A stretch of 64,000 nucleotides of DNA from Anaerolineaceae bacterium (GCA_026708325.1 JAPOVC010000014.1:496001-560000); one strand, 5' to 3'; shown: positions 1 to 64,000, counted from the stretch's first letter. The notes: generated by a model not told the origin, from the sequence alone. A program made the numbers and translations.

Positions 1-2
1 TC

Positions 3-803
3 AACGCGCGCCTGATGAACTGGTTGCATGCCTGCTTCGCCCTGGGCGCCACCCTGGGCCCCTTCGCCGTACAGCTGACCTCGTCGGCAGGATACGACTG
101 GCGCAGTACCTGGTTTGTGCTGGCGTTGATCCAGGTGCTTGTGAGCGGGGCATTCTATTTGACGCGAAGCGGCTGGCACACGTCAGCCAGGGCAGGCGCT
201 TTGGCCGAGCCCGGCTCGCCCAGCATGCTGGAGACACTGCGCAAGCCGACGGTGTTGCTTGCGATGTTGCTGTTGTTCATCTTCACCGGCATTGAATCTT
301 CCGCCGGAAACTGGAGTTTCACACTATTCAATGAGTTTCGTGCCATCGAAAAAGGCACTGCCGCGACCTGGCTGGGACTCTACTGGGCCAGCTTTGCACT
401 TGGGCGCATTCTGTATGGCTTCGTGGCGACCAGGTTGCAGGCCGAATCCAGCGTTCGCATTCTTTTTCTGCTGGTCCTGCTGGGCGGGCTCATGTTCACT
501 GTGCGCGACTCCAGGACCATTAGTGTGGCCGGCCTGATGCTGGTTGGCCTGGCCCAGGCTCCGGTCACTCCCCTGTTCTACTCCATGACTCCCGGGCGCA
601 TGGGCGAGAGACACGCCACCAACGCCATCGGCTTTCAGATGAGCGCGACCGGCCTGGGCTTTTCCGTGTTGCCCGCCCTGCTGGGCGCCGTTGCCGACGT
701 CAGCAGCTATGAAATACTGGGCCCCTTCCTCGCCCTTTCCGCGCTGTTAAGCCTGTTGCTTTTCAATCGCATTGCTCGCGGCGAGAGCCTGCAACATGGC
801 TGA
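3..803 (+). CDS. MFS permease, C-terminal part (5' truncated by window edge)
   Basis: This is the C-terminal part of a major facilitator superfamily transporter. The frame is open from base 3, so the true start lies left of the window, and it ends at a TGA at 801-803. The visible part has about eight hydrophobic helices. An early NARLMNWLHACFALGATLGP segment resembles the conserved helix 4/5 region of sugar-type MFS proteins (FucP/YfkF-like), and a cytoplasmic loop near residues 55-75 separates the two halves. The substrate cannot be read from the sequence. The next gene on the same strand is a polyphosphate glucokinase 50 bp downstream, which would fit sugar uptake followed by phosphorylation. 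Family call is firm; substrate is a guess. Confidence 0.8.
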   Translation, partial: NARLMNWLHACFALGATLGPFAVQLTSSAGYDWRSTWFVLALIQVLVSGAFYLTRSGWHTSARAGALAEPGSPSMLETLRKPTVLLAMLLLFIFTGIESSAGNWSFTLFNEFRAIEKGTAATWLGLYWASFALGRILYGFVATRLQAESSVRILFLLVLLGGLMFTVRDSRTISVAGLMLVGLAQAPVTPLFYSMTPGRMGERHATNAIGFQMSATGLGFSVLPALLGAVADVSSYEILGPFLALSALLSLLLFNRIARGESLQHG

Positions 804-853
804 CGGCGGCGCTGCTATACTTTCCGCAGTTTCGACGACATTCAGGATCGGGC

Positions 854-1597
854 ATGGACGTTCTTGGAATCGATATCGGTGGATCGGGCATCAAGGGTGC
901 GCCCGTTGATACCAACAGTGGGAGGCTGCTCTGCGAACGATTGCGCATCGACACGCCGCAACCCTCAACGCCGGACGCCGTCATCGAAACAGTGCGCGAA
1001 CTATTGGCGCACTTTGCCTGGAACGGACCGGTGGGCTGCACGTTGCCCGCCATAGTGAAGGCCGGCGTGACCCGCAGCGCGGCCAACATCGATGCCGGCT
1101 GGGTCAATTTCCCGGCGGAAAGGTCGCTGCGCGCCCGGACCGGCTGCCCCTTACTGGTCTCCAACGACGCCGATGCCGCCGGCATCGCCGAAATGACCTT
1201 CGGCGCGGGGGTGGATCACCAGGGACTGGTCCTCATCCTTACGCTTGGCACCGGCATTGGCAGTTCCCTGTTTTATCGCGGCGTACTGGTCCCCAACAGC
1301 GAACTGGGACACGTGGAAATCAGGGGCCGCGAGGCCGAGAAATGGACGGCCAATGTCGTGCGCAAGCGCAAGAAGCTCAAATGGAAGGAGTGGGGTTCCA
1401 GACTGGACTACTATCTCGGCCACCTTGAGTTTCTGTTTTCGCCAGATCTGATCATTCTGGGTGGTGGCGTAAGCCGGCGCTTCGCCCGTTTCAGTCCTTA
1501 CCTGACCCTGGAGACCAAAGTTGTCCCGGCGGCCTTGCGCAACGACGCCGGAATGATTGGCGCGGCGCTGGCTGCGCGCGCCCTGGTTGACGACTAG
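854..1597 (+). CDS. ppgK: polyphosphate glucokinase (ROK-type)
   Basis: Predicted cytosolic kinase that phosphorylates glucose with polyphosphate and/or ATP as donor. The 247 residues show the family pattern: phosphate-binding GIDIGGSGIKGA at the N-terminus, NDADAAG near residue 98, the LTLGTGIGSS phosphate loop near residue 131, ELGHVEIRG, and GGGVSRRF near the C-terminus. It lacks the CxCGxxGCxE zinc motif of ordinary ROK kinases, as known PPGKs do, and the basic KRKKLKWKEWG stretch is typical of PPGK. The ATG follows AGGATCGGGC. Its TAG stop shares the palindrome CTAG with the stop of the convergent lysS gene. Donor preference is not visible in the sequence. Confidence 0.88.
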   Translation: MDVLGIDIGGSGIKGAPVDTNSGRLLCERLRIDTPQPSTPDAVIETVRELLAHFAWNGPVGCTLPAIVKAGVTRSAANIDAGWVNFPAERSLRARTGCPLLVSNDADAAGIAEMTFGAGVDHQGLVLILTLGTGIGSSLFYRGVLVPNSELGHVEIRGREAEKWTANVVRKRKKLKWKEWGSRLDYYLGHLEFLFSPDLIILGGGVSRRFARFSPYLTLETKVVPAALRNDAGMIGAALAARALVDD

Positions 1598-3207
1598 TCC
1601 AGCGCAGCCACCGCTTCCTTCAGCCGGGACCACACGAAAGCCGGCTCCAGGGCCGCGAGAAACTCTCCGGCCCGCGGTCCGCTACTGCGGCCCAAAAAGA
1701 TGCGGTACAGCGCCCGAAACGCAAAGCCGGCGCCACCCTGCTCTCTTCTGGCCAGGTCCATTATCGCGGCATGGATGCTTTCACCGTCCGCTGGCCGCGC
1801 CCCCTCGTACCAGCGCGCGAATGAGGACAGGAATTGACGCTGTGCGGCGTCCAGAGACTTGACCTCCGGTGGCAGGCGCCCCTGGACCTCAAAGCGCGCC
1901 TTGGCTGGCGCGAAGCGGTCCAGCCAGATGCGCGCGTAGGCAATCCGTTCCCGGAGTTCATCGCGCTCTGCGGCGTTCAGCGGCGCGCCCTTGTGCTGCG
2001 AGAAATACGCTTCCGCGTCTACGCCGGGCATCTGCGAAATTGTCACCACGTGGGCGAAACGCGGTCTGTAGCCGCTCGTCACGTCCGGGTCTCGTCGGAC
2101 CTGGGCCAGTTCAAACTGACGTCGCTGCCAGCCTTCTGCGCTGTCGTCGCGATAACGTTCCCCTGCGACGTCAAAGTCATCGAAGAGGCGCGGAATGGCA
2201 TTCTCGCCCAAGTTGAAGTTGATCGCCGTCCGTGGACGCGTGCGCACCTGCAGCCAGCGCAATTGCTGCGCCGGCAAGGCTTCGGTGGCCTCGTGCGCGC
2301 TGAGCCCAATCCCTTTGGACGAGCTCATTTTGCCGCCCTCCAGCAGCAGAAACTCATAGGGCAGATTTGCCGGCGGTTCAGCGCAGAAAACCCGTCGGGA
2401 TATTGCGTCCGCCACGTCGCGCGAGCCACCGGCAATGGAATGATCGCTGCCTGCGCCTTCAAAGTTGACGCCCAGCACCTGCCAGCGGGCCGCCCACTCA
2501 AGCTTCCAGGGCAGTTTGCCCGCGCCATCCCAGGGTGCCACGGCGCTTTCATGGCTGCAACCTGGAGCATAAGGCATGGCATTCGGCAGGCAGCGATAAT
2601 GCACCCGCTCGCCATCAAAGTGGTGCACGCGTGTCATCGCGATGCGGCCGCAATTTTCGCACACGGGACTGAAGGGAATCCAGCTTTCCTCGCGCCCGGA
2701 CTGACTAACCTCCAGGTATATGGCGCGCAGCTCATCCGCCGCCTCAATCAGCGTGCGAATAACGCCATTCATGCGACCCGAACGATACAGTTCGCTCATG
2801 TGGTAGGGTTCGGGCCAGATGCCCAGCTTGTGCTGGGCCCCCATAAATTCATCGTAGAAAAAGCGCGCGTAACTGCGCGGGCTTCCGTCCGGCGAAGGAA
2901 CCTCGCAAAGTGGCTTGCCCAGCCAGGGCCGATACCTCTCCTGCGACAGACCGGGCGGCACCGCGTCCAGGGCATCCATGTCGTCATTGCCGTAGAGAAA
3001 GCGGGCTCGCCGCCCCGCGTCCAGTGCGCTGCGGTACAGCAGGTCGTGAATGACGGGGCCGCGCAGCGAGCCGACGTGCGCGCTTCCCGAGTAGGTCTTG
3101 GAATCGTTGAAGACAAACTCCTCCTGCGGGAGTCCGGCAATCATTTCATCGGCCCAGTATTGCAAGCGTGCCTCCTGGAATTCCCCGGCAAGGCGCCGGC
3201 GTTTCAT
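1594..3207 (-). CDS. lysS: class I lysyl-tRNA synthetase
   Basis: Charges tRNA-Lys with lysine. The 537-residue protein is the class I (archaeal-type, LysRS1) enzyme: the HIGH-like motif appears as SGSAHVGSLRG near residue 41, and the KMSKS loop as GGKMSSSKGIG near residue 293. The central zinc-finger-like CENCGR and the APWDGAGKLPWKLEWAARW block are also characteristic of LysRS1. Most bacteria use the unrelated class II enzyme; class I occurs in archaea and scattered bacteria. The ATG lies 3 bp after the stop of a sugar ABC permease on the same strand, so it is probably the last gene of that operon. The stop shares CTAG with convergent ppgK. Confidence 0.93.
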   Translation of the reverse strand: MKRRRLAGEFQEARLQYWADEMIAGLPQEEFVFNDSKTYSGSAHVGSLRGPVIHDLLYRSALDAGRRARFLYGNDDMDALDAVPPGLSQERYRPWLGKPLCEVPSPDGSPRSYARFFYDEFMGAQHKLGIWPEPYHMSELYRSGRMNGVIRTLIEAADELRAIYLEVSQSGREESWIPFSPVCENCGRIAMTRVHHFDGERVHYRCLPNAMPYAPGCSHESAVAPWDGAGKLPWKLEWAARWQVLGVNFEGAGSDHSIAGGSRDVADAISRRVFCAEPPANLPYEFLLLEGGKMSSSKGIGLSAHEATEALPAQQLRWLQVRTRPRTAINFNLGENAIPRLFDDFDVAGERYRDDSAEGWQRRQFELAQVRRDPDVTSGYRPRFAHVVTISQMPGVDAEAYFSQHKGAPLNAAERDELRERIAYARIWLDRFAPAKARFEVQGRLPPEVKSLDAAQRQFLSSFARWYEGARPADGESIHAAIMDLARREQGGAGFAFRALYRIFLGRSSGPRAGEFLAALEPAFVWSRLKEAVAALD

Positions 3208-3210
3208 GCC

Positions 3211-4299
3211 CTACTTCATGCCAGTCGTGGCGATGCCGGTGGTGATAAAACGTTGCAGGAAAGCGAACACAACCGTAATGGGCAGCAGGGTCAGGACGGT
3301 CATGGCCAATACGTAATGCCACTGGATCTTGAGCTCACCGGCGAAGGAATGCAGACCCACCTGCAGGGTAAAGACGTCGCTGCGACTGAGCACAATCAGT
3401 GGCCAGAGAAAGTCATTCCAGCGCCACATTACCGAGAAAATCGCCAGCACGGCAAGGGCCGGCCGCGCCAGCGGCAACACAATCTGCCAGTAGATGCGCC
3501 ATTCGCTGGCGCCGTCGATGCGAGCGGAATCGAGCAACTCGTCCGGGATGGTCAACATGTATTGACGCAAAAGAAAAACGCCGGTCGGCGTGGCCGCGCC
3601 GGGAATGATGACTCCCCAAAGGTTGTTGTATAGGTTCAGCGACGTGATGACGAGGAACACCGGCACCAGAATGACCGAGATGGGGATCATCAGGGTGGCG
3701 ATGAAAAGCACGAAGATTCCGTCTCGTCCGCGAAACTCATATTTGCTAAGGGCGAACCCGGCCATGCTGTTGATCAAGAGGGTGATCAGGGTTGCCATCA
3801 CCGTCACGGTCACGCTGTTGCGCAGGTAGATGAGAAAGTTGAATCGGCCGAGCGGGTCGATGTAGTTCTCCAGAGCGAGGCGCAAGGAACGCACCGGTTC
3901 CCGCTGCCGGATATTGACCCTGACGATCTCTTCCGGCGAGTCGGGGTCCACCATCTGCGCCTCGATCCCCACCCGGCGCACCTGGGCCAACTGACGGATA
4001 CTGCCGTCCTCCAGCGTGACGTCGTAGAGCGGAAGGGGGTCGTCATGGCCTTCCACCTGGACGCTGTCCTGCTGGAAGGGCAAGAACTGTGGCGGAAATT
4101 CGATCAGGGCGGCCTGGGTCTTGAAAGAGGACATCAGCACCCAGATCACAGGACCAAACATGACGACAGTGCCGAAGAGCAACCAGAGGTAGGAAAGCAG
4201 GTCCGTGGGGTGCAGACTGCTGCGCCCGCGCGTTCGGGTGAAGATGTTGCCGGATGCCTGAAAAGTCTCTGCACTCATCGTTGGCTCAACCTGACTCAT
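3211..4299 (-). CDS. carbohydrate ABC transporter permease (MalG-like)
   Basis: Inner-membrane subunit of a CUT1-type sugar importer. The C-terminal two thirds carry the usual five helices and the EAA loop that contacts the ATPase (DSARIDGASEWRIYWQIVLP, about residues 260-280). At 362 residues it is longer than the usual 275-300. The excess is a hydrophilic, probably extracytoplasmic, insert between helix 1 and helix 2 (about residues 60-135), a form seen in some Chloroflexota and Firmicutes permeases. It overlaps the upstream permease by 14 bp. A second ATG at 4278 is an alternative start. No ATPase gene lies in this operon, so the complex probably uses a shared MsmX/MalK-type ATPase encoded elsewhere. 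Confidence 0.9.
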   Translation of the reverse strand: MSQVEPTMSAETFQASGNIFTRTRGRSSLHPTDLLSYLWLLFGTVVMFGPVIWVLMSSFKTQAALIEFPPQFLPFQQDSVQVEGHDDPLPLYDVTLEDGSIRQLAQVRRVGIEAQMVDPDSPEEIVRVNIRQREPVRSLRLALENYIDPLGRFNFLIYLRNSVTVTVMATLITLLINSMAGFALSKYEFRGRDGIFVLFIATLMIPISVILVPVFLVITSLNLYNNLWGVIIPGAATPTGVFLLRQYMLTIPDELLDSARIDGASEWRIYWQIVLPLARPALAVLAIFSVMWRWNDFLWPLIVLSRSDVFTLQVGLHSFAGELKIQWHYVLAMTVLTLLPITVVFAFLQRFITTGIATTGMK

Positions 4300-5332
4300 T
4301 GCTGCGCGCCGCCCGCAACTGCAACAGCGTCAGCACCAGCAGAGTCGCGCCCAGCAGCACGGACGCAGCCGCCGCAAGGCCGAATCGTTTGATCGAGCTT
4401 GAAAATCCCACCGTATAGATGTATTGCACGATGAAGTGGGTCGTGGTCCCGGGCCCGCCCCCGGTCAGGGCATACACCTGGTCGAAGACCTGGACGGCCC
4501 GAATCAGCGATAGCACCAGCACGACGAACATGGTCGGCATGAGCAGGGGCATCGTGATGAAGCGAAAGCTCTGCCAACGCCCGGTGCCATCGATTTGGCC
4601 GGCCTCGTACAATTCGGCGGGTATGGCCTGCAGTCCTGCCAGCAAAATCAGGGTGTAGAAGCCCATCAGCGCCCAGATGCTGATGACAATCACCCACAGC
4701 ATCGCCCAGTCGGCATTGACCAGAAACTGGACGCGGTCTCCGCCCAGGGCGATGAGCAGCGAATTCAACACGCCGTCGCGCTGCAGGATCCACTTCCAGA
4801 TCAGGGCCACGACGACCGGCGACAGCAGCACGGGGTAGAAGAAAACGCTGCGAAAGAAGCCCCTGGCGCGTATTTTGCCGTTCAGCACCAGGGCGGTCAC
4901 CAGCGAGACCAGCACCATGCCGCTGACCTGTACCACGACAAAAAAGATGGAGTTGTACACACCGCGCCAGAACAGGTCCTCATTGCAGCTGTTGGGCTCA
5001 AACACGTTCTCGCAGTCGAACAGAAATTCGTAATTGCCGAAGCCCACGAAGCTGCGGTCCTGGGGATAAATCTCCGTACCCGACGTGAAGGAAATATAGA
5101 AGTTCAGCAACATTGGAAAGAGCACAAAGATGCCAAAGATCAGCAGGTTGGGCAGGACGAAGAAATAGCCGATGCGCTCCATGCCCAGCCGGCGTTCGAT
5201 GGGCCGGACGAGGATCTCAAGCGCATTCATGAACCCGGCAAACAGGGCAGCCAGGCCCGCTTCCAGCGCTGCCGACAGTCTTGAAGGCAGTCCCTGTCGT
5301 TCGCTTTGCAAATTGCCGTCAATTGTCGTCAT
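4286..5332 (-). CDS. carbohydrate ABC transporter permease (MalF-like)
   Basis: Inner-membrane partner of the MalG-like permease that follows it, overlapping by 14 bp. The 348 residues include an N-terminal cytoplasmic stretch, a first helix (YFFVLPNLLIFGIFVLFPML), a periplasmic segment with a pair of cysteines, and the EAA loop (YEAGQIDGTGRWQSFRFITM, about residues 245-265). This is the arrangement of CUT1 permeases such as UgpA/MalF. The ATG at 5332 is 100 bp downstream of the binding-protein gene, with a perfect stem-loop between them, so it is likely made in smaller amounts than the binding protein. The substrate sugar is unknown. Confidence 0.9.
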   Translation of the reverse strand: MTTIDGNLQSERQGLPSRLSAALEAGLAALFAGFMNALEILVRPIERRLGMERIGYFFVLPNLLIFGIFVLFPMLLNFYISFTSGTEIYPQDRSFVGFGNYEFLFDCENVFEPNSCNEDLFWRGVYNSIFFVVVQVSGMVLVSLVTALVLNGKIRARGFFRSVFFYPVLLSPVVVALIWKWILQRDGVLNSLLIALGGDRVQFLVNADWAMLWVIVISIWALMGFYTLILLAGLQAIPAELYEAGQIDGTGRWQSFRFITMPLLMPTMFVVLVLSLIRAVQVFDQVYALTGGGPGTTTHFIVQYIYTVGFSSSIKRFGLAAAASVLLGATLLVLTLLQLRAARSNESG

Positions 5333-5364
5333 TTAAAAGGCAGGTGTTTGCGGCCATCACAAAA

Positions 5365-5400
5365 GATACCGCTTCCGCCCTCCCGAGCGAAAGCGGTATC
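5365..5400 (-). terminator. stem-loop between sugar-binding protein and permease genes
   Basis: A perfect 10-bp inverted repeat (GATACCGCTT at 5365-5374, AAGCGGTATC at 5391-5400) encloses a 16-base loop. Read on the minus strand it is followed at once by TTTTG. It sits 32 bases after the binding-protein stop and 32 bases before the permease start, so it could be a partial terminator or a 3'-end stabiliser that raises binding protein over permease. Confidence 0.7.
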
Positions 5401-5432
5401 GGTTGGCCATGCGGCCAGGGGTGAGGCGAGGG

Positions 5433-6725
5433 CTAGCCGCCCATCAGTTCGGCCAGTTGCTCGTCGATGTCTTCCTGAATGCGCTCGATGGCCTGGTCCA
5501 GCGTCAACTCGCCCACGATCGCCTGGGTCAGACGGTCGCGCGAAGCGTCAAAGACGATGCGGCTGTTGGGATAGGCCTGCAGGTCGAAGGCCGTTTGCTC
5601 CAGCGTTCCCACCTGGGCGGTAAAGGTCACCAGCGCATTCATCGCCAGGTCGAGATCAGTCTCAAAGTCCACGCCACTGGTCGCGAGACCCTTGTGGGCC
5701 GGGATGAAGAGCGTGCGCGCGGAGAACTCGCCGAGGATTTCCTCACTGGCGAGGTATTCCATAACACGCGTCACTTCTTCCGGATGCTCGGTATCGCCAA
5801 TCGCGACCAGCGCAGCGCCACCCGGCATGCCGGTGCAGCCACCGGCGCCGCAGGGGTTCGGAACGACTTCCCAGTCAAAGGCGTCGCCAATTTGGTCCGT
5901 GAACTGTCCGACCTGCCAGCTGCCGGACATGTAGAACACGACCTGGCTGTTGCCGAATTCCTCGTTGGCGCCGGCGTAGCCGGTGTTGGCCGCCCAGATT
6001 TCCAGGGGCATGGTGCCGTCCAGGTGCCAGTTAACGAAGAGTTCGGCCATGGCGCGGAAGCCTTCGTCACCGGCGATCGTCGGATGGCCTTCACCGTCAA
6101 AGTATTGCGCGCCCATGCTGATGGCCGGGCCGGCGAAGCGGTGCCCGCTGCGGTCCATCGCCATCGGGAAAGGAATTTCCAGGGCGTCAGCCACTTCGTT
6201 GGCCGCCGCCGCCCACTCTTCCCAGGTCACCTGGGCGCTGGCATCGCTGGGCACGGCGACGCCCGCCTGTTCAAACAACGTGCGGTTGATGATGGGGCCG
6301 GTGATGGTCAATTGGGTCGGGAAACCGTGGATTCCCATCGTATCGCCCGCCAGCCGCAACCATCCCAAAGTCCCGCCAAAGCTGTCCTCCCAGTAGGCGG
6401 GATCGCTCAGCCAGGGAGACATGTCCAGGTAGAATCCGGCCAGGCCACCCAGGTTGGTGACGCGCGCCATGTCCGGGCCTTCGCCCGCTTCCAGCTGCAC
6501 AGGAAGGGCTTCCAGGATACCCGCCTGGTAGGGGACGTTGTCCATCACCACGCGAATGTCGCTGTTCTCCATTTCGAAGCGGTCCAGCAGGTCACGCATG
6601 ACTTCGTCTTCGTTGCCATCCGTGTACCAGGTCATCCGCAACTCCACGACATCCTGTGCCATGCCCGGCAGGGCCAACACAAGCGCGAGGGTTGCCAGCA
6701 TCGTTACCATTGCAAATTGACGCAT
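5433..6725 (-). CDS. sugar ABC transporter substrate-binding protein
   Basis: Secreted extracytoplasmic receptor (family 1 solute-binding protein) for the MalF/MalG-like permeases downstream. The 430 residues begin with a signal peptide (about residues 1-24, cleavage expected after GMA before QD) with no lipobox cysteine. The mature protein has the periplasmic-binding fold typical of CUT1 receptors, seen in features such as the LRMTWYTDGNEDEVMRDLLD start and an AALVAIGDTEHPEEV segment. The ATG is preceded by GGAGAAGG at good spacing. It is the first gene of a four-gene minus-strand operon ending in lysS. Ligand unknown. Confidence 0.9.
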   Translation of the reverse strand: MRQFAMVTMLATLALVLALPGMAQDVVELRMTWYTDGNEDEVMRDLLDRFEMENSDIRVVMDNVPYQAGILEALPVQLEAGEGPDMARVTNLGGLAGFYLDMSPWLSDPAYWEDSFGGTLGWLRLAGDTMGIHGFPTQLTITGPIINRTLFEQAGVAVPSDASAQVTWEEWAAAANEVADALEIPFPMAMDRSGHRFAGPAISMGAQYFDGEGHPTIAGDEGFRAMAELFVNWHLDGTMPLEIWAANTGYAGANEEFGNSQVVFYMSGSWQVGQFTDQIGDAFDWEVVPNPCGAGGCTGMPGGAALVAIGDTEHPEEVTRVMEYLASEEILGEFSARTLFIPAHKGLATSGVDFETDLDLAMNALVTFTAQVGTLEQTAFDLQAYPNSRIVFDASRDRLTQAIVGELTLDQAIERIQEDIDEQLAELMGG

Positions 6726-6882
6726 TCTGCCTTCTCCGTCTGCTTTCGGGAACTGCCGCGGTCATCGACCGGGCCTGCGCAATTTATCACAGGGCAGGTA
6801 GCGATTCCATGCTCATTTGCCGGCCAGGTCCATCGCGAGACAAGGCAAGGGCCTGGCAGGGGAAGATCAGACCTGGTCAGGC

Positions 6883-8493
6883 CTAGAATGCCGCCACCAG
6901 ACCGTCCGCGCGAGGTTCGCTGCCACCCCGCAACACGCCACCGTCCGGGTCTCGCAAGATGATTTGGCCGCGGCCGAACACGCGCCGGGCCCAACCCGAC
7001 ACCGGTCGGACGCGGTGGCCTTTCCCACCAAGGGCCGCCATGGTGCGGACCGGCACCCCTTCCTCCAGCAAGAGCTCGCCGTTCGGTTGACCGTCGGCGA
7101 CCATCCAGCGCGGCCGGTTGAGTGCAGCCTGCGGGTCAAGTCCGTCATCCAGCATGGCACTGACGACCTGAAAATGCCCCTGCGGCTGCATGAATCCGCC
7201 CATCACGCCAAAGCAGCCATGAAGCTCGCCATCACGCAAGAGCATGCCGGGAATGATCGTGTGATAAGGGCGCTTGTTCGGCGCCAGTTCGTTGGGGTGG
7301 CCAGGTTCCAGACTGAACCCGGAACCGCGGTTCTGCAGCCAGACACCCGTGCCGCGCGCCACGATCCCCGAACCAAAGCCCATGAAGAGACTCTTGATGA
7401 AGGAACAGGCGTTGCCCTCACCATCCACCGCGCAGAGGTAGATAGTGTCCGATGCGCCGGGCGGCTGACCCGGCGGCTGCGGCGGCAAGGTTTGTTGCGC
7501 ATTGATCAATTTGGCGCGACCCGCCGCGTAGTCCCGGCCCAGCAGGAAGTCGGTCGGGACCAGGCTGAAGGCCGGGTCCGCGATGTGCCAGCGCGCGTCG
7601 GCCCAGGCCAGACGCATGCACTCCACCATCAAATGCATGCGTTCCGGGTCGTCCCAGGCCAGGCTTCCCAGGTCGAAGTTTGAGGCCATATTGAGCGCCA
7701 GCAGAGCAGTCAGGCCCTGTCCGTTGGGCGGGCACTCCACGACAGTCGTCCCTCGATAGTCGCTGGAAATCGGCGCGTCGAAGGTCGTGTGATGGGCCTT
7801 CAGGTCTTCAACGGTCAACACGCCGCCCTGCTCCTGCACGGTGGCGGCAATCGCCTCGGCCACCGGCCCCTCATAGAAGGCTTGCGGCCCGCCCTCTGCG
7901 ATGCCGCGCAGGGTTCGCGCCAGTTCCTCGAGCACGATGACCTGCCCGGGGACCGGGGACCGGCCGCCCGGCAAGTACTCTCCTGCATGAGGAGCCACCC
8001 GCAGCAGGTCGGCCTGGCCCGCCCAACCCACGCCGAACACGGGCGCCAGCGGAAAGCCCTTTGCAGCGTAATGAATGGCGTCGACCAGCACCTGCGCCAG
8101 CGACATGCTGCCGTGGCGCTCAAGCAGGTCCGCCCAGCCCTGCACCGCGCCGGGCACAGTCACCGCATGGGCATGACGCGCCGGCATGGCCCGCCATCCA
8201 CGCTGACGGAGATCTTCGGCATTCAGGGCAGCCGGCGCCCTGCCACTGCCATTGAGCGCCGTCACTTCGCCGCTGTGGGCATCGAAATGCAGGGCAAAGC
8301 AGTCGCCGCCGATCCCGCAGGCGGCGGGTTCGGTCACGTTCATGACCGCCGACATGGCGACGGCGGCGTCCGCAGCGCGACCGCCCTGGCGCAGAATGTT
8401 CAGGCCGGCCTGGGCAGCGAGAGGATTGCTGGCGGCCGCCATGCCGCGCCGGGCCAGAACAGTGGACCGGCGAGAATCAAATTGCATGCTCAT
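6883..8493 (-). CDS. ggt: gamma-glutamyltransferase-like protein
   Basis: Ntn-hydrolase of the gamma-glutamyltranspeptidase family, which cleaves or transfers gamma-glutamyl groups (glutathione and similar amides). The 536 residues contain the early GIGGDCF motif, the substrate-binding NRG..F and PNKRPYHTIIPGM blocks, and a processing/catalytic Thr at about residue 350 in DTIYLCAVD, which aligns with the TTHYSVVD block of E. coli GGT. The residues after that Thr differ from the classical enzyme (IYL instead of THY), so its substrate may differ too, as in the YwrD group. No signal peptide is apparent, so it is probably cytosolic. It starts 13 bp after the upstream M24-fold gene and is likely co-transcribed with it. 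Confidence 0.85.
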   Translation of the reverse strand: MSMQFDSRRSTVLARRGMAAASNPLAAQAGLNILRQGGRAADAAVAMSAVMNVTEPAACGIGGDCFALHFDAHSGEVTALNGSGRAPAALNAEDLRQRGWRAMPARHAHAVTVPGAVQGWADLLERHGSMSLAQVLVDAIHYAAKGFPLAPVFGVGWAGQADLLRVAPHAGEYLPGGRSPVPGQVIVLEELARTLRGIAEGGPQAFYEGPVAEAIAATVQEQGGVLTVEDLKAHHTTFDAPISSDYRGTTVVECPPNGQGLTALLALNMASNFDLGSLAWDDPERMHLMVECMRLAWADARWHIADPAFSLVPTDFLLGRDYAAGRAKLINAQQTLPPQPPGQPPGASDTIYLCAVDGEGNACSFIKSLFMGFGSGIVARGTGVWLQNRGSGFSLEPGHPNELAPNKRPYHTIIPGMLLRDGELHGCFGVMGGFMQPQGHFQVVSAMLDDGLDPQAALNRPRWMVADGQPNGELLLEEGVPVRTMAALGGKGHRVRPVSGWARRVFGRGQIILRDPDGGVLRGGSEPRADGLVAAF

Positions 8494-8506
8494 GTCAGTC
8501 CCCGCG

Positions 8507-9697
8507 TCACTGTGGAATCGTCAGGCTGGTCAGGTCCCGTGGATAGTAGGTCATGACCTCCACACCCTCTTCAGTAACCGCCACCGTGTCCGAGTGTCGG
8601 AAACCGCCCAATGCTGCGTCATAGAGACCCGGTTCCACCGTGAACACCATGCCCGGCAGCATGGGCGTGTCGTCACCGAAATCCAGGAAAGGGCCTTCAT
8701 GGTAGCGCAGGCCGATCGTGTGGCCGCTGTGGTGCCGCCAGTGAGACATCAGATCGTGTTGGCGAAAGTATTCGAGAACAACGCCGTCGACCCTTGAACA
8801 GGGCGCGCCGGGTTCCATCGCGCCGATAGCAGCATCCTGCAGCGCGACCATGTGGTCAAACAGGCGTTTGCAGGCATCGTTCGGCTCGCCAAGAAACATG
8901 GTGCGCTCGAGCTCGGAGTGGTAGCCCCAGACCGTCGCGCTGGCGCCGGTCACCAGGACGTCGCCGGCCTGAAAACGAATGTTGTTGGCTATGGCGTGCG
9001 GAATGGCGGCGTTGCGCCCGATTTGACCGCGATAGCCGGCGTGGGCGCCGGATCCGGAAAAGCCGCCCTGGGCACGGTAAACAGGCCCGATGGCCGCGTA
9101 CATGGCGAGTGTCGCCTCGTTGCTGGCGCGCATTTCAACCTCGGTTTCCGACGCACCGACCCTTGTGTAGTCCTGCAACAACTGGTGCGCCAGGTTGCCC
9201 CAGCGGCAGCTCTCGCGAATGCAATTCAGTTCCGCGGGACTCTTGACCGCCATCGAATCCTCGATGAAAGGGCGCACGTCCCGCAGCACGACGTCGGCCA
9301 CATCGGAAAGCGCCGGCCCGCGGTAGCCGAAGATCCAGGGATAGCCGTCGCCGTCGCCCCCCGTTTCCCCCTGGACGCCCATGTCCGCCAGCAGGGCCGC
9401 CATCTGTTGCAGGGGATGCACCTTGTCCGGGTATTCGTCGTAATGGGCGACGCGCTCCACGTCCGCCTCACCGCGGGCGTGTTCCAGTTCCAGGCGCGGC
9501 ACAAACAGGGCGCGCTCGCCGGCGCTGTTCATGACGAAGGCAATGGGTCGCTCCGTCGGTATGAAATCAAAGCCGGCGTAGTAGAGGATGTAGTCGCGTC
9601 CAAACAGGGTGACACCGGCGAGGTCGCGTTGCTGAAGGTGCTCCAGCAGCCGGTCGCAGCGTTCCTGCCGTTCAGCCACCGTGATTTCCAGTTTCAT
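8507..9697 (-). CDS. M24-family (pita-bread) hydrolase, creatinase-like
   Basis: A 396-residue protein with the N-terminal creatinase domain (about 1-150) followed by the pita-bread domain of Xaa-Pro peptidases. The ATG at 9697 was chosen because it has a strong GAGGAGAA site and matches family length; the open frame runs further upstream. The classical dimetal site is incomplete: the first Asp is replaced (TGAS before WGY), the second Asp is Glu (SELERT), and the last Glu is Ser (FRHSD). The His of GHTIG and the Glu of VEPGLY remain. This pattern recalls metal-free members such as creatinase or ectoine hydrolase rather than a true aminopeptidase. It probably forms an operon with the GGT-like gene. 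Confidence 0.8.
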   Translation of the reverse strand: MKLEITVAERQERCDRLLEHLQQRDLAGVTLFGRDYILYYAGFDFIPTERPIAFVMNSAGERALFVPRLELEHARGEADVERVAHYDEYPDKVHPLQQMAALLADMGVQGETGGDGDGYPWIFGYRGPALSDVADVVLRDVRPFIEDSMAVKSPAELNCIRESCRWGNLAHQLLQDYTRVGASETEVEMRASNEATLAMYAAIGPVYRAQGGFSGSGAHAGYRGQIGRNAAIPHAIANNIRFQAGDVLVTGASATVWGYHSELERTMFLGEPNDACKRLFDHMVALQDAAIGAMEPGAPCSRVDGVVLEYFRQHDLMSHWRHHSGHTIGLRYHEGPFLDFGDDTPMLPGMVFTVEPGLYDAALGGFRHSDTVAVTEEGVEVMTYYPRDLTSLTIPQ

Positions 9698-9805
9698 CCC
9701 GTTCTCCTCAAGGTCAGCGCAGGGCGAATTGTAGCGAAGCCGGGAGACACGGGCGACTGGTTGAATTGCCGCCATTTTTGACGCAGGATACACTGGAAAG
9801 CACAA

Positions 9806-10885
<1,080 letters not shown>

Positions 10886-10898
10886 CGGCGCTCCCGGC

Positions 10899-11843
10899 AT
10901 GCGCGCCCTGATGATCTTTCTGGATGGCATTGGGCTTGGGCCGAATGATCTGGACACCAATCCTTTCGCGGTTGCCAACACGCCGACACTCAACAGGCTG
11001 GCAAACGGTCATCGCTGGCTGGCCAACACCGGACGGCAGGAGAGCGAGCGCGCTGTCTTTCTTCCCGCGGACCCCTGCATGGGCGTCCCGGGCCGGCCGC
11101 AAAGCGCGACAGGTCAGGCCAGCATCTTCACCGGTCGCAACGTGCCGCAGCTGCTGGGCAAACATTACGGGCCGAAGCCGGACAGGGCGACGCGGGCCCT
11201 GCTCGCCGAAGACAATCTATTCAAACAAATCGTTTCACGGGAAAGGGATGCCGCCTTGCTGGAGGCCTATCCTGCCTCCTGGCACCGGGCGATCGACAGC
11301 GGCCGTCGCCTGCGCTCCAGTTACCAGCTCGCTGCCCACGAAGCTGGCGTTCGCATCCTCGATCAGGAGGACCTGCTGCGGGGCGATGCCCTTCCGGTGG
11401 ACTGGACGGGCGAGCACTGGCCGCGAAACCAGGGGCGGGAGTCGTTGCCCCGTCGGCAGCCGCTCGACGCCGGGGTACACCTGGTCCGTCTGGCGCAACG
11501 CCATGCCTTTTCGCTCTTCGCCCACTGGCCCAGCGACGTCATCGGGCACCGGGGAACGCTGGAAGAGGCCGTTTCCCTGCTGGAGCGCTTCGACGAGGTG
11601 ATGGCCGGCGTCCTTGAGGCCTGGGACGACAACGACGGGATGGTCATCATTTGCAGCGACCACGGCAACATGGAACACATCGGCGACCGGCGTCATACGC
11701 TCAATGACGTGCCCGTCGTCGTCATCGGCAAGGGCAGGGAGAGTTTCGACAAGGGCTTTCGCAGCCTGGCGGATATCGCGCCGCGCATTTGTGACGCCCT
11801 GCTTGCACCGGAAACGAAGCAGGGACGGGCCTCGGCAAACTAA
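10899..11843 (+). CDS. phosphoglyceromutase-like metalloenzyme (alkaline phosphatase superfamily)
   Basis: A 314-residue protein of the metalloenzyme superfamily that includes cofactor-independent phosphoglycerate mutase and phosphopentomutase. The metal ligands can be followed: Asp in FLDGIGLG at the N-terminus, the nucleophile region SATGQAS near residue 68, HWPSDVIGHRG, and SDHGN followed by a His in the C-terminal part. It is too short for a full iPGM (about 500 residues) and lacks the inserted second domain, so it is more likely a phosphatase or mutase for a small sugar phosphate. It is 13 bp after mtnA on the same strand, suggesting a shared transcript. Exact substrate unknown. Confidence 0.75.
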   Translation: MRALMIFLDGIGLGPNDLDTNPFAVANTPTLNRLANGHRWLANTGRQESERAVFLPADPCMGVPGRPQSATGQASIFTGRNVPQLLGKHYGPKPDRATRALLAEDNLFKQIVSRERDAALLEAYPASWHRAIDSGRRLRSSYQLAAHEAGVRILDQEDLLRGDALPVDWTGEHWPRNQGRESLPRRQPLDAGVHLVRLAQRHAFSLFAHWPSDVIGHRGTLEEAVSLLERFDEVMAGVLEAWDDNDGMVIICSDHGNMEHIGDRRHTLNDVPVVVIGKGRESFDKGFRSLADIAPRICDALLAPETKQGRASAN

Positions 11844-11855
11844 AGGGCGGCGGCG

Positions 11856-12983
11856 TTAGTCAGGTCCGAGGTTTTCGAGCAGCAATACGAAGGTCTTGCC
11901 CTTCAGTGCATTGCCTGGCGCTGCCACCCAGGGTTTGGCAATGATATCCGGCAGGCCATTACCGCACACATCGCCAACCACGGCTTCATGCCCTCCCAAA
12001 CCGGCATCGAGAATCACGTGCTCTCGCCAGGATCCGCCCAGGCCGTCCAGATTCTCCTGGATGAACCAGCGTGGCCGGCCATCACCCGCCACGTGCTCCA
12101 TCTCACAGGTGAATATGTCGCAATCGCCGTCGCCATCCAGGTCACCGACGTAAAGACTGTGATACGCGCCGCGCCGGGTCGCGTCGCCGTTGGGAATCTC
12201 GTGACGACGCCAGTTCTGCCCCCGGCCATCAAGGTTTTCCATCCACCACAGCTTGCCACCGGGTATCTCCGCGTCGCAGAACACAATGTCATTGCGCCCG
12301 TTGCGGTTCATGTCACACACAACGGCGCGCGTGGCGTCAAATGCAAAATATGGCTGGAAATCCGGCGGCGGATACGACGTTGGGCCGATCGGGCGGACCT
12401 GCCAGAAACTGGCATCGCCCCGCACGTTTTCGTACCAGACGTTGCTGCGGACGATATCCAGCGAACCGCTGCCGTTCAGGTCGCCGACGGCGGCGCCGGC
12501 GTGTACGGCAGGACCAATGACAGCCCAGGGCCACTTGTCCTCAGGTGAATTCGGAATCTTGTAACAGCGCAAATCGTTGCGGTCCGACATGGTGATGACT
12601 TCCGCCCGGCCGTCGCCGTCCAGATCGGCCGCGAGCACGTCATGGACACCCTCCAGGGCGGCATCGAACACGATCCGTTCAAAGGGACGATCCGGGTGAC
12701 GCGAATTGCGGTACCAGGCGCCGCCAGTGACCAGGTCCGGCCAGCCGTCGCCATCCACGTCCAGAACGCAAGCGCCGACGTCGGAGGGTGAGTCTTCCCC
12801 CAAAACGTGCCGCGTCCAGCTGCCATCCGAGCGCCGCCGGTAGCGAAAAATCGTCCCAAATTGTTGTCCGGTCACGAACTCGGGGATCCCGTCGCGATCG
12901 AAGTCGGCGAGCGCCGTTTGCGCGTAGAAGCGCCCTGGCAGGGAGTCGTCAATCAATTGCTGGCGGAAGCGAAAACGGGTCAT
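11856..12983 (-). CDS. FG-GAP/VCBS repeat propeller protein without signal peptide (P1)
   Basis: A 375-residue beta-propeller-type protein with about seven repeats of the calcium-loop form DxDGDGxxD/E (for example ADFDRDGIPEFVTG, LDVDGDGWPDLVTG, ADLDGDGRAEVI, GDLNGSGSLDIV). The start at 12983 (MTRFRF) follows GGGGGAC and sits 14 bp after the preceding stop. There is no signal peptide or membrane segment, unusual for FG-GAP proteins, which are mostly exported. The C-terminal third carries a signature shared with three other propellers in the window: HSL near a GDLDGDG loop, then CEM, then GGHEA, then IIAKPW. It is the last gene of the operon that holds the sulfatase and Opp-type importer. Intracellular sugar processing is an inference from context. 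Confidence 0.75.
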   Translation of the reverse strand: MTRFRFRQQLIDDSLPGRFYAQTALADFDRDGIPEFVTGQQFGTIFRYRRRSDGSWTRHVLGEDSPSDVGACVLDVDGDGWPDLVTGGAWYRNSRHPDRPFERIVFDAALEGVHDVLAADLDGDGRAEVITMSDRNDLRCYKIPNSPEDKWPWAVIGPAVHAGAAVGDLNGSGSLDIVRSNVWYENVRGDASFWQVRPIGPTSYPPPDFQPYFAFDATRAVVCDMNRNGRNDIVFCDAEIPGGKLWWMENLDGRGQNWRRHEIPNGDATRRGAYHSLYVGDLDGDGDCDIFTCEMEHVAGDGRPRWFIQENLDGLGGSWREHVILDAGLGGHEAVVGDVCGNGLPDIIAKPWVAAPGNALKGKTFVLLLENLGPD

Positions 12984-12997
12984 CCAGTCCCCCGGAT

Positions 12998-14140
12998 TCA
13001 GCCAAATTCGGGCAGCCACAAATGAATCGCGTCTACGTCTGGCGGGCGGGGCGCATTGGAGCGCAGACTGCGAAAGGGCTTGCAAACAATCCCTGTCAAG
13101 CCGTCAAGCCGAATCGCCTTTGACTCATGTGTGCCCAGGCCCGCGTCGATGACTTGTTCCTGCAAACGCCCCTGCCGGTTGTACCAGATGCACTGGGCCG
13201 GCGGATGTTCATCCTGCCCGGCCGGGTCTCCCAGTTCCCCTACAAACAGGTCGGGTGCTCCGTCGCCATCGAAATCTGCGACGATCAGGGAGTGCGGATC
13301 AAGCAGGTCATCGCGCAGGACTTCCACCTGCCACAGCGCGGTCAAGTCATCGCCGGGACGACAGCGCGCCACGCGGCCGAATCGACTGCGTCCCTGGCGC
13401 GGTCCGTAGATAGTGGCATCGCCTTCCGACAATATGATTTCCGGTCTGCCGTCTCCCCTGAAATCGGCGACGGCGACCCGCGGCGACAGGAATCCTTCAG
13501 CGAAGGGAAAGCGCTGCCAGTCTCCACCAGGTTTCGGAGGAGGACGATACCAGGACTGACCGGCCACGAGCTCCAGGCGCCCGTCACCATCCAGGTCCGC
13601 TGCAGCGAGGCCCTCCTCGCGCAAGCCGTTGGCAACGACCTGCACGTCGGGCCAGGGCGAAACGGTCGGGTCCTGCGGGACCGGGGCACAAAACAGTGCG
13701 TCACCCAGCTGGTTCCAGAAGTACACTTCCGGCCGGCCGTCGCCATCAATATCCGCAACCAGCTGGTCATGGGACATGGGACCGGGCATGCGGAAAATTT
13801 CCCGCCCGATCCAGGGTTGGGTGGCATCTGGCGGGTTTTCCCACCAGAAGACGCAATTGTCACTCGCCGGCGTGCCGGCCACGAAGTCCAGTCGACCGCT
13901 GCCGTTGATGTCGGCAAGATAGCCGCCGGCCGCGAGCGGCTGTCCCTCGCCGATGACGTGGCGTTGCCAACTGCCATCTGCCGCCCGACCAAGCCAGAAC
14001 AACTCCGCACGCGGCCCCCGACTGGCAATCACGATGTCCTCGACGCCATTGCCGGAGACGTCGCCAACGACGCAGATCGTACGCTCACCCGGCGGTCCGC
14101 AGTAAATCCGGTGGCGCCGCCAGCGCGGCAGTTCAGTCAT
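12998..14140 (-). CDS. FG-GAP/VCBS repeat propeller protein without signal peptide (P2)
   Basis: A 380-residue propeller protein with six calcium-loop repeats (GDVSGNGVEDIV, ADINGSGRLDFV, ADIDGDGRPEVY, ADLDGDGRLELV, ADFRGDGRPEII, ADFDGDGAPDLF). It is clearly paralogous over its whole length to the protein at 33818-34951, repeat by repeat. The shared signature is present: DPHSLIVADFDGDG, VGELGDP, GTHESKA, IVCKPF. The ATG overlaps the sulfatase stop by 8 bp, which suggests coupled translation. No signal peptide is visible, so it is expected in the cytosol. Function unknown; a lyase, dehydratase or hydrolase acting on a sugar is a hypothesis only. Confidence 0.78.
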   Translation of the reverse strand: MTELPRWRRHRIYCGPPGERTICVVGDVSGNGVEDIVIASRGPRAELFWLGRAADGSWQRHVIGEGQPLAAGGYLADINGSGRLDFVAGTPASDNCVFWWENPPDATQPWIGREIFRMPGPMSHDQLVADIDGDGRPEVYFWNQLGDALFCAPVPQDPTVSPWPDVQVVANGLREEGLAAADLDGDGRLELVAGQSWYRPPPKPGGDWQRFPFAEGFLSPRVAVADFRGDGRPEIILSEGDATIYGPRQGRSRFGRVARCRPGDDLTALWQVEVLRDDLLDPHSLIVADFDGDGAPDLFVGELGDPAGQDEHPPAQCIWYNRQGRLQEQVIDAGLGTHESKAIRLDGLTGIVCKPFRSLRSNAPRPPDVDAIHLWLPEFG

Positions 14141-15488
14141 GGCCTTGCTCCCACTCTGCCGCCGTCAACAGGGCTTCGCCTGGCGAAATACTGTCCGTGT
14201 CGTTTAACAGCGATCCCGGCGCCGCAGGAATTCGCCCGCTCAACAGGGGATCATCACTCGCCAGCATCCAGCGCTCCAGTCCGCGACGCATATCAGCCAA
14301 CACCGCCGCATGGGCAGGATCCGACGCCAGATTCACCCTTTCTGCCCGGTCCAGCAACAGGTCATGCAGACGCTCTTCAGCAAGTTCCAGTGCCGGCCAG
14401 CCGGACTCCATCCACAGGGATTTCGACGGGCTGTCCTCCACGTTGCACAGGACCGGTTCCCGCCGGGTGTCAAAGCGTCGAATGTATTTCCAGCGTTCGC
14501 TGCGCAGGGAGCGCTGAGGTTCCCAGGCGGCGTGATAGTTGATTTCTGCGAACAAGGCCTCGTACAATCCCCCGCCCTTTCTGCGCAACAGGGGCAGAAG
14601 TGACTTCCCCTGCAGCCAGTCCGGAAAGGGAATGCCCAGCAGATCGCACAGCGTCGGAAAAAGGTCCAGATGGGAGACCAGTGCATCCACTTCCAGCCCT
14701 GCGTCAAATCCTCCCGGTCCGCCAATGATCAAGGGGACACCAAGCCCCAAATCACTCAGGGTGCACTTCATGCCAGGGAAGGGCGGGCCATGGTCACTGG
14801 TGAAGATGACCAGCGTGTCGTCCCTTAGACCTGCCGCCGCCAGGCAGTCCAGCACGTCGCCGATGCCCCCGTCCAGGACTTCCAGGCTGGCGTGAAAGCC
14901 CGCCATGTCACGCCGCGTGTCCGGCGAGGCCGCCATGGGCACTGCGGCGTGGCAAAGCCGGTCCACCGGTTCCGCGTGGGGAAACGGGCGATGGGTCTCA
15001 AAAAAGCCCAGAGACATGAAGAAGGGCTGTTCTGGCGGGCTACGGAAAAACTCGCAGGCGGATTGTACGACAGCCTCCGCCCGGGGAGCGTCAAGCACCG
15101 TGCCTGGCGGATGGCCCGGCGGCGGCGTACCCAACGCCGCCAGCTGATCGTAGCCGAGTACACGGACATCACGCGCCAGGTGTTGTACGCCCACAAGGGC
15201 CGTGAAATAGCCGTATGCCTTAAGCGTATAACAAAGGTGTTGGCGATAATCATTCAGGGCGAAGCCGCGGTGCGCCAGACCGGTCATACCGCAACTGTGC
15301 GGCATTTGTCCGGTCATGAGTCCGGCGCGGGCCGGCGAGCACATTGGCGCCACACAAAAGGCCGTGCGAAAGTTTACTCCCTCCTGCGCCAGTTGCATCA
15401 GGGCGGGCATACGCACATGGTGTCCCAGGGGCTCGATACAACGCCCGGTATCGTGCGAATGGATGAGGAGGATGTTTGGTCGATTCAC
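14133..15488 (-). CDS. sulfatase (formylglycine type)
   Basis: A 451-residue sulfatase of the alkaline phosphatase superfamily. It opens with RPNILLIHSHDTGR and carries the active-site signature CSPARAGLMTG (Cys about residue 50) that a formylglycine-generating enzyme would convert. Further metal-site blocks are FTSDHGPPFPGMK and the conserved HRGFALNDY region. The GTG at 15488 was chosen: it begins at the conserved N-terminus and forms a GTGA overlap with the upstream propeller gene, while an in-frame extension upstream runs through that gene. No signal peptide is visible, so it probably desulfates imported sugars in the cytosol, which fits its place in an importer operon. No maturase (FGE) gene is in the window. 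Confidence 0.88.
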   Translation of the reverse strand: MNRPNILLIHSHDTGRCIEPLGHHVRMPALMQLAQEGVNFRTAFCVAPMCSPARAGLMTGQMPHSCGMTGLAHRGFALNDYRQHLCYTLKAYGYFTALVGVQHLARDVRVLGYDQLAALGTPPPGHPPGTVLDAPRAEAVVQSACEFFRSPPEQPFFMSLGFFETHRPFPHAEPVDRLCHAAVPMAASPDTRRDMAGFHASLEVLDGGIGDVLDCLAAAGLRDDTLVIFTSDHGPPFPGMKCTLSDLGLGVPLIIGGPGGFDAGLEVDALVSHLDLFPTLCDLLGIPFPDWLQGKSLLPLLRRKGGGLYEALFAEINYHAAWEPQRSLRSERWKYIRRFDTRREPVLCNVEDSPSKSLWMESGWPALELAEERLHDLLLDRAERVNLASDPAHAAVLADMRRGLERWMLASDDPLLSGRIPAAPGSLLNDTDSISPGEALLTAAEWEQGHD

Positions 15489-17716
15489 CCACGGTCCCCG
15501 TTGGCGGCAGTCCAAAGGTGGACGTAACGACTGTCGCGCCAGCCATGGCTCACGATCCCCTGCACCCCTGGCGCAAGGGTGATCAGGCGGGTCCCGTCGT
15601 GATGTTCGAAGCGATTGTCCAGTTCCCGCCTCGTCCATGCCCTGCCCCGCTCGTCGGCCTTGCTGTAGACGTAGAGCTTGCACTGGTTGCGATAGGGCCA
15701 GAAGGGATCGTGCTCGGCCGCAATGACTTCGGGCTGGCCATCACCGTCCAGGTCAGCCACCTCCACGGAATGCGGGCAGCGCATGATGTCGATGACATGC
15801 ATGGGCCAGGGGACATCCCGCGGGTCCGGCGGGCATTCAAACCAGGCAAGCTTCGAGAAGGTCGCCACACGGCTTTCGAAATCAAGCACTTCCTCTCCGA
15901 GGACAACATCAAGGCGACCGTTGCCGTTGATATCCTGGACCCGCAGACGCGCGCTGTAGAAGTCCGCGTCGCCGACGAAGCGGTGGGGGTGGAACTCGCC
16001 ATCGCCCTGGTTCTCCAGCCAATAGGGTCCGGCCACCACGTCCAGCAGGCCGTTTCCGGTGAGGTCGACGGGGACCATTTCCTCGCCATAAACAATTTCC
16101 GCAAGGGTGCGAACCGGCCAGGGACCGGAGCGCAGGTTCTGCGGCACTTCAAAAAGCTGGGGATAGTGCTCCCTGCCCTGATTGGCGCTGTGCCAGGAAG
16201 CGATCAACGCCAGTCCACCGTCTGGCAGGAGTGGCGCGACCGCGTTGCCATGCGGCCAATCGCCACCGCCCACGCCGATCGGATATTCTCTCCACTCGCC
16301 CTGCAGGGGATCGATGGCCTTCAGCCACACGAGTTCGTTCGAGAGCCCCGGCGCGCCCGCCTCCATGCCTCCGGCGGGGGTCCGGGTGGCAATCAATTCG
16401 TTACGCCCGTCGCCATCCAGGTCATATGCTGCGATGACCTGCGCGACTCCCGGAATGTGACGACGTTCCCAGTCCGGATTGCGATACCACCAGCGACCGC
16501 AAATGACGTCTTCAAGGCCATCGCCATCCACGTCGGCGGCGAGGATGTCCGTGCCCGTCGCCGGCTTGTCGCGGTCGATAAAGAGGTGCCGCCAGTCCTT
16601 CAGCGGGTTCCGGTCTTCTTTTGCGGCCTTCCAGATGGTGACCCGTGGCCGCCAGCACTCCTTGCCCACAATTTCAACCTCGCCATCGCCGTCAATGTCT
16701 ACGGCCATGCCCTCGTGGGTACCGGCCCCCTGAGAGAGCATCTCGCGCTCCCAGCTGCGGCCCTTGTCCGGCGAGGTGTAAAGAAGCAGTCGCGCGTCAT
16801 GATTGTATGGCGGGCTCCAGCCGCCCTGGGCCATCTCCCCGACAAAAATCTTGATTGCGTCGCCATCCTTCCAGGCGCTGAGCGAATGGGAATAGAGCAA
16901 GGGCGTTTCCTCCAGGCGATGTTCCACCCAGGGGCGTTCCGGACTCCGGGCCAGACGGTTTTCGAACCATGACAGACGTCCGTCCATGTATTCCGAGTCA
17001 GTAATGACCAGGTCGTCATGGCCGTTGCCGGTGATGTCGATGGCCGCGACACGACACATTTCGCGAAATGACGGCGCCCAGGTGCGCATCTCCCAGGGGC
17101 CGGACCAGGGGCCGTCGGCCGGCATGGTGAGCCAGACGGGACCGGCAACGATTTCCAGACGGCCATCGCCGTCAAGATCCGAGGCGGCTATGCCTTCCGT
17201 GAAGTTGCCGCTCATGGCCTCGTGCTTGCGCCAGGGCGCGGACTCATCCTCGTCGGGCCTGTAAATGAATATGCCGGGGACCGGGCAATAGGCGGCGTTT
17301 GCCACCAGTTCATTGCGGCCATCGCCATCAATGTCGGCGAAGCAGACGTCGTGCGCGCCGCCATTGCAATGGGGATCGATGACCTGCATCGTCCAGGGAC
17401 CGTCCAGCGAGTCCCCTGGCCGAAAGCGAACAATCATCCAGCGGTCGTCGTGTTCGGAATCCTTCAGTCCGCAGACCGCTTCCAATATGCCGTCTCCGGC
17501 GATGTCTTCCAGCACCAGCCCAACGTGAACGTGGCCCTCGGCAACAACGCCCCGCTCAAATGTGTCCGGCCGGTACCAAAGCAGGCCGCCCTCGCCGCCG
17601 ACCAGCAATTCAATGTGTCCGTCCCCGTCAACGTCGCCTGCCGCCAACGCCCCCAACATTTCCACGGGCGGATTGCCGTCCAGCACCAGCAGTTCCCAGG
17701 CGTTTTTGATCGACAT
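15485..17716 (-). CDS. large FG-GAP/VCBS repeat propeller protein without signal peptide (P3)
   Basis: A 743-residue protein with about eleven DxDGDG-type loops (among them GDVDGDGHIELL, ADIDGDGRNELV, SDLDGDGRLEIV, ADVDGDGLEDVI, QDINGNGRLDVV, ADLDGDGQPEVI), enough for two propellers. The shared signature lies in mid-protein at the end of the presumed first propeller: YSHSLSAWKDGD, VGEMAQG, GTHEGMA, IVGKECW. The second half ends with FEHHDGTR and a SHGWRDSRYVHLW segment. The start has GGGAGAG at good spacing and no signal peptide. It overlaps the downstream sulfatase start by 4 bp (GTGA). Domain doubling suggests fusion of two related units. Confidence 0.78.
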   Translation of the reverse strand: MSIKNAWELLVLDGNPPVEMLGALAAGDVDGDGHIELLVGGEGGLLWYRPDTFERGVVAEGHVHVGLVLEDIAGDGILEAVCGLKDSEHDDRWMIVRFRPGDSLDGPWTMQVIDPHCNGGAHDVCFADIDGDGRNELVANAAYCPVPGIFIYRPDEDESAPWRKHEAMSGNFTEGIAASDLDGDGRLEIVAGPVWLTMPADGPWSGPWEMRTWAPSFREMCRVAAIDITGNGHDDLVITDSEYMDGRLSWFENRLARSPERPWVEHRLEETPLLYSHSLSAWKDGDAIKIFVGEMAQGGWSPPYNHDARLLLYTSPDKGRSWEREMLSQGAGTHEGMAVDIDGDGEVEIVGKECWRPRVTIWKAAKEDRNPLKDWRHLFIDRDKPATGTDILAADVDGDGLEDVICGRWWYRNPDWERRHIPGVAQVIAAYDLDGDGRNELIATRTPAGGMEAGAPGLSNELVWLKAIDPLQGEWREYPIGVGGGDWPHGNAVAPLLPDGGLALIASWHSANQGREHYPQLFEVPQNLRSGPWPVRTLAEIVYGEEMVPVDLTGNGLLDVVAGPYWLENQGDGEFHPHRFVGDADFYSARLRVQDINGNGRLDVVLGEEVLDFESRVATFSKLAWFECPPDPRDVPWPMHVIDIMRCPHSVEVADLDGDGQPEVIAAEHDPFWPYRNQCKLYVYSKADERGRAWTRRELDNRFEHHDGTRLITLAPGVQGIVSHGWRDSRYVHLWTAANGDRG

Positions 17717-17763
17717 CGTTTCTCTCCCTGCCCTGCTATCTGCAGATTCATAACGTTGACAGG

Positions 17764-18831
17764 TCAGCCGCGGCTCTCTTTCCGACCCATGCGAAGCTGC
17801 GGAGGATTGCTGCTGGCATGGATGATGTTGCTCAGGGAGACGTGGTCGTTACAATCGGCCAGGCCCACGCTGAAGTGCGCCGGTACGCGCAGCAAGGACT
17901 TGGTCAAGCCACTACGGCCAAATCCGAAGACCGTCATGTTGCCTTCCATCGGCCAATAGGAATCGGCGTCGCCATCCGCTTCGTGGCGCATGAGCCAGAG
18001 CGCGCGGGGGCTCCCTGATGCGCCGAAGGCGATCCAGCCGGGCTCCGGCAAGCGTTCCATTTCCCAGCGCACCGAGGCGGCGAATCTCCGACCGTCGGCA
18101 AGCAGCAAGAAGTCGCCCTGCTCGTCCAGTCTGCCGCCTGGCGTGCCCTCATAAAGTAGCCAGTACGGGCGTGCGGCTTTCAGTACCGTCAGTCGCGCGC
18201 AGTCAGGTTCCAGCCTCCACTCACAGCGCCAGGCATCATCGTTGGAGCGGGAGAAGATGACGACGCGCAGGGGGCCGCTCGCGACAACCTCGCTACTGCA
18301 ACCCGTCCGACCAGGATGAAAGTAACTTTCGGGATGCACCAGGTTGGGTATGCCGCGGTAATTCCCGTCCGAACCGCCCCGGGGGTGGTAACTGATCCAG
18401 TCGGCGCCAACGCTGTCGATCATTCCGGCGAAGCCGCCGCCCTCCAGATGATAGATCCACGAGACGCGGGGAGAATCAATGCGAATGCTGGCAAAGCCCT
18501 CATGGTCGAGACCCCTTGTCAGGGACAGGGGCCCTGGCACTGGTTCCGGATCAACCATTTCTGCATCCGGGGCGTCGAAATACATCTGAAAATGACGCGT
18601 TTGACCGGCTCCGGTTTCTCCCTTCAAATGAAACAGCAATTCTTCATCGCAGGGTTGCAGGCACACAGCCGCATCCAGCAACTGGCCTTCAGCATCCACC
18701 TCCACCACGCGGGGCGAGGCGACGGATTCAGGCAACTCCAGAGGGACGGCGCGCTCGAAATGATCGTGGTCCCCGGCAATGAGATCAATCTGAATTCGCC
18801 ACAAACGGTCCCGCAGATGCCATGCCTTCAT
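17764..18831 (-). CDS. uncharacterised protein, probably sugar-related
   Basis: A protein of about 355 residues that I do not recognise as a named enzyme. It resembles, from memory, uncharacterised proteins common in Planctomycetota and related groups that share DWISYHP...YRGIPN (about residues 140-165), YWLLYEGTPGG (near 230) and NMTVFGFGRSGL near the C-terminus. It looks mostly beta-stranded, has no signal peptide and no membrane segment. ATG at 18831 is preferred; a TTG at 18840 would overlap the ATPase stop as TTGA. It lies between the importer genes and the FG-GAP/sulfatase genes, so a role in processing the imported compound is likely but unproven. Confidence 0.65.
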   Translation of the reverse strand: MKAWHLRDRLWRIQIDLIAGDHDHFERAVPLELPESVASPRVVEVDAEGQLLDAAVCLQPCDEELLFHLKGETGAGQTRHFQMYFDAPDAEMVDPEPVPGPLSLTRGLDHEGFASIRIDSPRVSWIYHLEGGGFAGMIDSVGADWISYHPRGGSDGNYRGIPNLVHPESYFHPGRTGCSSEVVASGPLRVVIFSRSNDDAWRCEWRLEPDCARLTVLKAARPYWLLYEGTPGGRLDEQGDFLLLADGRRFAASVRWEMERLPEPGWIAFGASGSPRALWLMRHEADGDADSYWPMEGNMTVFGFGRSGLTKSLLRVPAHFSVGLADCNDHVSLSNIIHASSNPPQLRMGRKESRG

Positions 18832-18836
18832 TCGAC

Positions 18837-19859
18837 TCAATCCGTCATCTGCCAGGGCTGCAGGTCCAGTTCGTCCGCCAGATGACAGGCCACACTGGTG
18901 TCGGGGTCAGAGGCCAGAGGCCTGAGGGCCGGAATCTCGTTGCGACAACGGTCCTCGACGTACTTGCAACGCGTGTGAAAAACACAGCCTGAGGGCGGGT
19001 TGACCGGGCTGGGGATGTCGCCCTCCAGCACTCTCCGGCGCCGGTGGCCGCCGGCGCTGCGACGGGGAATGGCGTAAAGCAGGGCTTCGGTGTAGGGATG
19101 AGTCGGACGGGCAAAAATCTTGTCGCGCGAAGCACTCTCCATGATCTTGCCCAGATACATCACCAGGATGCGGCTGCTGATGTACTCCACGACCCCAAGA
19201 TCATGCGCAATGAAAATGTAGGTCAGGCCCAGTTCCTGTTGCAGGTCCGTTAACAGATTGAGGACCTGGGCCTGGACGGAAACGTCCAGCGCCGAAACCG
19301 GTTCGTCACAAATCACCAGTTGGGGCTCAATGCTCAACGCCCGTGCCACACCGACCCGCTGACGCTGTCCACCGGAAAGCTGATGCGGGTAGCGATTGAT
19401 CATGTCCTCGCCAAGGCCGACCTGGGCCAGCAGGCCTGCCACTCGCTCCGCCCTTGAGCGCCTGTCGCCAATGTCATGGATCTCCAGGGGTTCTGCGACT
19501 ATGTCGCCGATGCGCATGCGCGAATTCAGCGACGAATTTGGGTCCTGAAACAACATCTGGATGTCACGTCTAACTGACCGCAACTCACGCCTGTCAAGTC
19601 GGGCAATATCCACGACGCCTTCGTCGCGATTGAAATGAATGCTGCCTGAGGTGGGATCGTAAAGGCGAACGATACAGCGCCCGGTGGTCGTCTTGCCGGA
19701 GCCACTTTCTCCTACCAGACCCACGGTCTCGCCCCGCCGGACGTCAAAGGAAACGCCATCCACGGCCCGAACGTTGCCGACGATGCGTTTCATCAGGCCC
19801 TTGCGGATGGGGAAATACTGTTTCAGGTCTACAACACTGAGCAGCGTGTCGCTATCCAC
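18837..19859 (-). CDS. peptide/oligosaccharide ABC transporter ATP-binding protein (DppF/OppF-like)
   Basis: Second ATPase of the Opp/Dpp-type importer. Walker A is GESGSGKTT, the signature is [16 protein letters not shown], and Walker B is [12 protein letters not shown]. The C-terminal region has the conserved cysteine-bearing oligopeptide/dipeptide transporter domain ([13 protein letters not shown]), which in this family often binds an iron-sulfur cluster. The GTG at 19859 gives an 8-bp overlap with the upstream ATPase gene and 340 residues; an ATG at 19913 would add 18 residues and a 62-bp overlap. The next gene follows without a gap. Confidence 0.92.
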
Positions 19860-20877
19860 GGGCCGACTCCGCTTCGTCCTCGAAGAGCCAGCAGGCAGCG
19901 CTGGTTGATTCATTGATTTGGAACACGGGAGGCGCTTCGCTGCGACATCTGTCCATTACGTGCGGGCAGCGGGGCGCGAAAGAGCAACCGGCCGGCCTTT
20001 CGTGCGGACCCGGCACGCTTCCCTCAATGGAGGACAAACGGTCGCGCCGTCCGATCTGCGGCAGGGATTGCAGCAATCCCTGGGTATAGGGATGTTTGGG
20101 GTCCTCGAATATGCTGTCGACGGAAGCGGCCTCGACCACCTTGCCCAGATACATCACGATCACCTGGTCGGCTATCTCGCCGATCACGTTTAGATCATGG
20201 GTGATCATGATCAGGGCCATGTCCCGCTCTTCCTGAATCTGACGAATCAGGTCGAGGATCTGGGCTTCAATCGTCACATCAAGGGCCGTGGTGGGCTCAT
20301 CGGCGATCAGGAGTTGCGGGTTGCAACTCAGCGCCATGGCGATCATGGCACGTTGGCGCATGCCACCCGAATACTGGTGCTGGTACTGGTCGACCCGCTG
20401 TTCGGCTTCCGGTATGCCCACCAGCCCCAGCATGTCGATGGCACGTTGGCGCGCCTCGTCCTTGCCCACCTGTTGATGCAGGCGAATCGCTTCCATGATC
20501 TGGTAGCCGATCGAATAAACCGGATTGAGGGAGGTCATCGGCTCCTGGAAAATCATGGCAATTTCATTGCCGCGAATCGATCGGATTTCCATCCCGTGAG
20601 GATCGAGTTGCACAAGGTCCAGTTGGCGACCGCCGGCCGGGTTCCACACAATTTCCCCGCCGGTGATGCGGGCAGTATCGAGGGGCAACAGCCGCATGAC
20701 GGAGCGGGCGGTAACGCTTTTGCCGCAACCGCTTTCTCCCACAATGCCCAGGGTTTCTCCGCGCCGCAACGCGAAACTTACGCCGTCGACGGCGCGGATG
20801 ATGCCTTGCTCAAGATAGAACCAGGTCTTGAGGTCACGCACGTCGAGCAGGGTCGCGGTTTCCAGATTGGCCTCCAT
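19852..20877 (-). CDS. peptide/oligosaccharide ABC transporter ATP-binding protein (DppD/OppD-like)
   Basis: First ATPase of the importer, about 341 residues. Walker A is GESGCGKSV, the signature block is [16 protein letters not shown], and Walker B is [12 protein letters not shown], followed by an H-loop THDL. The C-terminal part has the oligopeptide domain with the cysteine motif [13 protein letters not shown]. The ATG at 20877 is one base after the permease stop (TGAGATG); a TTG at 20889 is possible and would add four residues. It acts at the inner face of the membrane with the DppF-like partner that overlaps its 3' end. Confidence 0.92.
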
Positions 20878-20878
20878 C

Positions 20879-22075
20879 TCAACGCGCAAAGGGATCCGCC
20901 ATGTCCCTTAGTCCGTCACCCAGAAAATTGTAGGCGATGACGGTGACCAGGATGAAAATGCCCGGAAACAGCGTCCAGGGATACAGCACAATGTTTTGAA
21001 TCCGGATTGCGTCGTTCAGCAGCAGTCCCCAGCTGACCATCGGCGGTCGCACGCCGATACCAAGGAAACTTAGTGCGCTTTCACCCAGAATGGTCACGGG
21101 TACGGCCAGGGTCGCCGTGACGATGATGTGGCTGGCCATGTTGGGGATCATGTGACGACGGACGATTCTCGCTGTGGAAGAACCGGTTGCCTCGGCCGCG
21201 TGAACGAAGTCGCGCTCCTTAAGGGAGAGCACCATGCCCCGCACCTCGCGCGCCAGCCCTGTCCAGTTGATGAATGCCAGCACCACCACGATGCCGGCAT
21301 AGACCCATTCCGGTGGCCATTGGGGCGGGATGGCGGCGGCCAGGGCCATCCAGAGCGGCAATTGCGGGAAGGAACGAATCGCCTCGATCGCGCGCTGCAT
21401 CACGTGGTCAAAGGCGCCGCCGTAATAACCCGACAGCGTGCCAAGCACGGAGCCCAGCACGATGGTGATCAATACGCCGAAGATGCCGACCGAAAGCGAC
21501 ACCTGGCCGCCAAATATGATGCGCGACAGCAAGTCCCGTCCCCGTTGGTCCGAACCCAAAACGTGCAAGCGTTCCTCGTAGCCGCGCGGCCCGAAGAGAT
21601 GAATATCGCCCTTCAGGAATCCCAGGGCCGTCCAGGATTCACCACGTATGAAGAAGTCGATGGGGATGCGTTCACTGCGGTCCTCTTCGTAAATTAACTG
21701 AAAGGTCCTGGGATCGCGCTGCCCGCGAAGCGGATAGAAAAAAGGTTGAATGTGAAAGATTCCGGTTTCCGGATCCAAAAATCGAACCGTGACTGGCGGC
21801 GAAAAGGTGAGTTTTGAATCGGCATCGCGTGCGCTGTAAGGCGCAAAGAATCCCGCAAACAGGATCATGAGGTAAATGAAGACAAGCAACACAGCGCACC
21901 AGGTCGCCATGCGGTTGCGCAAAAACTTGCGCAGCATCAACTCCCGCACCGAAAGCAGGCGGTATTCGTCCTCGCTGATGGCGCGACGCGAGACGCTGGC
22001 GCCAAACAGACCCCGCAGGACCGAACGCGTTGGCTGGCGGGCTGTCAGGTCACTCAATCTGGATCCTCGGGTCAC
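20879..22075 (-). CDS. peptide/oligosaccharide ABC transporter permease (DppC/OppC-like)
   Basis: Inner-membrane permease of about 398 residues, longer than the usual 300 because of a hydrophilic extracytoplasmic insert of about 100 residues after the first helix (roughly residues 75-170). The OppC family blocks follow: [20 protein letters not shown], then the ATPase-contact loop [19 protein letters not shown], then [10 protein letters not shown]. Start is uncertain: GTG at 22075 overlaps the upstream gene by 26 bp; TTG at 22057 has a better GAGG site and an 8-bp overlap. The large insert is often seen in Opp-type systems of bacteria that import glycans, so it does not mark a peptide substrate. 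Confidence 0.9.
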
Positions 22076-23042
22076 TGATAGCCAGAAGAATATCTGCCAG
22101 GAAATTGCCGACCAGAAGGGTGACGGCCAGGATCATCAGTACCGTGCCGGCCAGATACATGTCCTGACGCTGAAGCGCCCGGATGAAGGGCGGCCCCAGT
22201 GTGGGAAGATCAAGGACGATCGAGATGATGACCGTGCCACTGAACAGGGCCGGCAGTTGCAAACCCAGGCGACTGATCAGTGGGTTGATGGCGATGCGGG
22301 CCGCGTGCTTGTAGATGACCACCATTTCCCGCAGACCCTTGGCGCGGGCGGCCTCAATATATTGCTGGTCCAGCACGTCAAGCAAATTGGCGCGCATCAG
22401 GCGAAAGGTGCCCGCCATGCCCCCCAGACCAAGGATGAGAAAAGGCACGGGCAAATGCGACAGGAAGTCAAGAAAGCGCTCCCAGGTCCAGGGCGCATTC
22501 TTGAACTCCATTGAAAACAGGCCGCCAGCGTAGTCCGTCTTGAGCACGAAGACTGCAATGAACAAATAAATGACGGCCACCAGAAAGTCCGGCACGGAAA
22601 TCCCTATAAAGGACAGGGTGGACAATACGTAATCTGTTCGCGAGTTCTTGCGTGTGGCCGCATAAATGCCGAAAGGAATGGCCAAACTCCAGGACAGGAA
22701 AAGCGAGGCGAAACCCAGAAACAGGGTCAGGCCCACACGGCGATTGATAATTTCCGCAACTTCGCTGTTACTGTAAGCAATCGAAAAGCCGAAATCCCCC
22801 TGGGGGAAGCCGTCAATCCACTTGACATATTGCACCAGGACCGGCTCATCGAAGCCATAGACACGCCGCAACCTTTCAATGGTCTCGGGCGGCAAGGGCT
22901 GGCCCGAGGCCGCTTCCTGTTGCCGCACCCAGTTGGACACAATGTCGCCGGGCGGCAGTTGAATCACCAGAAAGCTGACCAGCGAGACCAGAAAAAAGGT
23001 AAAGACTGCGGAAATGAGGCGTCGAACGATGTAGGTTGCCAT
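22050..23042 (-). CDS. peptide/oligosaccharide ABC transporter permease (DppB/OppB-like)
   Basis: Inner-membrane permease of 330 residues. It opens with the OppB pattern MATYIVRRLISAVFTFFLVS and carries the ATPase-contact loop YIEAARAKGLREMVVIYKHA (about residues 230-250) and a C-terminal [18 protein letters not shown]. It forms the channel with the DppC-like protein whose gene overlaps its 3' end. It lies 75 bp after the binding-protein gene, with a stem-loop in the gap. The family is certain; whether the cargo is peptide or oligosaccharide cannot be read from it. Confidence 0.92.
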   Translation of the reverse strand: MATYIVRRLISAVFTFFLVSLVSFLVIQLPPGDIVSNWVRQQEAASGQPLPPETIERLRRVYGFDEPVLVQYVKWIDGFPQGDFGFSIAYSNSEVAEIINRRVGLTLFLGFASLFLSWSLAIPFGIYAATRKNSRTDYVLSTLSFIGISVPDFLVAVIYLFIAVFVLKTDYAGGLFSMEFKNAPWTWERFLDFLSHLPVPFLILGLGGMAGTFRLMRANLLDVLDQQYIEAARAKGLREMVVIYKHAARIAINPLISRLGLQLPALFSGTVIISIVLDLPTLGPPFIRALQRQDMYLAGTVLMILAVTLLVGNFLADILLAISDPRIQIE

Positions 23043-23057
23043 TGGGTTTCCGTCAGT

Positions 23058-23091
23058 GGCGGTCGCCGGGAATGTGCCACCGACGACCGCC
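23058..23091 (-). promoter_or_regulatory. stem-loop between family 5 binding protein and permease genes
   Basis: A perfect 8-bp inverted repeat (GGCGGTCG at 23058-23065, CGACCGCC at 23084-23091) with an 18-base loop lies in the 75-base gap between the binding-protein stop and the permease start. No T-run follows it on the minus strand, so an mRNA-stabilising or attenuating stem-loop is more likely than a full terminator. Confidence 0.5.
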
Positions 23092-23117
23092 GATTGTGAC
23101 CAACAGGTCAGTTATGG

Positions 23118-24959
23118 TCAGGGACCTTCACCCGGTAGATATTTCTCGAAAAGCAGCATCGGCTGCCATGGTGGCATGTCGTTGACCTGACCGTTGCGGG
23201 ACATGATGTCCGGCGTATTGCCCAGGCGACCACTCTTGACGAAGGGGCGACGCCAAAAGCCGGTCGCCACCACCCAAACGTTGTCAGCGTGCAGGCGGGA
23301 AATCTCGCGCGCAATGTCTCCCCGGTTCGCCGGTATGATGCCCAGGGCCTGCTGATACAGATCGTTCATTTGAATGAAGGCATCATCGACGGGATCAGCC
23401 TGCCAGTTGCGGTGCCACCAGGGCGACCCTTCTCCGATGGAAGCCACACCCGGCGCTTCCGCGCTGAAGGGATCGCTGCCGCCGTCACGGTCCCAGGTGT
23501 GAATCTCAAAGTCACCGGCGACGTAACGTTCACGCACCAGGGACTGGTCGTCGGCGTCCATGAGGGCGTTGATCCCCACGTTGGCCATGTATTCAGTCAC
23601 CAGTTCGACAATGGGCGTGTATAGATCGTGTACGCCTACCTCGATGATGATTTGCAGGGCTTCTCCACCCGGCGCCTCGCGGAAGCCATCGCCGTCTGTG
23701 TCGACGTAACCGGCACCCTCCAGCAGGGCTGCGGCGCCCTCGGGGTCAAAGCCCGACCAGAGCATGGCATCGTCTGCGTCGAAGAAACCGGATTCCGGCG
23801 CAAAAACCGAACCGGCCGGGTTAAAGAGGCCGGCATAGTAGAGGTCTCCGATTTCCTGGCGGTTGATCGCCATTGAGAAGGCGCGGCGGAAGTTGACGTC
23901 GCGGAAGGCGGCCTTCTTGACCGGGTCCTCGATATCCAGGTTGAAGTAGAAGGCTACGCCGTCGAAGTCGGCAAAAGTCAGGCTGATGTCACGCCCTTCC
24001 TGAATGGCCTCGGTGAACAGCTGAATGTGCTGCACGCCAACCCACATGGCATCCAGGTCAAACTGGCCCGTGACGTTGCCAAGCGCAACCGCCTGACGGT
24101 CCTCGACCATCTCCACGGTGGCGAAGTCCATGTACGGCAGTTGCTGCCCTTCAGGATCGACCTTCCAGTAGTATGGGTTGCGCCTCAGCTTGTAGATTTC
24201 GCCAGGAATGAACTCGTCCAGCATCCAGGCCTGCAGCGTTACACTCCCTCGCCCGTTCTCCAGCAGGTTTTCGACATTGAAGATTTCGTAGGTGGATTCG
24301 GCATTGTAGGCAGGGTGAAACTGCTCAAGATAGTGACGTGGCCAGGCAAACTCGCGCATCGTCGCCAGTCCTTCGGCGAAGGCCGGGAAGGGTGTCGGGT
24401 ATGTGAAGCGAAGCGTGACATCATCCACGATTTCCAGGGCCGGTAGTTCGCCACCCTGGGTGATGGGTCCGGCGCCGGAAACTCCCGATACGCTTTCGTC
24501 CTGCACAACATCGTTCCAGAAAAATTCCACGTCAGAAGTGGTCAGGGGCGTACCATCAGACCATTTGACGCCGCTGCGTAGCTTCACCGTCCAGACCGTG
24601 AAATCATCGTTGGATTCCCAGCTTTCGGCCAGATTCGGCCGAATGGGACCGTCACCGGTGACCGGCAAATGCCACATGGTCAGCGGTTCCCGTGTGAAGT
24701 TGTGGGTCAGGTAGGGCCCCAACCAGGCCGTACCGCGCCTGAGTGTCCCGCCGTAACCGCCAATTTCTTCCAGAGGCTGGAGGACCAGCGGGTTGTCGGG
24801 CAGGCGCTCTTCCAGCGGCGGCAGTTCTCCGGCAGCCACCTGCTCCGCAAGCATGGGGGCTTCGCTGTACATCATGTCCTGCGCCGACAGGCCACTTGCC
24901 GAGACCAGTAGCACGAGCACAAGAAACATGGTGGTTCTTGTCAATCTTGCGAACGACAT
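23118..24959 (-). CDS. family 5 ABC transporter substrate-binding protein
   Basis: Secreted receptor of the Opp/Dpp-type importer, 613 residues, at the large end of the family (usually 500-550). The signal peptide covers about residues 1-26 with cleavage expected before QD, and there is no lipobox. Family blocks include LAESWESNDDFTVWTVKLRSGVKWSDGTPLT and the later AINRQEIGDLYY region. The ATG has a GGAGA site. Family 5 receptors bind peptides, nickel or oligosaccharides. The sulfatase and sugar-type genes downstream favour an oligosaccharide, by inference. It is the first gene of a ten-gene operon that ends at 11856. Confidence 0.92.
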   Translation of the reverse strand: MSFARLTRTTMFLVLVLLVSASGLSAQDMMYSEAPMLAEQVAAGELPPLEERLPDNPLVLQPLEEIGGYGGTLRRGTAWLGPYLTHNFTREPLTMWHLPVTGDGPIRPNLAESWESNDDFTVWTVKLRSGVKWSDGTPLTTSDVEFFWNDVVQDESVSGVSGAGPITQGGELPALEIVDDVTLRFTYPTPFPAFAEGLATMREFAWPRHYLEQFHPAYNAESTYEIFNVENLLENGRGSVTLQAWMLDEFIPGEIYKLRRNPYYWKVDPEGQQLPYMDFATVEMVEDRQAVALGNVTGQFDLDAMWVGVQHIQLFTEAIQEGRDISLTFADFDGVAFYFNLDIEDPVKKAAFRDVNFRRAFSMAINRQEIGDLYYAGLFNPAGSVFAPESGFFDADDAMLWSGFDPEGAAALLEGAGYVDTDGDGFREAPGGEALQIIIEVGVHDLYTPIVELVTEYMANVGINALMDADDQSLVRERYVAGDFEIHTWDRDGGSDPFSAEAPGVASIGEGSPWWHRNWQADPVDDAFIQMNDLYQQALGIIPANRGDIAREISRLHADNVWVVATGFWRRPFVKSGRLGNTPDIMSRNGQVNDMPPWQPMLLFEKYLPGEGP

Positions 24960-24990
24960 GTCGCGTCTCCTGTAAACTCTTCAATATCCC

Positions 24991-25017
24991 TTGACAGGCG
25001 GAAACCGCCCTTGTCAA
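24991..25017. promoter_or_regulatory. inverted repeat upstream of the binding-protein operon (possible operator)
   Basis: An imperfect dyad, TTGACAGGCGG at 24991-25001, AAA, then CCGCCCTTGTCAA at 25005-25017, lies 32 bases upstream of the family 5 binding-protein start. Arms match over 11 positions with a short bulge. No T-run follows on the minus strand, so an operator, or the stem-loop end of the preceding rpiB transcript, are both possible. A TTGACA on the minus strand lies inside the right arm. Confidence 0.45.
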
Positions 25018-25080
25018 TCAGAAATCCCAGTTTCTCGCCTCCTTTTTCCCTTAGTCGGACGCTTCACGGAATTGCGCCTC

Positions 25081-25560
25081 TCAGCAGCCTTCCGGCGCCG
25101 GTTCGCGCGTGTAGAGATTGTCGATCTCCTTCATCCTTCGAACCTTCGGCCCGGACGGGCTGCCCTCGTCAAACTCCGCCTCCAGCCAGGCATCCACAAT
25201 GGCTTTCCCCAGTTCCGGCCCGATGACCCGTGCGCCCATGGTCAGAATCTGTGCATCGTTACTCTTGCGGGCACGTTCGGCGGAATAGGTGTCATGGCAC
25301 AGGGCGGCGCGAATGCCTGGAATCTTGTTGGCCGTGATCGACATACCGATACCCGTGCCGCAGACGAGAATCCCCCGCTGGCAACGTCCCTCGGCCACCG
25401 CCCGGGCCACTCGTTCCGCGACATCCGGGTAATACTCTTCGCCATCGCCTTGCGCAGCGCTGAGGTCCAACAGCGTCGCCTGGCTGCCGGCCTGCAAGTG
25501 GCTGATCAGGACCGCCAGCAATGGCGCTCCGGCGTCGTCACTGCCCGTCGCGATGTGCAT
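25081..25560 (-). CDS. rpiB: RpiB/LacAB-family sugar-phosphate isomerase
   Basis: Aldose-ketose isomerase of the RpiB family, 159 residues. It begins MHIATGSDDAG, has the active-site Cys motif LVCGTGIGMSITANKIPGIR (Cys about residue 67), then the catalytic His region LCHDTYSAERARKSNDAQIL. The length is normal for the family. RpiB converts ribose-5-phosphate to ribulose-5-phosphate, but relatives act on allose-, galactose- or tetrulose-phosphates, so the substrate is open. The ATG has a clear GGGAGG site and overlaps the end of the E2 gene by 23 bp. Its place after three 2-oxoacid dehydrogenase genes is unusual for a pentose-pathway isomerase and suggests a dedicated catabolic pathway. Confidence 0.85.
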   Translation of the reverse strand: MHIATGSDDAGAPLLAVLISHLQAGSQATLLDLSAAQGDGEEYYPDVAERVARAVAEGRCQRGILVCGTGIGMSITANKIPGIRAALCHDTYSAERARKSNDAQILTMGARVIGPELGKAIVDAWLEAEFDEGSPSGPKVRRMKEIDNLYTREPAPEGC

Positions 25561-26707
25561 CCCTGCCTCCCTGCAACAAGAGTTTCAGCGGGTTTTCCAA
25601 CATAACAACAAGGTCCTCCAGGAAACGGGCTCCCTGGATCTCGGAGGGCGCCCCCGGCCCGTCGGCTATCGTCAGGGTCAACGCCATGGCGGGTCGCAAC
25701 TCTGCAGGGCCGTCATCGTGTGAGAGATGGCGCCACACTGTCCTGCCCGCGCCCAGGCTGGCGACGGCGGCGGGTCCTGTTCGGGCCGCAACCCTGTCGG
25801 GCCCGCGTTCGCCCAGGTCGCAAATGCGGAAGCTCTCCCTGTCGGCAGATGCGCCTCCGATACTCCAGGGGGCTTCTCCCCGCGGCATTTTCGGCCAGGC
25901 TTTCAACAATGCCCGTAATGAAAGACTGTCGGCAGTTTCAAGCACTGCTACCGAATGCCCGTCGCCACATGGGGCAACCAGACCCGGCAGGATCTTGTCC
26001 TGCGGCACGTAGCGCCCGCCGAGCTTCCACGCGTTTAGCGCAGGATTCCTGAGCAGGGCCTGCGTGCAGGCAAATGCCAACAGGGCGCTCCGATCAAGCG
26101 GCAACTCTTCTTCGGGCCACATGTCCTGCAGGGCGAGGAGCGGTGACATATCCACCGAGGTCTCCAGCACGACCGAAGCATTGGAGGCTTCGGCCAGTTG
26201 ACCAGCCTGCTCCACGTCGATTGCCTGAACCCGGCCAAGCGGTCCGGTGCCTCGCAAACTTTCCAAATCTACACGCCGGACCCGCGCCAGATGCCGGGCC
26301 GCCGGCGTCGCGCGGACGCGCGAACCCGCACGCGCGACAGAGATGACAGCGTCCCCTGACGCATTGGCCGGCATTGGAGCCGGTTCCGACGTGGCGACAG
26401 GCTCCTGACCTACGATTGGCTCCGGATCCCCGCCCCGGGGCCAGGGAGGCAACTGCGCGCCCTGTTCGCCTTCCAGCAGCACCCAGGCGATCGCCGTCAC
26501 GACGGGGACGGTCACGCCTTCGGGAAAGCGTTGCGGGCCCATCAGACCCGAGGCAGGTGCTTCCAATTCCATGTTGACCTTGTCGGTCTCCACCTCGCAA
26601 AGCGGGTCCCCTGCCAGGACTACATCCCCTTCTGCCACCAGCCAGCGCAGGATCCGCGACTGTTCATGCGCGGGGTCAAACCTTGGTAACCACAGTGGAG
26701 CCGGCAC
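25538..26707 (-). CDS. 2-oxoacid dehydrogenase E2 (dihydrolipoamide acyltransferase-like), catalytic His absent
   Basis: A 389-residue E2-type protein. The N-terminal lipoyl domain has the lipoylation lysine in EVETDKVNMELEAP (about residue 42), and a peripheral subunit-binding domain follows (RATPAARHLARVRRVDLESL, about 150-185). The C-terminal region resembles the acyltransferase core, but the conserved HxxxDG active site is not there: the matching place reads LTLTIADGPGAPSEIQGARF. It may therefore not catalyse acyl transfer in the usual way. GTG at 26707 was chosen, one base after the E1beta stop; it begins at the lipoyl domain. No E3 gene lies nearby, so the complex would borrow a housekeeping dihydrolipoamide dehydrogenase. 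Confidence 0.78.
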   Translation of the reverse strand: MPAPLWLPRFDPAHEQSRILRWLVAEGDVVLAGDPLCEVETDKVNMELEAPASGLMGPQRFPEGVTVPVVTAIAWVLLEGEQGAQLPPWPRGGDPEPIVGQEPVATSEPAPMPANASGDAVISVARAGSRVRATPAARHLARVRRVDLESLRGTGPLGRVQAIDVEQAGQLAEASNASVVLETSVDMSPLLALQDMWPEEELPLDRSALLAFACTQALLRNPALNAWKLGGRYVPQDKILPGLVAPCGDGHSVAVLETADSLSLRALLKAWPKMPRGEAPWSIGGASADRESFRICDLGERGPDRVAARTGPAAVASLGAGRTVWRHLSHDDGPAELRPAMALTLTIADGPGAPSEIQGARFLEDLVVMLENPLKLLLQGGRDAHRDGQ

Positions 26708-26708
26708 G

Positions 26709-27695
26709 CTACACCTCGTTGCGCGCGAGCTTGCGAGCATCACGGACGATGTCCCGGAATTGCGGGATGGCGGCGGCCTCCAGCACCTCACTTTGTGGCA
26801 CCGGCACGTCTTTTCCGGCCAGTCGCAGCGGCGGCGCATCCAGGTAGTCAAAGGCCTCGCTGGCCACAACCCGCGCCACGACCTCGCCCCCAAACCCTCC
26901 CGTTTCGACAGCTTCATGGACGACGAGCAGGCGTCCGGTACGGATGACGGACTCGACAATGGGCGTTTCGTCCAGGGGTCGCAGCGTGCGGGGATCGATG
27001 ACCTCGACGTCGATTCCTTCTCCGGCCAGCTGGTCAGCCGCCTCAAGGGCCAGGGCGACCATCATGGAAGTAGCCACCAGAGTCAGGTCGCGGCCCCTGC
27101 GCCATACTCGCGAAACACCGAGTGGCTCGCGGTAGGCCTCTTCCGGCACGTGACCTCGAGTGTTGTAAAGCAACTTGTGTTCGCAGAAGATAACCGGGTT
27201 GTCGTCATCGATGGCGGCGAGCAGCAGGCCCTTGGCGTCGTAAGCACTGGCGGGCATCACGACTTTCAAACCCGGGACGTGCACAAACCAGTTCTCGTAA
27301 CTTCCGCTGTGCTGCGCGGCCGCGCCTGTGCCGGCGCCACCTGGCAGTCGCATGACCAGAGGCACCTTCACCTGACCGGCGAACATGGTCCGCATACGTG
27401 CGCCCTGCAACACCAGCTGCTCCATGCCCAGGGTGATGAAATCGCTGAACTGCATGTCGCCCACGGGCCGCAGCCCGCTGATCGCCGCACCAACGCAAGC
27501 GCCGGTGATCCCCGCCTCCGAAATCGGCGTGTCAATCACGCGCCCTGTTCCAAAACGGTCCAGCAGGCCGCGTGTCACGCCAAAGGCGCCGCCGTAGGTG
27601 CCGATGTCCTCCCCGATCAGGATCACGTCCGGATCGGCATCCATGGCCTGCACCAGCGCTTCGTTCAGCGCTTCGCGGTAACTCAGTTCACGCAT
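26709..27695 (-). CDS. 2-oxoacid dehydrogenase E1 component, beta subunit
   Basis: Thiamine-diphosphate-dependent E1 beta subunit (transketolase-like pyrimidine and C-terminal domains), 328 residues, the usual size. It contains [19 protein letters not shown], the conserved [17 protein letters not shown] block with the catalytic Glu, the [20 protein letters not shown] region, and [13 protein letters not shown]. It pairs with the alpha subunit encoded just upstream, whose stop overlaps its ATG by 8 bp. Sequence features fit pyruvate, acetoin or branched-chain 2-oxoacid enzymes; the QHS..E motif is common to all three. The substrate is not decided here. Confidence 0.92.
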
Positions 27696-28698
27696 AGACG
27701 TGGTCCAGGAGCCCTGAAGGGTCCGGCGCGGGAGCAGCCTCGGCCCAGGCCACCGCGTCGTCTACACGATCGCTGGCCCTGAGCCTCATGGCCGACAGCT
27801 CTTCTTCATCCACAATGCCGGCATGCAACAGTGTGGCCTCCAGGCGGAGAAGCGGGTCGCGGTCCGGCTCCTGCCAGCGCCGGACTTCTTCCCGACTACG
27901 ATAGGCTTGGCGGTCGCTGCGGGAATGCCCCTTGATGCGATAGGTCAGCGCCTCCACAAGAGTCGGGCCGCCTCCCTTTCGGGCACGACTCGCTGCGGCG
28001 TGAACGCAATCGAAAACTTCCAGAAAATCATTGCCATCAATCGTGAAGCCCGGAAACCCGTAGGCGGTTGCCCGGGAACTGATCGTTTCGACATTGATAG
28101 ATCTGTTGACCGGCGTGGACATCGCGTAGCTGTTGTTTTCGCAGATATAGATCACGGGCAGTTGCCAGATCGACGCCATGTTAAGGGCTTCGTGTAAGGC
28201 CCCCTCGTTGGCCGCGCCGTCTCCAAATAAAACAAGGCAAACGGCGTCTTCAGCTCGCAATTGAATGGCGAGTCCGACGCCCGTCGACAGGGGCAGACCG
28301 CCGGCCACTATGCCGTTGCCTCCCAGGAATCCTGACTTCACGTCGGCCATGTGCATCGTGCCACCAAAGCCCTCGCAGAATCCCCCGCTTTTGCCCAGGA
28401 TGTCCGCCATCGCCCGCCGCGGATCGTCGGTCCAGGCCAGGGCATGCCCGTGACCGCGATGGTGGCTGAAGAAACGGTCCCCTGCCCTGAGCGCGTGCAG
28501 CGCACCGACGTTGGTCGCTTCCTGGCCGATGGAAAGGTGCAACGTGCCGCGCGTGCGACCCGCGAGATAGAGTTGGTCGACTCGTTCCTCAAAGGCTCGA
28601 ATCAGCAGCATGCTGGCCAGCGAGGCTTTGAGTCCCGCCGGACCCAATACCTTTAGTGCCTGACACTGCGGCAGCGATTCCCTGGCGGCGTTTTGCAT
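27688..28698 (-). CDS. 2-oxoacid dehydrogenase E1 component, alpha subunit
   Basis: E1 alpha subunit of 336 residues that binds thiamine diphosphate. The cofactor motif runs from [18 protein letters not shown] to [10 protein letters not shown] (about residues 165-195), and other family blocks are the [12 protein letters not shown] segment and [12 protein letters not shown] near residue 265. It is the first gene of a four-gene operon with E1beta, E2 and rpiB. The ATG at 28698 has no obvious ribosome site and lies about 25 bases from the predicted transcription start, so the leader is short. A promoter with an overlapping palindrome precedes it, next to the divergent GntR gene. Acetoin dehydrogenase (AcoA) and pyruvate dehydrogenase are both possible. 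Confidence 0.92.
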
Positions 28699-28724
28699 AA
28701 ATGAACAATGTAGTATACAATTGG

Positions 28725-28736
28725 TACAATATTGTA
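28725..28736. promoter_or_regulatory. palindromic candidate operator over the E1alpha -10 box
   Basis: TACAATATTGTA is a perfect 12-bp palindrome covering the predicted -10 hexamer of the E1alpha promoter. A further AT-rich element (GTAGTATACAATTG) lies just to its left. The shape and place are typical of a GntR-family operator, and the gntR gene starts 129 bases away on the other strand. Confidence 0.55.
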
Positions 28737-28759
28737 GCGTAAGGTATGCGACTTGTCAA
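28731..28759 (-). promoter_or_regulatory. sigma-70-type promoter for the E1alpha operon
   Basis: On the minus strand a perfect TTGACA (28754-28759) is separated by exactly 17 bases from TACAAT (28731-28736). This is the best sigma-70 match I found in the window. The expected start point near 28724 leaves a leader of about 25 bases before the E1alpha ATG. Confidence 0.7.
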
Positions 28760-28864
28760 AGAACCTTCCAGAACATTGACCTTGCGGACTAACGTGAACT
28801 TCGCTACCTTGTCGCCGTTGGCCAAAGTGCAGGCAGGTGAACCCTGACCGACCTCAATTTCAAC

Positions 28865-29677
28865 GTGACCCTGGATAGAGACTCAGTTCAGCCCCTTTAT
28901 CTGCAACTGGAAACGCTGCTGCGCAATCAAATCGAGGCAGGGGGTGCAAAGGCTGGCGACCGCCTGCCTGCGGAGCTTGCCCTGGCGCAGCAATACGGGA
29001 TAAGTCGCATGACGGTGCGGAGAGCGATAAACGCCCTCGTCTCAGAGAATATTCTGGTACGAAGGCCCGGCAAGGGGACCTTCGTCGCGAGCGAAAAAGT
29101 TCCCTTCATGGCCACCACGCTCACCAGCTTCAGTGGCGTCATGCGCGGTCTGGGACTGGCAGTGACATCGCGTGTAATTGCCCTGGAACTCAGATCGCCG
29201 CCGGCCCCCGTTGCATCCGAGTTGCGCCTGCCTGCCGGGGCAGCTGCGGCATATCTACGTCGCGTTCGCTACATCAACGGTGAGGCCATTGCCATCATGT
29301 CTTCCTGGATGCCGGCAACCTGTTTTGCCGCGCTGCAGCAAGCCGACCTGACCAGCGAACCCATCACCAGAGTCATGGAACGGGCCGAAGGAATCTCGAT
29401 TGTCCGTGCCGATGACTGGCTGGAAGCGACGCTGGCGCGCAAGGAAGAGGCCAGGCTGCTGACCATCCAGGTCGGCGATCCCGTCTTCCTGGGCCGCGGC
29501 GTGCTCTACGACGACCGGGGATTCCCTGTGCGATCCAGCAAGGTGATTTATCGTGGCGACCGCTTCCGCATCAGTTTTTCGGCGCACACCCAGGCGGAGA
29601 CGGAGGTCCGGCTGCCGCTAAACGGTCGTACGGAAGAAAAGCACTGGCTGGCCCTGAGTTTCGATCTCGCGGAATGA
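28865..29677 (+). CDS. GntR-family transcriptional regulator (HutC/UTRA type)
   Basis: DNA-binding regulator of 270 residues. The N-terminal winged helix-turn-helix (about residues 8-75) has the family blocks GDRLPAELALAQQYGISRMT and RRPGKGTFVA. The rest is a UTRA ligand-binding domain (about 95-240). It starts at GTG 28865; an in-frame stop lies shortly upstream and no good ribosome site is seen. It is transcribed away from the E1alpha operon and heads a plus-strand set with an SDR, a cyclase-family hydrolase and a ROK kinase. It probably senses a small metabolite, often a phosphorylated sugar in this family, and controls both directions through the palindrome at 28725-28736. Confidence 0.9.
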   Translation: MTLDRDSVQPLYLQLETLLRNQIEAGGAKAGDRLPAELALAQQYGISRMTVRRAINALVSENILVRRPGKGTFVASEKVPFMATTLTSFSGVMRGLGLAVTSRVIALELRSPPAPVASELRLPAGAAAAYLRRVRYINGEAIAIMSSWMPATCFAALQQADLTSEPITRVMERAEGISIVRADDWLEATLARKEEARLLTIQVGDPVFLGRGVLYDDRGFPVRSSKVIYRGDRFRISFSAHTQAETEVRLPLNGRTEEKHWLALSFDLAE

Positions 29678-29684
29678 AAGAACG

Positions 29685-30437
29685 ATGCTGCGCCTGAAGG
29701 GTAAAAGGGCACTGGTCACCGGGAGCGGACAGGGTCTCGGCGAACACATGGCACACGCGCTGGCGCGGGAAGGATGTGAAATCGTTGGTTTCGAAGTCCG
29801 GCCCACACTGCTGGACAAGGCGACAGCCGACCTGCGCAAGAAGGGATTCTGCGCAAACGGCCACCTCGTAGACGTGCGCGACTTCCGGGCTGTTCACGAT
29901 GCAGTCGAAAAGGTTTACTGTGAAAGCGGGCCGGTGGACTTCCTGGTCAACAATGCCGGCAAGGGTCAACGCGAACCCTTTCACAAATTGACCCGGGACG
30001 TGTGGGACTACATGCTGGACGTCAATCTCACCAGCGTGTTCAATTTGTGTCACGCCATCGTACCACGCATGCTGGCAAGGCAGGAAGCGGGTCGCATTAT
30101 CAATATCGCCTCCCTGGCGGCAACGTCCGGCGGCCGTGTCCTTGGCAAGAGCGCCTACGCCGCGGCGAAGGGCGGAGTCATTGCACTTACCAAGTCTCTC
30201 GCCATTGAACTGGCGCCGCATGGCATCACCGTCAACTGTATTTCTCCAGGTGTGCACAACACGCCACGTCGGGCCCATGATTCACCGGAAGAGCAGCAAC
30301 TCATCATGGACAATATCCCCATGAAGTCCCTTGGCGAGCCGGCTGATCTGGCAGAAACAGTCGTGTTTCTTTGCCTGCCGAGTTCCCGCTACATCACTGG
30401 CGTCATCCTGCCACAGGATGGCGGTCACTCGATCTAA
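29685..30437 (+). CDS. short-chain dehydrogenase/reductase
   Basis: NAD(P)-dependent oxidoreductase of the classical SDR family, 250 residues. The cofactor motif is TGSGQGLGE (about residues 12-20), followed by NNAG near residue 88, then IINIASLAA and the catalytic Tyr and Lys in SAYAAAKGG. The C-terminal end QDGGHSI is typical of the FabG-like group. The ATG comes 7 bp after the gntR stop, so it is probably co-transcribed with it. A sugar or polyol dehydrogenase role would suit the neighbouring ROK kinase and RpiB, but the substrate is not visible in the sequence. Confidence 0.88.
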   Translation: MLRLKGKRALVTGSGQGLGEHMAHALAREGCEIVGFEVRPTLLDKATADLRKKGFCANGHLVDVRDFRAVHDAVEKVYCESGPVDFLVNNAGKGQREPFHKLTRDVWDYMLDVNLTSVFNLCHAIVPRMLARQEAGRIINIASLAATSGGRVLGKSAYAAAKGGVIALTKSLAIELAPHGITVNCISPGVHNTPRRAHDSPEEQQLIMDNIPMKSLGEPADLAETVVFLCLPSSRYITGVILPQDGGHSI

Positions 30438-30448
30438 ACGGCGTGAGC

Positions 30449-31132
30449 ATGAATCTGGCCAATTGCCGAATCATCGAACTCTCTCATCCACTCTATCCCG
30501 GAGAGGAAGAATATCCCTACGACGTGGAAAACTGTCCCGTCGACGAATTGATCCCTCACTATCGTGGCAAGGTGCCGCCCGGTCAGTGGTATATCCTTTC
30601 CAAACTTCAGATCTGGAGTCATACCGGCACGCACATGGAGGCGCCCTGGCACTATCGGGAGGACGGAGGAGACGTCGCCAGCATCTCTCTCCAACGCACG
30701 GTCGGTGAGTGCGCCCTTGTTGACATGCAGGGTAAGGCCGTCGGCGAAGCGATTGGTCGCGATGAGTTGCAGGCGAGGGGAGCGCATATCCGGGAGGGCG
30801 ACATCGTGTTCGTGAATACCGGATACGGTCATCTCTATCGAACCAAACGCTCTCATGACCGACCCTGGTTCGAGCCGGAAGCGATACGCTGGCTGGCCGA
30901 AGAGATGCGCATCGCCTGTCTGGGCGTGGACTGTTCAGGAACGGAGGACCGCGAACAGTCCGGCCAGCCCAATCATCAATTGCTCTTTAAGCACGATATT
31001 CCCTTGATCGAGCACCTGGCCAACCTGGATCAGATCAGGCAAAAGAGACTCTATGTCGTCGCTGTTCCCCTCCGCCTGCACCGCAGCGATGCCTCTCCAC
31101 TTGCCGTCATCGCCTTCGAACCACTGTCCTGA
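30449..31132 (+). CDS. cyclase-family metal-dependent hydrolase
   Basis: A 227-residue member of the cyclase family (PF04199) that includes bacterial kynurenine formamidase and other cyclic-amide or lactone hydrolases. The metal motif is HTGTHMEAPWHY near residue 60, matching HxGTHxDxPxH with Glu for Asp. It opens with IIELSHPLYPG and has a conserved DIVFVNTGYG block. The ATG at 30449 was chosen because it starts just before the family N-terminus; a GTG at 30443 is possible. It lies 11 bp after the SDR gene and 4 bp before the ROK kinase gene. Lactone hydrolysis in a sugar-acid pathway is plausible, not proven. Confidence 0.78.
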   Translation: MNLANCRIIELSHPLYPGEEEYPYDVENCPVDELIPHYRGKVPPGQWYILSKLQIWSHTGTHMEAPWHYREDGGDVASISLQRTVGECALVDMQGKAVGEAIGRDELQARGAHIREGDIVFVNTGYGHLYRTKRSHDRPWFEPEAIRWLAEEMRIACLGVDCSGTEDREQSGQPNHQLLFKHDIPLIEHLANLDQIRQKRLYVVAVPLRLHRSDASPLAVIAFEPLS

Positions 31133-31136
31133 AGCG

Positions 31137-31979
31137 ATGTACGCCGTCATTGATCTTGGCGGGACCAACACCAGTATTTCCCTGTTCAATTCGCCGGAAT
31201 CCTTGCAACCGGAACGAATTGCCGCGTTCCCGACCCATCCCGAATACGCGGTCCAGCTGGACCACGTGCTGGGCGCCCTTGCCGCCTGCAAGCCTCGGCT
31301 GTCGGGCATTGGCATGGCCATCGGCGTTCAGTTGACTGCGGACGGGCTCAGCGTCGACGAGACCTGGACCATGCCTGACTACAGCAATCGTCCGGTGGTC
31401 ACAGACATCGCATCCGCCACCGGCGTCCCGGTCATCGCCGCCAATGACAACGTTTGCGCTGTTATCGCCGAAACGCTTCACGGCAGCCTGCGCCCCTGGC
31501 GGCGCACAGCCTACCTGACAGTTTCTACCGGCACCGGCGCCGGCATTTTTCTGCGTGACGGCAGTCAGTCCTTCGCCTGGCTCGCGCAAGTGGGCCATCA
31601 CATCGTGAATATGGAGGGTGAGGACTGCGTATGCGGACAGCGAGGCTGTGTGCAGGCCGTCACCGGTGGACAGCAGTTTCTGCGGCGCTACGGCCTTCCC
31701 GCCAGCGAAGTCAGGGACGAGGCCGTCTGGCGCGACGTGACCGAGATTCTGGCCGTGGCAATAGTCAACCTGGCTCGCATTACGCGGGTGGAGGCGGTCT
31801 GTATCAGCGGCGGCATCGGCTACAACAATCCCTGGATCCGCGCCAACCTGGCCGGGCGCGTGCAGGACCGCGGGCCGGCAACCGAAATCCGGGTGATTTT
31901 TCCTGATTTTGGCGAGCAGGCGCCCGTCATTGGAGCGGCGCTTTTGCCGGGCAACCGAAGCGTGACGATCCTGCGCTAG
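31137..31979 (+). CDS. ROK-family sugar kinase or regulator-like protein
   Basis: A 280-residue ROK protein. The N-terminal phosphate loop is YAVIDLGGTNTSISLF, the second loop is TVSTGTGAGIF near residue 125, and the zinc motif is CVCGQRGCVQ (CxCGxxGCx with Gln in place of the usual Glu). There is no N-terminal helix-turn-helix, so it is a kinase rather than a NagC-type repressor. ATG at 31137 begins exactly at the family N-terminus. The adenine-binding SGGIGYN block is near residue 225. The stop TAG shares CTAG with the stop of the convergent TIM-barrel gene. The sugar is unknown. Confidence 0.82.
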   Translation: MYAVIDLGGTNTSISLFNSPESLQPERIAAFPTHPEYAVQLDHVLGALAACKPRLSGIGMAIGVQLTADGLSVDETWTMPDYSNRPVVTDIASATGVPVIAANDNVCAVIAETLHGSLRPWRRTAYLTVSTGTGAGIFLRDGSQSFAWLAQVGHHIVNMEGEDCVCGQRGCVQAVTGGQQFLRRYGLPASEVRDEAVWRDVTEILAVAIVNLARITRVEAVCISGGIGYNNPWIRANLAGRVQDRGPATEIRVIFPDFGEQAPVIGAALLPGNRSVTILR

Positions 31980-32944
31980 CCTTCCAGCCAGAACATCTCG
32001 CCGGCTTCCTCCACGATTGTTGCGGATCGCAGCGTGTCAATCGCCTTGGCGAGACCCTCGTCCGAAGACATCAGTGCGTCTTCATGTTCGATGGAAATGA
32101 CGTAGTCGTAGTCGATCATGCGCAGGGTACTGATGATGTCCTTCCAGGCTTTCAGGTCATGGCCGAAGCCAATGGCGCGGAAGGTCCAGGAGCGCTGTGG
32201 AATGAAATCGTAGCGCTGAATGTCGTTGCAGCCATTGAATTGCACGTTCATCATGTCCACCATGACGTCCTTGCCGTGTACGTGGATAATGGCTTCGTCC
32301 AGACGTCGAATCGCCGCCACGGGGTCCGCGCCATTCCACCAAAGGTGACTGGGATCGAAGTTGCAGCCCAGGTGCTCGCCGGCGGCTTCCCGCAAACGCA
32401 GCATCGTGTGCACGTTGTAGACCAGCATGCCCGGGTGCATTTCCAGGGCAAAGCGAATGCCGTGGTCAGCGCAGAATTTCGTCGCCTCGCTCCAGTAGGG
32501 AATGGCGACCTCATTCCACTGGTAGTCGAGAATCTCCAGGAAATGAGGCGGCCAGGGGCAGGTTACCCAGTTGGGTCGCGAGTCACCGGCTGCGCCCGAG
32601 GGCAGTCCGGAAAAGCCATTGACGACCGGCACTTCCAGCAATTGCGCCAGTCGCACCGCATCGCGAATCTCCTGCCTGGAACGGTCGGCGATTTCCTGGT
32701 CCGGATGGATCGGGTTGTTGTGAACGCTTAGCGCACTCAGCGTCAGGCCCCGCTCGTGAATTTCCCCGAGCCACATGGCGCGGCGCTCCGCGCTTGCCAG
32801 TAATTCGGCGACAGGACAGTGTTCGCTGCCCGGATAGCCGCCGACGCCGATTTCCACAGCAGAAACGCCCGCCGCCCTTGCCTTGTCCAGCGCTATCTCA
32901 AAGGCATCATTGGCCCATAACGCCGTAAAAACTCCGATTTTCAT
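31976..32944 (-). CDS. sugar phosphate isomerase/epimerase (xylose isomerase-like TIM barrel)
   Basis: A 322-residue TIM-barrel protein of the AP endonuclease 2/xylose isomerase-like family. It begins MKIGVFTALWANDAFEIALD and has the metal residues expected for the family in FALEMHPG (Glu), CNFDPSHLWW (Asp, His), HVHGKD and ISIEHED (Glu). ATG 32944 was chosen because it has an AGGAGG site; an in-frame extension upstream lacks family homology. These proteins isomerise or epimerise sugars or inositol derivatives. It is transcribed toward the ROK kinase and divergently from a second TIM-barrel gene. It does not look like IolE. Confidence 0.87.
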   Translation of the reverse strand: MKIGVFTALWANDAFEIALDKARAAGVSAVEIGVGGYPGSEHCPVAELLASAERRAMWLGEIHERGLTLSALSVHNNPIHPDQEIADRSRQEIRDAVRLAQLLEVPVVNGFSGLPSGAAGDSRPNWVTCPWPPHFLEILDYQWNEVAIPYWSEATKFCADHGIRFALEMHPGMLVYNVHTMLRLREAAGEHLGCNFDPSHLWWNGADPVAAIRRLDEAIIHVHGKDVMVDMMNVQFNGCNDIQRYDFIPQRSWTFRAIGFGHDLKAWKDIISTLRMIDYDYVISIEHEDALMSSDEGLAKAIDTLRSATIVEEAGEMFWLEG

Positions 32945-33050
32945 CGCCCGCCTCCTGATTTGACCCCGCATTCGCGTGCCTATACAATACCGGACAATTC
33001 TGGCCCGAAATGTTTCGGGCGGCAAGTGACACAAGGGAGAGGCATTGCGG

Positions 33051-33821
33051 ATGAACACACCGATTGGGCTGCAATTGTATACCATTGGCGACGAGACCCG
33101 GCGCGATTTCATCGGGGCGATTCGGCGGGTGGCGGCCATCGGCTATGACGGCGTGGAATTCGCCGGCTACTTTGACACGCCGGCCAATGAACTGAAGGCG
33201 GCGCTGGACGACTGCGGTCTGCGCGCCGCCGGTACCCACGTTCATTTCCCGAAACTGCGCGATGACCTGCCCGCCCAGATCGACTACAGCCTGGCCATCG
33301 GCTGCCCAACCATTTTGTGCCCCTTTTTTCACGCCGAGGAACGAAATGCGGAGCTTTTTGAACGAATGGCCGACTTCTTCAACGAGACTGCCTCCACGTG
33401 CCGGGACCGCGGTCTGGAATTCGCGTACCACATCCACGGCCATGAGTTTGTTGAACTGGACGGCCGCAGTGGCATGGACATTCTCTTCGACAGGACGGAA
33501 CCGGGGCTCGTTGGGTTCGAACTGGACACCTACTGGGTCGAACGGGCCGGTGCGGATGCGCTGACCCTGTTTCGGGAATACGCCGATCGCTGCACCTTTA
33601 TCCACTTTAAGGATGCCATCAACCGCGTCGACTGGCACGACACCGAGATTGGCGCCGGAATCATCGATGTGCCGGGCATTCTGTCGGCCGCCGCGGATTC
33701 TGCAGTCCGCTGGTTTATCGTGGAACAGGAAGCCTTCACAATGCCGCCGATGGAAAGCGTGGCCATCAGCCTTGCCAATTTGAGACGCCTGTACCAGGAA
33801 TCTGAAGGGGAAGGACAATGA
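33051..33821 (+). CDS. sugar phosphate isomerase/epimerase (xylose isomerase-like TIM barrel)
   Basis: A 256-residue protein of the same fold as its divergent neighbour but only distantly related. It begins TPIGLQLYTIGDETRRDF and carries YHIHGHEF, FELDTYW, FIHFKDA and VEQEAF, the Glu/Asp/His/Glu set that binds a divalent metal in this family. ATG 33051 follows GGGAGAGG with 8-base spacing. Its stop overlaps the ATG of the next gene, an FG-GAP propeller protein, as ATGA, so the two are probably translated together. That coupling suggests they act on the same sugar in the cytosol. Confidence 0.88.
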   Translation: MNTPIGLQLYTIGDETRRDFIGAIRRVAAIGYDGVEFAGYFDTPANELKAALDDCGLRAAGTHVHFPKLRDDLPAQIDYSLAIGCPTILCPFFHAEERNAELFERMADFFNETASTCRDRGLEFAYHIHGHEFVELDGRSGMDILFDRTEPGLVGFELDTYWVERAGADALTLFREYADRCTFIHFKDAINRVDWHDTEIGAGIIDVPGILSAAADSAVRWFIVEQEAFTMPPMESVAISLANLRRLYQESEGEGQ

Positions 33822-34951
33822 GCATAGGGCAATTGAAGTTTCGACGTGAGACCATCTGGCGTGGGGAACCGAGCGAACGGACACTCTGCGTCGTCGGCGA
33901 CGTGGATGGCAATGGCACACCGGAGATCGTACTTGCCAGCCGCCGACCCACGCCGGAGCTTTATTACCTGCGCCGCGATGACGACGGTACCTGGCGACGC
34001 CACGACATGAATTTCGATTGCGGACAACTGGAAGCCGGCGGTTTCCTGGCGGACATCAATCGCAACGGACGACTGGACTTTGTCGCCGGCAGCGACGCCA
34101 CGGGAGACCGCATTTTCTGGTTCGAAAACCCCGGCGAAGTCGGCGCCCTCTGGCCCTTGCATGAAATTGTTCAGATGGCTGCCAACCAGTCGCATGACCA
34201 GTTCGTCGCTGACCTGGATGAAGACGGCCGGCTGGAAGTGTATTTCTGGAACCAGCGTTCGCAGTCCCTTTTTGTTGTCCCCGTGCCCGATGACCCGACC
34301 GTCTCCCCCTGGCCCGACGTTCACACGATTGTGTCCGGCGTGCGCCAGGAAGGCTTCGCGCTGGCGGACGTGGACGGCGATGGCCGCCAGGAACTCATCG
34401 CGGGCCAGTCCTGGTTCCGGCCGCCGCCCCACGTGTCCGGCGCCTGGGAACGGCACGTCATTGCGGAAGATTTTGTGTCGCCGAGGGTGGCGGCGGCCGA
34501 CTTCCGCGGCGACGGCAAGATCGAGGTCATTCTGGCCGAAGGCGATGCCAGCTATCTGACGGAGCGCTACTACGGGCGGGTGGCCCGTTGCTGGTTCGAT
34601 GCGGACCCAACCGCGCCCTGGAATGTTGAAATTCTGCAGGAGAGACTGGCTGACCCTCACTCCCTGGTCATCGCCGACTTCAACGGCAATGGCCGCCCGG
34701 ACCTCTTTGTCGGCGAACTGGGCGACCCCAACGCGCGCGACAGGCACACGCCGGCCCAGCGCGTCTATCGCAACGAAGGGGGCGAGCTGGTCGAGCAGGT
34801 GATCGACAGCGGCATTGGCACGCATGAGTCCAGGGGCATCGTGCTGGACGGACGAAGTGGTGTGGTCTGCAAGTCCTATCGCAACGTGCGAGAGGAGATT
34901 CCGCGCACGCCAGATGTCGACAGCATTCACATCTGGTTCCCGGAATACTGA
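33818..34951 (+). CDS. FG-GAP/VCBS repeat propeller protein without signal peptide (P4)
   Basis: A 377-residue propeller protein with six calcium-loop repeats: GDVDGNGTPEIV, ADINRNGRLDFV, ADLDEDGRLEVY, ADVDGDGRQELI, ADFRGDGKIEVI and ADFNGNGRPDLF. It matches the P2 protein at 12998-14140 repeat by repeat, so the two arose by duplication or separate transfer of one ancestor. It has the shared signature DPHSLVIADF, VGELGDP, GTHESRG, IVCKSY. There is no signal peptide. Its ATG overlaps the stop of the upstream TIM-barrel isomerase gene by 4 bp. A cytosolic role with that isomerase is a reasonable inference; no activity can be assigned. Confidence 0.78.
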   Translation: MSIGQLKFRRETIWRGEPSERTLCVVGDVDGNGTPEIVLASRRPTPELYYLRRDDDGTWRRHDMNFDCGQLEAGGFLADINRNGRLDFVAGSDATGDRIFWFENPGEVGALWPLHEIVQMAANQSHDQFVADLDEDGRLEVYFWNQRSQSLFVVPVPDDPTVSPWPDVHTIVSGVRQEGFALADVDGDGRQELIAGQSWFRPPPHVSGAWERHVIAEDFVSPRVAAADFRGDGKIEVILAEGDASYLTERYYGRVARCWFDADPTAPWNVEILQERLADPHSLVIADFNGNGRPDLFVGELGDPNARDRHTPAQRVYRNEGGELVEQVIDSGIGTHESRGIVLDGRSGVVCKSYRNVREEIPRTPDVDSIHIWFPEY

Positions 34952-35010
34952 CGGAGATTTCACCGACGGGCGGGCGGTGGACTCAATCCGCTGACGAAAG
35001 CGAATCGCGG

Positions 35011-35045
35011 CTGTGCAAGTCCTGAACAGGATGCCACCTGCACAG
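35011..35045. repeat. nested inverted repeat downstream of P4
   Basis: CTGTGCA (35011-35017) pairs with TGCACAG (35039-35045), and inside the loop TCCTG pairs with CAGGA (35020-35031). The two stems could form one branched hairpin 60 bases after the P4 stop. No T-run follows, so it may be a weak terminator or a 3' stabiliser. Confidence 0.4.
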
Positions 35046-35065
35046 CGTGGCCGAATCTGCCGGAA

Positions 35066-35093
35066 AAACGCGACTGCGCTATCATTCGCGTTT
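35066..35093. promoter_or_regulatory. AAACGCGA/TCGCGTTT inverted repeat upstream of the deiodinase-like gene
   Basis: A perfect 8-bp inverted repeat with a 12-base spacer lies 36 bases upstream of the flavoprotein ATG at 35129. It could be an operator for that gene or the end of the upstream transcript. The remaining 34952-35128 gap holds no gene. Confidence 0.4.
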
Positions 35094-35128
35094 CATCCGG
35101 GCCAATTGCAGGGAAACAGTCACCGGGC

Positions 35129-35872
35129 ATGACTGGCTCAGCACCTACCCAACTGCTTAAATTCGAGTCGCTGGAACCGGCGGAGCAATTGCGCCGGTCG
35201 CGCGAGTTCCTGCAGCGCATGCGAACGCGTCGCACGGTGCGGGATTTCTCTTCCCGTCCTGTCCCGTATGAACTGATCGAAAACGCGATTTGCGTGGCGG
35301 GGAGCGCTCCTTCAGGCGCCAACCAGCAGCCCTGGACCTTTGTCGCCATCAGCGATCCCGGGACCAAACGACGCATCCGTATCGCCGCCGAAGCCGAGGA
35401 GCGCGTCAGCTACGAAAGCCGCATGAGCGACGAATGGCTGGCTGCGTTGGAACCCCTGGGCACGACCTGGCGCAAGCCCTTCCTGGAAGTGGTCCCCTGG
35501 ATCATCGTGGTGTTTCGACAGGCCTATGGCCTGGGAATTGATCCCGAAAGCGGTGAAGAGCGACGCTACAAGCATTATTACAGTGAGGAATCGGTCGGTA
35601 TCGCCGTCGGCCTGCTTTTGGCCAGCCTGCATCTGGCCGGCCTGGCCACCGTGACCCACACACCGAGCCCGATGAAGTTTCTGGCGGATTTGCTCGGCCG
35701 CCCGCCCAACGAGCGCGCCTTCGTCATGATTCCGGTCGGTTACCCGGCGCCGGACGCGCGGGTCCCGCTCATTTCGAAGAAGAATCTGGACGACATCCTG
35801 GTGAGCATCACGCCGCAGGGGAACCAGGGGACTCCAGACAGCGGGTTTGAAGACGCCGGGCATCCGCATTGA
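35129..35872 (+). CDS. nitroreductase-fold flavoprotein, iodotyrosine deiodinase-like
   Basis: A 247-residue FMN protein of the nitroreductase superfamily. The FMN-binding N-terminal block is RMRTRRTVRDFSSRPVP and the next is GSAPSGANQQPWTFV. The lid holds E91, Y95 and K116, the E-x3-Y-x20-K spacing of the halotyrosine-binding triad of animal iodotyrosine deiodinase (E157/Y161/K182 in the human enzyme). The C-terminal blocks THTPSPMKFLADLLGRP, IPVGYPAPDARVPLI and KKNLDDI also match that subfamily. It would remove halogen from iodo-, bromo- or chlorotyrosine, releasing halide. It overlaps the convergent amidohydrolase gene by 65 bp at the 3' ends. Confidence 0.85.
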   Translation: MTGSAPTQLLKFESLEPAEQLRRSREFLQRMRTRRTVRDFSSRPVPYELIENAICVAGSAPSGANQQPWTFVAISDPGTKRRIRIAAEAEERVSYESRMSDEWLAALEPLGTTWRKPFLEVVPWIIVVFRQAYGLGIDPESGEERRYKHYYSEESVGIAVGLLLASLHLAGLATVTHTPSPMKFLADLLGRPPNERAFVMIPVGYPAPDARVPLISKKNLDDILVSITPQGNQGTPDSGFEDAGHPH

Positions 35873-37157
35873 GTTGGGCCACGGCCGCCCCGTAATCGAG
35901 CGTCAACAACTGTCGCTCCCTCATCAACCAACGTCCGTCCACCATCACATCGCGCACCTGCGAACCGTTCACGCTGTAGACCAGGGCCGTGAAGGGGTCG
36001 GCGCCGGTCCCGGGCGCCCAACCCGGTCCCCGTCGGCCAATAACGATCAGGTCCGCCCTCCGTCCCGGTGCCAGCTCCCCGATTTCATCCCCGAGACCCA
36101 GAGCCACCGCCCCGCCGCGCGTCGCCATGTCCAGCGCTTCGCGCGCGCGGATGGCCCCGGGTCGACGCTCCCGGAAACTCGTGAGTTTCGCCAGCGTACG
36201 CATTTCGCTGAACAGATCGTAGTCGTTGTTGTTGCAAACATTGTCCGTGCCCAGCGCCGTGTTGATTCCAGCCGCGCGCATGGCCACAAGTGGCGCCGCC
36301 TCCGCTCCGGCGCGCATGCAGGCGCTGGCGGCAATGACTGCCGTGAAGGGCCGAACAGCCAGCAGCGGCCAGTCTTCTGGCGGGATGCAGATGCTGTGCG
36401 CTGCCAGCAGGGGCCGGTCCAGCATGCCCATCGCTTCAAGCTGTTGAACCGCCGTTCTGCCGAATTCCACCCTGCAAAAGCGGTCTTCCTCGCCACTGGT
36501 TGACAGGTGAATGTGCAGGCCCGTGTCGTACTTGCGCGCCAGGCCCAGTTCCGCCTTCATCAACTCGGGAGAGTTGTCGACGAAAAAGGCGTGCGGTCCG
36601 ACCCATCCCTGCAGGCGCCCGCTGTTGTCCTCCCCTATGCTCTCAAGAAATGCCTCCAGTTGCGCCAGTTCCTGTTCACGGGCGGCCGCGTCCCCCAGTT
36701 CGACGACGCCATAGGCCAGGGCTGCGCGCATGCCACTGCGGCGCACGACCGGCACAATCCGGTCCATGTGAAAGTACTGATCGGCGAAAGTCGTCGTGCC
36801 TGACATGATCATTTCGGCGCAGGCCACCTCGACCGCGGCCGGCACCATGTCTGGCGTCATCACCATTTCAAGCTTGCGGATCGTTTCGTACCAGCCTTCC
36901 ATGGTAAACAGCGACACACCTTCGGCCATGCCGCGAAACAGGGTCATGGGCGTATGCGTGTGCGCGTTGACCAGTCCCGGCATGACCAGCGCCCCGGCGC
37001 CATCGACGCGTTCGTCGAAGCTGCCAGCCGGCGCGCGGGAGCGGGGGCCCACTGCAGCGATTCGACCGTCCTCGACCAGTACGAAACCTGGGTCGTACAC
37101 CCGGTCCGCGTGGCCGAGTGCCAGAATCGTTACATTCTCCAACAGGATGGTGGTCAT
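35808..37157 (-). CDS. amidohydrolase, MTA/SAH deaminase-like
   Basis: A 449-residue metal-dependent deaminase of the amidohydrolase superfamily (MtaD/TrzA/AtzA group). Metal residues appear in order: NAHTHTPM (HxH, about residue 65), HIHLSTSGEE near 215, AAHSI near 250, and the Asp in LGTDN near 300. The C-terminal DLIVIGRRGP closes the composite beta domain. The usual reaction of the closest enzymes is deamination of 5'-methylthioadenosine or S-adenosylhomocysteine; related enzymes act on guanine or triazines. MtnA at 9.8 kb and the nucleoside importer next door support a purine or MTA substrate. It is transcribed divergently from the bmp-type operon. Confidence 0.82.
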   Translation of the reverse strand: MTTILLENVTILALGHADRVYDPGFVLVEDGRIAAVGPRSRAPAGSFDERVDGAGALVMPGLVNAHTHTPMTLFRGMAEGVSLFTMEGWYETIRKLEMVMTPDMVPAAVEVACAEMIMSGTTTFADQYFHMDRIVPVVRRSGMRAALAYGVVELGDAAAREQELAQLEAFLESIGEDNSGRLQGWVGPHAFFVDNSPELMKAELGLARKYDTGLHIHLSTSGEEDRFCRVEFGRTAVQQLEAMGMLDRPLLAAHSICIPPEDWPLLAVRPFTAVIAASACMRAGAEAAPLVAMRAAGINTALGTDNVCNNNDYDLFSEMRTLAKLTSFRERRPGAIRAREALDMATRGGAVALGLGDEIGELAPGRRADLIVIGRRGPGWAPGTGADPFTALVYSVNGSQVRDVMVDGRWLMRERQLLTLDYGAAVAQLNADARRLQTRCLESPGSPAA

Positions 37158-37177
37158 GCAAGTCCCGCCTGGATTCG

Positions 37178-37206
37178 TTGCCTGAGGGTAGATTGCGGGT
37201 TACACT
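37178..37206 (+). promoter_or_regulatory. candidate promoter for the nucleoside importer operon
   Basis: TTGCCT (37178-37183), a 17-base spacer, then TACACT (37201-37206). Each hexamer matches the sigma-70 consensus at four of six positions. It lies in the 111-base divergent gap between the amidohydrolase and the BMP-family gene, with about 55 bases of leader. Confidence 0.4.
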
Positions 37207-37268
37207 GCGGGCAGAAGAGTGCGGTCACTTTCCGCCACTCATTTGGCAACCGACATGAGGAAAGTACC

Positions 37269-38366
37269 ATGAAACTTCGTTTGCTGGTGATAGTGTGCCT
37301 TTTGTTCGGGATGTTTGGCCCCGTTGTCCACGCCCAGGACGACATGATGGAAGACCCCTGCCTGGCGCCCATGGAAGAAAGCGGCGAAATGATGGAGGTG
37401 CCGGACAACAGCCACATCAGCTTCGAAATCATCCTGCCCAATCCGCGTGGCGACCGCTCCTTCATTGACTCGGCCGCGGCAGGCGCCGAGCGCGCGATCG
37501 CCGAGCTGGGTGTCGAGGGCGTGATCATTGAGACCCAGGGCGTCCAGGAACATGACGCTGCCGTGCGCCGTGCCATTCAGGACGAGCCCAACATCGTGAT
37601 TACCATCGCCGTTGATGCCGTCATCATCGAGGAAGTGGCAGTCGAGTTCCCGGACCAGAAATTTGGCGCCCAGGAGACCTTCTTCTTCCCCGCGCCGCCG
37701 GACCTGGAAAACCTGGCGCTCTTCAACATCCTTACCCACGAGAACAGCTATCTGGCAGGTATGGCAGCCGGCATGCTGACCCGCACGGGCACGGTGGGCG
37801 CCGTCGGCGGCATTGACGCCCCCGGCATCAACCTCTTCATCGTCGGCTTCGAGGAGGGCGTGAAATCGGTCTGCGAAGACTGCCAGACGGTGCGCAGCTA
37901 CGTCGGCGACTTCTCGGACCCGGTGACCGCCAAGGAGCAGGCACTGGCCCTCTTCGAGCAGGGCGCGGACATCCTCTACCAGGTGGCCGGCCGCAGCGGT
38001 GAAGGTGTGTTGCAGGCGGCATCCGAAACGGGCAATTTCGCCATCGGCGTCGACAGCAACCAGGACCATCTCTTCCCCGGCACCATCCTCGTTTCCGCCA
38101 TGAAACGGGTGGACAACGCCGTCTTCAGTTTCGTGGAGAGCGTGGTCAACGATACCTACGAATCGGGCACGACGACCGTGGGCCTTGCCGAAGGTTTCGC
38201 CGGCCTGAGCTGGGACGAAGGCATCTGCTCGCGCACCTTTGACGAATATGGGCCGGAAGACCTGGTGGCCCAGCTGCCGGAAGTCCGCGCGGCCATCGCC
38301 GAGGCGCGTGAGGCTATCCTCGCCGGAGAGCTGGAAGTCACCAATGCCCTGGAGATGGCCGGCTAG
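37269..38366 (+). CDS. BMP-family ABC transporter substrate-binding protein
   Basis: Secreted receptor of the basic membrane protein (BmpA/PnrA) family, which mostly binds purine or pyrimidine nucleosides. The 365 residues start with a signal peptide (about 1-22, cleavage after VHA before QDD); there is no lipobox. A short Met/Glu-rich linker precedes the domain that opens at HISFEIILPNPRGDRSF. Family blocks are ENSYLAGMAAGMLTRTGTVGAVGG and FAIGVDSNQDHLFPG. ATG 37269 follows GAGGAAAG. The ATPase, two permeases and a nucleoside hydrolase follow on the same strand, so nucleoside uptake is well supported. Confidence 0.92.
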   Translation: MKLRLLVIVCLLFGMFGPVVHAQDDMMEDPCLAPMEESGEMMEVPDNSHISFEIILPNPRGDRSFIDSAAAGAERAIAELGVEGVIIETQGVQEHDAAVRRAIQDEPNIVITIAVDAVIIEEVAVEFPDQKFGAQETFFFPAPPDLENLALFNILTHENSYLAGMAAGMLTRTGTVGAVGGIDAPGINLFIVGFEEGVKSVCEDCQTVRSYVGDFSDPVTAKEQALALFEQGADILYQVAGRSGEGVLQAASETGNFAIGVDSNQDHLFPGTILVSAMKRVDNAVFSFVESVVNDTYESGTTTVGLAEGFAGLSWDEGICSRTFDEYGPEDLVAQLPEVRAAIAEAREAILAGELEVTNALEMAG

Positions 38367-38387
38367 GGCAACAGACAATTGCAGCGA

Positions 38388-38415
38388 GGGGGAGGCAGCG
38401 CCAATTGCCTCCCCC
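38388..38415 (+). terminator. stem-loop between nucleoside-binding protein and ATPase genes
   Basis: A perfect 10-bp GC-rich inverted repeat (GGGGGAGGCA at 38388-38397, TGCCTCCCCC at 38406-38415) with an 8-base loop. It sits 22 bases after the binding-protein stop and 17 bases before the likely ATPase start. There is no T-run, so it probably stabilises the upstream message or attenuates the downstream one. Confidence 0.7.
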
Positions 38416-38432
38416 ACACCCACAGGTTTCCT

Positions 38433-39962
38433 GTGACTCCTGATCTTGCCATCGACATGCGCGAGGTGCGCAAGTACTTCCCGTCCTCGGACGTGCTTGC
38501 CGCAGACGACGTGGACTTCCAGGTCCGCCAGGGAGAAATTCACGCCCTGGTGGGCGAAAACGGCGCCGGCAAGACCACCTTGATGAATATTCTCTACGGC
38601 CTGGTCAGGGCCGACCACGGCGACGTACGGGTCAACGGTGAAACTGTCCACATTCATCACCCCAACGATGCCATTCGCGCCGGCATCGGTATGGTGCACC
38701 AGCATTTCAAGCTCATTCCGTCTTTTACCATTGCCGAAAATGTGATGCTGGGCATCGAACCCGGCCAACTGGGTTTCATCAACGCGAGTGAGGAAGCGCA
38801 GGCCGTCGCGGATCTGGGGGAGAATTTTGGCTTGCCGGTCGACCCGAATGCCGTAGTGGCCGACATTTCCGTCGGGATGCAGCAGCGTGTCGAAATCCTC
38901 AAGACCCTGCAGCGGGACGCCCGCATCTTGGTGCTGGACGAACCCACGGCCGTACTCACGCCCCAGGAAGTGCGCGAACTCTACAACGTCATTCGCCAGC
39001 TGGCGGCCGACGGCCGCACCATCATCCTGATTACGCACAAGCTGGTCGAGGTCAAGGCGGTGGCGGACCGGGTCAGCGTGATGCGCAACGGGCGCATGAT
39101 CGCCACGCATGACGTCGCCGACGTCAGCATTCGCGACATGGCCAACCTGATGGTCGGTCGCGAGGTCGTCCTGCGCGTCGACAAGGAAAAGGCGAGCCCA
39201 AGGGACCCCGTGCTTGAGGTCAACAACCTGCTGGTCGCCAGTGCCGGCGGCATTCCGGCGGTCTTTGGCGTCAGTCTGGAACTTCGCGCCGGAGAGATTC
39301 TGGGGATCGCCGGGGTCAGCGGCAATGGACAGACGGAACTTGTCGAAGCCCTGTGCGGCCTGCGCGCTGTTGAGGGCGGCAGCGTCGTGCTGGGGGGCGA
39401 AGACGTCACCCTGAGCACGGTGCGCGCCAGACGCCAGCGCGGTATGGCGCACATCCCGGAAGACCGCATGCACATGGGTCTCAATCTGCGCACCTCGCTT
39501 GACGAGAATCTGATCGTCACCGTGTATCAACGCAGTCCCTGGTCCGAACGCGGCATCTTTCGCTTTCGCGCCATTCGCGACTTCGCGCTGCGCATCGTGC
39601 GCAGCTTCAACGTCCGCTCGGCGCGGCTTGGTGAGGAAATCCACACCCTTTCCGGCGGCAACTTGCAAAAGCTCGTGCTGGGTCGGGAACTGGACGGCCA
39701 TCCAGGCCTGATCGTTGCCAACCAGCCGACGCGGGGTCTGGATATAGGCAGCATTGAGTTTGTCCACAAAACACTTGTCGAGGCCCGCGACGCCGGCGCG
39801 GCGATTCTTTTGGTTTCAGTTGAGCTGGACGAGATTTTTTCATTGAGCGATCGCGTCGCCATCATGTTTGAAGGGCGCATCATGGCCGTTCACGATATCG
39901 AAGACCTTGATGAAGAAAGCATCGGTCTGTTGATGGCCGGCCATCAGGAGCCCGGGCCATGA
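38433..39962 (+). CDS. nucleoside ABC transporter ATP-binding protein (two ATPase domains)
   Basis: A 509-residue ATPase with two tandem ABC domains, as in the YufO/NupA and RbsA-type importers. Domain 1 has Walker A GENGAGKTT and an altered signature ISVGMQQRVEI with Walker B LVLDEPTAVLT. Domain 2 has a degenerate Walker A (GVSGNGQTE), signature LSGGNLQK, and NQPTRGLD in the Walker B region. This asymmetry is normal for the family. GTG 38433 is chosen because it lies just after the stem-loop with an AGG site; ATG 38457 is possible. A longer frame upstream runs through the stem-loop and is unlikely. It overlaps the next permease gene by 4 bp (ATGA). Confidence 0.92.
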   Translation: MTPDLAIDMREVRKYFPSSDVLAADDVDFQVRQGEIHALVGENGAGKTTLMNILYGLVRADHGDVRVNGETVHIHHPNDAIRAGIGMVHQHFKLIPSFTIAENVMLGIEPGQLGFINASEEAQAVADLGENFGLPVDPNAVVADISVGMQQRVEILKTLQRDARILVLDEPTAVLTPQEVRELYNVIRQLAADGRTIILITHKLVEVKAVADRVSVMRNGRMIATHDVADVSIRDMANLMVGREVVLRVDKEKASPRDPVLEVNNLLVASAGGIPAVFGVSLELRAGEILGIAGVSGNGQTELVEALCGLRAVEGGSVVLGGEDVTLSTVRARRQRGMAHIPEDRMHMGLNLRTSLDENLIVTVYQRSPWSERGIFRFRAIRDFALRIVRSFNVRSARLGEEIHTLSGGNLQKLVLGRELDGHPGLIVANQPTRGLDIGSIEFVHKTLVEARDAGAAILLVSVELDEIFSLSDRVAIMFEGRIMAVHDIEDLDEESIGLLMAGHQEPGP

Positions 39963-41230
39963 TCACACGCCTGCGCCACGTCCTGGAAGGCGCAGCAATC
40001 CCGGTGGCGGCCGTTTTGCTGGGCCTGGTCGTCAGCAGCGCCTTTGTCGTCATCGCTGGCAAGCAGCCCCTGCCCACCTACGCTTTCATGTTCTGTGAAG
40101 GCTTTGGCGCCCGCGGCTGCGAAAACTTCGGTCATCTCCTCTTCGTCCCGGTCGAGGAAGAGGACGGCTCCGTCCACACGCACTTTGCTCCCACCCTCGG
40201 AACGCGCGGCCACAAGCTGGCCATCGTACTGGAGCGCGCCACGCCCCTCATCCTGACCGCGCTTTCCGCCACGGTCGCCTTTCGCGCCGGCATGTTCAGC
40301 ATTGGCCAGGACGGCCAACTCGTGTTGGGCGCGGTGGCCGCGGTCTTCCTTGGTTACTGGCTGCCGGACCAGATTTACCTGCTCACCGGGACCGGCCCGG
40401 ACAGCGCCCCGCCCCTGCAACTGGCCCTGATGCGCCTGACCATACCGCCGGTCGCGATGGCGGCCGCCATGCTGGTCGGCGCTTTCTATTCCTGGATCGC
40501 CGGCATTCTCAAGGTCCGCCTGAACGTCAACGAGCTCATCAGCACCATCATTCTTAATGCCATCGCCGTCCAGTTCGTCACCTTTATGGTGAACTTCCCC
40601 TTGCGCGCCGACTTCAACAACATCGCGCGCACGCGCACCATTGACGACACGGCCTGGCTGACGCCCTTCACCCGCGCGTTACTGAACGAAGTGGACTGGT
40701 TTCGTGGCTCGCGCCTGGGAATCGGGCTGCTGCTTGTGCTGGTCGCCGCCGCAATCATTTGGTTTTTCCTGCATCGAACGACGGCCGGATACGAACAGCG
40801 CATGACGGAAGGTTCGCGCCTCTTTGCGCGCTATGGCGGCATCCCCTCCGCTCGTGCCACGCTGCGCGCCATGCTGATTAGCGGCGCACTCAGCGGCCTG
40901 GCCGGCGCCTTGATGATTCTGGGCGTGGAACGCCGCATAGTGGACGGTTTCGCGCTGGGCGGTACGGGCTTTGACGGCGTGCTGGTTGCCATTCTGGCGC
41001 GCGAGTCGGTGGTCGGCATTCTGCTGGTGGCCAGTTTCTTTGCGGGGCTGGAACAGGGCGCGATCAATCTGCAGTTTGAGAATCTCCCGCGCCAGTTGGG
41101 CGGCATGATCATCGCCTTCATGATCCTCTTCGCTTCCATGGAAGACTTCTTCCGCGACAACATCACAAGGCTGCGCGTTCGCCTGTTTCCCGAGTCCGTC
41201 GCTCCCTCGCAATCCGCGAGCGAGGCCTGA
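39959..41230 (+). CDS. nucleoside ABC transporter permease 1
   Basis: Inner-membrane permease of the BMP-type importer (branched-chain/ribose permease superfamily), 423 residues with about nine or ten helices. It is longer than the usual 350 because of a hydrophilic extracytoplasmic loop at about residues 38-90 with two cysteines (MFCEGFGARGCE), which may form a disulfide. The conserved core includes LERATPLILTALSATVAFRAG, LNVNELISTIILNAIAV and LSGLAGALMILGVERR. It pairs with the second permease, whose gene starts 3 bp downstream. Confidence 0.9.
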   Translation: MITRLRHVLEGAAIPVAAVLLGLVVSSAFVVIAGKQPLPTYAFMFCEGFGARGCENFGHLLFVPVEEEDGSVHTHFAPTLGTRGHKLAIVLERATPLILTALSATVAFRAGMFSIGQDGQLVLGAVAAVFLGYWLPDQIYLLTGTGPDSAPPLQLALMRLTIPPVAMAAAMLVGAFYSWIAGILKVRLNVNELISTIILNAIAVQFVTFMVNFPLRADFNNIARTRTIDDTAWLTPFTRALLNEVDWFRGSRLGIGLLLVLVAAAIIWFFLHRTTAGYEQRMTEGSRLFARYGGIPSARATLRAMLISGALSGLAGALMILGVERRIVDGFALGGTGFDGVLVAILARESVVGILLVASFFAGLEQGAINLQFENLPRQLGGMIIAFMILFASMEDFFRDNITRLRVRLFPESVAPSQSASEA

Positions 41231-41233
41231 GTC

Positions 41234-42310
41234 ATGCTTGACCTGCTCAACACCCGACAACGCGAAATCCGCGTTGTCATGCGGGTCTGTGCCGTCCTTG
41301 TGGCCATCATTTTCCTCTTTGGCCTGCCGGACTCCCTGGTGCAGAGCAGCATTCGACTTGCCACGCCCTTCGTCCTGGGTTCCCTGGGGGCCCTCCTGGC
41401 CAGCAGGGCCGGCGTCCTGAATCTGGCGATTGAGGGCAAGATGCTGCTGGGCGCTTTTGTCGGCGTCGCCGTCCTTTTCCAAAGCGGCCACGATCCTCTG
41501 GTGGGTGTAATCGCTGCGACGGTGTCGGGTGGGATCCTCGGCCTGGTTTTTGCCATTCTCTATCTGCGCATTCGCATCAATCTGATCATCCTGGCCCTGG
41601 CCGTAAACCTCCTGGTCGCCAACGGCACCGTGTTCTTCATGCGCGCCACCTTTGGCGTGTATGGCACCCTGGCGGACCCCAGCATTCGTTCCCTGCCAAC
41701 CCTGCAAATCCCTCTGATTGAAGACTTGCCGGTACTGGGCCCTCTGTTGAGCGGCTATAACGCCATTGTTTATGTCGGCTGGGTTATGGTAGTCGTCGTC
41801 TGGGTGATGCTTTTCCGCACGCGTTTCGGCCGACACATCCGCGCGGTGGGCGAAAATCAGGAAGCCGCCGAATCCGTGGGCATCAATGTGACCCGCGTAC
41901 AAATCTTTGCGCTGACCCTCAGCGGCATGCTGGCCGGACTGGCGGGCGCTTTCCTGTCCCTTGGCGTTCTGAGCCAGTTCCTTGAGAACATGACGGCCGC
42001 CCGGGGCTGGATCGCTCTGACGGTTTCCCTTTTCGCCTTGCAGCGCCCGGTGGCGGCCTTCTTCACCTCCCTGTTCTTTGGTTTTGCCGAGGCGCTTTCC
42101 TTCTTCATTCAGGCCCAGCCACACCTGAACATTCCCGCGGACCTGGTGCTGGCCCTGCCCCAGCTGGCCACCATCGCCGCCCTCGTGATGGTCGCCCTGC
42201 GCATTCGCGCCTCCGAATTGATCAAACGCCGGGATTTCGCGGCCCGCTTCGGACAGGAAATCAGTGACCTGAAAGACATGGTGCGCCCTGGCAAGGCGGA
42301 GGCGACATGA
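41234..42310 (+). CDS. nucleoside ABC transporter permease 2
   Basis: Second inner-membrane permease of the nucleoside importer, 358 residues with about nine helices. Family blocks are LASRAGVLNLAIEGKMLLGAF near the N-terminus, VGENQEAAESVGINVTRVQI near residue 205, and SGMLAGLAGAFLSLGVLSQF. The size is normal. It forms a heterodimer with permease 1. Its stop overlaps the ATG of the next gene by 4 bp (ATGA), which ties the small RarA-C-like gene to this operon. Confidence 0.92.
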   Translation: MLDLLNTRQREIRVVMRVCAVLVAIIFLFGLPDSLVQSSIRLATPFVLGSLGALLASRAGVLNLAIEGKMLLGAFVGVAVLFQSGHDPLVGVIAATVSGGILGLVFAILYLRIRINLIILALAVNLLVANGTVFFMRATFGVYGTLADPSIRSLPTLQIPLIEDLPVLGPLLSGYNAIVYVGWVMVVVVWVMLFRTRFGRHIRAVGENQEAAESVGINVTRVQIFALTLSGMLAGLAGAFLSLGVLSQFLENMTAARGWIALTVSLFALQRPVAAFFTSLFFGFAEALSFFIQAQPHLNIPADLVLALPQLATIAALVMVALRIRASELIKRRDFAARFGQEISDLKDMVRPGKAEAT

Positions 42311-42885
42311 GCGTACCGCCCTGGCAACAGGACCCCTGGACCCGCGTACGCACCATCCACGACTTTCCCGCTGACGAAGTCATTTCCGCGTTACAGAAAG
42401 AGATTCGACGAGGCAACCTGGAGAACGCCGCCCTGCTCGCATGGGAAATGCTTAACACCAGTGAGGAACTTGAGGAAGTCCTGTGGAGTCGCCTGCAGGT
42501 CATTTCGGTCGAGGACGTCGGCTTTGGTGACGCGCAAGCCCCCATCCTCGTGGAGACGCTTTACCAGATGCACCTGCGCCTGCCGCGGCCCCGGGGAGAC
42601 CGCTATCTCTTCGCCATTCACGCCCTGCGCTTCCTCTGCCAGAGCAAAAAGGATCGCTCCAGTGATGAGTTGCTCAACTGGTTGAGCCGGGCGGTGGAAG
42701 GCGGCATGCGGCCGGAAATCCCCGACTACGCCCTGGACATCCACACAAGACGCGGCCAGCAATTGGGTCGCGGCCTGGAGCACTTTTTGCAGGAGGGCGC
42801 GAAGGTGGCGCCGCGTCTGACTGAAGAAGTCAGTCCATGGCGCCGGCGGCTGTTGGACCTGATTGAAGGAGACGACGCGCATTGA
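42307..42885 (+). CDS. stand-alone protein resembling the C-terminal domain of RarA/MgsA
   Basis: A 192-residue helical protein with no membrane segment and no ATPase motifs. The central part (ALQKEIRRGNLENAALLAWE, then ISVEDVGFGDAQAP) resembles the C-terminal oligomerisation domain of the AAA+ clamp-loader-like protein RarA (MgsA), which normally follows an ATPase domain. The C-terminal DYALDIHTRRGQQLGRG stretch is an additional block. Its ATG overlaps the permease stop and its stop overlaps the nucleoside hydrolase start (TTGA), so it is firmly inside a nucleoside uptake operon. Function unknown; the resemblance was judged by eye. Confidence 0.6.
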   Translation: MSVPPWQQDPWTRVRTIHDFPADEVISALQKEIRRGNLENAALLAWEMLNTSEELEEVLWSRLQVISVEDVGFGDAQAPILVETLYQMHLRLPRPRGDRYLFAIHALRFLCQSKKDRSSDELLNWLSRAVEGGMRPEIPDYALDIHTRRGQQLGRGLEHFLQEGAKVAPRLTEEVSPWRRRLLDLIEGDDAH

Positions 42886-43817
42886 AACTGATCATTGACA
42901 CGGACGCCGGCGTAGACGACGCCCATGCCCTGATGATGGCGCTGGCCTGTCCTGACGCCCAGGTCGAATGTATCACCACCGTCGTCGGCAATATCGACCT
43001 GGAAAACGTCGTGCGCAACGTAGGCACGGTGCTGGATGTGATGGACGTCGATGTGCCCTTTTATCGGGGCGCGCATTTACCACTGGTGGCGCCCTGGCGA
43101 TTCGAAACGGAATTCGTGCACGGCGCGGATGGCCTGGGTGACCTCAAACAGCGGCCACCGGCCCGGCACTTCCCTGCGGAAGGCCATGCCGTTACCCAAA
43201 TCATCGAACGAAGCGCTGCCGCTCCCGGGGAAATCACACTCGTTGCGATCGGCCCGCTGACCAACGTCGCGCTGGCAATGCGCCTGGACCCCGACTTGCC
43301 AAAGCGATTGAAGCGACTGGTTGTCATGGGCGGTTCCCTGCACGCCGTCGGCAACACGGATATCTTCCCGGCGGAGTTCAATATCTACTGCGACCCGGAA
43401 GCAGCCCACATGGTGTTTGAAGCCTTCACAGACATTCTGCTGGTCACCTGGGACGCCACCCTGGCCAATCCCCTGCCGACCCCTGTTTTCGAGGAACTCA
43501 CCAGCCAGCCCGGACCACGCGCGGCCCTGTATCGCGACAGCTGCGAAGGGATGTTGCAGCGTTTGAGCGAAGCCGGCTATGAGGCTGAGGTGCTGATTCC
43601 GGACACCCTGACCATGGCGGTTACGCTCCGCCCCTCGCTCATTGTGGCCAGTGAACGCCACCATGTCGCGGTCGAACTTCGGGGCTCGCTGTCTCGTGGC
43701 CAGACGATTACCGACCATCGCAACTGGGTGAGGCAAAGGCCCAACGTGGAATGCGTCACGGAAGCGGAAATCGGAGGCGTGGCCGACCTCTTTCGACAGT
43801 TCGTGGCGCCCGTTTAG
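42882..43817 (+). CDS. nucleoside hydrolase (inosine-uridine preferring family)
   Basis: Cytosolic N-ribohydrolase that splits nucleosides into base and ribose. The 311 residues begin with the calcium/active-site motif IDTDAGVDDAHAL and carry ITTVVGNIDLENVVRNV, LVAIGPLTNVALAMR, and the EFNIYCDPEAAHMVF block that completes the metal site. The start is TTG 42882, overlapping the upstream stop as TTGA. Together with the BMP-type importer this supports uptake and breakdown of nucleosides. Base preference cannot be read from the sequence. Confidence 0.93.
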   Translation: MKLIIDTDAGVDDAHALMMALACPDAQVECITTVVGNIDLENVVRNVGTVLDVMDVDVPFYRGAHLPLVAPWRFETEFVHGADGLGDLKQRPPARHFPAEGHAVTQIIERSAAAPGEITLVAIGPLTNVALAMRLDPDLPKRLKRLVVMGGSLHAVGNTDIFPAEFNIYCDPEAAHMVFEAFTDILLVTWDATLANPLPTPVFEELTSQPGPRAALYRDSCEGMLQRLSEAGYEAEVLIPDTLTMAVTLRPSLIVASERHHVAVELRGSLSRGQTITDHRNWVRQRPNVECVTEAEIGGVADLFRQFVAPV

Positions 43818-43833
43818 CCCGCCCTGGCCAGAC

Positions 43834-44850
43834 TCAGGTAGCATCAATCTCTGACAAGAGTTTCGCCCCGGGACCTGGCCGGCAGGCGATCGTGCGCCAA
43901 TCCTGACTGCCTTCCAGCGATTGCACGGCATCCAGAACGTCCCCGGACTGGTCCTCCAGACACAGAAGGTGCACGGTCGGTCCGGCATCGAGGGTGAAGT
44001 AGACCTCCATGCCGGCCTGGCGCCAACGCTGGACGGCATTGATCAGGCGCAGGGTATCCGCCGCCATGTAAAAAATGCCTGACTGCCATGCACCCCTCTG
44101 TTCGTGAGCGGAAGTTTGCATGATGGCATGCATCTCTAGCGCCTCGGTCTCAACCTCTCTGCCGAAACGATGGAAATCGCGTTTGAGCAGCGCCTGGCGG
44201 ACTTCGGCGAGGCGCGATGCCATTGACCGGGTTCTGGAAGGCCAGAAGGGGCTGTTGGCCGCCAGGCGATGACCGTCGCTGGACCGGACAGATTTCTCCC
44301 GCTCTGTGACCAGTACCGCCAGGTCGACCAGATTCCAGTGTCGCGCATCAGCCAGTTGCGTGGCGAAGGAACTGTGGTCGTCCTGTCCGGCATGCCATTC
44401 GACGAAACCGGCGTGGATGGACCTGCAGGATGAGCCGGAACCCTTTCGCGCCAGGACCGACAGATCGCGGCGCGACAATCGCAGGCCAAGTGCAGCGCTG
44501 GCCGCACAGGTCAGGGCAGCGAATCCCGATGCTGAAGAAGCGAAGCCGGTGCCGGCCGGGAAATTGTTGCTGGTGTGGACGCGGGCCGGCGTTGCACTCC
44601 CGGCCAGTGAACGGATGCGCTCCAGGTGGGCGATGACACGGGACGCGAAGGCCCCGGGCGCCGGCTCTCCCGACATCCACACCTCGTCCTTTTCCAGACC
44701 GGGATCGATTTCAACGCAGGTCGTCGTGTGCGCGGCGTCCAGTGTCATGGAGATGGAACTGTTGGTCGGGAGATTGAGCGCTGCGTCGCGCTTGCCCCAG
44801 TATTTCACGAAGGCCAGATTGGCGCAGGCCCGGGCGCTTGCACGCGACAT
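43834..44850 (-). CDS. mevalonate diphosphate or mevalonate phosphate decarboxylase
   Basis: GHMP-family decarboxylase of 338 residues in isoprenoid synthesis. It opens ANLAFVKYWGKRDAALNLPT, continues with SSISMTLD, has the ATP-binding FPAGTGFASSASGFAAL loop near residue 105, the catalytic Arg region SGSSCRS, and the catalytic Asp in FTLDAGPTVHLL. All of these match diphosphomevalonate decarboxylase. However, in some Chloroflexota relatives (Roseiflexus) the homologous enzyme acts on the monophosphate, followed by isopentenyl phosphate kinase, so the exact substrate is open. ATG 44850 follows AGGTG; the frame runs further upstream without homology. It is divergent from the mevalonate kinase gene. 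Confidence 0.88.
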   Translation of the reverse strand: MSRASARACANLAFVKYWGKRDAALNLPTNSSISMTLDAAHTTTCVEIDPGLEKDEVWMSGEPAPGAFASRVIAHLERIRSLAGSATPARVHTSNNFPAGTGFASSASGFAALTCAASAALGLRLSRRDLSVLARKGSGSSCRSIHAGFVEWHAGQDDHSSFATQLADARHWNLVDLAVLVTEREKSVRSSDGHRLAANSPFWPSRTRSMASRLAEVRQALLKRDFHRFGREVETEALEMHAIMQTSAHEQRGAWQSGIFYMAADTLRLINAVQRWRQAGMEVYFTLDAGPTVHLLCLEDQSGDVLDAVQSLEGSQDWRTIACRPGPGAKLLSEIDAT

Positions 44851-44924
44851 GTTGAAACACCTGTCATGCACTGTGAGCACAGCGTAGGATACCATAGGGC
44901 AGGATGGAGTACGGAAAGGGATTG

Positions 44925-45893
44925 ATGCAGGTTTCGGCCAGCGCACCTGGCAAACTGGTCCTGTTCGGCGATCACGCCGTGGTACATGGCTACCCGGGCA
45001 TCGTGACCGCGGTGGACCGTCGTTACCAGGTCAGGGCAAAGCACATCGACGCTGCAGCGCTGCAGGTCAGGACCTCTGCAGGCCGGCTTCACGAAGTGCC
45101 TTTCGCTGCGCTGGACGAAAGTCAACCTCCGGACATCGCCTACGTTGTGGCGGCCGTCAAGCAACTCAACGCCAGGAAACCGCTGAAGCGTGGATTGCAG
45201 CTGGTCACCGGCGGGCCGGCCAGAAGCCTCGGACTGGGGAGTTCCTCAGCGATTACAGTCGCGACCCTGGCCGTGGCTTCGCGCCTACACGATGTTGATC
45301 TCTCGCCGGATGAACTCTACAGCATGGCGCGCGCTGCGGTTCTGGACGTACAGGGCATGGGATCCGGTCTGGATGTGGCAGCGGCCGTCTATGGCGGGAC
45401 CTGCTTCCTGGAACGCGCCGGCGAGATTCCCGAGGCCCTTTCCGTGGAGCGCCTGCCCCTCATCATCGGCTACAGCGGCAGCAAGGTGGGCACAGTAAAT
45501 CTTGTGAAACAAGTGGCCGGCCTGCGGTCCCGGCACCCTGACCTGATCGAAGCGATTCTTGGCGCCATGGGAAGAATCAGCATTCGCGCGCGATCCTGTT
45601 TGGAGGAAGGGCGCTGGCGAGATCTGGGCGCATTGACCGACATCAACCAGGGACTGCTGGAGGCGCTGGGAGTCGGCACGGGCCAACTGGCCCGTCTCGT
45701 GTACGCTGCTCGATCGGCGCGTGCCTGGGGAGCCAAGCTCTCGGGCGCAGGTGGCGGTGATTGCATTTTCGCATGGGCAGATGATTCAGTTCGCGCTGAC
45801 GTGGTGGCCGGGCTGGAGGCTGTGGGAGGCGAAGTCGCCGACATAGCCTGCAATGTTCCCGGCGTAAGGGTGAATGATGAGACCTGGCGATAA
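44925..45893 (+). CDS. mvk: mevalonate kinase
   Basis: GHMP kinase of 322 residues that phosphorylates mevalonate. It starts SASAPGKLVLFGDHAVVHGYP, has the ATP loop GLGSSSAITVATL near residue 105, the catalytic Asp region GMGSGLDVAAAVYGG near residue 145, and the C-terminal GAKLSGAGGGDCIFA motif. The ATG at 44925 is preferred because GGAAAGG precedes it; an ATG at 44904 would add seven residues. It lies 74 bp from the divergent decarboxylase gene. No phosphomevalonate kinase, isopentenyl phosphate kinase or HMG-CoA gene is in the window. Confidence 0.9.
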   Translation: MQVSASAPGKLVLFGDHAVVHGYPGIVTAVDRRYQVRAKHIDAAALQVRTSAGRLHEVPFAALDESQPPDIAYVVAAVKQLNARKPLKRGLQLVTGGPARSLGLGSSSAITVATLAVASRLHDVDLSPDELYSMARAAVLDVQGMGSGLDVAAAVYGGTCFLERAGEIPEALSVERLPLIIGYSGSKVGTVNLVKQVAGLRSRHPDLIEAILGAMGRISIRARSCLEEGRWRDLGALTDINQGLLEALGVGTGQLARLVYAARSARAWGAKLSGAGGGDCIFAWADDSVRADVVAGLEAVGGEVADIACNVPGVRVNDETWR

Positions 45894-45938
45894 TTTCGCT
45901 ATATTTCCTGCCATGTCCCGCTTTGCAGGAGAAAAAGG

Positions 45939-48900
45939 GTGAACGAGGACCTTCGGATTCGCGCGGTCGCATTCAGCATCACATCGCGATTTGAAGGCGG
46001 AAGCTATCAGACCTGCCAGACTGACGATGCCGGGATTCTCAGTTACGGTCGTTTTCAGTTTACGCTGGCTTCCGGGGTATTGGCGCGCGTTGTAGATCAG
46101 TATCTCGACAATTCACCCAGCCAGATCGCAGCGTCGCTAAAGGCCTACCGCTCTCGTATTGCCAGTCGCGATGCGCGACTGCGACATGAGTCACGCCTGC
46201 ATGACTTGCTGGTCGCAGCCGGGCGTGAGCCGGAAATGCGCCAGATCCAGGACGACGAGGCGCGCAAAAACTTCTGGGACCCCACGCTGCGCGTGGCTAT
46301 TCAGCCCCGCAATCTCAAGACTCCACTGGCCCATGCCTTGCTCTTCGACATCAGCATCAATTTCGGCATGGGCGACGGCTTTTTGCGTATGGCGGAACGA
46401 GAATTTGATGTTCCGGAACGTTCCCGCATCGACCAAAACGGTTTGGGCGAATCAAGATTGATCACCCGCGTCGCCGAGCTGCGCAAGTTGTCCCATGACC
46501 GCCAGGCTGCCCGCGACAACCTGCCCGGTCTGAGGCAAAGAGGGGACTTTTGGCTCAACCTCGTTCACGCCGGTGACTGGCAGCTTCACGGAGACGACAA
46601 GGGTGAAATCCAGGTCAGGAGCAAGTCCCTGCAGGTGAGGGCGCCCGACCTCAGCGCCGGGGATTCGGCGCCAGGGCTTGACCCGGACAAATTCTATGTG
46701 GCTCCAAGCGAGTATCGCGTGCGCATCCGTGAACAGCCCGAAACCGGCATCACGCTCACCATGACTGGCCTTGGTGACGTCCTTGAATCGCTGGAGCCTC
46801 ACGACGCCACTCGAGACAAGGTGGACAACGACCATGCATGGCTCCACATTCGCAGTCTGGATGGCGTGGAGGGTTACGTGTCCTGTATGTTTCTGAACGT
46901 CCATCAGGACCCGGATCCGCGGCAATTTCTGCCGCCTGCCCCACCCCAAAACACCGGACCCAACATCATGACTCCCCACGCTGCCCCGGTCCCCGCCCCC
47001 CTGCTGGTCACGCCCGTGGAGGACCGAATTCGAGTCCGGGCACAGCCTGAGGATGGCGAAATGCTCGACAGCATTTCCCGGGGCGACGTGGCTGAAGTGC
47101 TGGAATCCCGTGACTCTGCCCTTGGGAAACTCGGCGTACAGGATGCATGGCTGCGAGTGCGCACAACCGGCGGCACCGAAGGGTATTCGGCTGCCTGGTA
47201 TCTGGCGTTGCATGAAGCGGACGAATCCCCGTCAACCAGTTCCCCAGGAGGCAATTCAACGTCCGGCCCGAAGCTGGCACGAGCCTCCGCGTCCGACAAT
47301 TTACCGGCAGCAAGTCATGTTCGTGGGGCCATCCCGGAAGTTCAGTTGTTCGTCAGTCCGACCATTCACCAGGTACAAGTCTGGTCCCGGCCCCTTGAGG
47401 GCGAGCAGATCGCAGTGCTGGAACAAAACGAGGTGGCTGCCGCGCTTGAAGACCCCGATGCCGCACTCGCGAAAGTCGGACGCGGCGGAGAGTGGCTCTA
47501 CGTGAGGACACCCAGGGGCGTGGACGGGTACTGCGATGCCGGATTTCTCGGGGTCTTTGACGGGTCCAGCCCGGCCCCGGCGTTGGCCAGAAGCCAGGGC
47601 AGTGAATTCCCCTTCGACGCGCCCGTTTACGTGACGCCCACGGAAGACCGGATTCGCGTTCGAGTGCAGCCGGTCGACGGCGAACCCATTGGTACCCTGT
47701 CGAAAGGAGACGTGGTCGAGGTCATCGATTCTCCTCCCCAGGCACTTGAGAAAATCGGCGTTCAGGATGAGTGGTTGCACATCCGTACACCCTCGGGCAC
47801 GGAAGGCTTTACAGCCGCCTGGTTCTATGCCCTGGCCGAATCGCCGGAGCCTCCCCGCCTGTACGTCACTCCGGAGAGCGAGCGCATCCGCATTCGTTCC
47901 GCGCCGGTGGATGGCGACCCCCTGGCCATCGTTCGCCCCGGAGACGTGCTGATGGTGCTTGACCCCTATGAGGAAGCCTTGTCGCGTATAGGACGGGAGG
48001 GTGAGTGGCTCTACGTTCAGTCGCGCGACGATGTAGAGGGCTACACCCAGGCGGAGCACTACATCGTGGTGGACAAACCGCAACCCATCGTTGGCGACAA
48101 CATCACCGGCGTAAACCTGGACCGCTATCATCGTCTCGGCACACCCAACCCTGGCCGCCTCGGAAACATGGGCTGGGTACGATTCAATTACAACGTGTCA
48201 TTGAACCCCGTGCTTCCCTATGGCAATCCGGAACGTTATGGAAACCGGGACATCGTCAAGACCTATGAGCGCTTTGGTCCGGTGATCAATGCCTATATTG
48301 ACGCCGGCTACAAGGCCATTGTCGTCCTGGCTCACCAGACCTACGGCGAAGGGACCAGCGACGTCTGGCATCGAATGGACACGCGACGCTGGAATTTGTT
48401 GAGCGATCGCCTGGCCGAAATGGCCGCGAAAATCGCCACCCAGTACAAGGGACGCGGCATCGTCTGGCAAATCTGGAACGAAATGGACGCGCATACGGGC
48501 CACCGGGCCTCCGTACCCTTGCCCCCGGCCGATTACGGTCGGATGCTGTCAAAGTGCATTACGGCAATCCGCGAGGCGGACCCGGAAGCCATGGTCATCA
48601 CCGGCGGCCACTGCAGCGGCCCGCATTCCGGCCCCGACTACGCCCGTCAGACCCTGGAAGCCATGCCAAGAGACCTGCGACCGGACGGCATCGCCTTTCA
48701 CCCTTATGGCCGCGGCCCGGCCTTCGCCGCCGGGAAGTATCGACATTTCGGGCTCATTGACGAGTCTCTCGACGCCTGGGCCCGCGTCATGCCCGGCAAA
48801 CCGGTCTGGATCACCGAGTTTGGCGTTCTGAATGCCGACGAGGAACCGGTGGAAGACATCAGCAAGTACGCCAGCGATTTCGTCACCTACCTGAAACAGC

Positions 48901-49028
48901 GCTACGAGGGTCGCGTGGTCACGGCAATCTGGTACGCCTGGGGCCACGGCATGGACAACGGCTTCGGCCTTGTCGACCGCGATGATTTGGCCCGCGACGG
49001 ATTCACCGACGTCTTCATCAACCTTTAG
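45939..49028 (+). CDS. lysozyme/chitosanase-like, five SH3b repeats, clan A glycosidase fusion
   Basis: A 1029-residue modular protein. Residues 1-230 resemble GH46-like chitosanase/lysozyme modules (FEGGSYQTC, then YGRFQFTLASG). Five bacterial SH3-type repeats follow, starting near residues 248, 354, 469, 562 and 640, each with a (Y/L)VTP...RIRVR opening and a closing (E)GY/F block. The C-terminal part from about residue 715 is a TIM-barrel glycosidase of clan A (GH5/GH39-like), with acid/base E848 in WNEMD and nucleophile E960 in ITEFG. The GTG start follows GCAGGAG. No signal peptide is visible, odd for a cell-wall or polysaccharide enzyme. Domain calls are by eye. Confidence 0.72.
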   Translation: MNEDLRIRAVAFSITSRFEGGSYQTCQTDDAGILSYGRFQFTLASGVLARVVDQYLDNSPSQIAASLKAYRSRIASRDARLRHESRLHDLLVAAGREPEMRQIQDDEARKNFWDPTLRVAIQPRNLKTPLAHALLFDISINFGMGDGFLRMAEREFDVPERSRIDQNGLGESRLITRVAELRKLSHDRQAARDNLPGLRQRGDFWLNLVHAGDWQLHGDDKGEIQVRSKSLQVRAPDLSAGDSAPGLDPDKFYVAPSEYRVRIREQPETGITLTMTGLGDVLESLEPHDATRDKVDNDHAWLHIRSLDGVEGYVSCMFLNVHQDPDPRQFLPPAPPQNTGPNIMTPHAAPVPAPLLVTPVEDRIRVRAQPEDGEMLDSISRGDVAEVLESRDSALGKLGVQDAWLRVRTTGGTEGYSAAWYLALHEADESPSTSSPGGNSTSGPKLARASASDNLPAASHVRGAIPEVQLFVSPTIHQVQVWSRPLEGEQIAVLEQNEVAAALEDPDAALAKVGRGGEWLYVRTPRGVDGYCDAGFLGVFDGSSPAPALARSQGSEFPFDAPVYVTPTEDRIRVRVQPVDGEPIGTLSKGDVVEVIDSPPQALEKIGVQDEWLHIRTPSGTEGFTAAWFYALAESPEPPRLYVTPESERIRIRSAPVDGDPLAIVRPGDVLMVLDPYEEALSRIGREGEWLYVQSRDDVEGYTQAEHYIVVDKPQPIVGDNITGVNLDRYHRLGTPNPGRLGNMGWVRFNYNVSLNPVLPYGNPERYGNRDIVKTYERFGPVINAYIDAGYKAIVVLAHQTYGEGTSDVWHRMDTRRWNLLSDRLAEMAAKIATQYKGRGIVWQIWNEMDAHTGHRASVPLPPADYGRMLSKCITAIREADPEAMVITGGHCSGPHSGPDYARQTLEAMPRDLRPDGIAFHPYGRGPAFAAGKYRHFGLIDESLDAWARVMPGKPVWITEFGVLNADEEPVEDISKYASDFVTYLKQRYEGRVVTAIWYAWGHGMDNGFGLVDRDDLARDGFTDVFINL

Positions 49029-49038
49029 CAGGAACGCG

Positions 49039-50070
49039 TCAGGATGCCGGCGCCCAGGTCAGCTTCCCTTCAGTCGCCACCGCGGCCAGTCGCCACATCT
49101 TGCCAGGCGTTAGCAGGTACAGCCCTTCCGCAGCCAGAACGCCCAAAAGGCCGGACCCGTCGGGCGACCACGCCAGTGCCGGCCCGTCCAGAACAGATGC
49201 GGTCAGGCGAGACAAATCGCCTGTGACAAGATCCACCTGCCAGACGTTCCAGGGGTCGCCATGGGCCATCACAGCGCCGGCAAAATTCCTGACCAGACCT
49301 GCACCACCCTGGCGCTCGCCGGATGCGCTAAACACAATCGCCTGGTCGCCAGGAGCGAATCGTGGCGAGGCAAGCGCCCGAAAGGTCGCGCTGTTCACCA
49401 GTTCACGCGCCTGGCCGCCATCGGACCGGGCCAGCACCAACCCCTGCGACCCGTTCTCCGGGTCCGGACGCAAATAGACCATTTGCGCGCCGTCAGAAGA
49501 CAATGCCGCCTGTTCCGCGTTTGTTAACAGCAGGTGGCGGGCCCCGTCCAGAGCCAGCCGCTCCACGTCCAGACGAATGGCATGAAGCTCGCCTCCCTGG
49601 TTTCGTTGAACCCGTTGGTGCGTAACCAGCAACCAGTCACCATCGGGCGACCACCAGGGGTCGCGCCAGGACTCAAGGGCGTCGGAACGGGTGACCAGGG
49701 GTCGCGGTTGGCTGAGAGGCAGGGACATGAGCCACAGGTCGGTGCTGCCGGACTGGAAACCGGCTTCAGCGGGCGGCGCCCATGCCAGTGCCAGCTGACT
49801 GCCATCCGGTGACGCGGCCACGTCGCTCACCAGGCTACCTTCAGCCGGCAGCCACCATTGTTCAGTCAGGCCCGAGCGCAGATCATGGCGCCACAGACCT
49901 TCGAAACCCTGTGTGTAAAAGAGTTGCCCGCCAGGGTTCAGCTCCGCCGGCAGCGAGTCGAGTTGCACCAGGGCCATGCCCAGGCGTTGAACAACACTGT
50001 TGCCGGCCAGCAGCCACAGCAGCAACAGGGCGCCAGACGCCAGGGGCCAGCGCCAGCGCTTCGCGTGCAT
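49039..50070 (-). CDS. membrane-anchored TolB/WD40-like beta-propeller protein
   Basis: A 343-residue protein with an N-terminal membrane anchor (about residues 7-25, LASGALLLLWLLAG) followed by a domain with TolB/PD40-like repeats: DVAASPDGSQLALAW, WWSPDGDWLLVTHQ, ALSSDGAQMVYLRPD, RFAPGDQAIVFSASG and LAWSPDGSGLLG. The function is unknown; such propellers usually bind peptides or partners outside the membrane. ATG 50070 is chosen because it starts the anchor and lies 8 bp after the iolD stop; a longer frame overlaps iolD. It is the last gene of the inositol operon, and a role there is not obvious. Confidence 0.75.
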   Translation of the reverse strand: MHAKRWRWPLASGALLLLWLLAGNSVVQRLGMALVQLDSLPAELNPGGQLFYTQGFEGLWRHDLRSGLTEQWWLPAEGSLVSDVAASPDGSQLALAWAPPAEAGFQSGSTDLWLMSLPLSQPRPLVTRSDALESWRDPWWSPDGDWLLVTHQRVQRNQGGELHAIRLDVERLALDGARHLLLTNAEQAALSSDGAQMVYLRPDPENGSQGLVLARSDGGQARELVNSATFRALASPRFAPGDQAIVFSASGERQGGAGLVRNFAGAVMAHGDPWNVWQVDLVTGDLSRLTASVLDGPALAWSPDGSGLLGVLAAEGLYLLTPGKMWRLAAVATEGKLTWAPAS

Positions 50071-50078
50071 GCCCTTGT

Positions 50079-51944
50079 CTACAGGTAGTAGCGTTCTTTC
50101 TTGCGGTCCTCTTCGTAGGCCGAGCGTGCCGCCTTCACGGCCTCGTTGTCCGAAACTTCGGCAACGGCCACGTCCCACCAGGACTCATAGTTTCCAACCC
50201 GTTGATGACGGTCAACCTCAATCACAATGCAAACGGGTCGGTTCTTTATCGATTGCGCCTCGCGAACGGCATCCGCCAGTTCGTCGCGGTTGGCGGCTTC
50301 AATCACGTGCGCGCCCAGACTGGCGCAATTGGCGGCGAAGTCGATGGGAAGGGTCTCGCCGTCCAGATGTCCGGAATCCGTGCGGTAACGGTATTTGGTG
50401 CCAAAGCCGTCGCTGCCGACTGCGTTCGACAGCCCTCCAATACTGGCGAAGCCATGGTTGTCCATCACAATGAAAGTGACCTTGATGCCTTCCTGTACCA
50501 TGGTCACTATTTCACTGTTCATCATCAGATAGGAGCCATCCCCGACGAAGACGTAGACCTCCCGCTCCGGATCGGCCATGCGCTGCCCCATCCCGCCCGC
50601 GATTTCGTATCCCATGCAGGAGAACCCGTATTCGGTGTGGAATCCCCCGGGTTGGCTGGTGCGCCACAGCTTGTGCAAATCGCCGGGGACGCTGCCGGCC
50701 GCGCACATGACCACGTCCTTAGGTCGCGACAGCGTGTTGACCACGCCGATGACTTCGCCCTGGCTGATGACCGGGCCATGTTCGAGATTGTAAATTCGCT
50801 CGACCTCGGCGTCCCAGCTGGCATTGAATTGCGCGACTTTGGCGCGATAGTCGCCATCCACCTGCCAGCCGGCCAGGGCGGGCGCCAGCTCCTCCAGCGT
50901 GACCCTGGCATCGCCGATCAGGGGTAGCGCAAGGTGCTTGAAGGCATCGAATTCACACACGTTGATGTTGATGAAGCGCACATTTTCGTTTTGAAAAGCT
51001 GTCTTGGAAGCCGACGTAAAATCACTGAAACGCGTGCCAACGCCGATGACCAGATCGGCCTCGCGGGCGATGAGGTTTGCGCCCTCTGTTCCAGTAACTC
51101 CAACCGCCCCCAGATTGAGGGGATGGTCGTAGGGCAACGCGCCCTTGCCCGCAAAGGTCTCTGTCGACGGGATTCCGGTCTGTTCGACGAATTCCCGCAA
51201 GGCGCCGGCCGCCTCGCTGTACAGCGTGCCGCCTCCGGAAACGATCAGCGGACGACGACTCTCGCGAATCCAAGCAGCTGCCACCCGCAAGGCTGACGCA
51301 TCCGGCCGGTTGCGCGGGACCTGCCACACGCGTTTTTCAAACATCCCTGTCGGAAAGTCAAAGGCTTCCGACTGCACGTCCTGCGGCAAACTCAGGGTGA
51401 CGGCGCCGGTATCGGCGGGGGACAACAGGGTGCGCATCGCCTCCGGCAAGGCCGTGATGAGCTGCTCTGGCCGGTTGATGCGGTCCCAGTAACGCGAGAG
51501 CGGCCGAAAGGCATCGTTGACCGAAAAGTCCTGGGAGTGCGACGATTCCACCTGCTGCAGCACTGGCGCCTGAATGCGCTCGGCAAAAATGTCGCCGGGC
51601 AGCAGCAGCACCGGCAGGCGGTTGACCGTCGCCACTGCCGCGCCAGTGAGCATGTTGGTCGCGCCTGGCCCAATGGACGAGGTGCAGGCGAAGGTTTGCA
51701 GACGATTCTTCGCCCTGGCATAGGCGATGCCGGCCAGCACCTGGGCCTGTTCATTGCGGGACTGATAGAAACGCAGCAGATGCGAGTGTTGCTGCAGGGC
51801 CTGACCCAGCCCGGCCACGTTGCCGTGGCCGAAGATGCCCCAGGCACCGGCGAAAAAGCGTTGTTCCTGACCGTCGCGCCCGCTGTACTGGTTGGCCAGA
51901 TACAACACCAGCGCCTGTGACGTTGTGAGTCGTGTGGTTTTCAT
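50079..51944 (-). CDS. iolD: 3D-(3,5/4)-trihydroxycyclohexane-1,2-dione hydrolase
   Basis: Thiamine-diphosphate-dependent enzyme that opens the cyclohexanedione ring in myo-inositol catabolism. The 621 residues show the full ThDP arrangement: N-terminal domain with the activating Glu region (FAGAWGIFGHGNVAGLGQAL), a middle domain, and the C-terminal cofactor motif GDGSYLMMNSEIVTMVQEG to MDNHGFASIG. The C-terminal NYESWWDVAVAEVS is typical of IolD. ATG 51944 was chosen for a GGGAGT site and matching length. It follows iolB by 16 bp, in an iolG-iolC-iolB-iolD order. Confidence 0.95.
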   Translation of the reverse strand: MKTTRLTTSQALVLYLANQYSGRDGQEQRFFAGAWGIFGHGNVAGLGQALQQHSHLLRFYQSRNEQAQVLAGIAYARAKNRLQTFACTSSIGPGATNMLTGAAVATVNRLPVLLLPGDIFAERIQAPVLQQVESSHSQDFSVNDAFRPLSRYWDRINRPEQLITALPEAMRTLLSPADTGAVTLSLPQDVQSEAFDFPTGMFEKRVWQVPRNRPDASALRVAAAWIRESRRPLIVSGGGTLYSEAAGALREFVEQTGIPSTETFAGKGALPYDHPLNLGAVGVTGTEGANLIAREADLVIGVGTRFSDFTSASKTAFQNENVRFININVCEFDAFKHLALPLIGDARVTLEELAPALAGWQVDGDYRAKVAQFNASWDAEVERIYNLEHGPVISQGEVIGVVNTLSRPKDVVMCAAGSVPGDLHKLWRTSQPGGFHTEYGFSCMGYEIAGGMGQRMADPEREVYVFVGDGSYLMMNSEIVTMVQEGIKVTFIVMDNHGFASIGGLSNAVGSDGFGTKYRYRTDSGHLDGETLPIDFAANCASLGAHVIEAANRDELADAVREAQSIKNRPVCIVIEVDRHQRVGNYESWWDVAVAEVSDNEAVKAARSAYEEDRKKERYYL

Positions 51945-51960
51945 CAGGATACTCCCGGGT

Positions 51961-52857
51961 TTAGCGCTGCCGCCGGCCTGGCTCCATTCCCATGTCGACA
52001 ATTGGCAGTCGCGGATCTTTCCATGTCCAGCTGTCCTTCACCCAGGCATAGTCCGGGTCATCGCTGTTGGCCAGCGACTGGGCGGAACCTGCCAGGAAAT
52101 TCAGGTAATAGCTCGTGTAGCCATGGGCGCTGACGACCGGGTGATAGCCCTCGGGCACCAGCACGGCGTCATGTTCCTGCGCCATCATCACGGCATCGAT
52201 GCTGCGGTCGTCATTGTAAACACGCTGGTAGGCATAGCCGCCGGGACGATCAAACTTGTAGAAATAGATCTCTTCCAGGTCCGCTTCCAGCAGGTTGCCC
52301 TCTTCGTCCTCGCGGTGCACGTCGTGTTTGTGACCGGGATAGCTTGACCAGTTGCCGGGAGGCGTATAGACCTCCACTGCGACGATACGCTGGCAGTTGA
52401 AGCCCGGCGGAAGGATGCCGTTGATCTGGCGGGTGGCGTTGGTGCCGCCACGAATCTCTATCTCGCTGTTCTGTGGCGTCACCAGTTGCGCCGGATAGTC
52501 CTCCTCGGCCGGCACTTCGCAGATTGCCACTTCAAGCCCCTCCGTCAAGGCCTCCAGCTCCCAGTCGGTACCCCGCGGCAGATAAACGGCCCAGGGCATG
52601 CCACTGAAAACATTGGGGCGCCGCCCGATATGCTCAAAACTGGCGCGGCTGCTGCGAACGCTACACTGACCACCCAGAATCACAATCGCCACTTCCATGT
52701 CACCGTTCGAGGCGGCGTAGCGCTGGCCCCGATTGAGGCGCAGGGCGTACATGCCCAGGTATTCCCAGCCCGCCTGGGCGGGGGTCACCCGCGCGAACTC
52801 GCCGCAAGCGCCCCGGTCGCCGGATCGCACCAGCATGGTTTCGGCCGTGTATTGCAC
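51961..52857 (-). CDS. iolB: 5-deoxy-glucuronate isomerase
   Basis: Cupin-type isomerase that converts 5-deoxyglucuronate to 2-deoxy-5-keto-gluconate in inositol breakdown. About 298 residues with the two cupin halves; the second carries the metal motif YPGHKHDVHRED and later PEGYHPVVSAHGY, with EEIYFYKFDRPGGYAYQRVY between them. GTG 52857 was chosen because an AGGAGG lies 10 bases upstream; an ATG at 52890 would overlap iolC by 17 bp. It is the third iol gene of the operon. Confidence 0.93.
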   Translation of the reverse strand: MQYTAETMLVRSGDRGACGEFARVTPAQAGWEYLGMYALRLNRGQRYAASNGDMEVAIVILGGQCSVRSSRASFEHIGRRPNVFSGMPWAVYLPRGTDWELEALTEGLEVAICEVPAEEDYPAQLVTPQNSEIEIRGGTNATRQINGILPPGFNCQRIVAVEVYTPPGNWSSYPGHKHDVHREDEEGNLLEADLEEIYFYKFDRPGGYAYQRVYNDDRSIDAVMMAQEHDAVLVPEGYHPVVSAHGYTSYYLNFLAGSAQSLANSDDPDYAWVKDSWTWKDPRLPIVDMGMEPGRRQR

Positions 52858-52873
52858 GTCTCGCCGTCCTCCT

Positions 52874-53887
52874 TCAGTCCAGCCCGCCATATCCGGCAAC
52901 GAAGGCGTCAACTTCGGCCATGGTAGGCATGAAATCTGCGCATCCGTGTTTCGTCACCACGATGGCGCCGCAGGCATTCCCCAGGCGCGCCGAGCGGTAC
53001 CAGCCCCAGTCCCGCACCAGGCCGTAGAGGAATCCCGCGCCGAAGGCATCCCCCGCGCCAAGGATATTGTAAATCTTCACCGGGAAACCCGGCGCCTCGA
53101 TAATCTCCCCGTCTCGCAGATGAATGCGGGCGCCCTGGGCGCCGACCTTTTCCACGACCGCTTCCGGGCCGCTTTCGAGGATCCTGCCGATGGCAGCCAG
53201 GGTATCGCCCGTCACCTTTGCGTCGGACACCTGCGAGTGGGTCAACTCCATTTGTTCCACGCTGGACAGGGTGGCGGCGTTGATTTCATCCTCCGTGCCG
53301 AGGACCACGTCCACCAGGGGCAGCGTCGAGCGCGCCACGACGCCAAAGGCGCGAATATCAGACCACTGGTCAGGCCGAAAATCGATGTCGAAGACCACGC
53401 GGGCCCCGGACTGGCGCGCCAACTCGGCAGCAAACATGGTCGCGGTGCGACTGGGCTCCAGACTCAGGTTGGTGCCGGCAAACTGGAACACCTCGCAATC
53501 CGTCACCGGCGCGGCGAGCACGTCATCAATGGTCAGGTTGATATCCGCGCAATTGTCGCGATAGTACTGCAGGGGAAAGCGGTCCGGCGGCTCGATGCCC
53601 AGCAGGACGCAACTGCTGCGCATGCCGGCCTTGCGCGGAATGTAGTCCGTCGGCACGCCCTCCTCGCGCAGAAAGTGCAACAGGAAATCTCCTACGGGGT
53701 CCTCACCGACTGCCGTCAGCAGCGCCGCCTTCGCGCCCAGCCGGGTAGCGCCAACGCTAATATTGGTCGGTGACCCACCGACATAGGCCGCAAAGCTGTC
53801 GATCTTGACAAAGGGGCTGCCGATGTCGTTGGAGTACAGATCAATGGAACTGCGACCCATGTGCAGGCTTTGCCAACTTTTGGCCAT
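52874..53887 (-). CDS. iolC: 5-dehydro-2-deoxygluconokinase
   Basis: PfkB-family sugar kinase of 337 residues that phosphorylates 2-deoxy-5-keto-gluconate. It has the N-terminal YVGGSPTNISVGATRLG motif and the C-terminal anion-hole motif NILGAGDAFGAGFLYG with the catalytic Asp. The internal RPDQWSDIRAFG segment is characteristic of IolC. It follows iolG by 21 bp and precedes iolB, in the standard iol order. The stop is followed at once by an AGGAGG site that probably serves iolB. Confidence 0.92.
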   Translation of the reverse strand: MAKSWQSLHMGRSSIDLYSNDIGSPFVKIDSFAAYVGGSPTNISVGATRLGAKAALLTAVGEDPVGDFLLHFLREEGVPTDYIPRKAGMRSSCVLLGIEPPDRFPLQYYRDNCADINLTIDDVLAAPVTDCEVFQFAGTNLSLEPSRTATMFAAELARQSGARVVFDIDFRPDQWSDIRAFGVVARSTLPLVDVVLGTEDEINAATLSSVEQMELTHSQVSDAKVTGDTLAAIGRILESGPEAVVEKVGAQGARIHLRDGEIIEAPGFPVKIYNILGAGDAFGAGFLYGLVRDWGWYRSARLGNACGAIVVTKHGCADFMPTMAEVDAFVAGYGGLD

Positions 53888-53908
53888 GTCTACTCCACGG
53901 ACAAGCGC

Positions 53909-54943
53909 TTATGCCAGGGGATTATAGAACGCGTTTTCAATCTCTTCCATGCGAACCGGTCGACCACGCTCATGGGACAGGAAGGCGGCCAAACCCATCA
54001 CCACCGGCATGCGGCCATCGAATCCATCCACCTCTATCGGCGTGCCCTCGGTCAGGGCCCGCACAAAGGACTCCATTTCGCGCGCAAAGCTCTCCGTATA
54101 GCGTTCCATGAAAAATTCAAAGGGTGGATCGCGCCGGATGCTGGCGCCGTCGCTGATCGTCACGGCGTTGTCGTAGCGATTGTCGGTCTTCGCGGACCCG
54201 CCGCTGCCAAAAACTTCAACCCGCTGGTCGTAACCGAACACTGCCTTGCGACTGTTGTCTATCATCCCCAGAACACCGTTTTGAAAGCGCATGATGAGCA
54301 GCGTGGTGTCCAGATCGCCCAGTTCGGCAAGTTCCGGCACGATGTTGATGGTGCCTGTGGCATAGATCTCCTCGATTTCGGAGCCAATCAGATAACGCGC
54401 CAAATCGAAGTCGTGCACGGTCATGTCCACGAAAATACCGCCGGAATTGCGCGTGTAGGACATGGGCGCCGGGTAGGGGTCCCGGCTGATGATGTGCAGG
54501 ATATGGGGATCGCCGATTTCTCCGGCCTCAATCGCCTGACGCACCCGCCTGTGGTTGGGGTCAAAGCGGCGGTTGAAGCCAACCTGCAACATGACGCCGG
54601 CGTCCTTTACTGCCGTCAGCGCCTGGTCAATGCGCGCCACGTCCAGGTCAATGGGCTTTTCGCAGAAGATGTGTTTGCCGGCGCGCGCAGCTTCCTCCAT
54701 CAGCGGCGCATGGGTATTCGTCGTGGTGCAAATGATGACCGCGTCGATCGACTCATCCTCCAGCACGTCCCGGTGATCTGTCGTGTGTCGCGGGATATCA
54801 AAGTTTTCCGCAGTCTCCGCGGCCACGTTGCCGAAGGGATCGGCGATGATTTCGACTCCGGCGTCGGGAATCCGGTTCGCCAGCGTTTTAAGGTGCGTTT
54901 GGGCGATGCGCCCTGCCCCCAGCACTCCCAGCTTTACACCCAT
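53909..54943 (-). CDS. iolG: inositol 2-dehydrogenase
   Basis: NAD-dependent GFO/IDH/MocA dehydrogenase that oxidises myo-inositol to scyllo-inosose, the first step of the pathway. The 344 residues open with the Rossmann motif VKLGVLGAGRIAQTH, have the family motif FCEKPIDLD near residue 98 (Lys of EKP), GFNRRFDPNH, and the catalytic Asp/His in FVDMTVHDFDLARYL. ATG 54943 with GGAGAG upstream was chosen; the frame extends further with no homology. It is followed by iolC, iolB and iolD. Confidence 0.93.
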   Translation of the reverse strand: MGVKLGVLGAGRIAQTHLKTLANRIPDAGVEIIADPFGNVAAETAENFDIPRHTTDHRDVLEDESIDAVIICTTTNTHAPLMEEAARAGKHIFCEKPIDLDVARIDQALTAVKDAGVMLQVGFNRRFDPNHRRVRQAIEAGEIGDPHILHIISRDPYPAPMSYTRNSGGIFVDMTVHDFDLARYLIGSEIEEIYATGTINIVPELAELGDLDTTLLIMRFQNGVLGMIDNSRKAVFGYDQRVEVFGSGGSAKTDNRYDNAVTISDGASIRRDPPFEFFMERYTESFAREMESFVRALTEGTPIEVDGFDGRMPVVMGLAAFLSHERGRPVRMEEIENAFYNPLA

Positions 54944-54981
54944 GTCGGCACTCTCTCCATCACGTTCAGGGAAATCATAAT

Positions 54982-55224
54982 TCAGGACCCTTGCGTCAGG
55001 AGCACGCTGCCGACGATTGACAATACGCCCATCACAGTGCAACCGATCGCATAGCGCTGGGCGACGCGGTCCCAGTCTGCCGGCTGTTCCGGATTGCGGC
55101 GGCGCCAGGCGCGCTCAAGACTGAGCAAGCGCCACAGGCGCTGCGGATCGAAGCGACCGAGATAGGCGATGCCCAGAAACAGGCAACCTCCAATGAACAG
55201 TATCGGGTCGGGGTTCATGTTCAT
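54982..55224 (-). CDS. small membrane protein, 80 residues
   Basis: A short hypothetical protein with a hydrophobic helix at each end (about residues 8-22, ILFIGGCLFLGIAYL, and 59-76, IGCTVMGVLSIVGSVLL) and a basic, Arg-rich middle containing RLLSLERAWRRRNPEQ. It starts with an ATGA overlap on the dehydrogenase stop and ends 38 bp before iolG, which supports it as real and co-transcribed. I do not recognise the family. It could be an accessory protein or a hairpin membrane protein of unknown role. Confidence 0.65.
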   Translation of the reverse strand: MNMNPDPILFIGGCLFLGIAYLGRFDPQRLWRLLSLERAWRRRNPEQPADWDRVAQRYAIGCTVMGVLSIVGSVLLTQGS

Positions 55225-56378
55225 CCGGGCAGCAGGATGATCTTGGCATCCTCGCGACTTTCCAGACGCCGGAAAGCGGCTACAGCGTCATCCAGCGGCA
55301 GCCGTTCGCTGACCATCGCCCGCATGTCTATGCGCCTGGCAGTCATCAGGCGTATTACGTTCTGGAAGACCCCCTTGCCAGCATGACCCAGTGAACCCGC
55401 CAACTGAACGCCGCGCTGTTTGTAGGTCACGATGGGCAAAAGGGGTCGTTCTCCGCCCATGCCGATATCGATAATCGTCGCATTGACCGCCAGACAGGAC
55501 TCAAGGGGTTGCAGCGTCTTGTCCGCGAAACCGGCGCACTCAACCACGTAGTCCACGCCCCGGCCTCCGGTCAATTCCAGCAAAGACTCATTGAGGTCCA
55601 CGTCCGCGGGATCAAGCACTTCGGACGCCCCCATGCGCATGGCGATCGCCCGGCGACTGCAGGAAGGATCGACGACGATCACCTGGCAAGCGCCGGCGGC
55701 GATGGCCAGCGCTTCCGCGGCCAGGCCGATGGGTCCGGCCCCAAAGATGACCACGTGATGCCCTGGCGTCCAGGTGTCGGTCCGATTGAACAGGCCCTGG
55801 TAGGAGACGCCGGTGGGTTCCACCATCGCGCCCATGACCAGCGCTTCCTCCTCGCTTCCGAGCGCATCGGCCAGCTCATCCAGCTTCCAGCAGTAGCGCT
55901 CGCGCACGGCGATGTACTCCGCCATGGCGCCGGGAATGGTGAAGCCGATCTCTCCCATGTATTCGCAATGGTTGACGAAACCCTTGCGGCAGGAGATGCA
56001 CTCGCCACACCACTGAATCTCTTCCACGGCCACCAGATCGCCGACACGCAGGTCGCGCACGTCCTCGCCAGTTTCCACCACGCGTCCGGCAAACTCGTGA
56101 CCCAAAATGTTGGGGGCAGTGGCATAGCCCGGGTAAATCATGTAGCCGTCGCTGTCAGCTTCGTACATGTGCATGTCCGAGCCACAGATGCCGACCGCGG
56201 CCACCTGAACGCGCACCTGGTCCGGCTTCAGGTCGGGCTCAGGGACCTGACCGAGCGCGATGCGCGGGCTGCGCCACACCATGTGGGCGTTGCGGATATT
56301 GCGCGTCTCGAGTTCACGCTCGTCGGGCCTGTATTCCGGGCGCGGCGCCCATTCCGCGTGGAGTGTCAGGGCCTGCAT
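55221..56378 (-). CDS. zinc-type alcohol dehydrogenase, scyllo-inosose 3-dehydrogenase-like
   Basis: Medium-chain zinc dehydrogenase of 385 residues. The catalytic zinc site is in AAVGICGSDMHM (Cys near residue 66) and LGHEFAG, the structural zinc site has the four-Cys pattern CGECISCRKGFVNHC, and the NAD motif is IFGAGPIGLAAEA. The long N-terminal extension (EWAPRPEYRPDERELETRNI) resembles the Thermotoga scyllo-inosose 3-dehydrogenase (TM0412 type), from memory. That enzyme oxidises the product of IolG further. Its place in the iol operon fits. Overlaps the upstream epimerase-like gene by 13 bp and the small membrane gene by 4 bp. Confidence 0.83.
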   Translation of the reverse strand: MQALTLHAEWAPRPEYRPDERELETRNIRNAHMVWRSPRIALGQVPEPDLKPDQVRVQVAAVGICGSDMHMYEADSDGYMIYPGYATAPNILGHEFAGRVVETGEDVRDLRVGDLVAVEEIQWCGECISCRKGFVNHCEYMGEIGFTIPGAMAEYIAVRERYCWKLDELADALGSEEEALVMGAMVEPTGVSYQGLFNRTDTWTPGHHVVIFGAGPIGLAAEALAIAAGACQVIVVDPSCSRRAIAMRMGASEVLDPADVDLNESLLELTGGRGVDYVVECAGFADKTLQPLESCLAVNATIIDIGMGGERPLLPIVTYKQRGVQLAGSLGHAGKGVFQNVIRLMTARRIDMRAMVSERLPLDDAVAAFRRLESREDAKIILLPG

Positions 56379-57352
56379 GCTGCTTTCCCCCGTCCGTCAT
56401 GAAAGGCGTACCATTCCTGCCTGAAGGCCGCCGTCCCTTCAGCGACGTTCATCGCCCTGCGACCCAGAACGGCGCTGGAATGCTCGACACTGGCGCAACT
56501 GCGGTAGGGGATGCCTATGCCGGCATGGATTTCGAGCGTCCTGGGATCCGTCGGGACAGCGGCGACCAGACCTGGGTCCGCGTCAAAAGCGTTTGCAACC
56601 GCGCGGGCGAAGTCCAGGCGGCCGATCGATTCACTGCCAAAACAATGGAAGACGCCCCTGGCATCGCTGCGCCCCAGACGCAGCAACATGTCGGCGCAAT
56701 CGGAAGCCAGGGTCGGATGCGCCTGCATATTGGTGTTGGGCCCGGTCCAGATCTCGGCCACGCGCCCACGCGTAATCTGGTCGGCGACAAACACGCCCAT
56801 TTCGAAACCGAGCGACTGTTCCCTGCGCAACATGGCGGGAACGGCATAATTCATCCCGTAGACTCCCGCGAGACGTCCCACGCCGTAGTTGAGATCGTCC
56901 ATCACGCCCAGCGCCTGTTCGCACACGGCCTTCATGATGCCGTAGTAATTCACCGGCAGCGGCGGTGAGAACTCCGTCACCAGTGGCACCATGCCGTCAA
57001 AGACCCAGTCGGTGGAGACAAAAACAAGCCGGGACTCTGTCTCCCGGCAGGCTTTTGCGAAGGCCAGGGTCGAATCGACCATGATGGCCCAGGCCAGTTC
57101 GCGATTGTTGCGCATCCACACCTGGTCGACCGAGGCTGCGGTGTGGACGACGACATCCGGCCGGTATTTCATCATGGAAAGACGAATGGCCTCTGCGTCG
57201 CTGATGTCCAGCGGGTCCAGTTCGTAGTCCACCTTCCATTCAGGCTCCGGGCCGAATTGCGAGGCAATGACTTCAAGGTTATCCTGCGCCCGGGCGAGGC
57301 GGATGAGGTTGCTGCCCACCAGACCGGTACCGCCGGTTACGTAGAGCTTCAT
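56366..57352 (-). CDS. NAD(P)-dependent epimerase/RmlD-like extended SDR
   Basis: A 328-residue extended short-chain dehydrogenase of the RmlD (dTDP-4-dehydrorhamnose reductase) group. It begins MKLYVTGGTGLVGSNLIRLA (glycine-rich NAD motif), has VVVHTAASVD near residue 70, FVSTDWVFDG, and the catalytic YYGIMK motif near residue 136. It is the first gene of the inositol operon and overlaps the zinc dehydrogenase gene by 13 bp. A reductase or epimerase for an inositol-derived or deoxy-sugar intermediate is possible; no rhamnose genes are nearby. Confidence 0.8.
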   Translation of the reverse strand: MKLYVTGGTGLVGSNLIRLARAQDNLEVIASQFGPEPEWKVDYELDPLDISDAEAIRLSMMKYRPDVVVHTAASVDQVWMRNNRELAWAIMVDSTLAFAKACRETESRLVFVSTDWVFDGMVPLVTEFSPPLPVNYYGIMKAVCEQALGVMDDLNYGVGRLAGVYGMNYAVPAMLRREQSLGFEMGVFVADQITRGRVAEIWTGPNTNMQAHPTLASDCADMLLRLGRSDARGVFHCFGSESIGRLDFARAVANAFDADPGLVAAVPTDPRTLEIHAGIGIPYRSCASVEHSSAVLGRRAMNVAEGTAAFRQEWYAFHDGRGKAACRP

Positions 57353-57390
57353 TCCTGTCCCTGCCGAGATACGCAGTCGCGGAGTATACC

Positions 57391-58311
57391 ATGCTGGAAG
57401 GCATCATCCCCATCGTGTTTGTCCCCTTTGACGAACAGGGCGACATCGACGAAAGGGGGCTTCAGCGCGTCGTTCGCTTCGAGCTGGACGGCGGCGTGAA
57501 CGGGATTGGCATCAACGGCTTTGCCAGCGAGGCCTACAAACTGACCGACGACGAACGACGACGAACCGTAGAGATTGTCGCTGCGGAAGTGGCCGGCAGC
57601 GTGCCGCTGGTGATCGGCATTGCGCCCGGCAGCACGGAAGCCGCCCTTCGTCAGGCGCGAGAATTCGCTCGCTGGCATCCCTCGGCTCTCATGACGCTGC
57701 CGCCGGCGACCATGCAGGTCGCCCCGGCCGCGCTGGTCGATCACTATGTCGATCTGGGGCATGCGGCGGACGCGCCCCTGATGGTGCAACAGTCGCCTCA
57801 CATCCAGGGCTATGCCGGCACGGGCCTTGAAACATCGGCGCTGGCAGAAATCGCAGGGCGGGCGGCCAACGTGCGTTACTTCAAGATCGAAGGTCCCGGC
57901 GCGGCGGATCGCATCGCCGACCTCAGGGCGCATGTCGACGGCGACATGGTCCGTATGTTTGGCGGCGGTGGCGGAATCACCCTGCCGGACGAACTTCGCG
58001 CGGGATCCTCGGGTCTTATCCCGGGCGTCGGTTTCAACGAGTATTTTTGCCGCGCCTGGCCGCTCTGGCGCTCGGACCGCCAGGACGATGCGCTGGCCGT
58101 GCTCAATGAGATCCAGCCCCTCGTCGCTGCCGTGTCCGGCCCCGGCCATGAATTCTCCCTGCACGCCAGAAAGCACCTCATGCAACGCGCCGGCTACATT
58201 CAGCACGCCGTTGTCCGCCGGCCCAGCGTGGAAGTCAATCGGCAGCAAATTGTTGACCTGAACGCAATCGTGGATGCTTTGGACCTGCGCATCTCCCGCC
58301 GGGGCAGTTGA
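57391..58311 (+). CDS. DapA-fold (dihydrodipicolinate synthase-like) aldolase/lyase
   Basis: A 306-residue TIM-barrel protein of the DHDPS/NAL family. It begins LEGIIPIVFVPFDEQGDID and has the Schiff-base Lys (K165) in RYFKIEGP. The usual YNxP motif with the catalytic Tyr reads QQSP here, so it is unlikely to be true dihydrodipicolinate synthase; relatives act on 2-keto-3-deoxy sugar acids or hydroxy-prolines. The ATG has a GGAG site. It is divergent from the inositol operon (38-bp gap) and is followed by a GFO/IDH/MocA oxidoreductase, suggesting a sugar-acid pathway. Substrate unknown. Confidence 0.82.
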   Translation: MLEGIIPIVFVPFDEQGDIDERGLQRVVRFELDGGVNGIGINGFASEAYKLTDDERRRTVEIVAAEVAGSVPLVIGIAPGSTEAALRQAREFARWHPSALMTLPPATMQVAPAALVDHYVDLGHAADAPLMVQQSPHIQGYAGTGLETSALAEIAGRAANVRYFKIEGPGAADRIADLRAHVDGDMVRMFGGGGGITLPDELRAGSSGLIPGVGFNEYFCRAWPLWRSDRQDDALAVLNEIQPLVAAVSGPGHEFSLHARKHLMQRAGYIQHAVVRRPSVEVNRQQIVDLNAIVDALDLRISRRGS

Positions 58312-58367
58312 CAGGCGGTCGAAGACCAGGCAGGATGACGCGCGGCCTGTCTGACCTGGAGGAAAGT

Positions 58368-59543
58368 ATGGTTGAGCCCCTGCGAGTCGGGCTGATTGGC
58401 TGCGGCAATGTGGTTGAATACGGCCATCGCCCGGCGCTGAACGCCCTGAGTGCCAGCGGCGAAGTTGATCTTGTCGCCGTGGCTGATGTGACTCCCGCGC
58501 GGCTCGACATTGCCCGCCAGTGGTTCAGTAAGCAGCGACCGGCGCTTTACGACGACTATCGCGAAGTCCTGGCGCGTGACGACGTCGAGGCGATTGTCAT
58601 CACCGTGCCGCAGCAGTTCCGGCGACAGATCGTGCTGGATGCTTTCGCCAGCGGCATTCACGTCCTTAGCGAAAAGCCCCTTGCGACCGTGCCGGCCGTG
58701 GCGCATGAACTGGTGGCGGCCGCAGACTCGGCCGGATGTGTCCTGGGGATGGTCCACAACTACCACTACCTGCCCGAATACAGCAGGTTACATGAACTGG
58801 TGGCGGAAGGACTCGTCGGCGATCTGCGCGTGCTGACCATGCACTACCTCGGTGTCATCGACAAGCCGGGCGCCGCGGAATACCAGGGCGACTGGCGCCA
58901 TACCCTGGCTGCAGGTGGCGGCATTTTGATGGACATGATCCACGCCGTTTATCTGGCGGAGTGGTTTTACGGCGCGCCCGCGGAGCAGGTCATGGCCTTC
59001 GTGGACGCCCCCACCTATGCCAGTCGGATCCCCGACGTCGAGGACCTGGCCCTGGCCCAGGTGGCCTACCCCGGCGGCTATGCGGCGCTTCATCATGGCT
59101 GGGGCGTCGGCGTCGGCGGAGTCGACCTCAGTGGCAGTGAAGGTTACCTGCGCATGCGCTACAGGGAAGGTCAGACCAGCGGCTTCAACCAGGCCTCCGA
59201 AATTTTCGGCGTGCGCGAATGGGTGCGCAGCGACTATCAGGCCAATGACCAGGAGACGCAGGCCGACAACATCGCCAGATCCTTCACCCAACTTTGGTCT
59301 GCGTTTGTCAAGGCAGTCCGCAAGGGTACGCCGCTGGTCGCCAACGGCAGGGTCGGCGCCCGCGCGCTTGAGGTCGCGCTCGCTGCCTACCTGTCCGGCG
59401 TTACGGGACGGGTCGTGAAGTTGCCACTGGAGGGTGACCACCCGGTCTTCCGCCAGGGAATCGCCGGCCTGGCGGACAGTGAGGTCTGGCCGCAGGGCCG
59501 CACAGCCCGCAGCGGCATTTTCGGGCTGCGAGGCAGCGGCTAG
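58368..59543 (+). CDS. GFO/IDH/MocA-family oxidoreductase
   Basis: NAD(P)-dependent sugar or polyol dehydrogenase, 391 residues. Rossmann motif VGLIGCGNVVEYGH, then HVLSEKPLAT (EKP Lys near residue 101), then GGGILMDMIHAVYLAEWFYG with the catalytic Asp and His. The ATG at 58368 has a GGAGG site; the frame upstream runs through other sequence with no homology. It follows the DapA-fold gene by 56 bp. The stop TAG shares CTAG with the convergent lipoprotein gene. Family certain, substrate not. Confidence 0.88.
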   Translation: MVEPLRVGLIGCGNVVEYGHRPALNALSASGEVDLVAVADVTPARLDIARQWFSKQRPALYDDYREVLARDDVEAIVITVPQQFRRQIVLDAFASGIHVLSEKPLATVPAVAHELVAAADSAGCVLGMVHNYHYLPEYSRLHELVAEGLVGDLRVLTMHYLGVIDKPGAAEYQGDWRHTLAAGGGILMDMIHAVYLAEWFYGAPAEQVMAFVDAPTYASRIPDVEDLALAQVAYPGGYAALHHGWGVGVGGVDLSGSEGYLRMRYREGQTSGFNQASEIFGVREWVRSDYQANDQETQADNIARSFTQLWSAFVKAVRKGTPLVANGRVGARALEVALAAYLSGVTGRVVKLPLEGDHPVFRQGIAGLADSEVWPQGRTARSGIFGLRGSG

Positions 59544-60541
59544 ATGGATGAGAGCGCGTTCAGCGTCTCCGCCAGAATGCTGGCAACTTCCAAACCACCG
59601 GCCGGGCTGTCACAGACCAGCGCAACGTACTGTTCGCCAATCGACAGGGTGACCGAACCGGGAATCTTCCCGTTGTCTGCCTCGACCGGGTTGTAGGCCA
59701 GCGCTGCGTCCTGCGATTCAAACAGCGCCATGTACAACGTGACCCTCAGGTCACCGGCTCGCCAGGGCATGCTGACGGCCTGACCATCGGCGACGTTCAG
59801 CAGCGAACGCGCTCCCCGCTCCCAGGCGACCTCACCCGCCATGACCTGGTCGGGCAGGGCATCCAGCAGCAGAGCCATCGTCAGATCGACGACTTCGCCG
59901 GCTTCAGCCGCCGCCGCCACGCTCGTCAGCGTTTGCTCGACAATCCGGATCGCCTGTCGCGAAAGAGATGGCAGCGGATTGCCGGCCGTCCCCGAGAACT
60001 GTTCAATCCCGACTTCGATGAAATAGCTGTCAATCGAGAAAATTGCGTTTGAGCCGTACAGGCCGGTACCGAAAAGGTTTGGCATCGGGAAATCCTCGTT
60101 CGATTCCCCGTTTTCGAGGACGGTGCGCAAGTCCTTGACAAATTCATAGTAAACGAGCGCATCCTCCTGGCTATCAAAAACGCCGAAGGTGAAACTGGCC
60201 TTCCCGCCCTGCCTTTCAATCAGGTACAAACGCTTCGCGATGCCGTTTTGGACGTTTCGCACTTTGCTCACGTCGCGTTCGGGGTCGCGCCGCCACTGAA
60301 TTCCCCCTGCAGCAACGGGCTCGGGCACGTTTTCAAGAAACACGTCGACCAGCGGTGTTTCCACAACCTCGGTAGGAGCCGGCGTGGCCGTCTGCGTGGG
60401 CGTCGATTCGGGCGTTGGCGTGGCGGTTGGAACAGGCGTGGACGTCGCCGTCGGCGTCACGTCCAGGTCCGCCGGCGCGCAGGCCGCCAGCACGGCAGCC
60501 AGCAATACAACGAAAGTCAGGGGACGCTGAAAGGTTTGCAT
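59540..60541 (-). CDS. lipoprotein with Thr/Pro linker and two similar domains
   Basis: A 333-residue predicted lipoprotein. The signal peptide ends in the lipobox LAAC (Cys about residue 21), followed by a Thr/Pro-rich linker (about 28-60) common in Chloroflexota surface proteins. The remainder looks like two related domains: about 75-190 (ASFTFGVFDSQEDALVYYEF) and about 215-333 (VTLYMALFESQDAALAYN), each with an LF/VFxSQxDAL block. I do not recognise the family. It lies 2 bp after the ATPase of a CUT2 sugar importer and is probably co-transcribed. Its stop shares CTAG with the convergent oxidoreductase. Confidence 0.72.
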   Translation of the reverse strand: MQTFQRPLTFVVLLAAVLAACAPADLDVTPTATSTPVPTATPTPESTPTQTATPAPTEVVETPLVDVFLENVPEPVAAGGIQWRRDPERDVSKVRNVQNGIAKRLYLIERQGGKASFTFGVFDSQEDALVYYEFVKDLRTVLENGESNEDFPMPNLFGTGLYGSNAIFSIDSYFIEVGIEQFSGTAGNPLPSLSRQAIRIVEQTLTSVAAAAEAGEVVDLTMALLLDALPDQVMAGEVAWERGARSLLNVADGQAVSMPWRAGDLRVTLYMALFESQDAALAYNPVEADNGKIPGSVTLSIGEQYVALVCDSPAGGLEVASILAETLNALSSI

Positions 60542-60543
60542 GA

Positions 60544-61347
60544 CTAGTCATCCACCGATTCAGGGTCAAAGAGGCGCAGGCGTTCCGGCACGACCCCGGA
60601 CATGACCATCGTCGCCACTTCTTCCTCACTGACTTCTGCCTTGGTGAAGTCGCCCAGTTTGCGTCCGCGACTGATGATCGTGAAGCGATCGGCGACGGCA
60701 TGCACCTGGCTGATGTTGTGGGTGATGAAAATCACGCTCATACCGCGCTCCTTGGCGGCGTGGGTGTATTCCAGCACCTTGCGCGTCTCGCCCACCGACA
60801 GCGCCGAGGTTGGCTCATCAAGAATCAGGAGTTTCTTGCCAAAGTAGACCGCGCGCCCGATGGCGATTGATTGACGTTCGCCGCCCGACATGCTGCCCAC
60901 GACCTCGTTGGCATCGCGAATGTGGATGCCAACGTCTTCAAGGGCGGCAGCGGCCTCGACGGCCATTTGTTCCTGGTCCATCAGTTTTACCGGGCCGAAA
61001 TTGCGCGTCGGTTCCTGACCCAGCCAGAAATTGCGCGCGATGCTCATCAGCGGCACCAGCGCGAGGTCCTGATACACCGTTTCGATACCCAACTCGCGGG
61101 CGCGATGCGGCGAGTCGATGTACACCGATTCGCCCTCAAACACGATTTCTCCGCTGGTCGGCGTGTGGAAGCCGGTCAGCACCTTGATCAGCGTGGATTT
61201 GCCGGCGCCATTGTCGCCCAGCAACCCGACAATCTCCTGGCGATCGACGTGGAAATCGATGCCGCGCAGGGCGCGAACACTGCCGAAGTACTTGTGGATG
61301 TCCCGCATCTCCAGCAGGTTGTCCCCGTTGTTCTGCATGCTGTTCAT
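60544..61347 (-). CDS. sugar ABC transporter ATP-binding protein (single domain)
   Basis: A 267-residue ATPase of a CUT2-type sugar importer. Walker A is GDNGAGKSTLIK, the signature is MSGGERQSIAIGRAV, Walker B is LLILDEPTSAL, and the H-loop is FITHN. Unlike RbsA it has only one ATPase domain, like FrcA. ATG 61347 follows TGAGGG and lies 10 bp after the permease stop; the frame upstream overlaps the permease gene. Works with the large permease and periplasmic receptor upstream. The nearby inositol genes make inositol a plausible substrate, but the sequence alone does not show it. Confidence 0.9.
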   Translation of the reverse strand: MNSMQNNGDNLLEMRDIHKYFGSVRALRGIDFHVDRQEIVGLLGDNGAGKSTLIKVLTGFHTPTSGEIVFEGESVYIDSPHRARELGIETVYQDLALVPLMSIARNFWLGQEPTRNFGPVKLMDQEQMAVEAAAALEDVGIHIRDANEVVGSMSGGERQSIAIGRAVYFGKKLLILDEPTSALSVGETRKVLEYTHAAKERGMSVIFITHNISQVHAVADRFTIISRGRKLGDFTKAEVSEEEVATMVMSGVVPERLRLFDPESVDD

Positions 61348-61357
61348 GTCAATACCC

Positions 61358-63208
61358 TCAGGTGGATTGTCGTCGCACGAGCGTGTTGAGCACCACGGCA
61401 AGAATGGTGATGGCGCCCACAACGCCGCGGAAGAGACGGGCGTTCATGCCGATGATGACCAGGCCGGTTGCCAGCATGCCGACGATCAGCGCTCCCAACA
61501 GGGTTCCGATGACACTGCCATAGCCGCCGCTTAGCAACGCGCCGCCGATCACCGTCATGGCGATGACTTCCAGTTCCCAACCATCGCCTTTCAGGGGGTC
61601 GACGCCCGGGTTGCGGGTAACTTCCAGAATACTCGTCACACCGACGAGCAGGGCGACCAGCATGAAGTTCAGCACCTTGACGCGGTTGACGTTAATGCCT
61701 TGCGCGCGCGCGGCGCCCGGATTGCCGCCTACGGCGAAGACCGAGTTGCCGTAGCGGGACTGTGTCAGCACGACCTGGAACAACAGGACCAGCAACAACC
61801 ACCAGATGATGGAATTGCGGAAATTGGCTCCCGGAGGAATGAATATGCTGAAAAGTCCACCGGTGACCTGCTCAAAGCTGAATCCCCAGCGACCGTTGAT
61901 CAGGTCGAAAAAGCCGACCTGTACCAGTTCGCCGCCTCTGCCCAGATGGAAGGAGCTAACCATTAGCAACCAGGCGGCGATGATCAGCAGGACCACCGCC
62001 GTAACCAGCAGAACAAGACCGGATATCAGGGTCTGGGTCGTCTTGAAGTGCCCGTCATTGGCTGCATTGCGGATTTCGCCATAATGAAATAGCAGGGCGC
62101 GCCACAGCCCGGGAAGGACACGCCAGGCGACATAGACCACTGCGACAAGGCCGGCCAGCGCCAGCAAGGTCAACACCCAGGGGCTGATCCAGACCTGCGG
62201 AAACTCGTCGTAGTAATCGCGATAGCGCAGAATGCGACCGCCGGGGATAGCGACCAGAGGGATGGTGCGGTAGATCAGCAGCGTCCCAAGAGTCACGATG
62301 AAGGACGGAATGCCGGTTCTGACGAGGATGATGCCGTTTATGAAGCCCAGCAGCATGGCGACCACCAGGGCTGCCGGCATGGCCAGCAACATGGGCATGG
62401 GGCCAAGCCCGATCTGGGGAATGCCTTCGGTCAGGAAAAACATGTAAAAGACCGACACCGCGCCCAGCATCGAGCCGACGGACAGGTCGAATTCCCCCGA
62501 GATCATCAGGATGGTGACGCCAATCGCCACGATGCCCTTGGTCGAGACGTTGGTCAGCACCGAACCGACCGACGTCGGCTGCAGGAACAGGTCCGTCACA
62601 AAACTGAATACGAGAAAGATGAAGACAAAACCGATAATGGCGCCTGCGCTCGGTGACTGGGCCAGTTGCACACTGATGAACTGACCGGGCGTCATGTCGC
62701 TGGCGGCCGTACTCAGAGCCCCCTGGGCCTTGTCTACCTTTTCGTCGAAAACCTGGACGCCGCGGGTGACGAAGCGGTAGCAGAGCAGGCCACTGACGAA
62801 GAGCAGTAACCCGATCACAAGCATCAGGGTGTCCAGCGGCGGCGCCACGAGATTGCTGATTTGGGCGATTCCGCCGGGAAGCAATGCCTTCATCAGAAAG
62901 ACGGCACCGAAAATCATGGCGAAAAACGATACCCACTGGGACCAGGGCCAACCGGCGCGGTCCCTTTTCCACAGGCTCCAGGCGGCGCGCAAGGCCGCAA
63001 TTGCGAGCAGCAAAAAGGCCAGGCTGACCACCCATTCGATGAAGTTGATGTCATTGCGCAGGACGTTGATGCGCTCGCCCAGCGCTATCCAGCCGGCAAG
63101 CACCTGCTCTGCAATCAACAGCGCGCCCAGACCCAGCAGGACCATGTAGATCCTGGCCAGTTGCACGCCGGTCGATGGTTCGGCGTTTTCTTCAAAAAAA
63201 GCGAGCAT
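61358..63208 (-). CDS. sugar ABC transporter permease (RbsC-type, enlarged)
   Basis: A 616-residue permease, nearly twice the usual 320-340. The first 170 residues hold four extra helices (among them LGLGALLIAEQVLAGWIAL and LMLVIGLLLFVSGLLCYRF). The RbsC core starts near residue 190 and carries STKGIVAIGVTILMISGEFDLSVGS. A hydrophobic insert at about residues 340-430 (including WVLTLLALAGLVAVVYVAW) splits it, as in XylH-like permeases. The ATPase-contact region is NPGAARAQGINVNRVKVL. The start has a GAGAAAG site. A stem-loop with a T-run separates it from the binding-protein gene. Confidence 0.87.
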   Translation of the reverse strand: MLAFFEENAEPSTGVQLARIYMVLLGLGALLIAEQVLAGWIALGERINVLRNDINFIEWVVSLAFLLLAIAALRAAWSLWKRDRAGWPWSQWVSFFAMIFGAVFLMKALLPGGIAQISNLVAPPLDTLMLVIGLLLFVSGLLCYRFVTRGVQVFDEKVDKAQGALSTAASDMTPGQFISVQLAQSPSAGAIIGFVFIFLVFSFVTDLFLQPTSVGSVLTNVSTKGIVAIGVTILMISGEFDLSVGSMLGAVSVFYMFFLTEGIPQIGLGPMPMLLAMPAALVVAMLLGFINGIILVRTGIPSFIVTLGTLLIYRTIPLVAIPGGRILRYRDYYDEFPQVWISPWVLTLLALAGLVAVVYVAWRVLPGLWRALLFHYGEIRNAANDGHFKTTQTLISGLVLLVTAVVLLIIAAWLLMVSSFHLGRGGELVQVGFFDLINGRWGFSFEQVTGGLFSIFIPPGANFRNSIIWWLLLVLLFQVVLTQSRYGNSVFAVGGNPGAARAQGINVNRVKVLNFMLVALLVGVTSILEVTRNPGVDPLKGDGWELEVIAMTVIGGALLSGGYGSVIGTLLGALIVGMLATGLVIIGMNARLFRGVVGAITILAVVLNTLVRRQST

Positions 63209-63239
63209 GATTGTACTTTCTCATGTCACTGACAAAAAA

Positions 63240-63272
63240 CGGGACAGGAAGGGTGTCCCCCTGCCTGTCCCG
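63240..63272 (-). terminator. stem-loop with T-run between CUT2 binding-protein and permease genes
   Basis: A perfect 9-bp inverted repeat (CGGGACAGG at 63240-63248, CCTGTCCCG at 63264-63272). Read on the minus strand the stem is followed directly by TTTTTTG, the classic form of an intrinsic terminator. It is placed right after the binding-protein stop and before the permease, so it would give partial termination and a higher level of binding protein. Confidence 0.75.
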
Positions 63273-63293
63273 AATTCATGAACGGACGCCCGT

Positions 63294-64000
63294 CTAGCGA
63301 TAGCCAGCCGCGGTCAGTTCAATAATGGCATCGACGTTGCCGCCGTCGATGACGCCGGGGCCGGTGAAGATATCGTTACCGGGCGCCAGCTCGTAGCGGC
63401 TGTTCAGGTACAGCCACATGATGGTCTCGAAACCCTGCAGATAGGGTTGCTGATCGATCGCCTGAAGCAGATAGCCGTCCTTGATCATTTGGTAGATCTC
63501 GGAGCTGGTATCGTGCGTGGTGGCGTAGATTTCGCCGGGCATGCGGCCGGCTTCCTGCAGGTACAGGTTGAAGCTGGTGGAGGGATTCGGGCCAAGGAAG
63601 AACGCCGCGTTGGTGTCCGGGTTGGCCGTGAAGTAGTCCGCCAGCGTACCGGCAGAAGCAGTCGTGTCGTTGTTGATGGTCAGCTCGTCCAGCGGAATGC
63701 CGGCTTCCTCAAAGACGCTGCGAACACCGGCGCAACGCGCCTCAAGACCACTGTGACCCACTTCCTGAATCGGGCAAACGCCGCGAACGATCGCCACGCC
63801 GTCAGCATCCGCAGCATTGAGCACGCGGTTGGCGTTGCTCACGCCACCGGTGAACTCGCTGGCGCCGATGTAGAAGAGCGTATCCAGCGCATCCGGCGTA
63901 CCGGAATTCGGATCCGCCGTGTTCAGTACGATGACCGGAATACCGGCCTCACTGGCACGACCCACAGCATCACGAATTACCTCGGGGTTCGGCACGGTGG
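63294..64000 (-). CDS. sugar ABC transporter substrate-binding protein, C-terminal part (5' truncated by window edge)
   Basis: The C-terminal 235 or so residues of a type I periplasmic sugar-binding protein (ribose/inositol group); the start lies right of the window. Family blocks visible are GIPVIVLNTADPN, the effector domain with FYIGASEFTGGVSNANRVL, ADYFTANPDTNAAFF and IDQQPYLQGFETIMWLYL, the last being typical of the hinge near the C-terminus. Two cysteines (VCPIQEV, ARCAGV) could form a disulfide. It is the first visible gene of the CUT2 importer operon, followed by a stem-loop, the permease, the ATPase and the lipoprotein. Confidence 0.88.
   Translation of the reverse strand, partial: TVPNPEVIRDAVGRASEAGIPVIVLNTADPNSGTPDALDTLFYIGASEFTGGVSNANRVLNAADADGVAIVRGVCPIQEVGHSGLEARCAGVRSVFEEAGIPLDELTINNDTTASAGTLADYFTANPDTNAAFFLGPNPSTSFNLYLQEAGRMPGEIYATTHDTSSEIYQMIKDGYLLQAIDQQPYLQGFETIMWLYLNSRYELAPGNDIFTGPGVIDGGNVDAIIELTAAGYR

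Follow-up and report, generated by a model that had tools for sequence, protein, structure and literature searches.

The solved structure closest to the propellers described below is that of aldos-2-ulose dehydratase (AUDH) from the fungus Phanerochaete chrysosporium (PDB 4a7k, 4a7y and 4a7z), an enzyme that strips water from keto-sugars. It is a 900-residue protein with a seven-bladed VCBS propeller that reportedly holds a catalytic zinc, and it also bears two cupin domains and a lectin domain; His155 of the propeller is said to be the proposed acid/base of the dehydratase reaction. The PL11 rhamnogalacturonan lyases (YesW, YesX), which are secreted, are also FG-GAP/VCBS propellers with elimination chemistry. 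Propellers of CRTAC1 (9etn) and integrin-alpha, both extracellular, are the top sequence matches of our proteins through their common calcium loops, but the histidine positions discussed below are not conserved in the aligned blades of CRTAC1. Many other VCBS/FG-GAP propellers are lectins or binding modules (PMC8023676). The 3-keto-glycoside eliminases AtOGE and PuCGE have a TIM-barrel fold and use Mn2+ together with a His base, and the A. tumefaciens eliminase operon carries a Gfo-type oxidoreductase (PMC10628242). Together with the GH4 glycosidases, they resemble the scheme proposed here in their logic (a keto group near the scissile bond, a metal, a His base), but as TIM barrels or Rossmann-type folds they have no homology to propellers.

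The DNA analysed here (the window) is a 64,000-nucleotide stretch from an Anaerolineaceae bacterium (class Anaerolineae, Chloroflexota) that encodes four FG-GAP propeller proteins, P1 to P4. We put at roughly one in two the probability that P1, P2, P4 and the N-terminal propeller of P3 act inside the cell as enzymes in the manner of the AUDH propeller domain, that is, as keto-sugar dehydratases or eliminases.

The propeller genes and their island

The four open reading frames exist as the first-pass annotation had described them. P1 (11856..12983, minus strand, 375 residues) and P2 (12998..14140, minus strand, 380 residues) are each a single seven-bladed propeller, P3 (15485..17716, minus strand, 743 residues) is a double propeller, and P4 (33818..34951, plus strand, 377 residues) is a single propeller that has the P2-type residue set and is 58% identical to P2. 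The full P1 frame covers 11856-13085, and its likeliest start is the ATG at 12983, which sits just past the P2 stop and does away with the P1/P2 overlap. In P1, P2, P4 and the N-terminal half of P3, all seven-bladed FG-GAP propellers, Pfam finds PF13517 (FG-GAP_3, E = 1e-24 to 8e-38) and PF01839. The C-terminal half of P3 has a related but different residue set (E, R, S, E-H, H-H-D, S) and is found elsewhere as a gene of its own (54% identical), next to Gfo/Idh/MocA and GH1 genes (locus L062). In Pfam and NCBIfam, these sequences exceed the cut-offs of generic FG-GAP models and of no others, and no description of the proteins was found in the literature searched, in keeping with the earlier suggestion of an undescribed family.

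P1, P2 and P3 lie on the minus strand with a sulfatase, a gene that we call gene 5 and an ABC importer, in a run between 24959 and 11856 whose genes overlap or are only a short distance apart. The sulfatase (14133..15488, minus strand; PF00884 at E = 9.8e-34, and PF16347) is of the cysteine type with a CSPAR motif, and its likely GTG start at 15488 overlaps the P3 stop; no signal was seen in it, and its presence suggests a sulfated substrate. Gene 5 (17764..18840, minus strand) is beta-rich and, from structure prediction, probably mutarotase-like: galactose mutarotases are among the proteins that its model (pLDDT 77) resembles, as are PL26, PL4 and GH38 enzymes in their beta-sandwich parts. 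It has no Pfam or NCBIfam family, and none of its 16 members has a Pfam match. In one genome (G094), a single exported protein of 1577 residues combines both propellers, the gene-5 domain and a CBM-like stretch, the last being read from sequence rather than from a family search. The importer (18837..24959, minus strand) comprises two ATPases, two permeases and an SBP_bac_5 binding protein (PF00496), and it is conserved upstream of propeller genes in other genera, with orthologous order in L065 and L076-L078.

Beyond the importer are an RpiB/LacAB-type isomerase (PF02502) and genes resembling E2, E1-beta and E1-alpha of thiamine-dependent dehydrogenases (25081..28698, minus strand), with E1 orthologues near propellers in L065, L077, L078 and L083. 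A further group (28865..33821) consists of a GntR regulator, an SDR, a cyclase-like gene, a ROK kinase and two xylose-isomerase-like TIM barrels, one of them on the minus strand; P4 comes last in the plus-strand part of this group and has a stop/start overlap with the TIM-barrel gene before it. The first-pass annotation had read the surroundings as carbohydrate-related, and the gene context is indeed one of carbohydrate catabolism. A sister species, whose DNA jumps from P1/P2 (window 13368) to P4 (34082), has lost about 20.7 kb and retains fragments of P1, P2 and P4, which marks the island as a dispensable unit bounded by propeller genes.

Conserved polar residues outside the calcium loops

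Homologues were gathered from 858 genomes of the class and phylum, and 42 propeller domains from the first two of three homologue searches were aligned with P2 as reference. Six polar positions outside the calcium loops are conserved in at least 88% of the domains (88-100%). In P2, whose gene is on the minus strand, they are H124 and D125 (codons 13769-13771 and 13766-13768, together 13766..13771), H283 of the HSL motif (13292..13294), E302 of GEL (13235..13237), H338 of THE (13127..13129) and K354 of IVCK (13079..13081). E176 in blade d is Glu in 33 of the 42 domains, the P1-like group having a His one residue earlier instead, and R221 and an acidic residue (E/D) at 239-241 are conserved in part. 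The conserved residues of P1, in its own numbering, are H114-D115, H161, D237/E239, H275, E294, H332 and K350.

The first-pass annotation had noticed an HSL motif, a Glu in GEL, GEM or CEM, a G-(T/G)-H-E motif and a Lys, in that order, in all four proteins. The order holds in P1, P2, P4 and the N-terminal half of P3, which has the P2-type residue set; within the presumed His-Glu pair the His is conserved and the Glu varies (27/42). The annotation omitted the equally conserved H124-D125 of blade c as well as E176.

Its view that these residues are distinct from those of the calcium loops is upheld by blade-by-blade counts. Six residues upstream of the first calcium-loop Asp, a His occurs in 40/42 domains in blade c, 42/42 in blade f and 41/42 in blade g, and is almost missing at the same position from blades a, b and e. 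Because the His is specific to three blades, the conserved pattern is not a by-product of the FG-GAP repeat, and residues generic to such repeats can be discarded as its source. Recent duplication can likewise be discarded as the origin of the shared residues, P1, P2 and P3 being only 32-34% identical to one another.

An AlphaFold2 model of P2 (mean pLDDT 95.6) has seven blades. In it the innermost strand of each of blades c, f and g begins with one of the His residues, and the second strands of blades f and g end with E302 and K354. Since adjacent strands are antiparallel, the starts of strand A and the ends of strand B fall on one face of the propeller, and the model thus places all six conserved polar residues on a single face, a clustering that the first-pass annotation had proposed to check; the placement is judged from strand topology, not from distances. 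Of the non-calcium polar positions that are at least 85% conserved, 6/6 are at a strand-A start or a strand-B end (hypergeometric p = 8e-4) when the strand-A margin is widened by one residue and the ninth residue of the calcium motif is counted with the calcium loop, whereas a first, cruder partition put 5/9 on that face (p = 0.06). The p value therefore depends on how calcium motif and strand margin are defined; the blade counts do not.

A conserved face of this kind could also be the ligand site of a non-catalytic protein, either sugar-binding or a calcium-dependent scaffold. The abundance of binding modules among VCBS/FG-GAP propellers speaks for such a role, and lectins are among the matches. 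Nevertheless, a His-Asp, a His, a Glu, a His and a Lys on one face look more like a catalytic or metal site than a lectin site, the blades differ where lectins usually repeat one site over several blades, and the genes lie among those of intracellular enzymes. We therefore give this explanation little credence.

Comparison with AUDH and with the PL11 lyases

The proposal that these proteins are keto-sugar dehydratases or eliminases draws on structural comparison. Searched with the P2 model, Foldseek returns AUDH at ranks 1-3 (E about 1e-13), and VIA aligns it with Z = 37.2 over 353 residues (model 1..380 to AUDH 16..435), the next unrelated chain scoring 30.1; in both searches AUDH is well ahead of integrins, LGI1 and CRTAC1. 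The best structural match is thus one of the propeller enzymes that the first-pass annotation had named. The AUDH propeller is likewise seven-bladed and is collinear with all 380 residues of P2, and in HMMER alignments that share the register of the structural match its His155, Glu216, Glu292 and His337 correspond to P2 H124, E176, E239 and H283. HMMER placed H124, conserved in 40/42 domains, on His155 in two alignments, so that it falls on the proposed acid/base of the dehydratase. An earlier profile gave a second register with His155 on H283, as is possible in any repeat protein, but the collinearity of the structural alignment favours H124.

The likeness has clear bounds. Identity is about 17%; D125 faces an Arg and E302 a non-acidic residue, neither having an AUDH counterpart; and the AUDH blade opposite H338 and K354, blade g, could not be aligned. 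Unlike AUDH, P1, P2 and P4 have no domain of any kind after the propeller, and cupin and lectin domains are absent after the propeller from these three and from P3. The Pfam model PF22301 (AUDH_beta_propeller) scores 14.5 bits for P2 and 16.0 bits for P4 against a cut-off of 27 and does not list P1 or P3; it matched nothing in 100 genomes of the class, an absence that carries no information because the controls gave no match either. Searches of the PDB with P1 or P2 as single sequences were uninformative, alignments being needed, and a profile made from P1 sequences only does not reach AUDH; the link to AUDH therefore comes from the P2-type proteins and the wider family. P1-P4 are AUDH-like rather than members of the AUDH family, lacking the cupin and lectin domains and falling below the Pfam AUDH cut-off, and AUDH is a plausible functional analogue.

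The same comparisons bear on the idea that the propellers are polysaccharide lyases acting, like those of PL11, on oligosaccharides that contain uronate. PL11 enzymes have an N-H-S-L-x-x-A-D motif in common with the HSL blade, the model of gene 5 resembles PL26 and PL4 lyases as well as mutarotases, and two haloarchaeal homologues have GH88 and an alginate-lyase-family gene nearby. Yet that one short blade motif is all that aligned, and PL11 matches P2 less well in structure than AUDH does, appearing at rank 36 and below in Foldseek and not among the 50 VIA matches listed. Pfam RGL11 reaches at most 17.6 bits against a cut-off of 27, and the window genes scanned include no uronate-specific enzyme. 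Lyase activity of this kind consequently seems improbable to us, and a dehydratase or eliminase acting on keto-sugars remains the reading that we prefer.

Export, gene neighbourhoods and the proposed chemistry

Such a role would be intracellular, and P1-P4 are probably cytosolic, judging by a hydropathy screen rather than SignalP: the best mean hydropathy over 15 residues near the N-terminus is at most 0.93 in P1-P4 and mostly above 1.9 in exported homologues. The screen agrees with the earlier remark that the four proteins have no signal peptide. A hydrophobic N-terminus is also absent from the single-propeller homologues (except L037, whose frame is cut) and from P3 and its orthologues, whereas most large double propellers do show one. 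The first-pass annotation had considered that most homologues might be exported; only 17 of the 46 rows in the tree look so, mostly double propellers, and the export label changes only twice in the maximum-likelihood tree. Since the exported rows form two separate clades, the cytosolic proteins are a real group and not mis-called secreted ones. The conserved site is common to both kinds of branch. Variation at its positions, which had also been envisaged, is seen at H124, E302 and K354 in one exported branch; an S. meliloti double propeller has Lys in place of H124, Gln in place of E302 and Ala in place of K354. The set otherwise persists in three deep cytosolic clades and extends to Archaea, where six haloarchaeal proteins, at 35-39% identity to P2, retain H124, D125, E176, R221, E239, H283, E302, H338 and K354.

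Loci of homologues recurrently contain Gfo/Idh/MocA dehydrogenases, GH4 enzymes, xylose-isomerase-like proteins and thiamine-dependent enzymes. Orthologues of P1 in two other genera (63-66% identity) are followed directly by one or two Gfo/Idh/MocA genes in five of six cases, the sixth sitting on a contig of 9.6 kb; at three of these five loci the importer and gene 5 precede, with a GH4 glycosidase in between. The GH4 assignment was checked with Pfam in L076 (a P1 orthologue) and L083 (beside a P3 orthologue) and rests on the start of the sequence in L078 (P1). P2-like genes adjoin Gfo/Idh/MocA in L063, are one gene away from it in L082 and share a locus with it in L062 and L065; others adjoin apiosidase-like GH genes (L061, L066) or lie near an FGGY kinase (L067). 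L065, from another family, repeats importer, P3, P2 and E1 in conserved order. Overall, Gfo/Idh/MocA genes are found in the propeller locus in 6 of about 11 independent lineages, mostly adjacent or one gene away. Against a background of 22-77 such genes per genome, roughly 10 per Mb, their occurrence in roughly every second lineage clearly exceeds expectation by a density estimate, which is not a permutation or other formal test. In the window's own island no such gene was found. Several haloarchaeal homologues belong to loci for surface polysaccharides or sugars and have sulfatase, GH88 or alginate-lyase-family genes close by.

The combination of conserved His, Asp, Glu and Lys residues on one face, a fold shared with AUDH and its catalytic His, and neighbours that make keto-sugars fits a keto-sugar dehydratase or eliminase. 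The propellers are thus probably best read as metal-dependent enzymes of this kind that would act on an imported, probably sulfated glycan; metal, catalysis, substrate and the order of steps are what we infer from the comparisons above. According to this scheme, the ABC importer would take up a glycan fragment that is probably sulfated, and the sulfatase would remove its sulfate. An NAD(P) enzyme, which may be the SDR here and a Gfo/Idh/MocA or GH4-type enzyme in sister loci, would then convert it into a keto-sugar by oxidation. A divalent metal on one propeller face would polarise the keto group of the sugar, while a His (H124 in P2, corresponding to AUDH His155) would abstract the proton next to it, leading to elimination of water or of a glycosidic leaving group. 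Once the propellers have opened the sugar, the TIM-barrel proteins could rearrange it, and the last step, its cleavage, would fall to the thiamine-dependent enzymes.

The residue set and gene context would also fit another sugar reaction, with the propellers acting as hydratases of an enone made by a different enzyme or as metal-dependent isomerases or epimerases of keto-sugars. Pathways of oxidation, elimination and hydration need a hydratase, and elimination in them falls to Mn2+ enzymes of the TIM-barrel fold (PMC10628242). The propeller loci, too, contain TIM-barrel genes, which could encode eliminases, the propellers then catalysing the next or the previous step. We regard such a reaction as rather unlikely, given that AUDH, the only solved propeller to stand out in the structural comparison, is a dehydratase.

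Extending the dehydratase or eliminase reading to the whole family is a tentative step that may well prove wrong. The proteins would then constitute an undescribed, widespread class of cytosolic propeller eliminases and dehydratases in Bacteria and Archaea that, with Gfo/Idh/MocA and GH4-type redox enzymes, open sugars or glycosides not by hydrolysis but through oxidation followed by elimination, using a propeller where the known eliminases are TIM barrels. An exported branch, joined to a second new domain, would act likewise on extracellular polysaccharides.

Current annotation gives such proteins no more than the label "VCBS" or "FG-GAP repeat-containing", which makes them easy to mistake for adhesion or surface proteins. 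The named residues are few and P2 and P4 are single-domain proteins, so the proposed function is simple to test. Should the family prove to consist of intracellular keto-sugar eliminases, a testable function would be assigned to a conserved group of Chloroflexota and haloarchaea, AUDH-type propeller chemistry would extend from one fungal enzyme to prokaryotes, and the redox-elimination route of glycan breakdown would gain a new fold.

The sulfatase, P3 and gene 5

The propeller operon includes a cysteine-type sulfatase (window 14133-15488), which is probably cytosolic because it lacks a visible export signal and is encoded among the propeller genes. In the C-terminal half of the double propeller P3 (15485-16618) a separate set of residues is conserved (E, R, S, E-H, H-H-D, S). 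The counterpart of this half in another genome is a free-standing gene (L062:16187-17452) that overlaps a Gfo/Idh/MocA gene, with GH1 adjoining. Close to P2/P3 orthologues at two further loci, L083 and L065 (the latter from another family), lies a DRL-type oxidoreductase (PF21135), and L065 also has the transketolase N and C subunits there as separate genes.

Gene 5 (17764-18840, minus strand), which separates P3 from the ABC importer genes, could be assigned to no family from Pfam or NCBIfam; its predicted structure is similar to galactose mutarotases and lyase sandwiches. Several genera keep it next to the importer and propellers, and in genome G094 a single exported protein of 1577 aa combines it with a pair of propellers.

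Loss and divergence among relatives

A sister species (L055, genome G001; 7239-7862) is missing ~20.7 kb relative to window 13368 to 34082. One end of this deletion falls within P2 and the other within P4, and gene fragments remain.

The plasmid-borne haloarchaeal homologues (L087-L092) retain the full polar residue set, and several are found in surface-polysaccharide or sugar loci with genes for a nucleotide-sugar dehydrogenase, glycosyltransferases, a sulfatase and GH88. In double-propeller relatives at L048, L049 and S. meliloti pSymB (L093), H124, E302 and K354 (P2 numbering) are jointly replaced by Lys, Gln and Ala, respectively, a sequence pattern that suggests either a different reaction or a loss of function.
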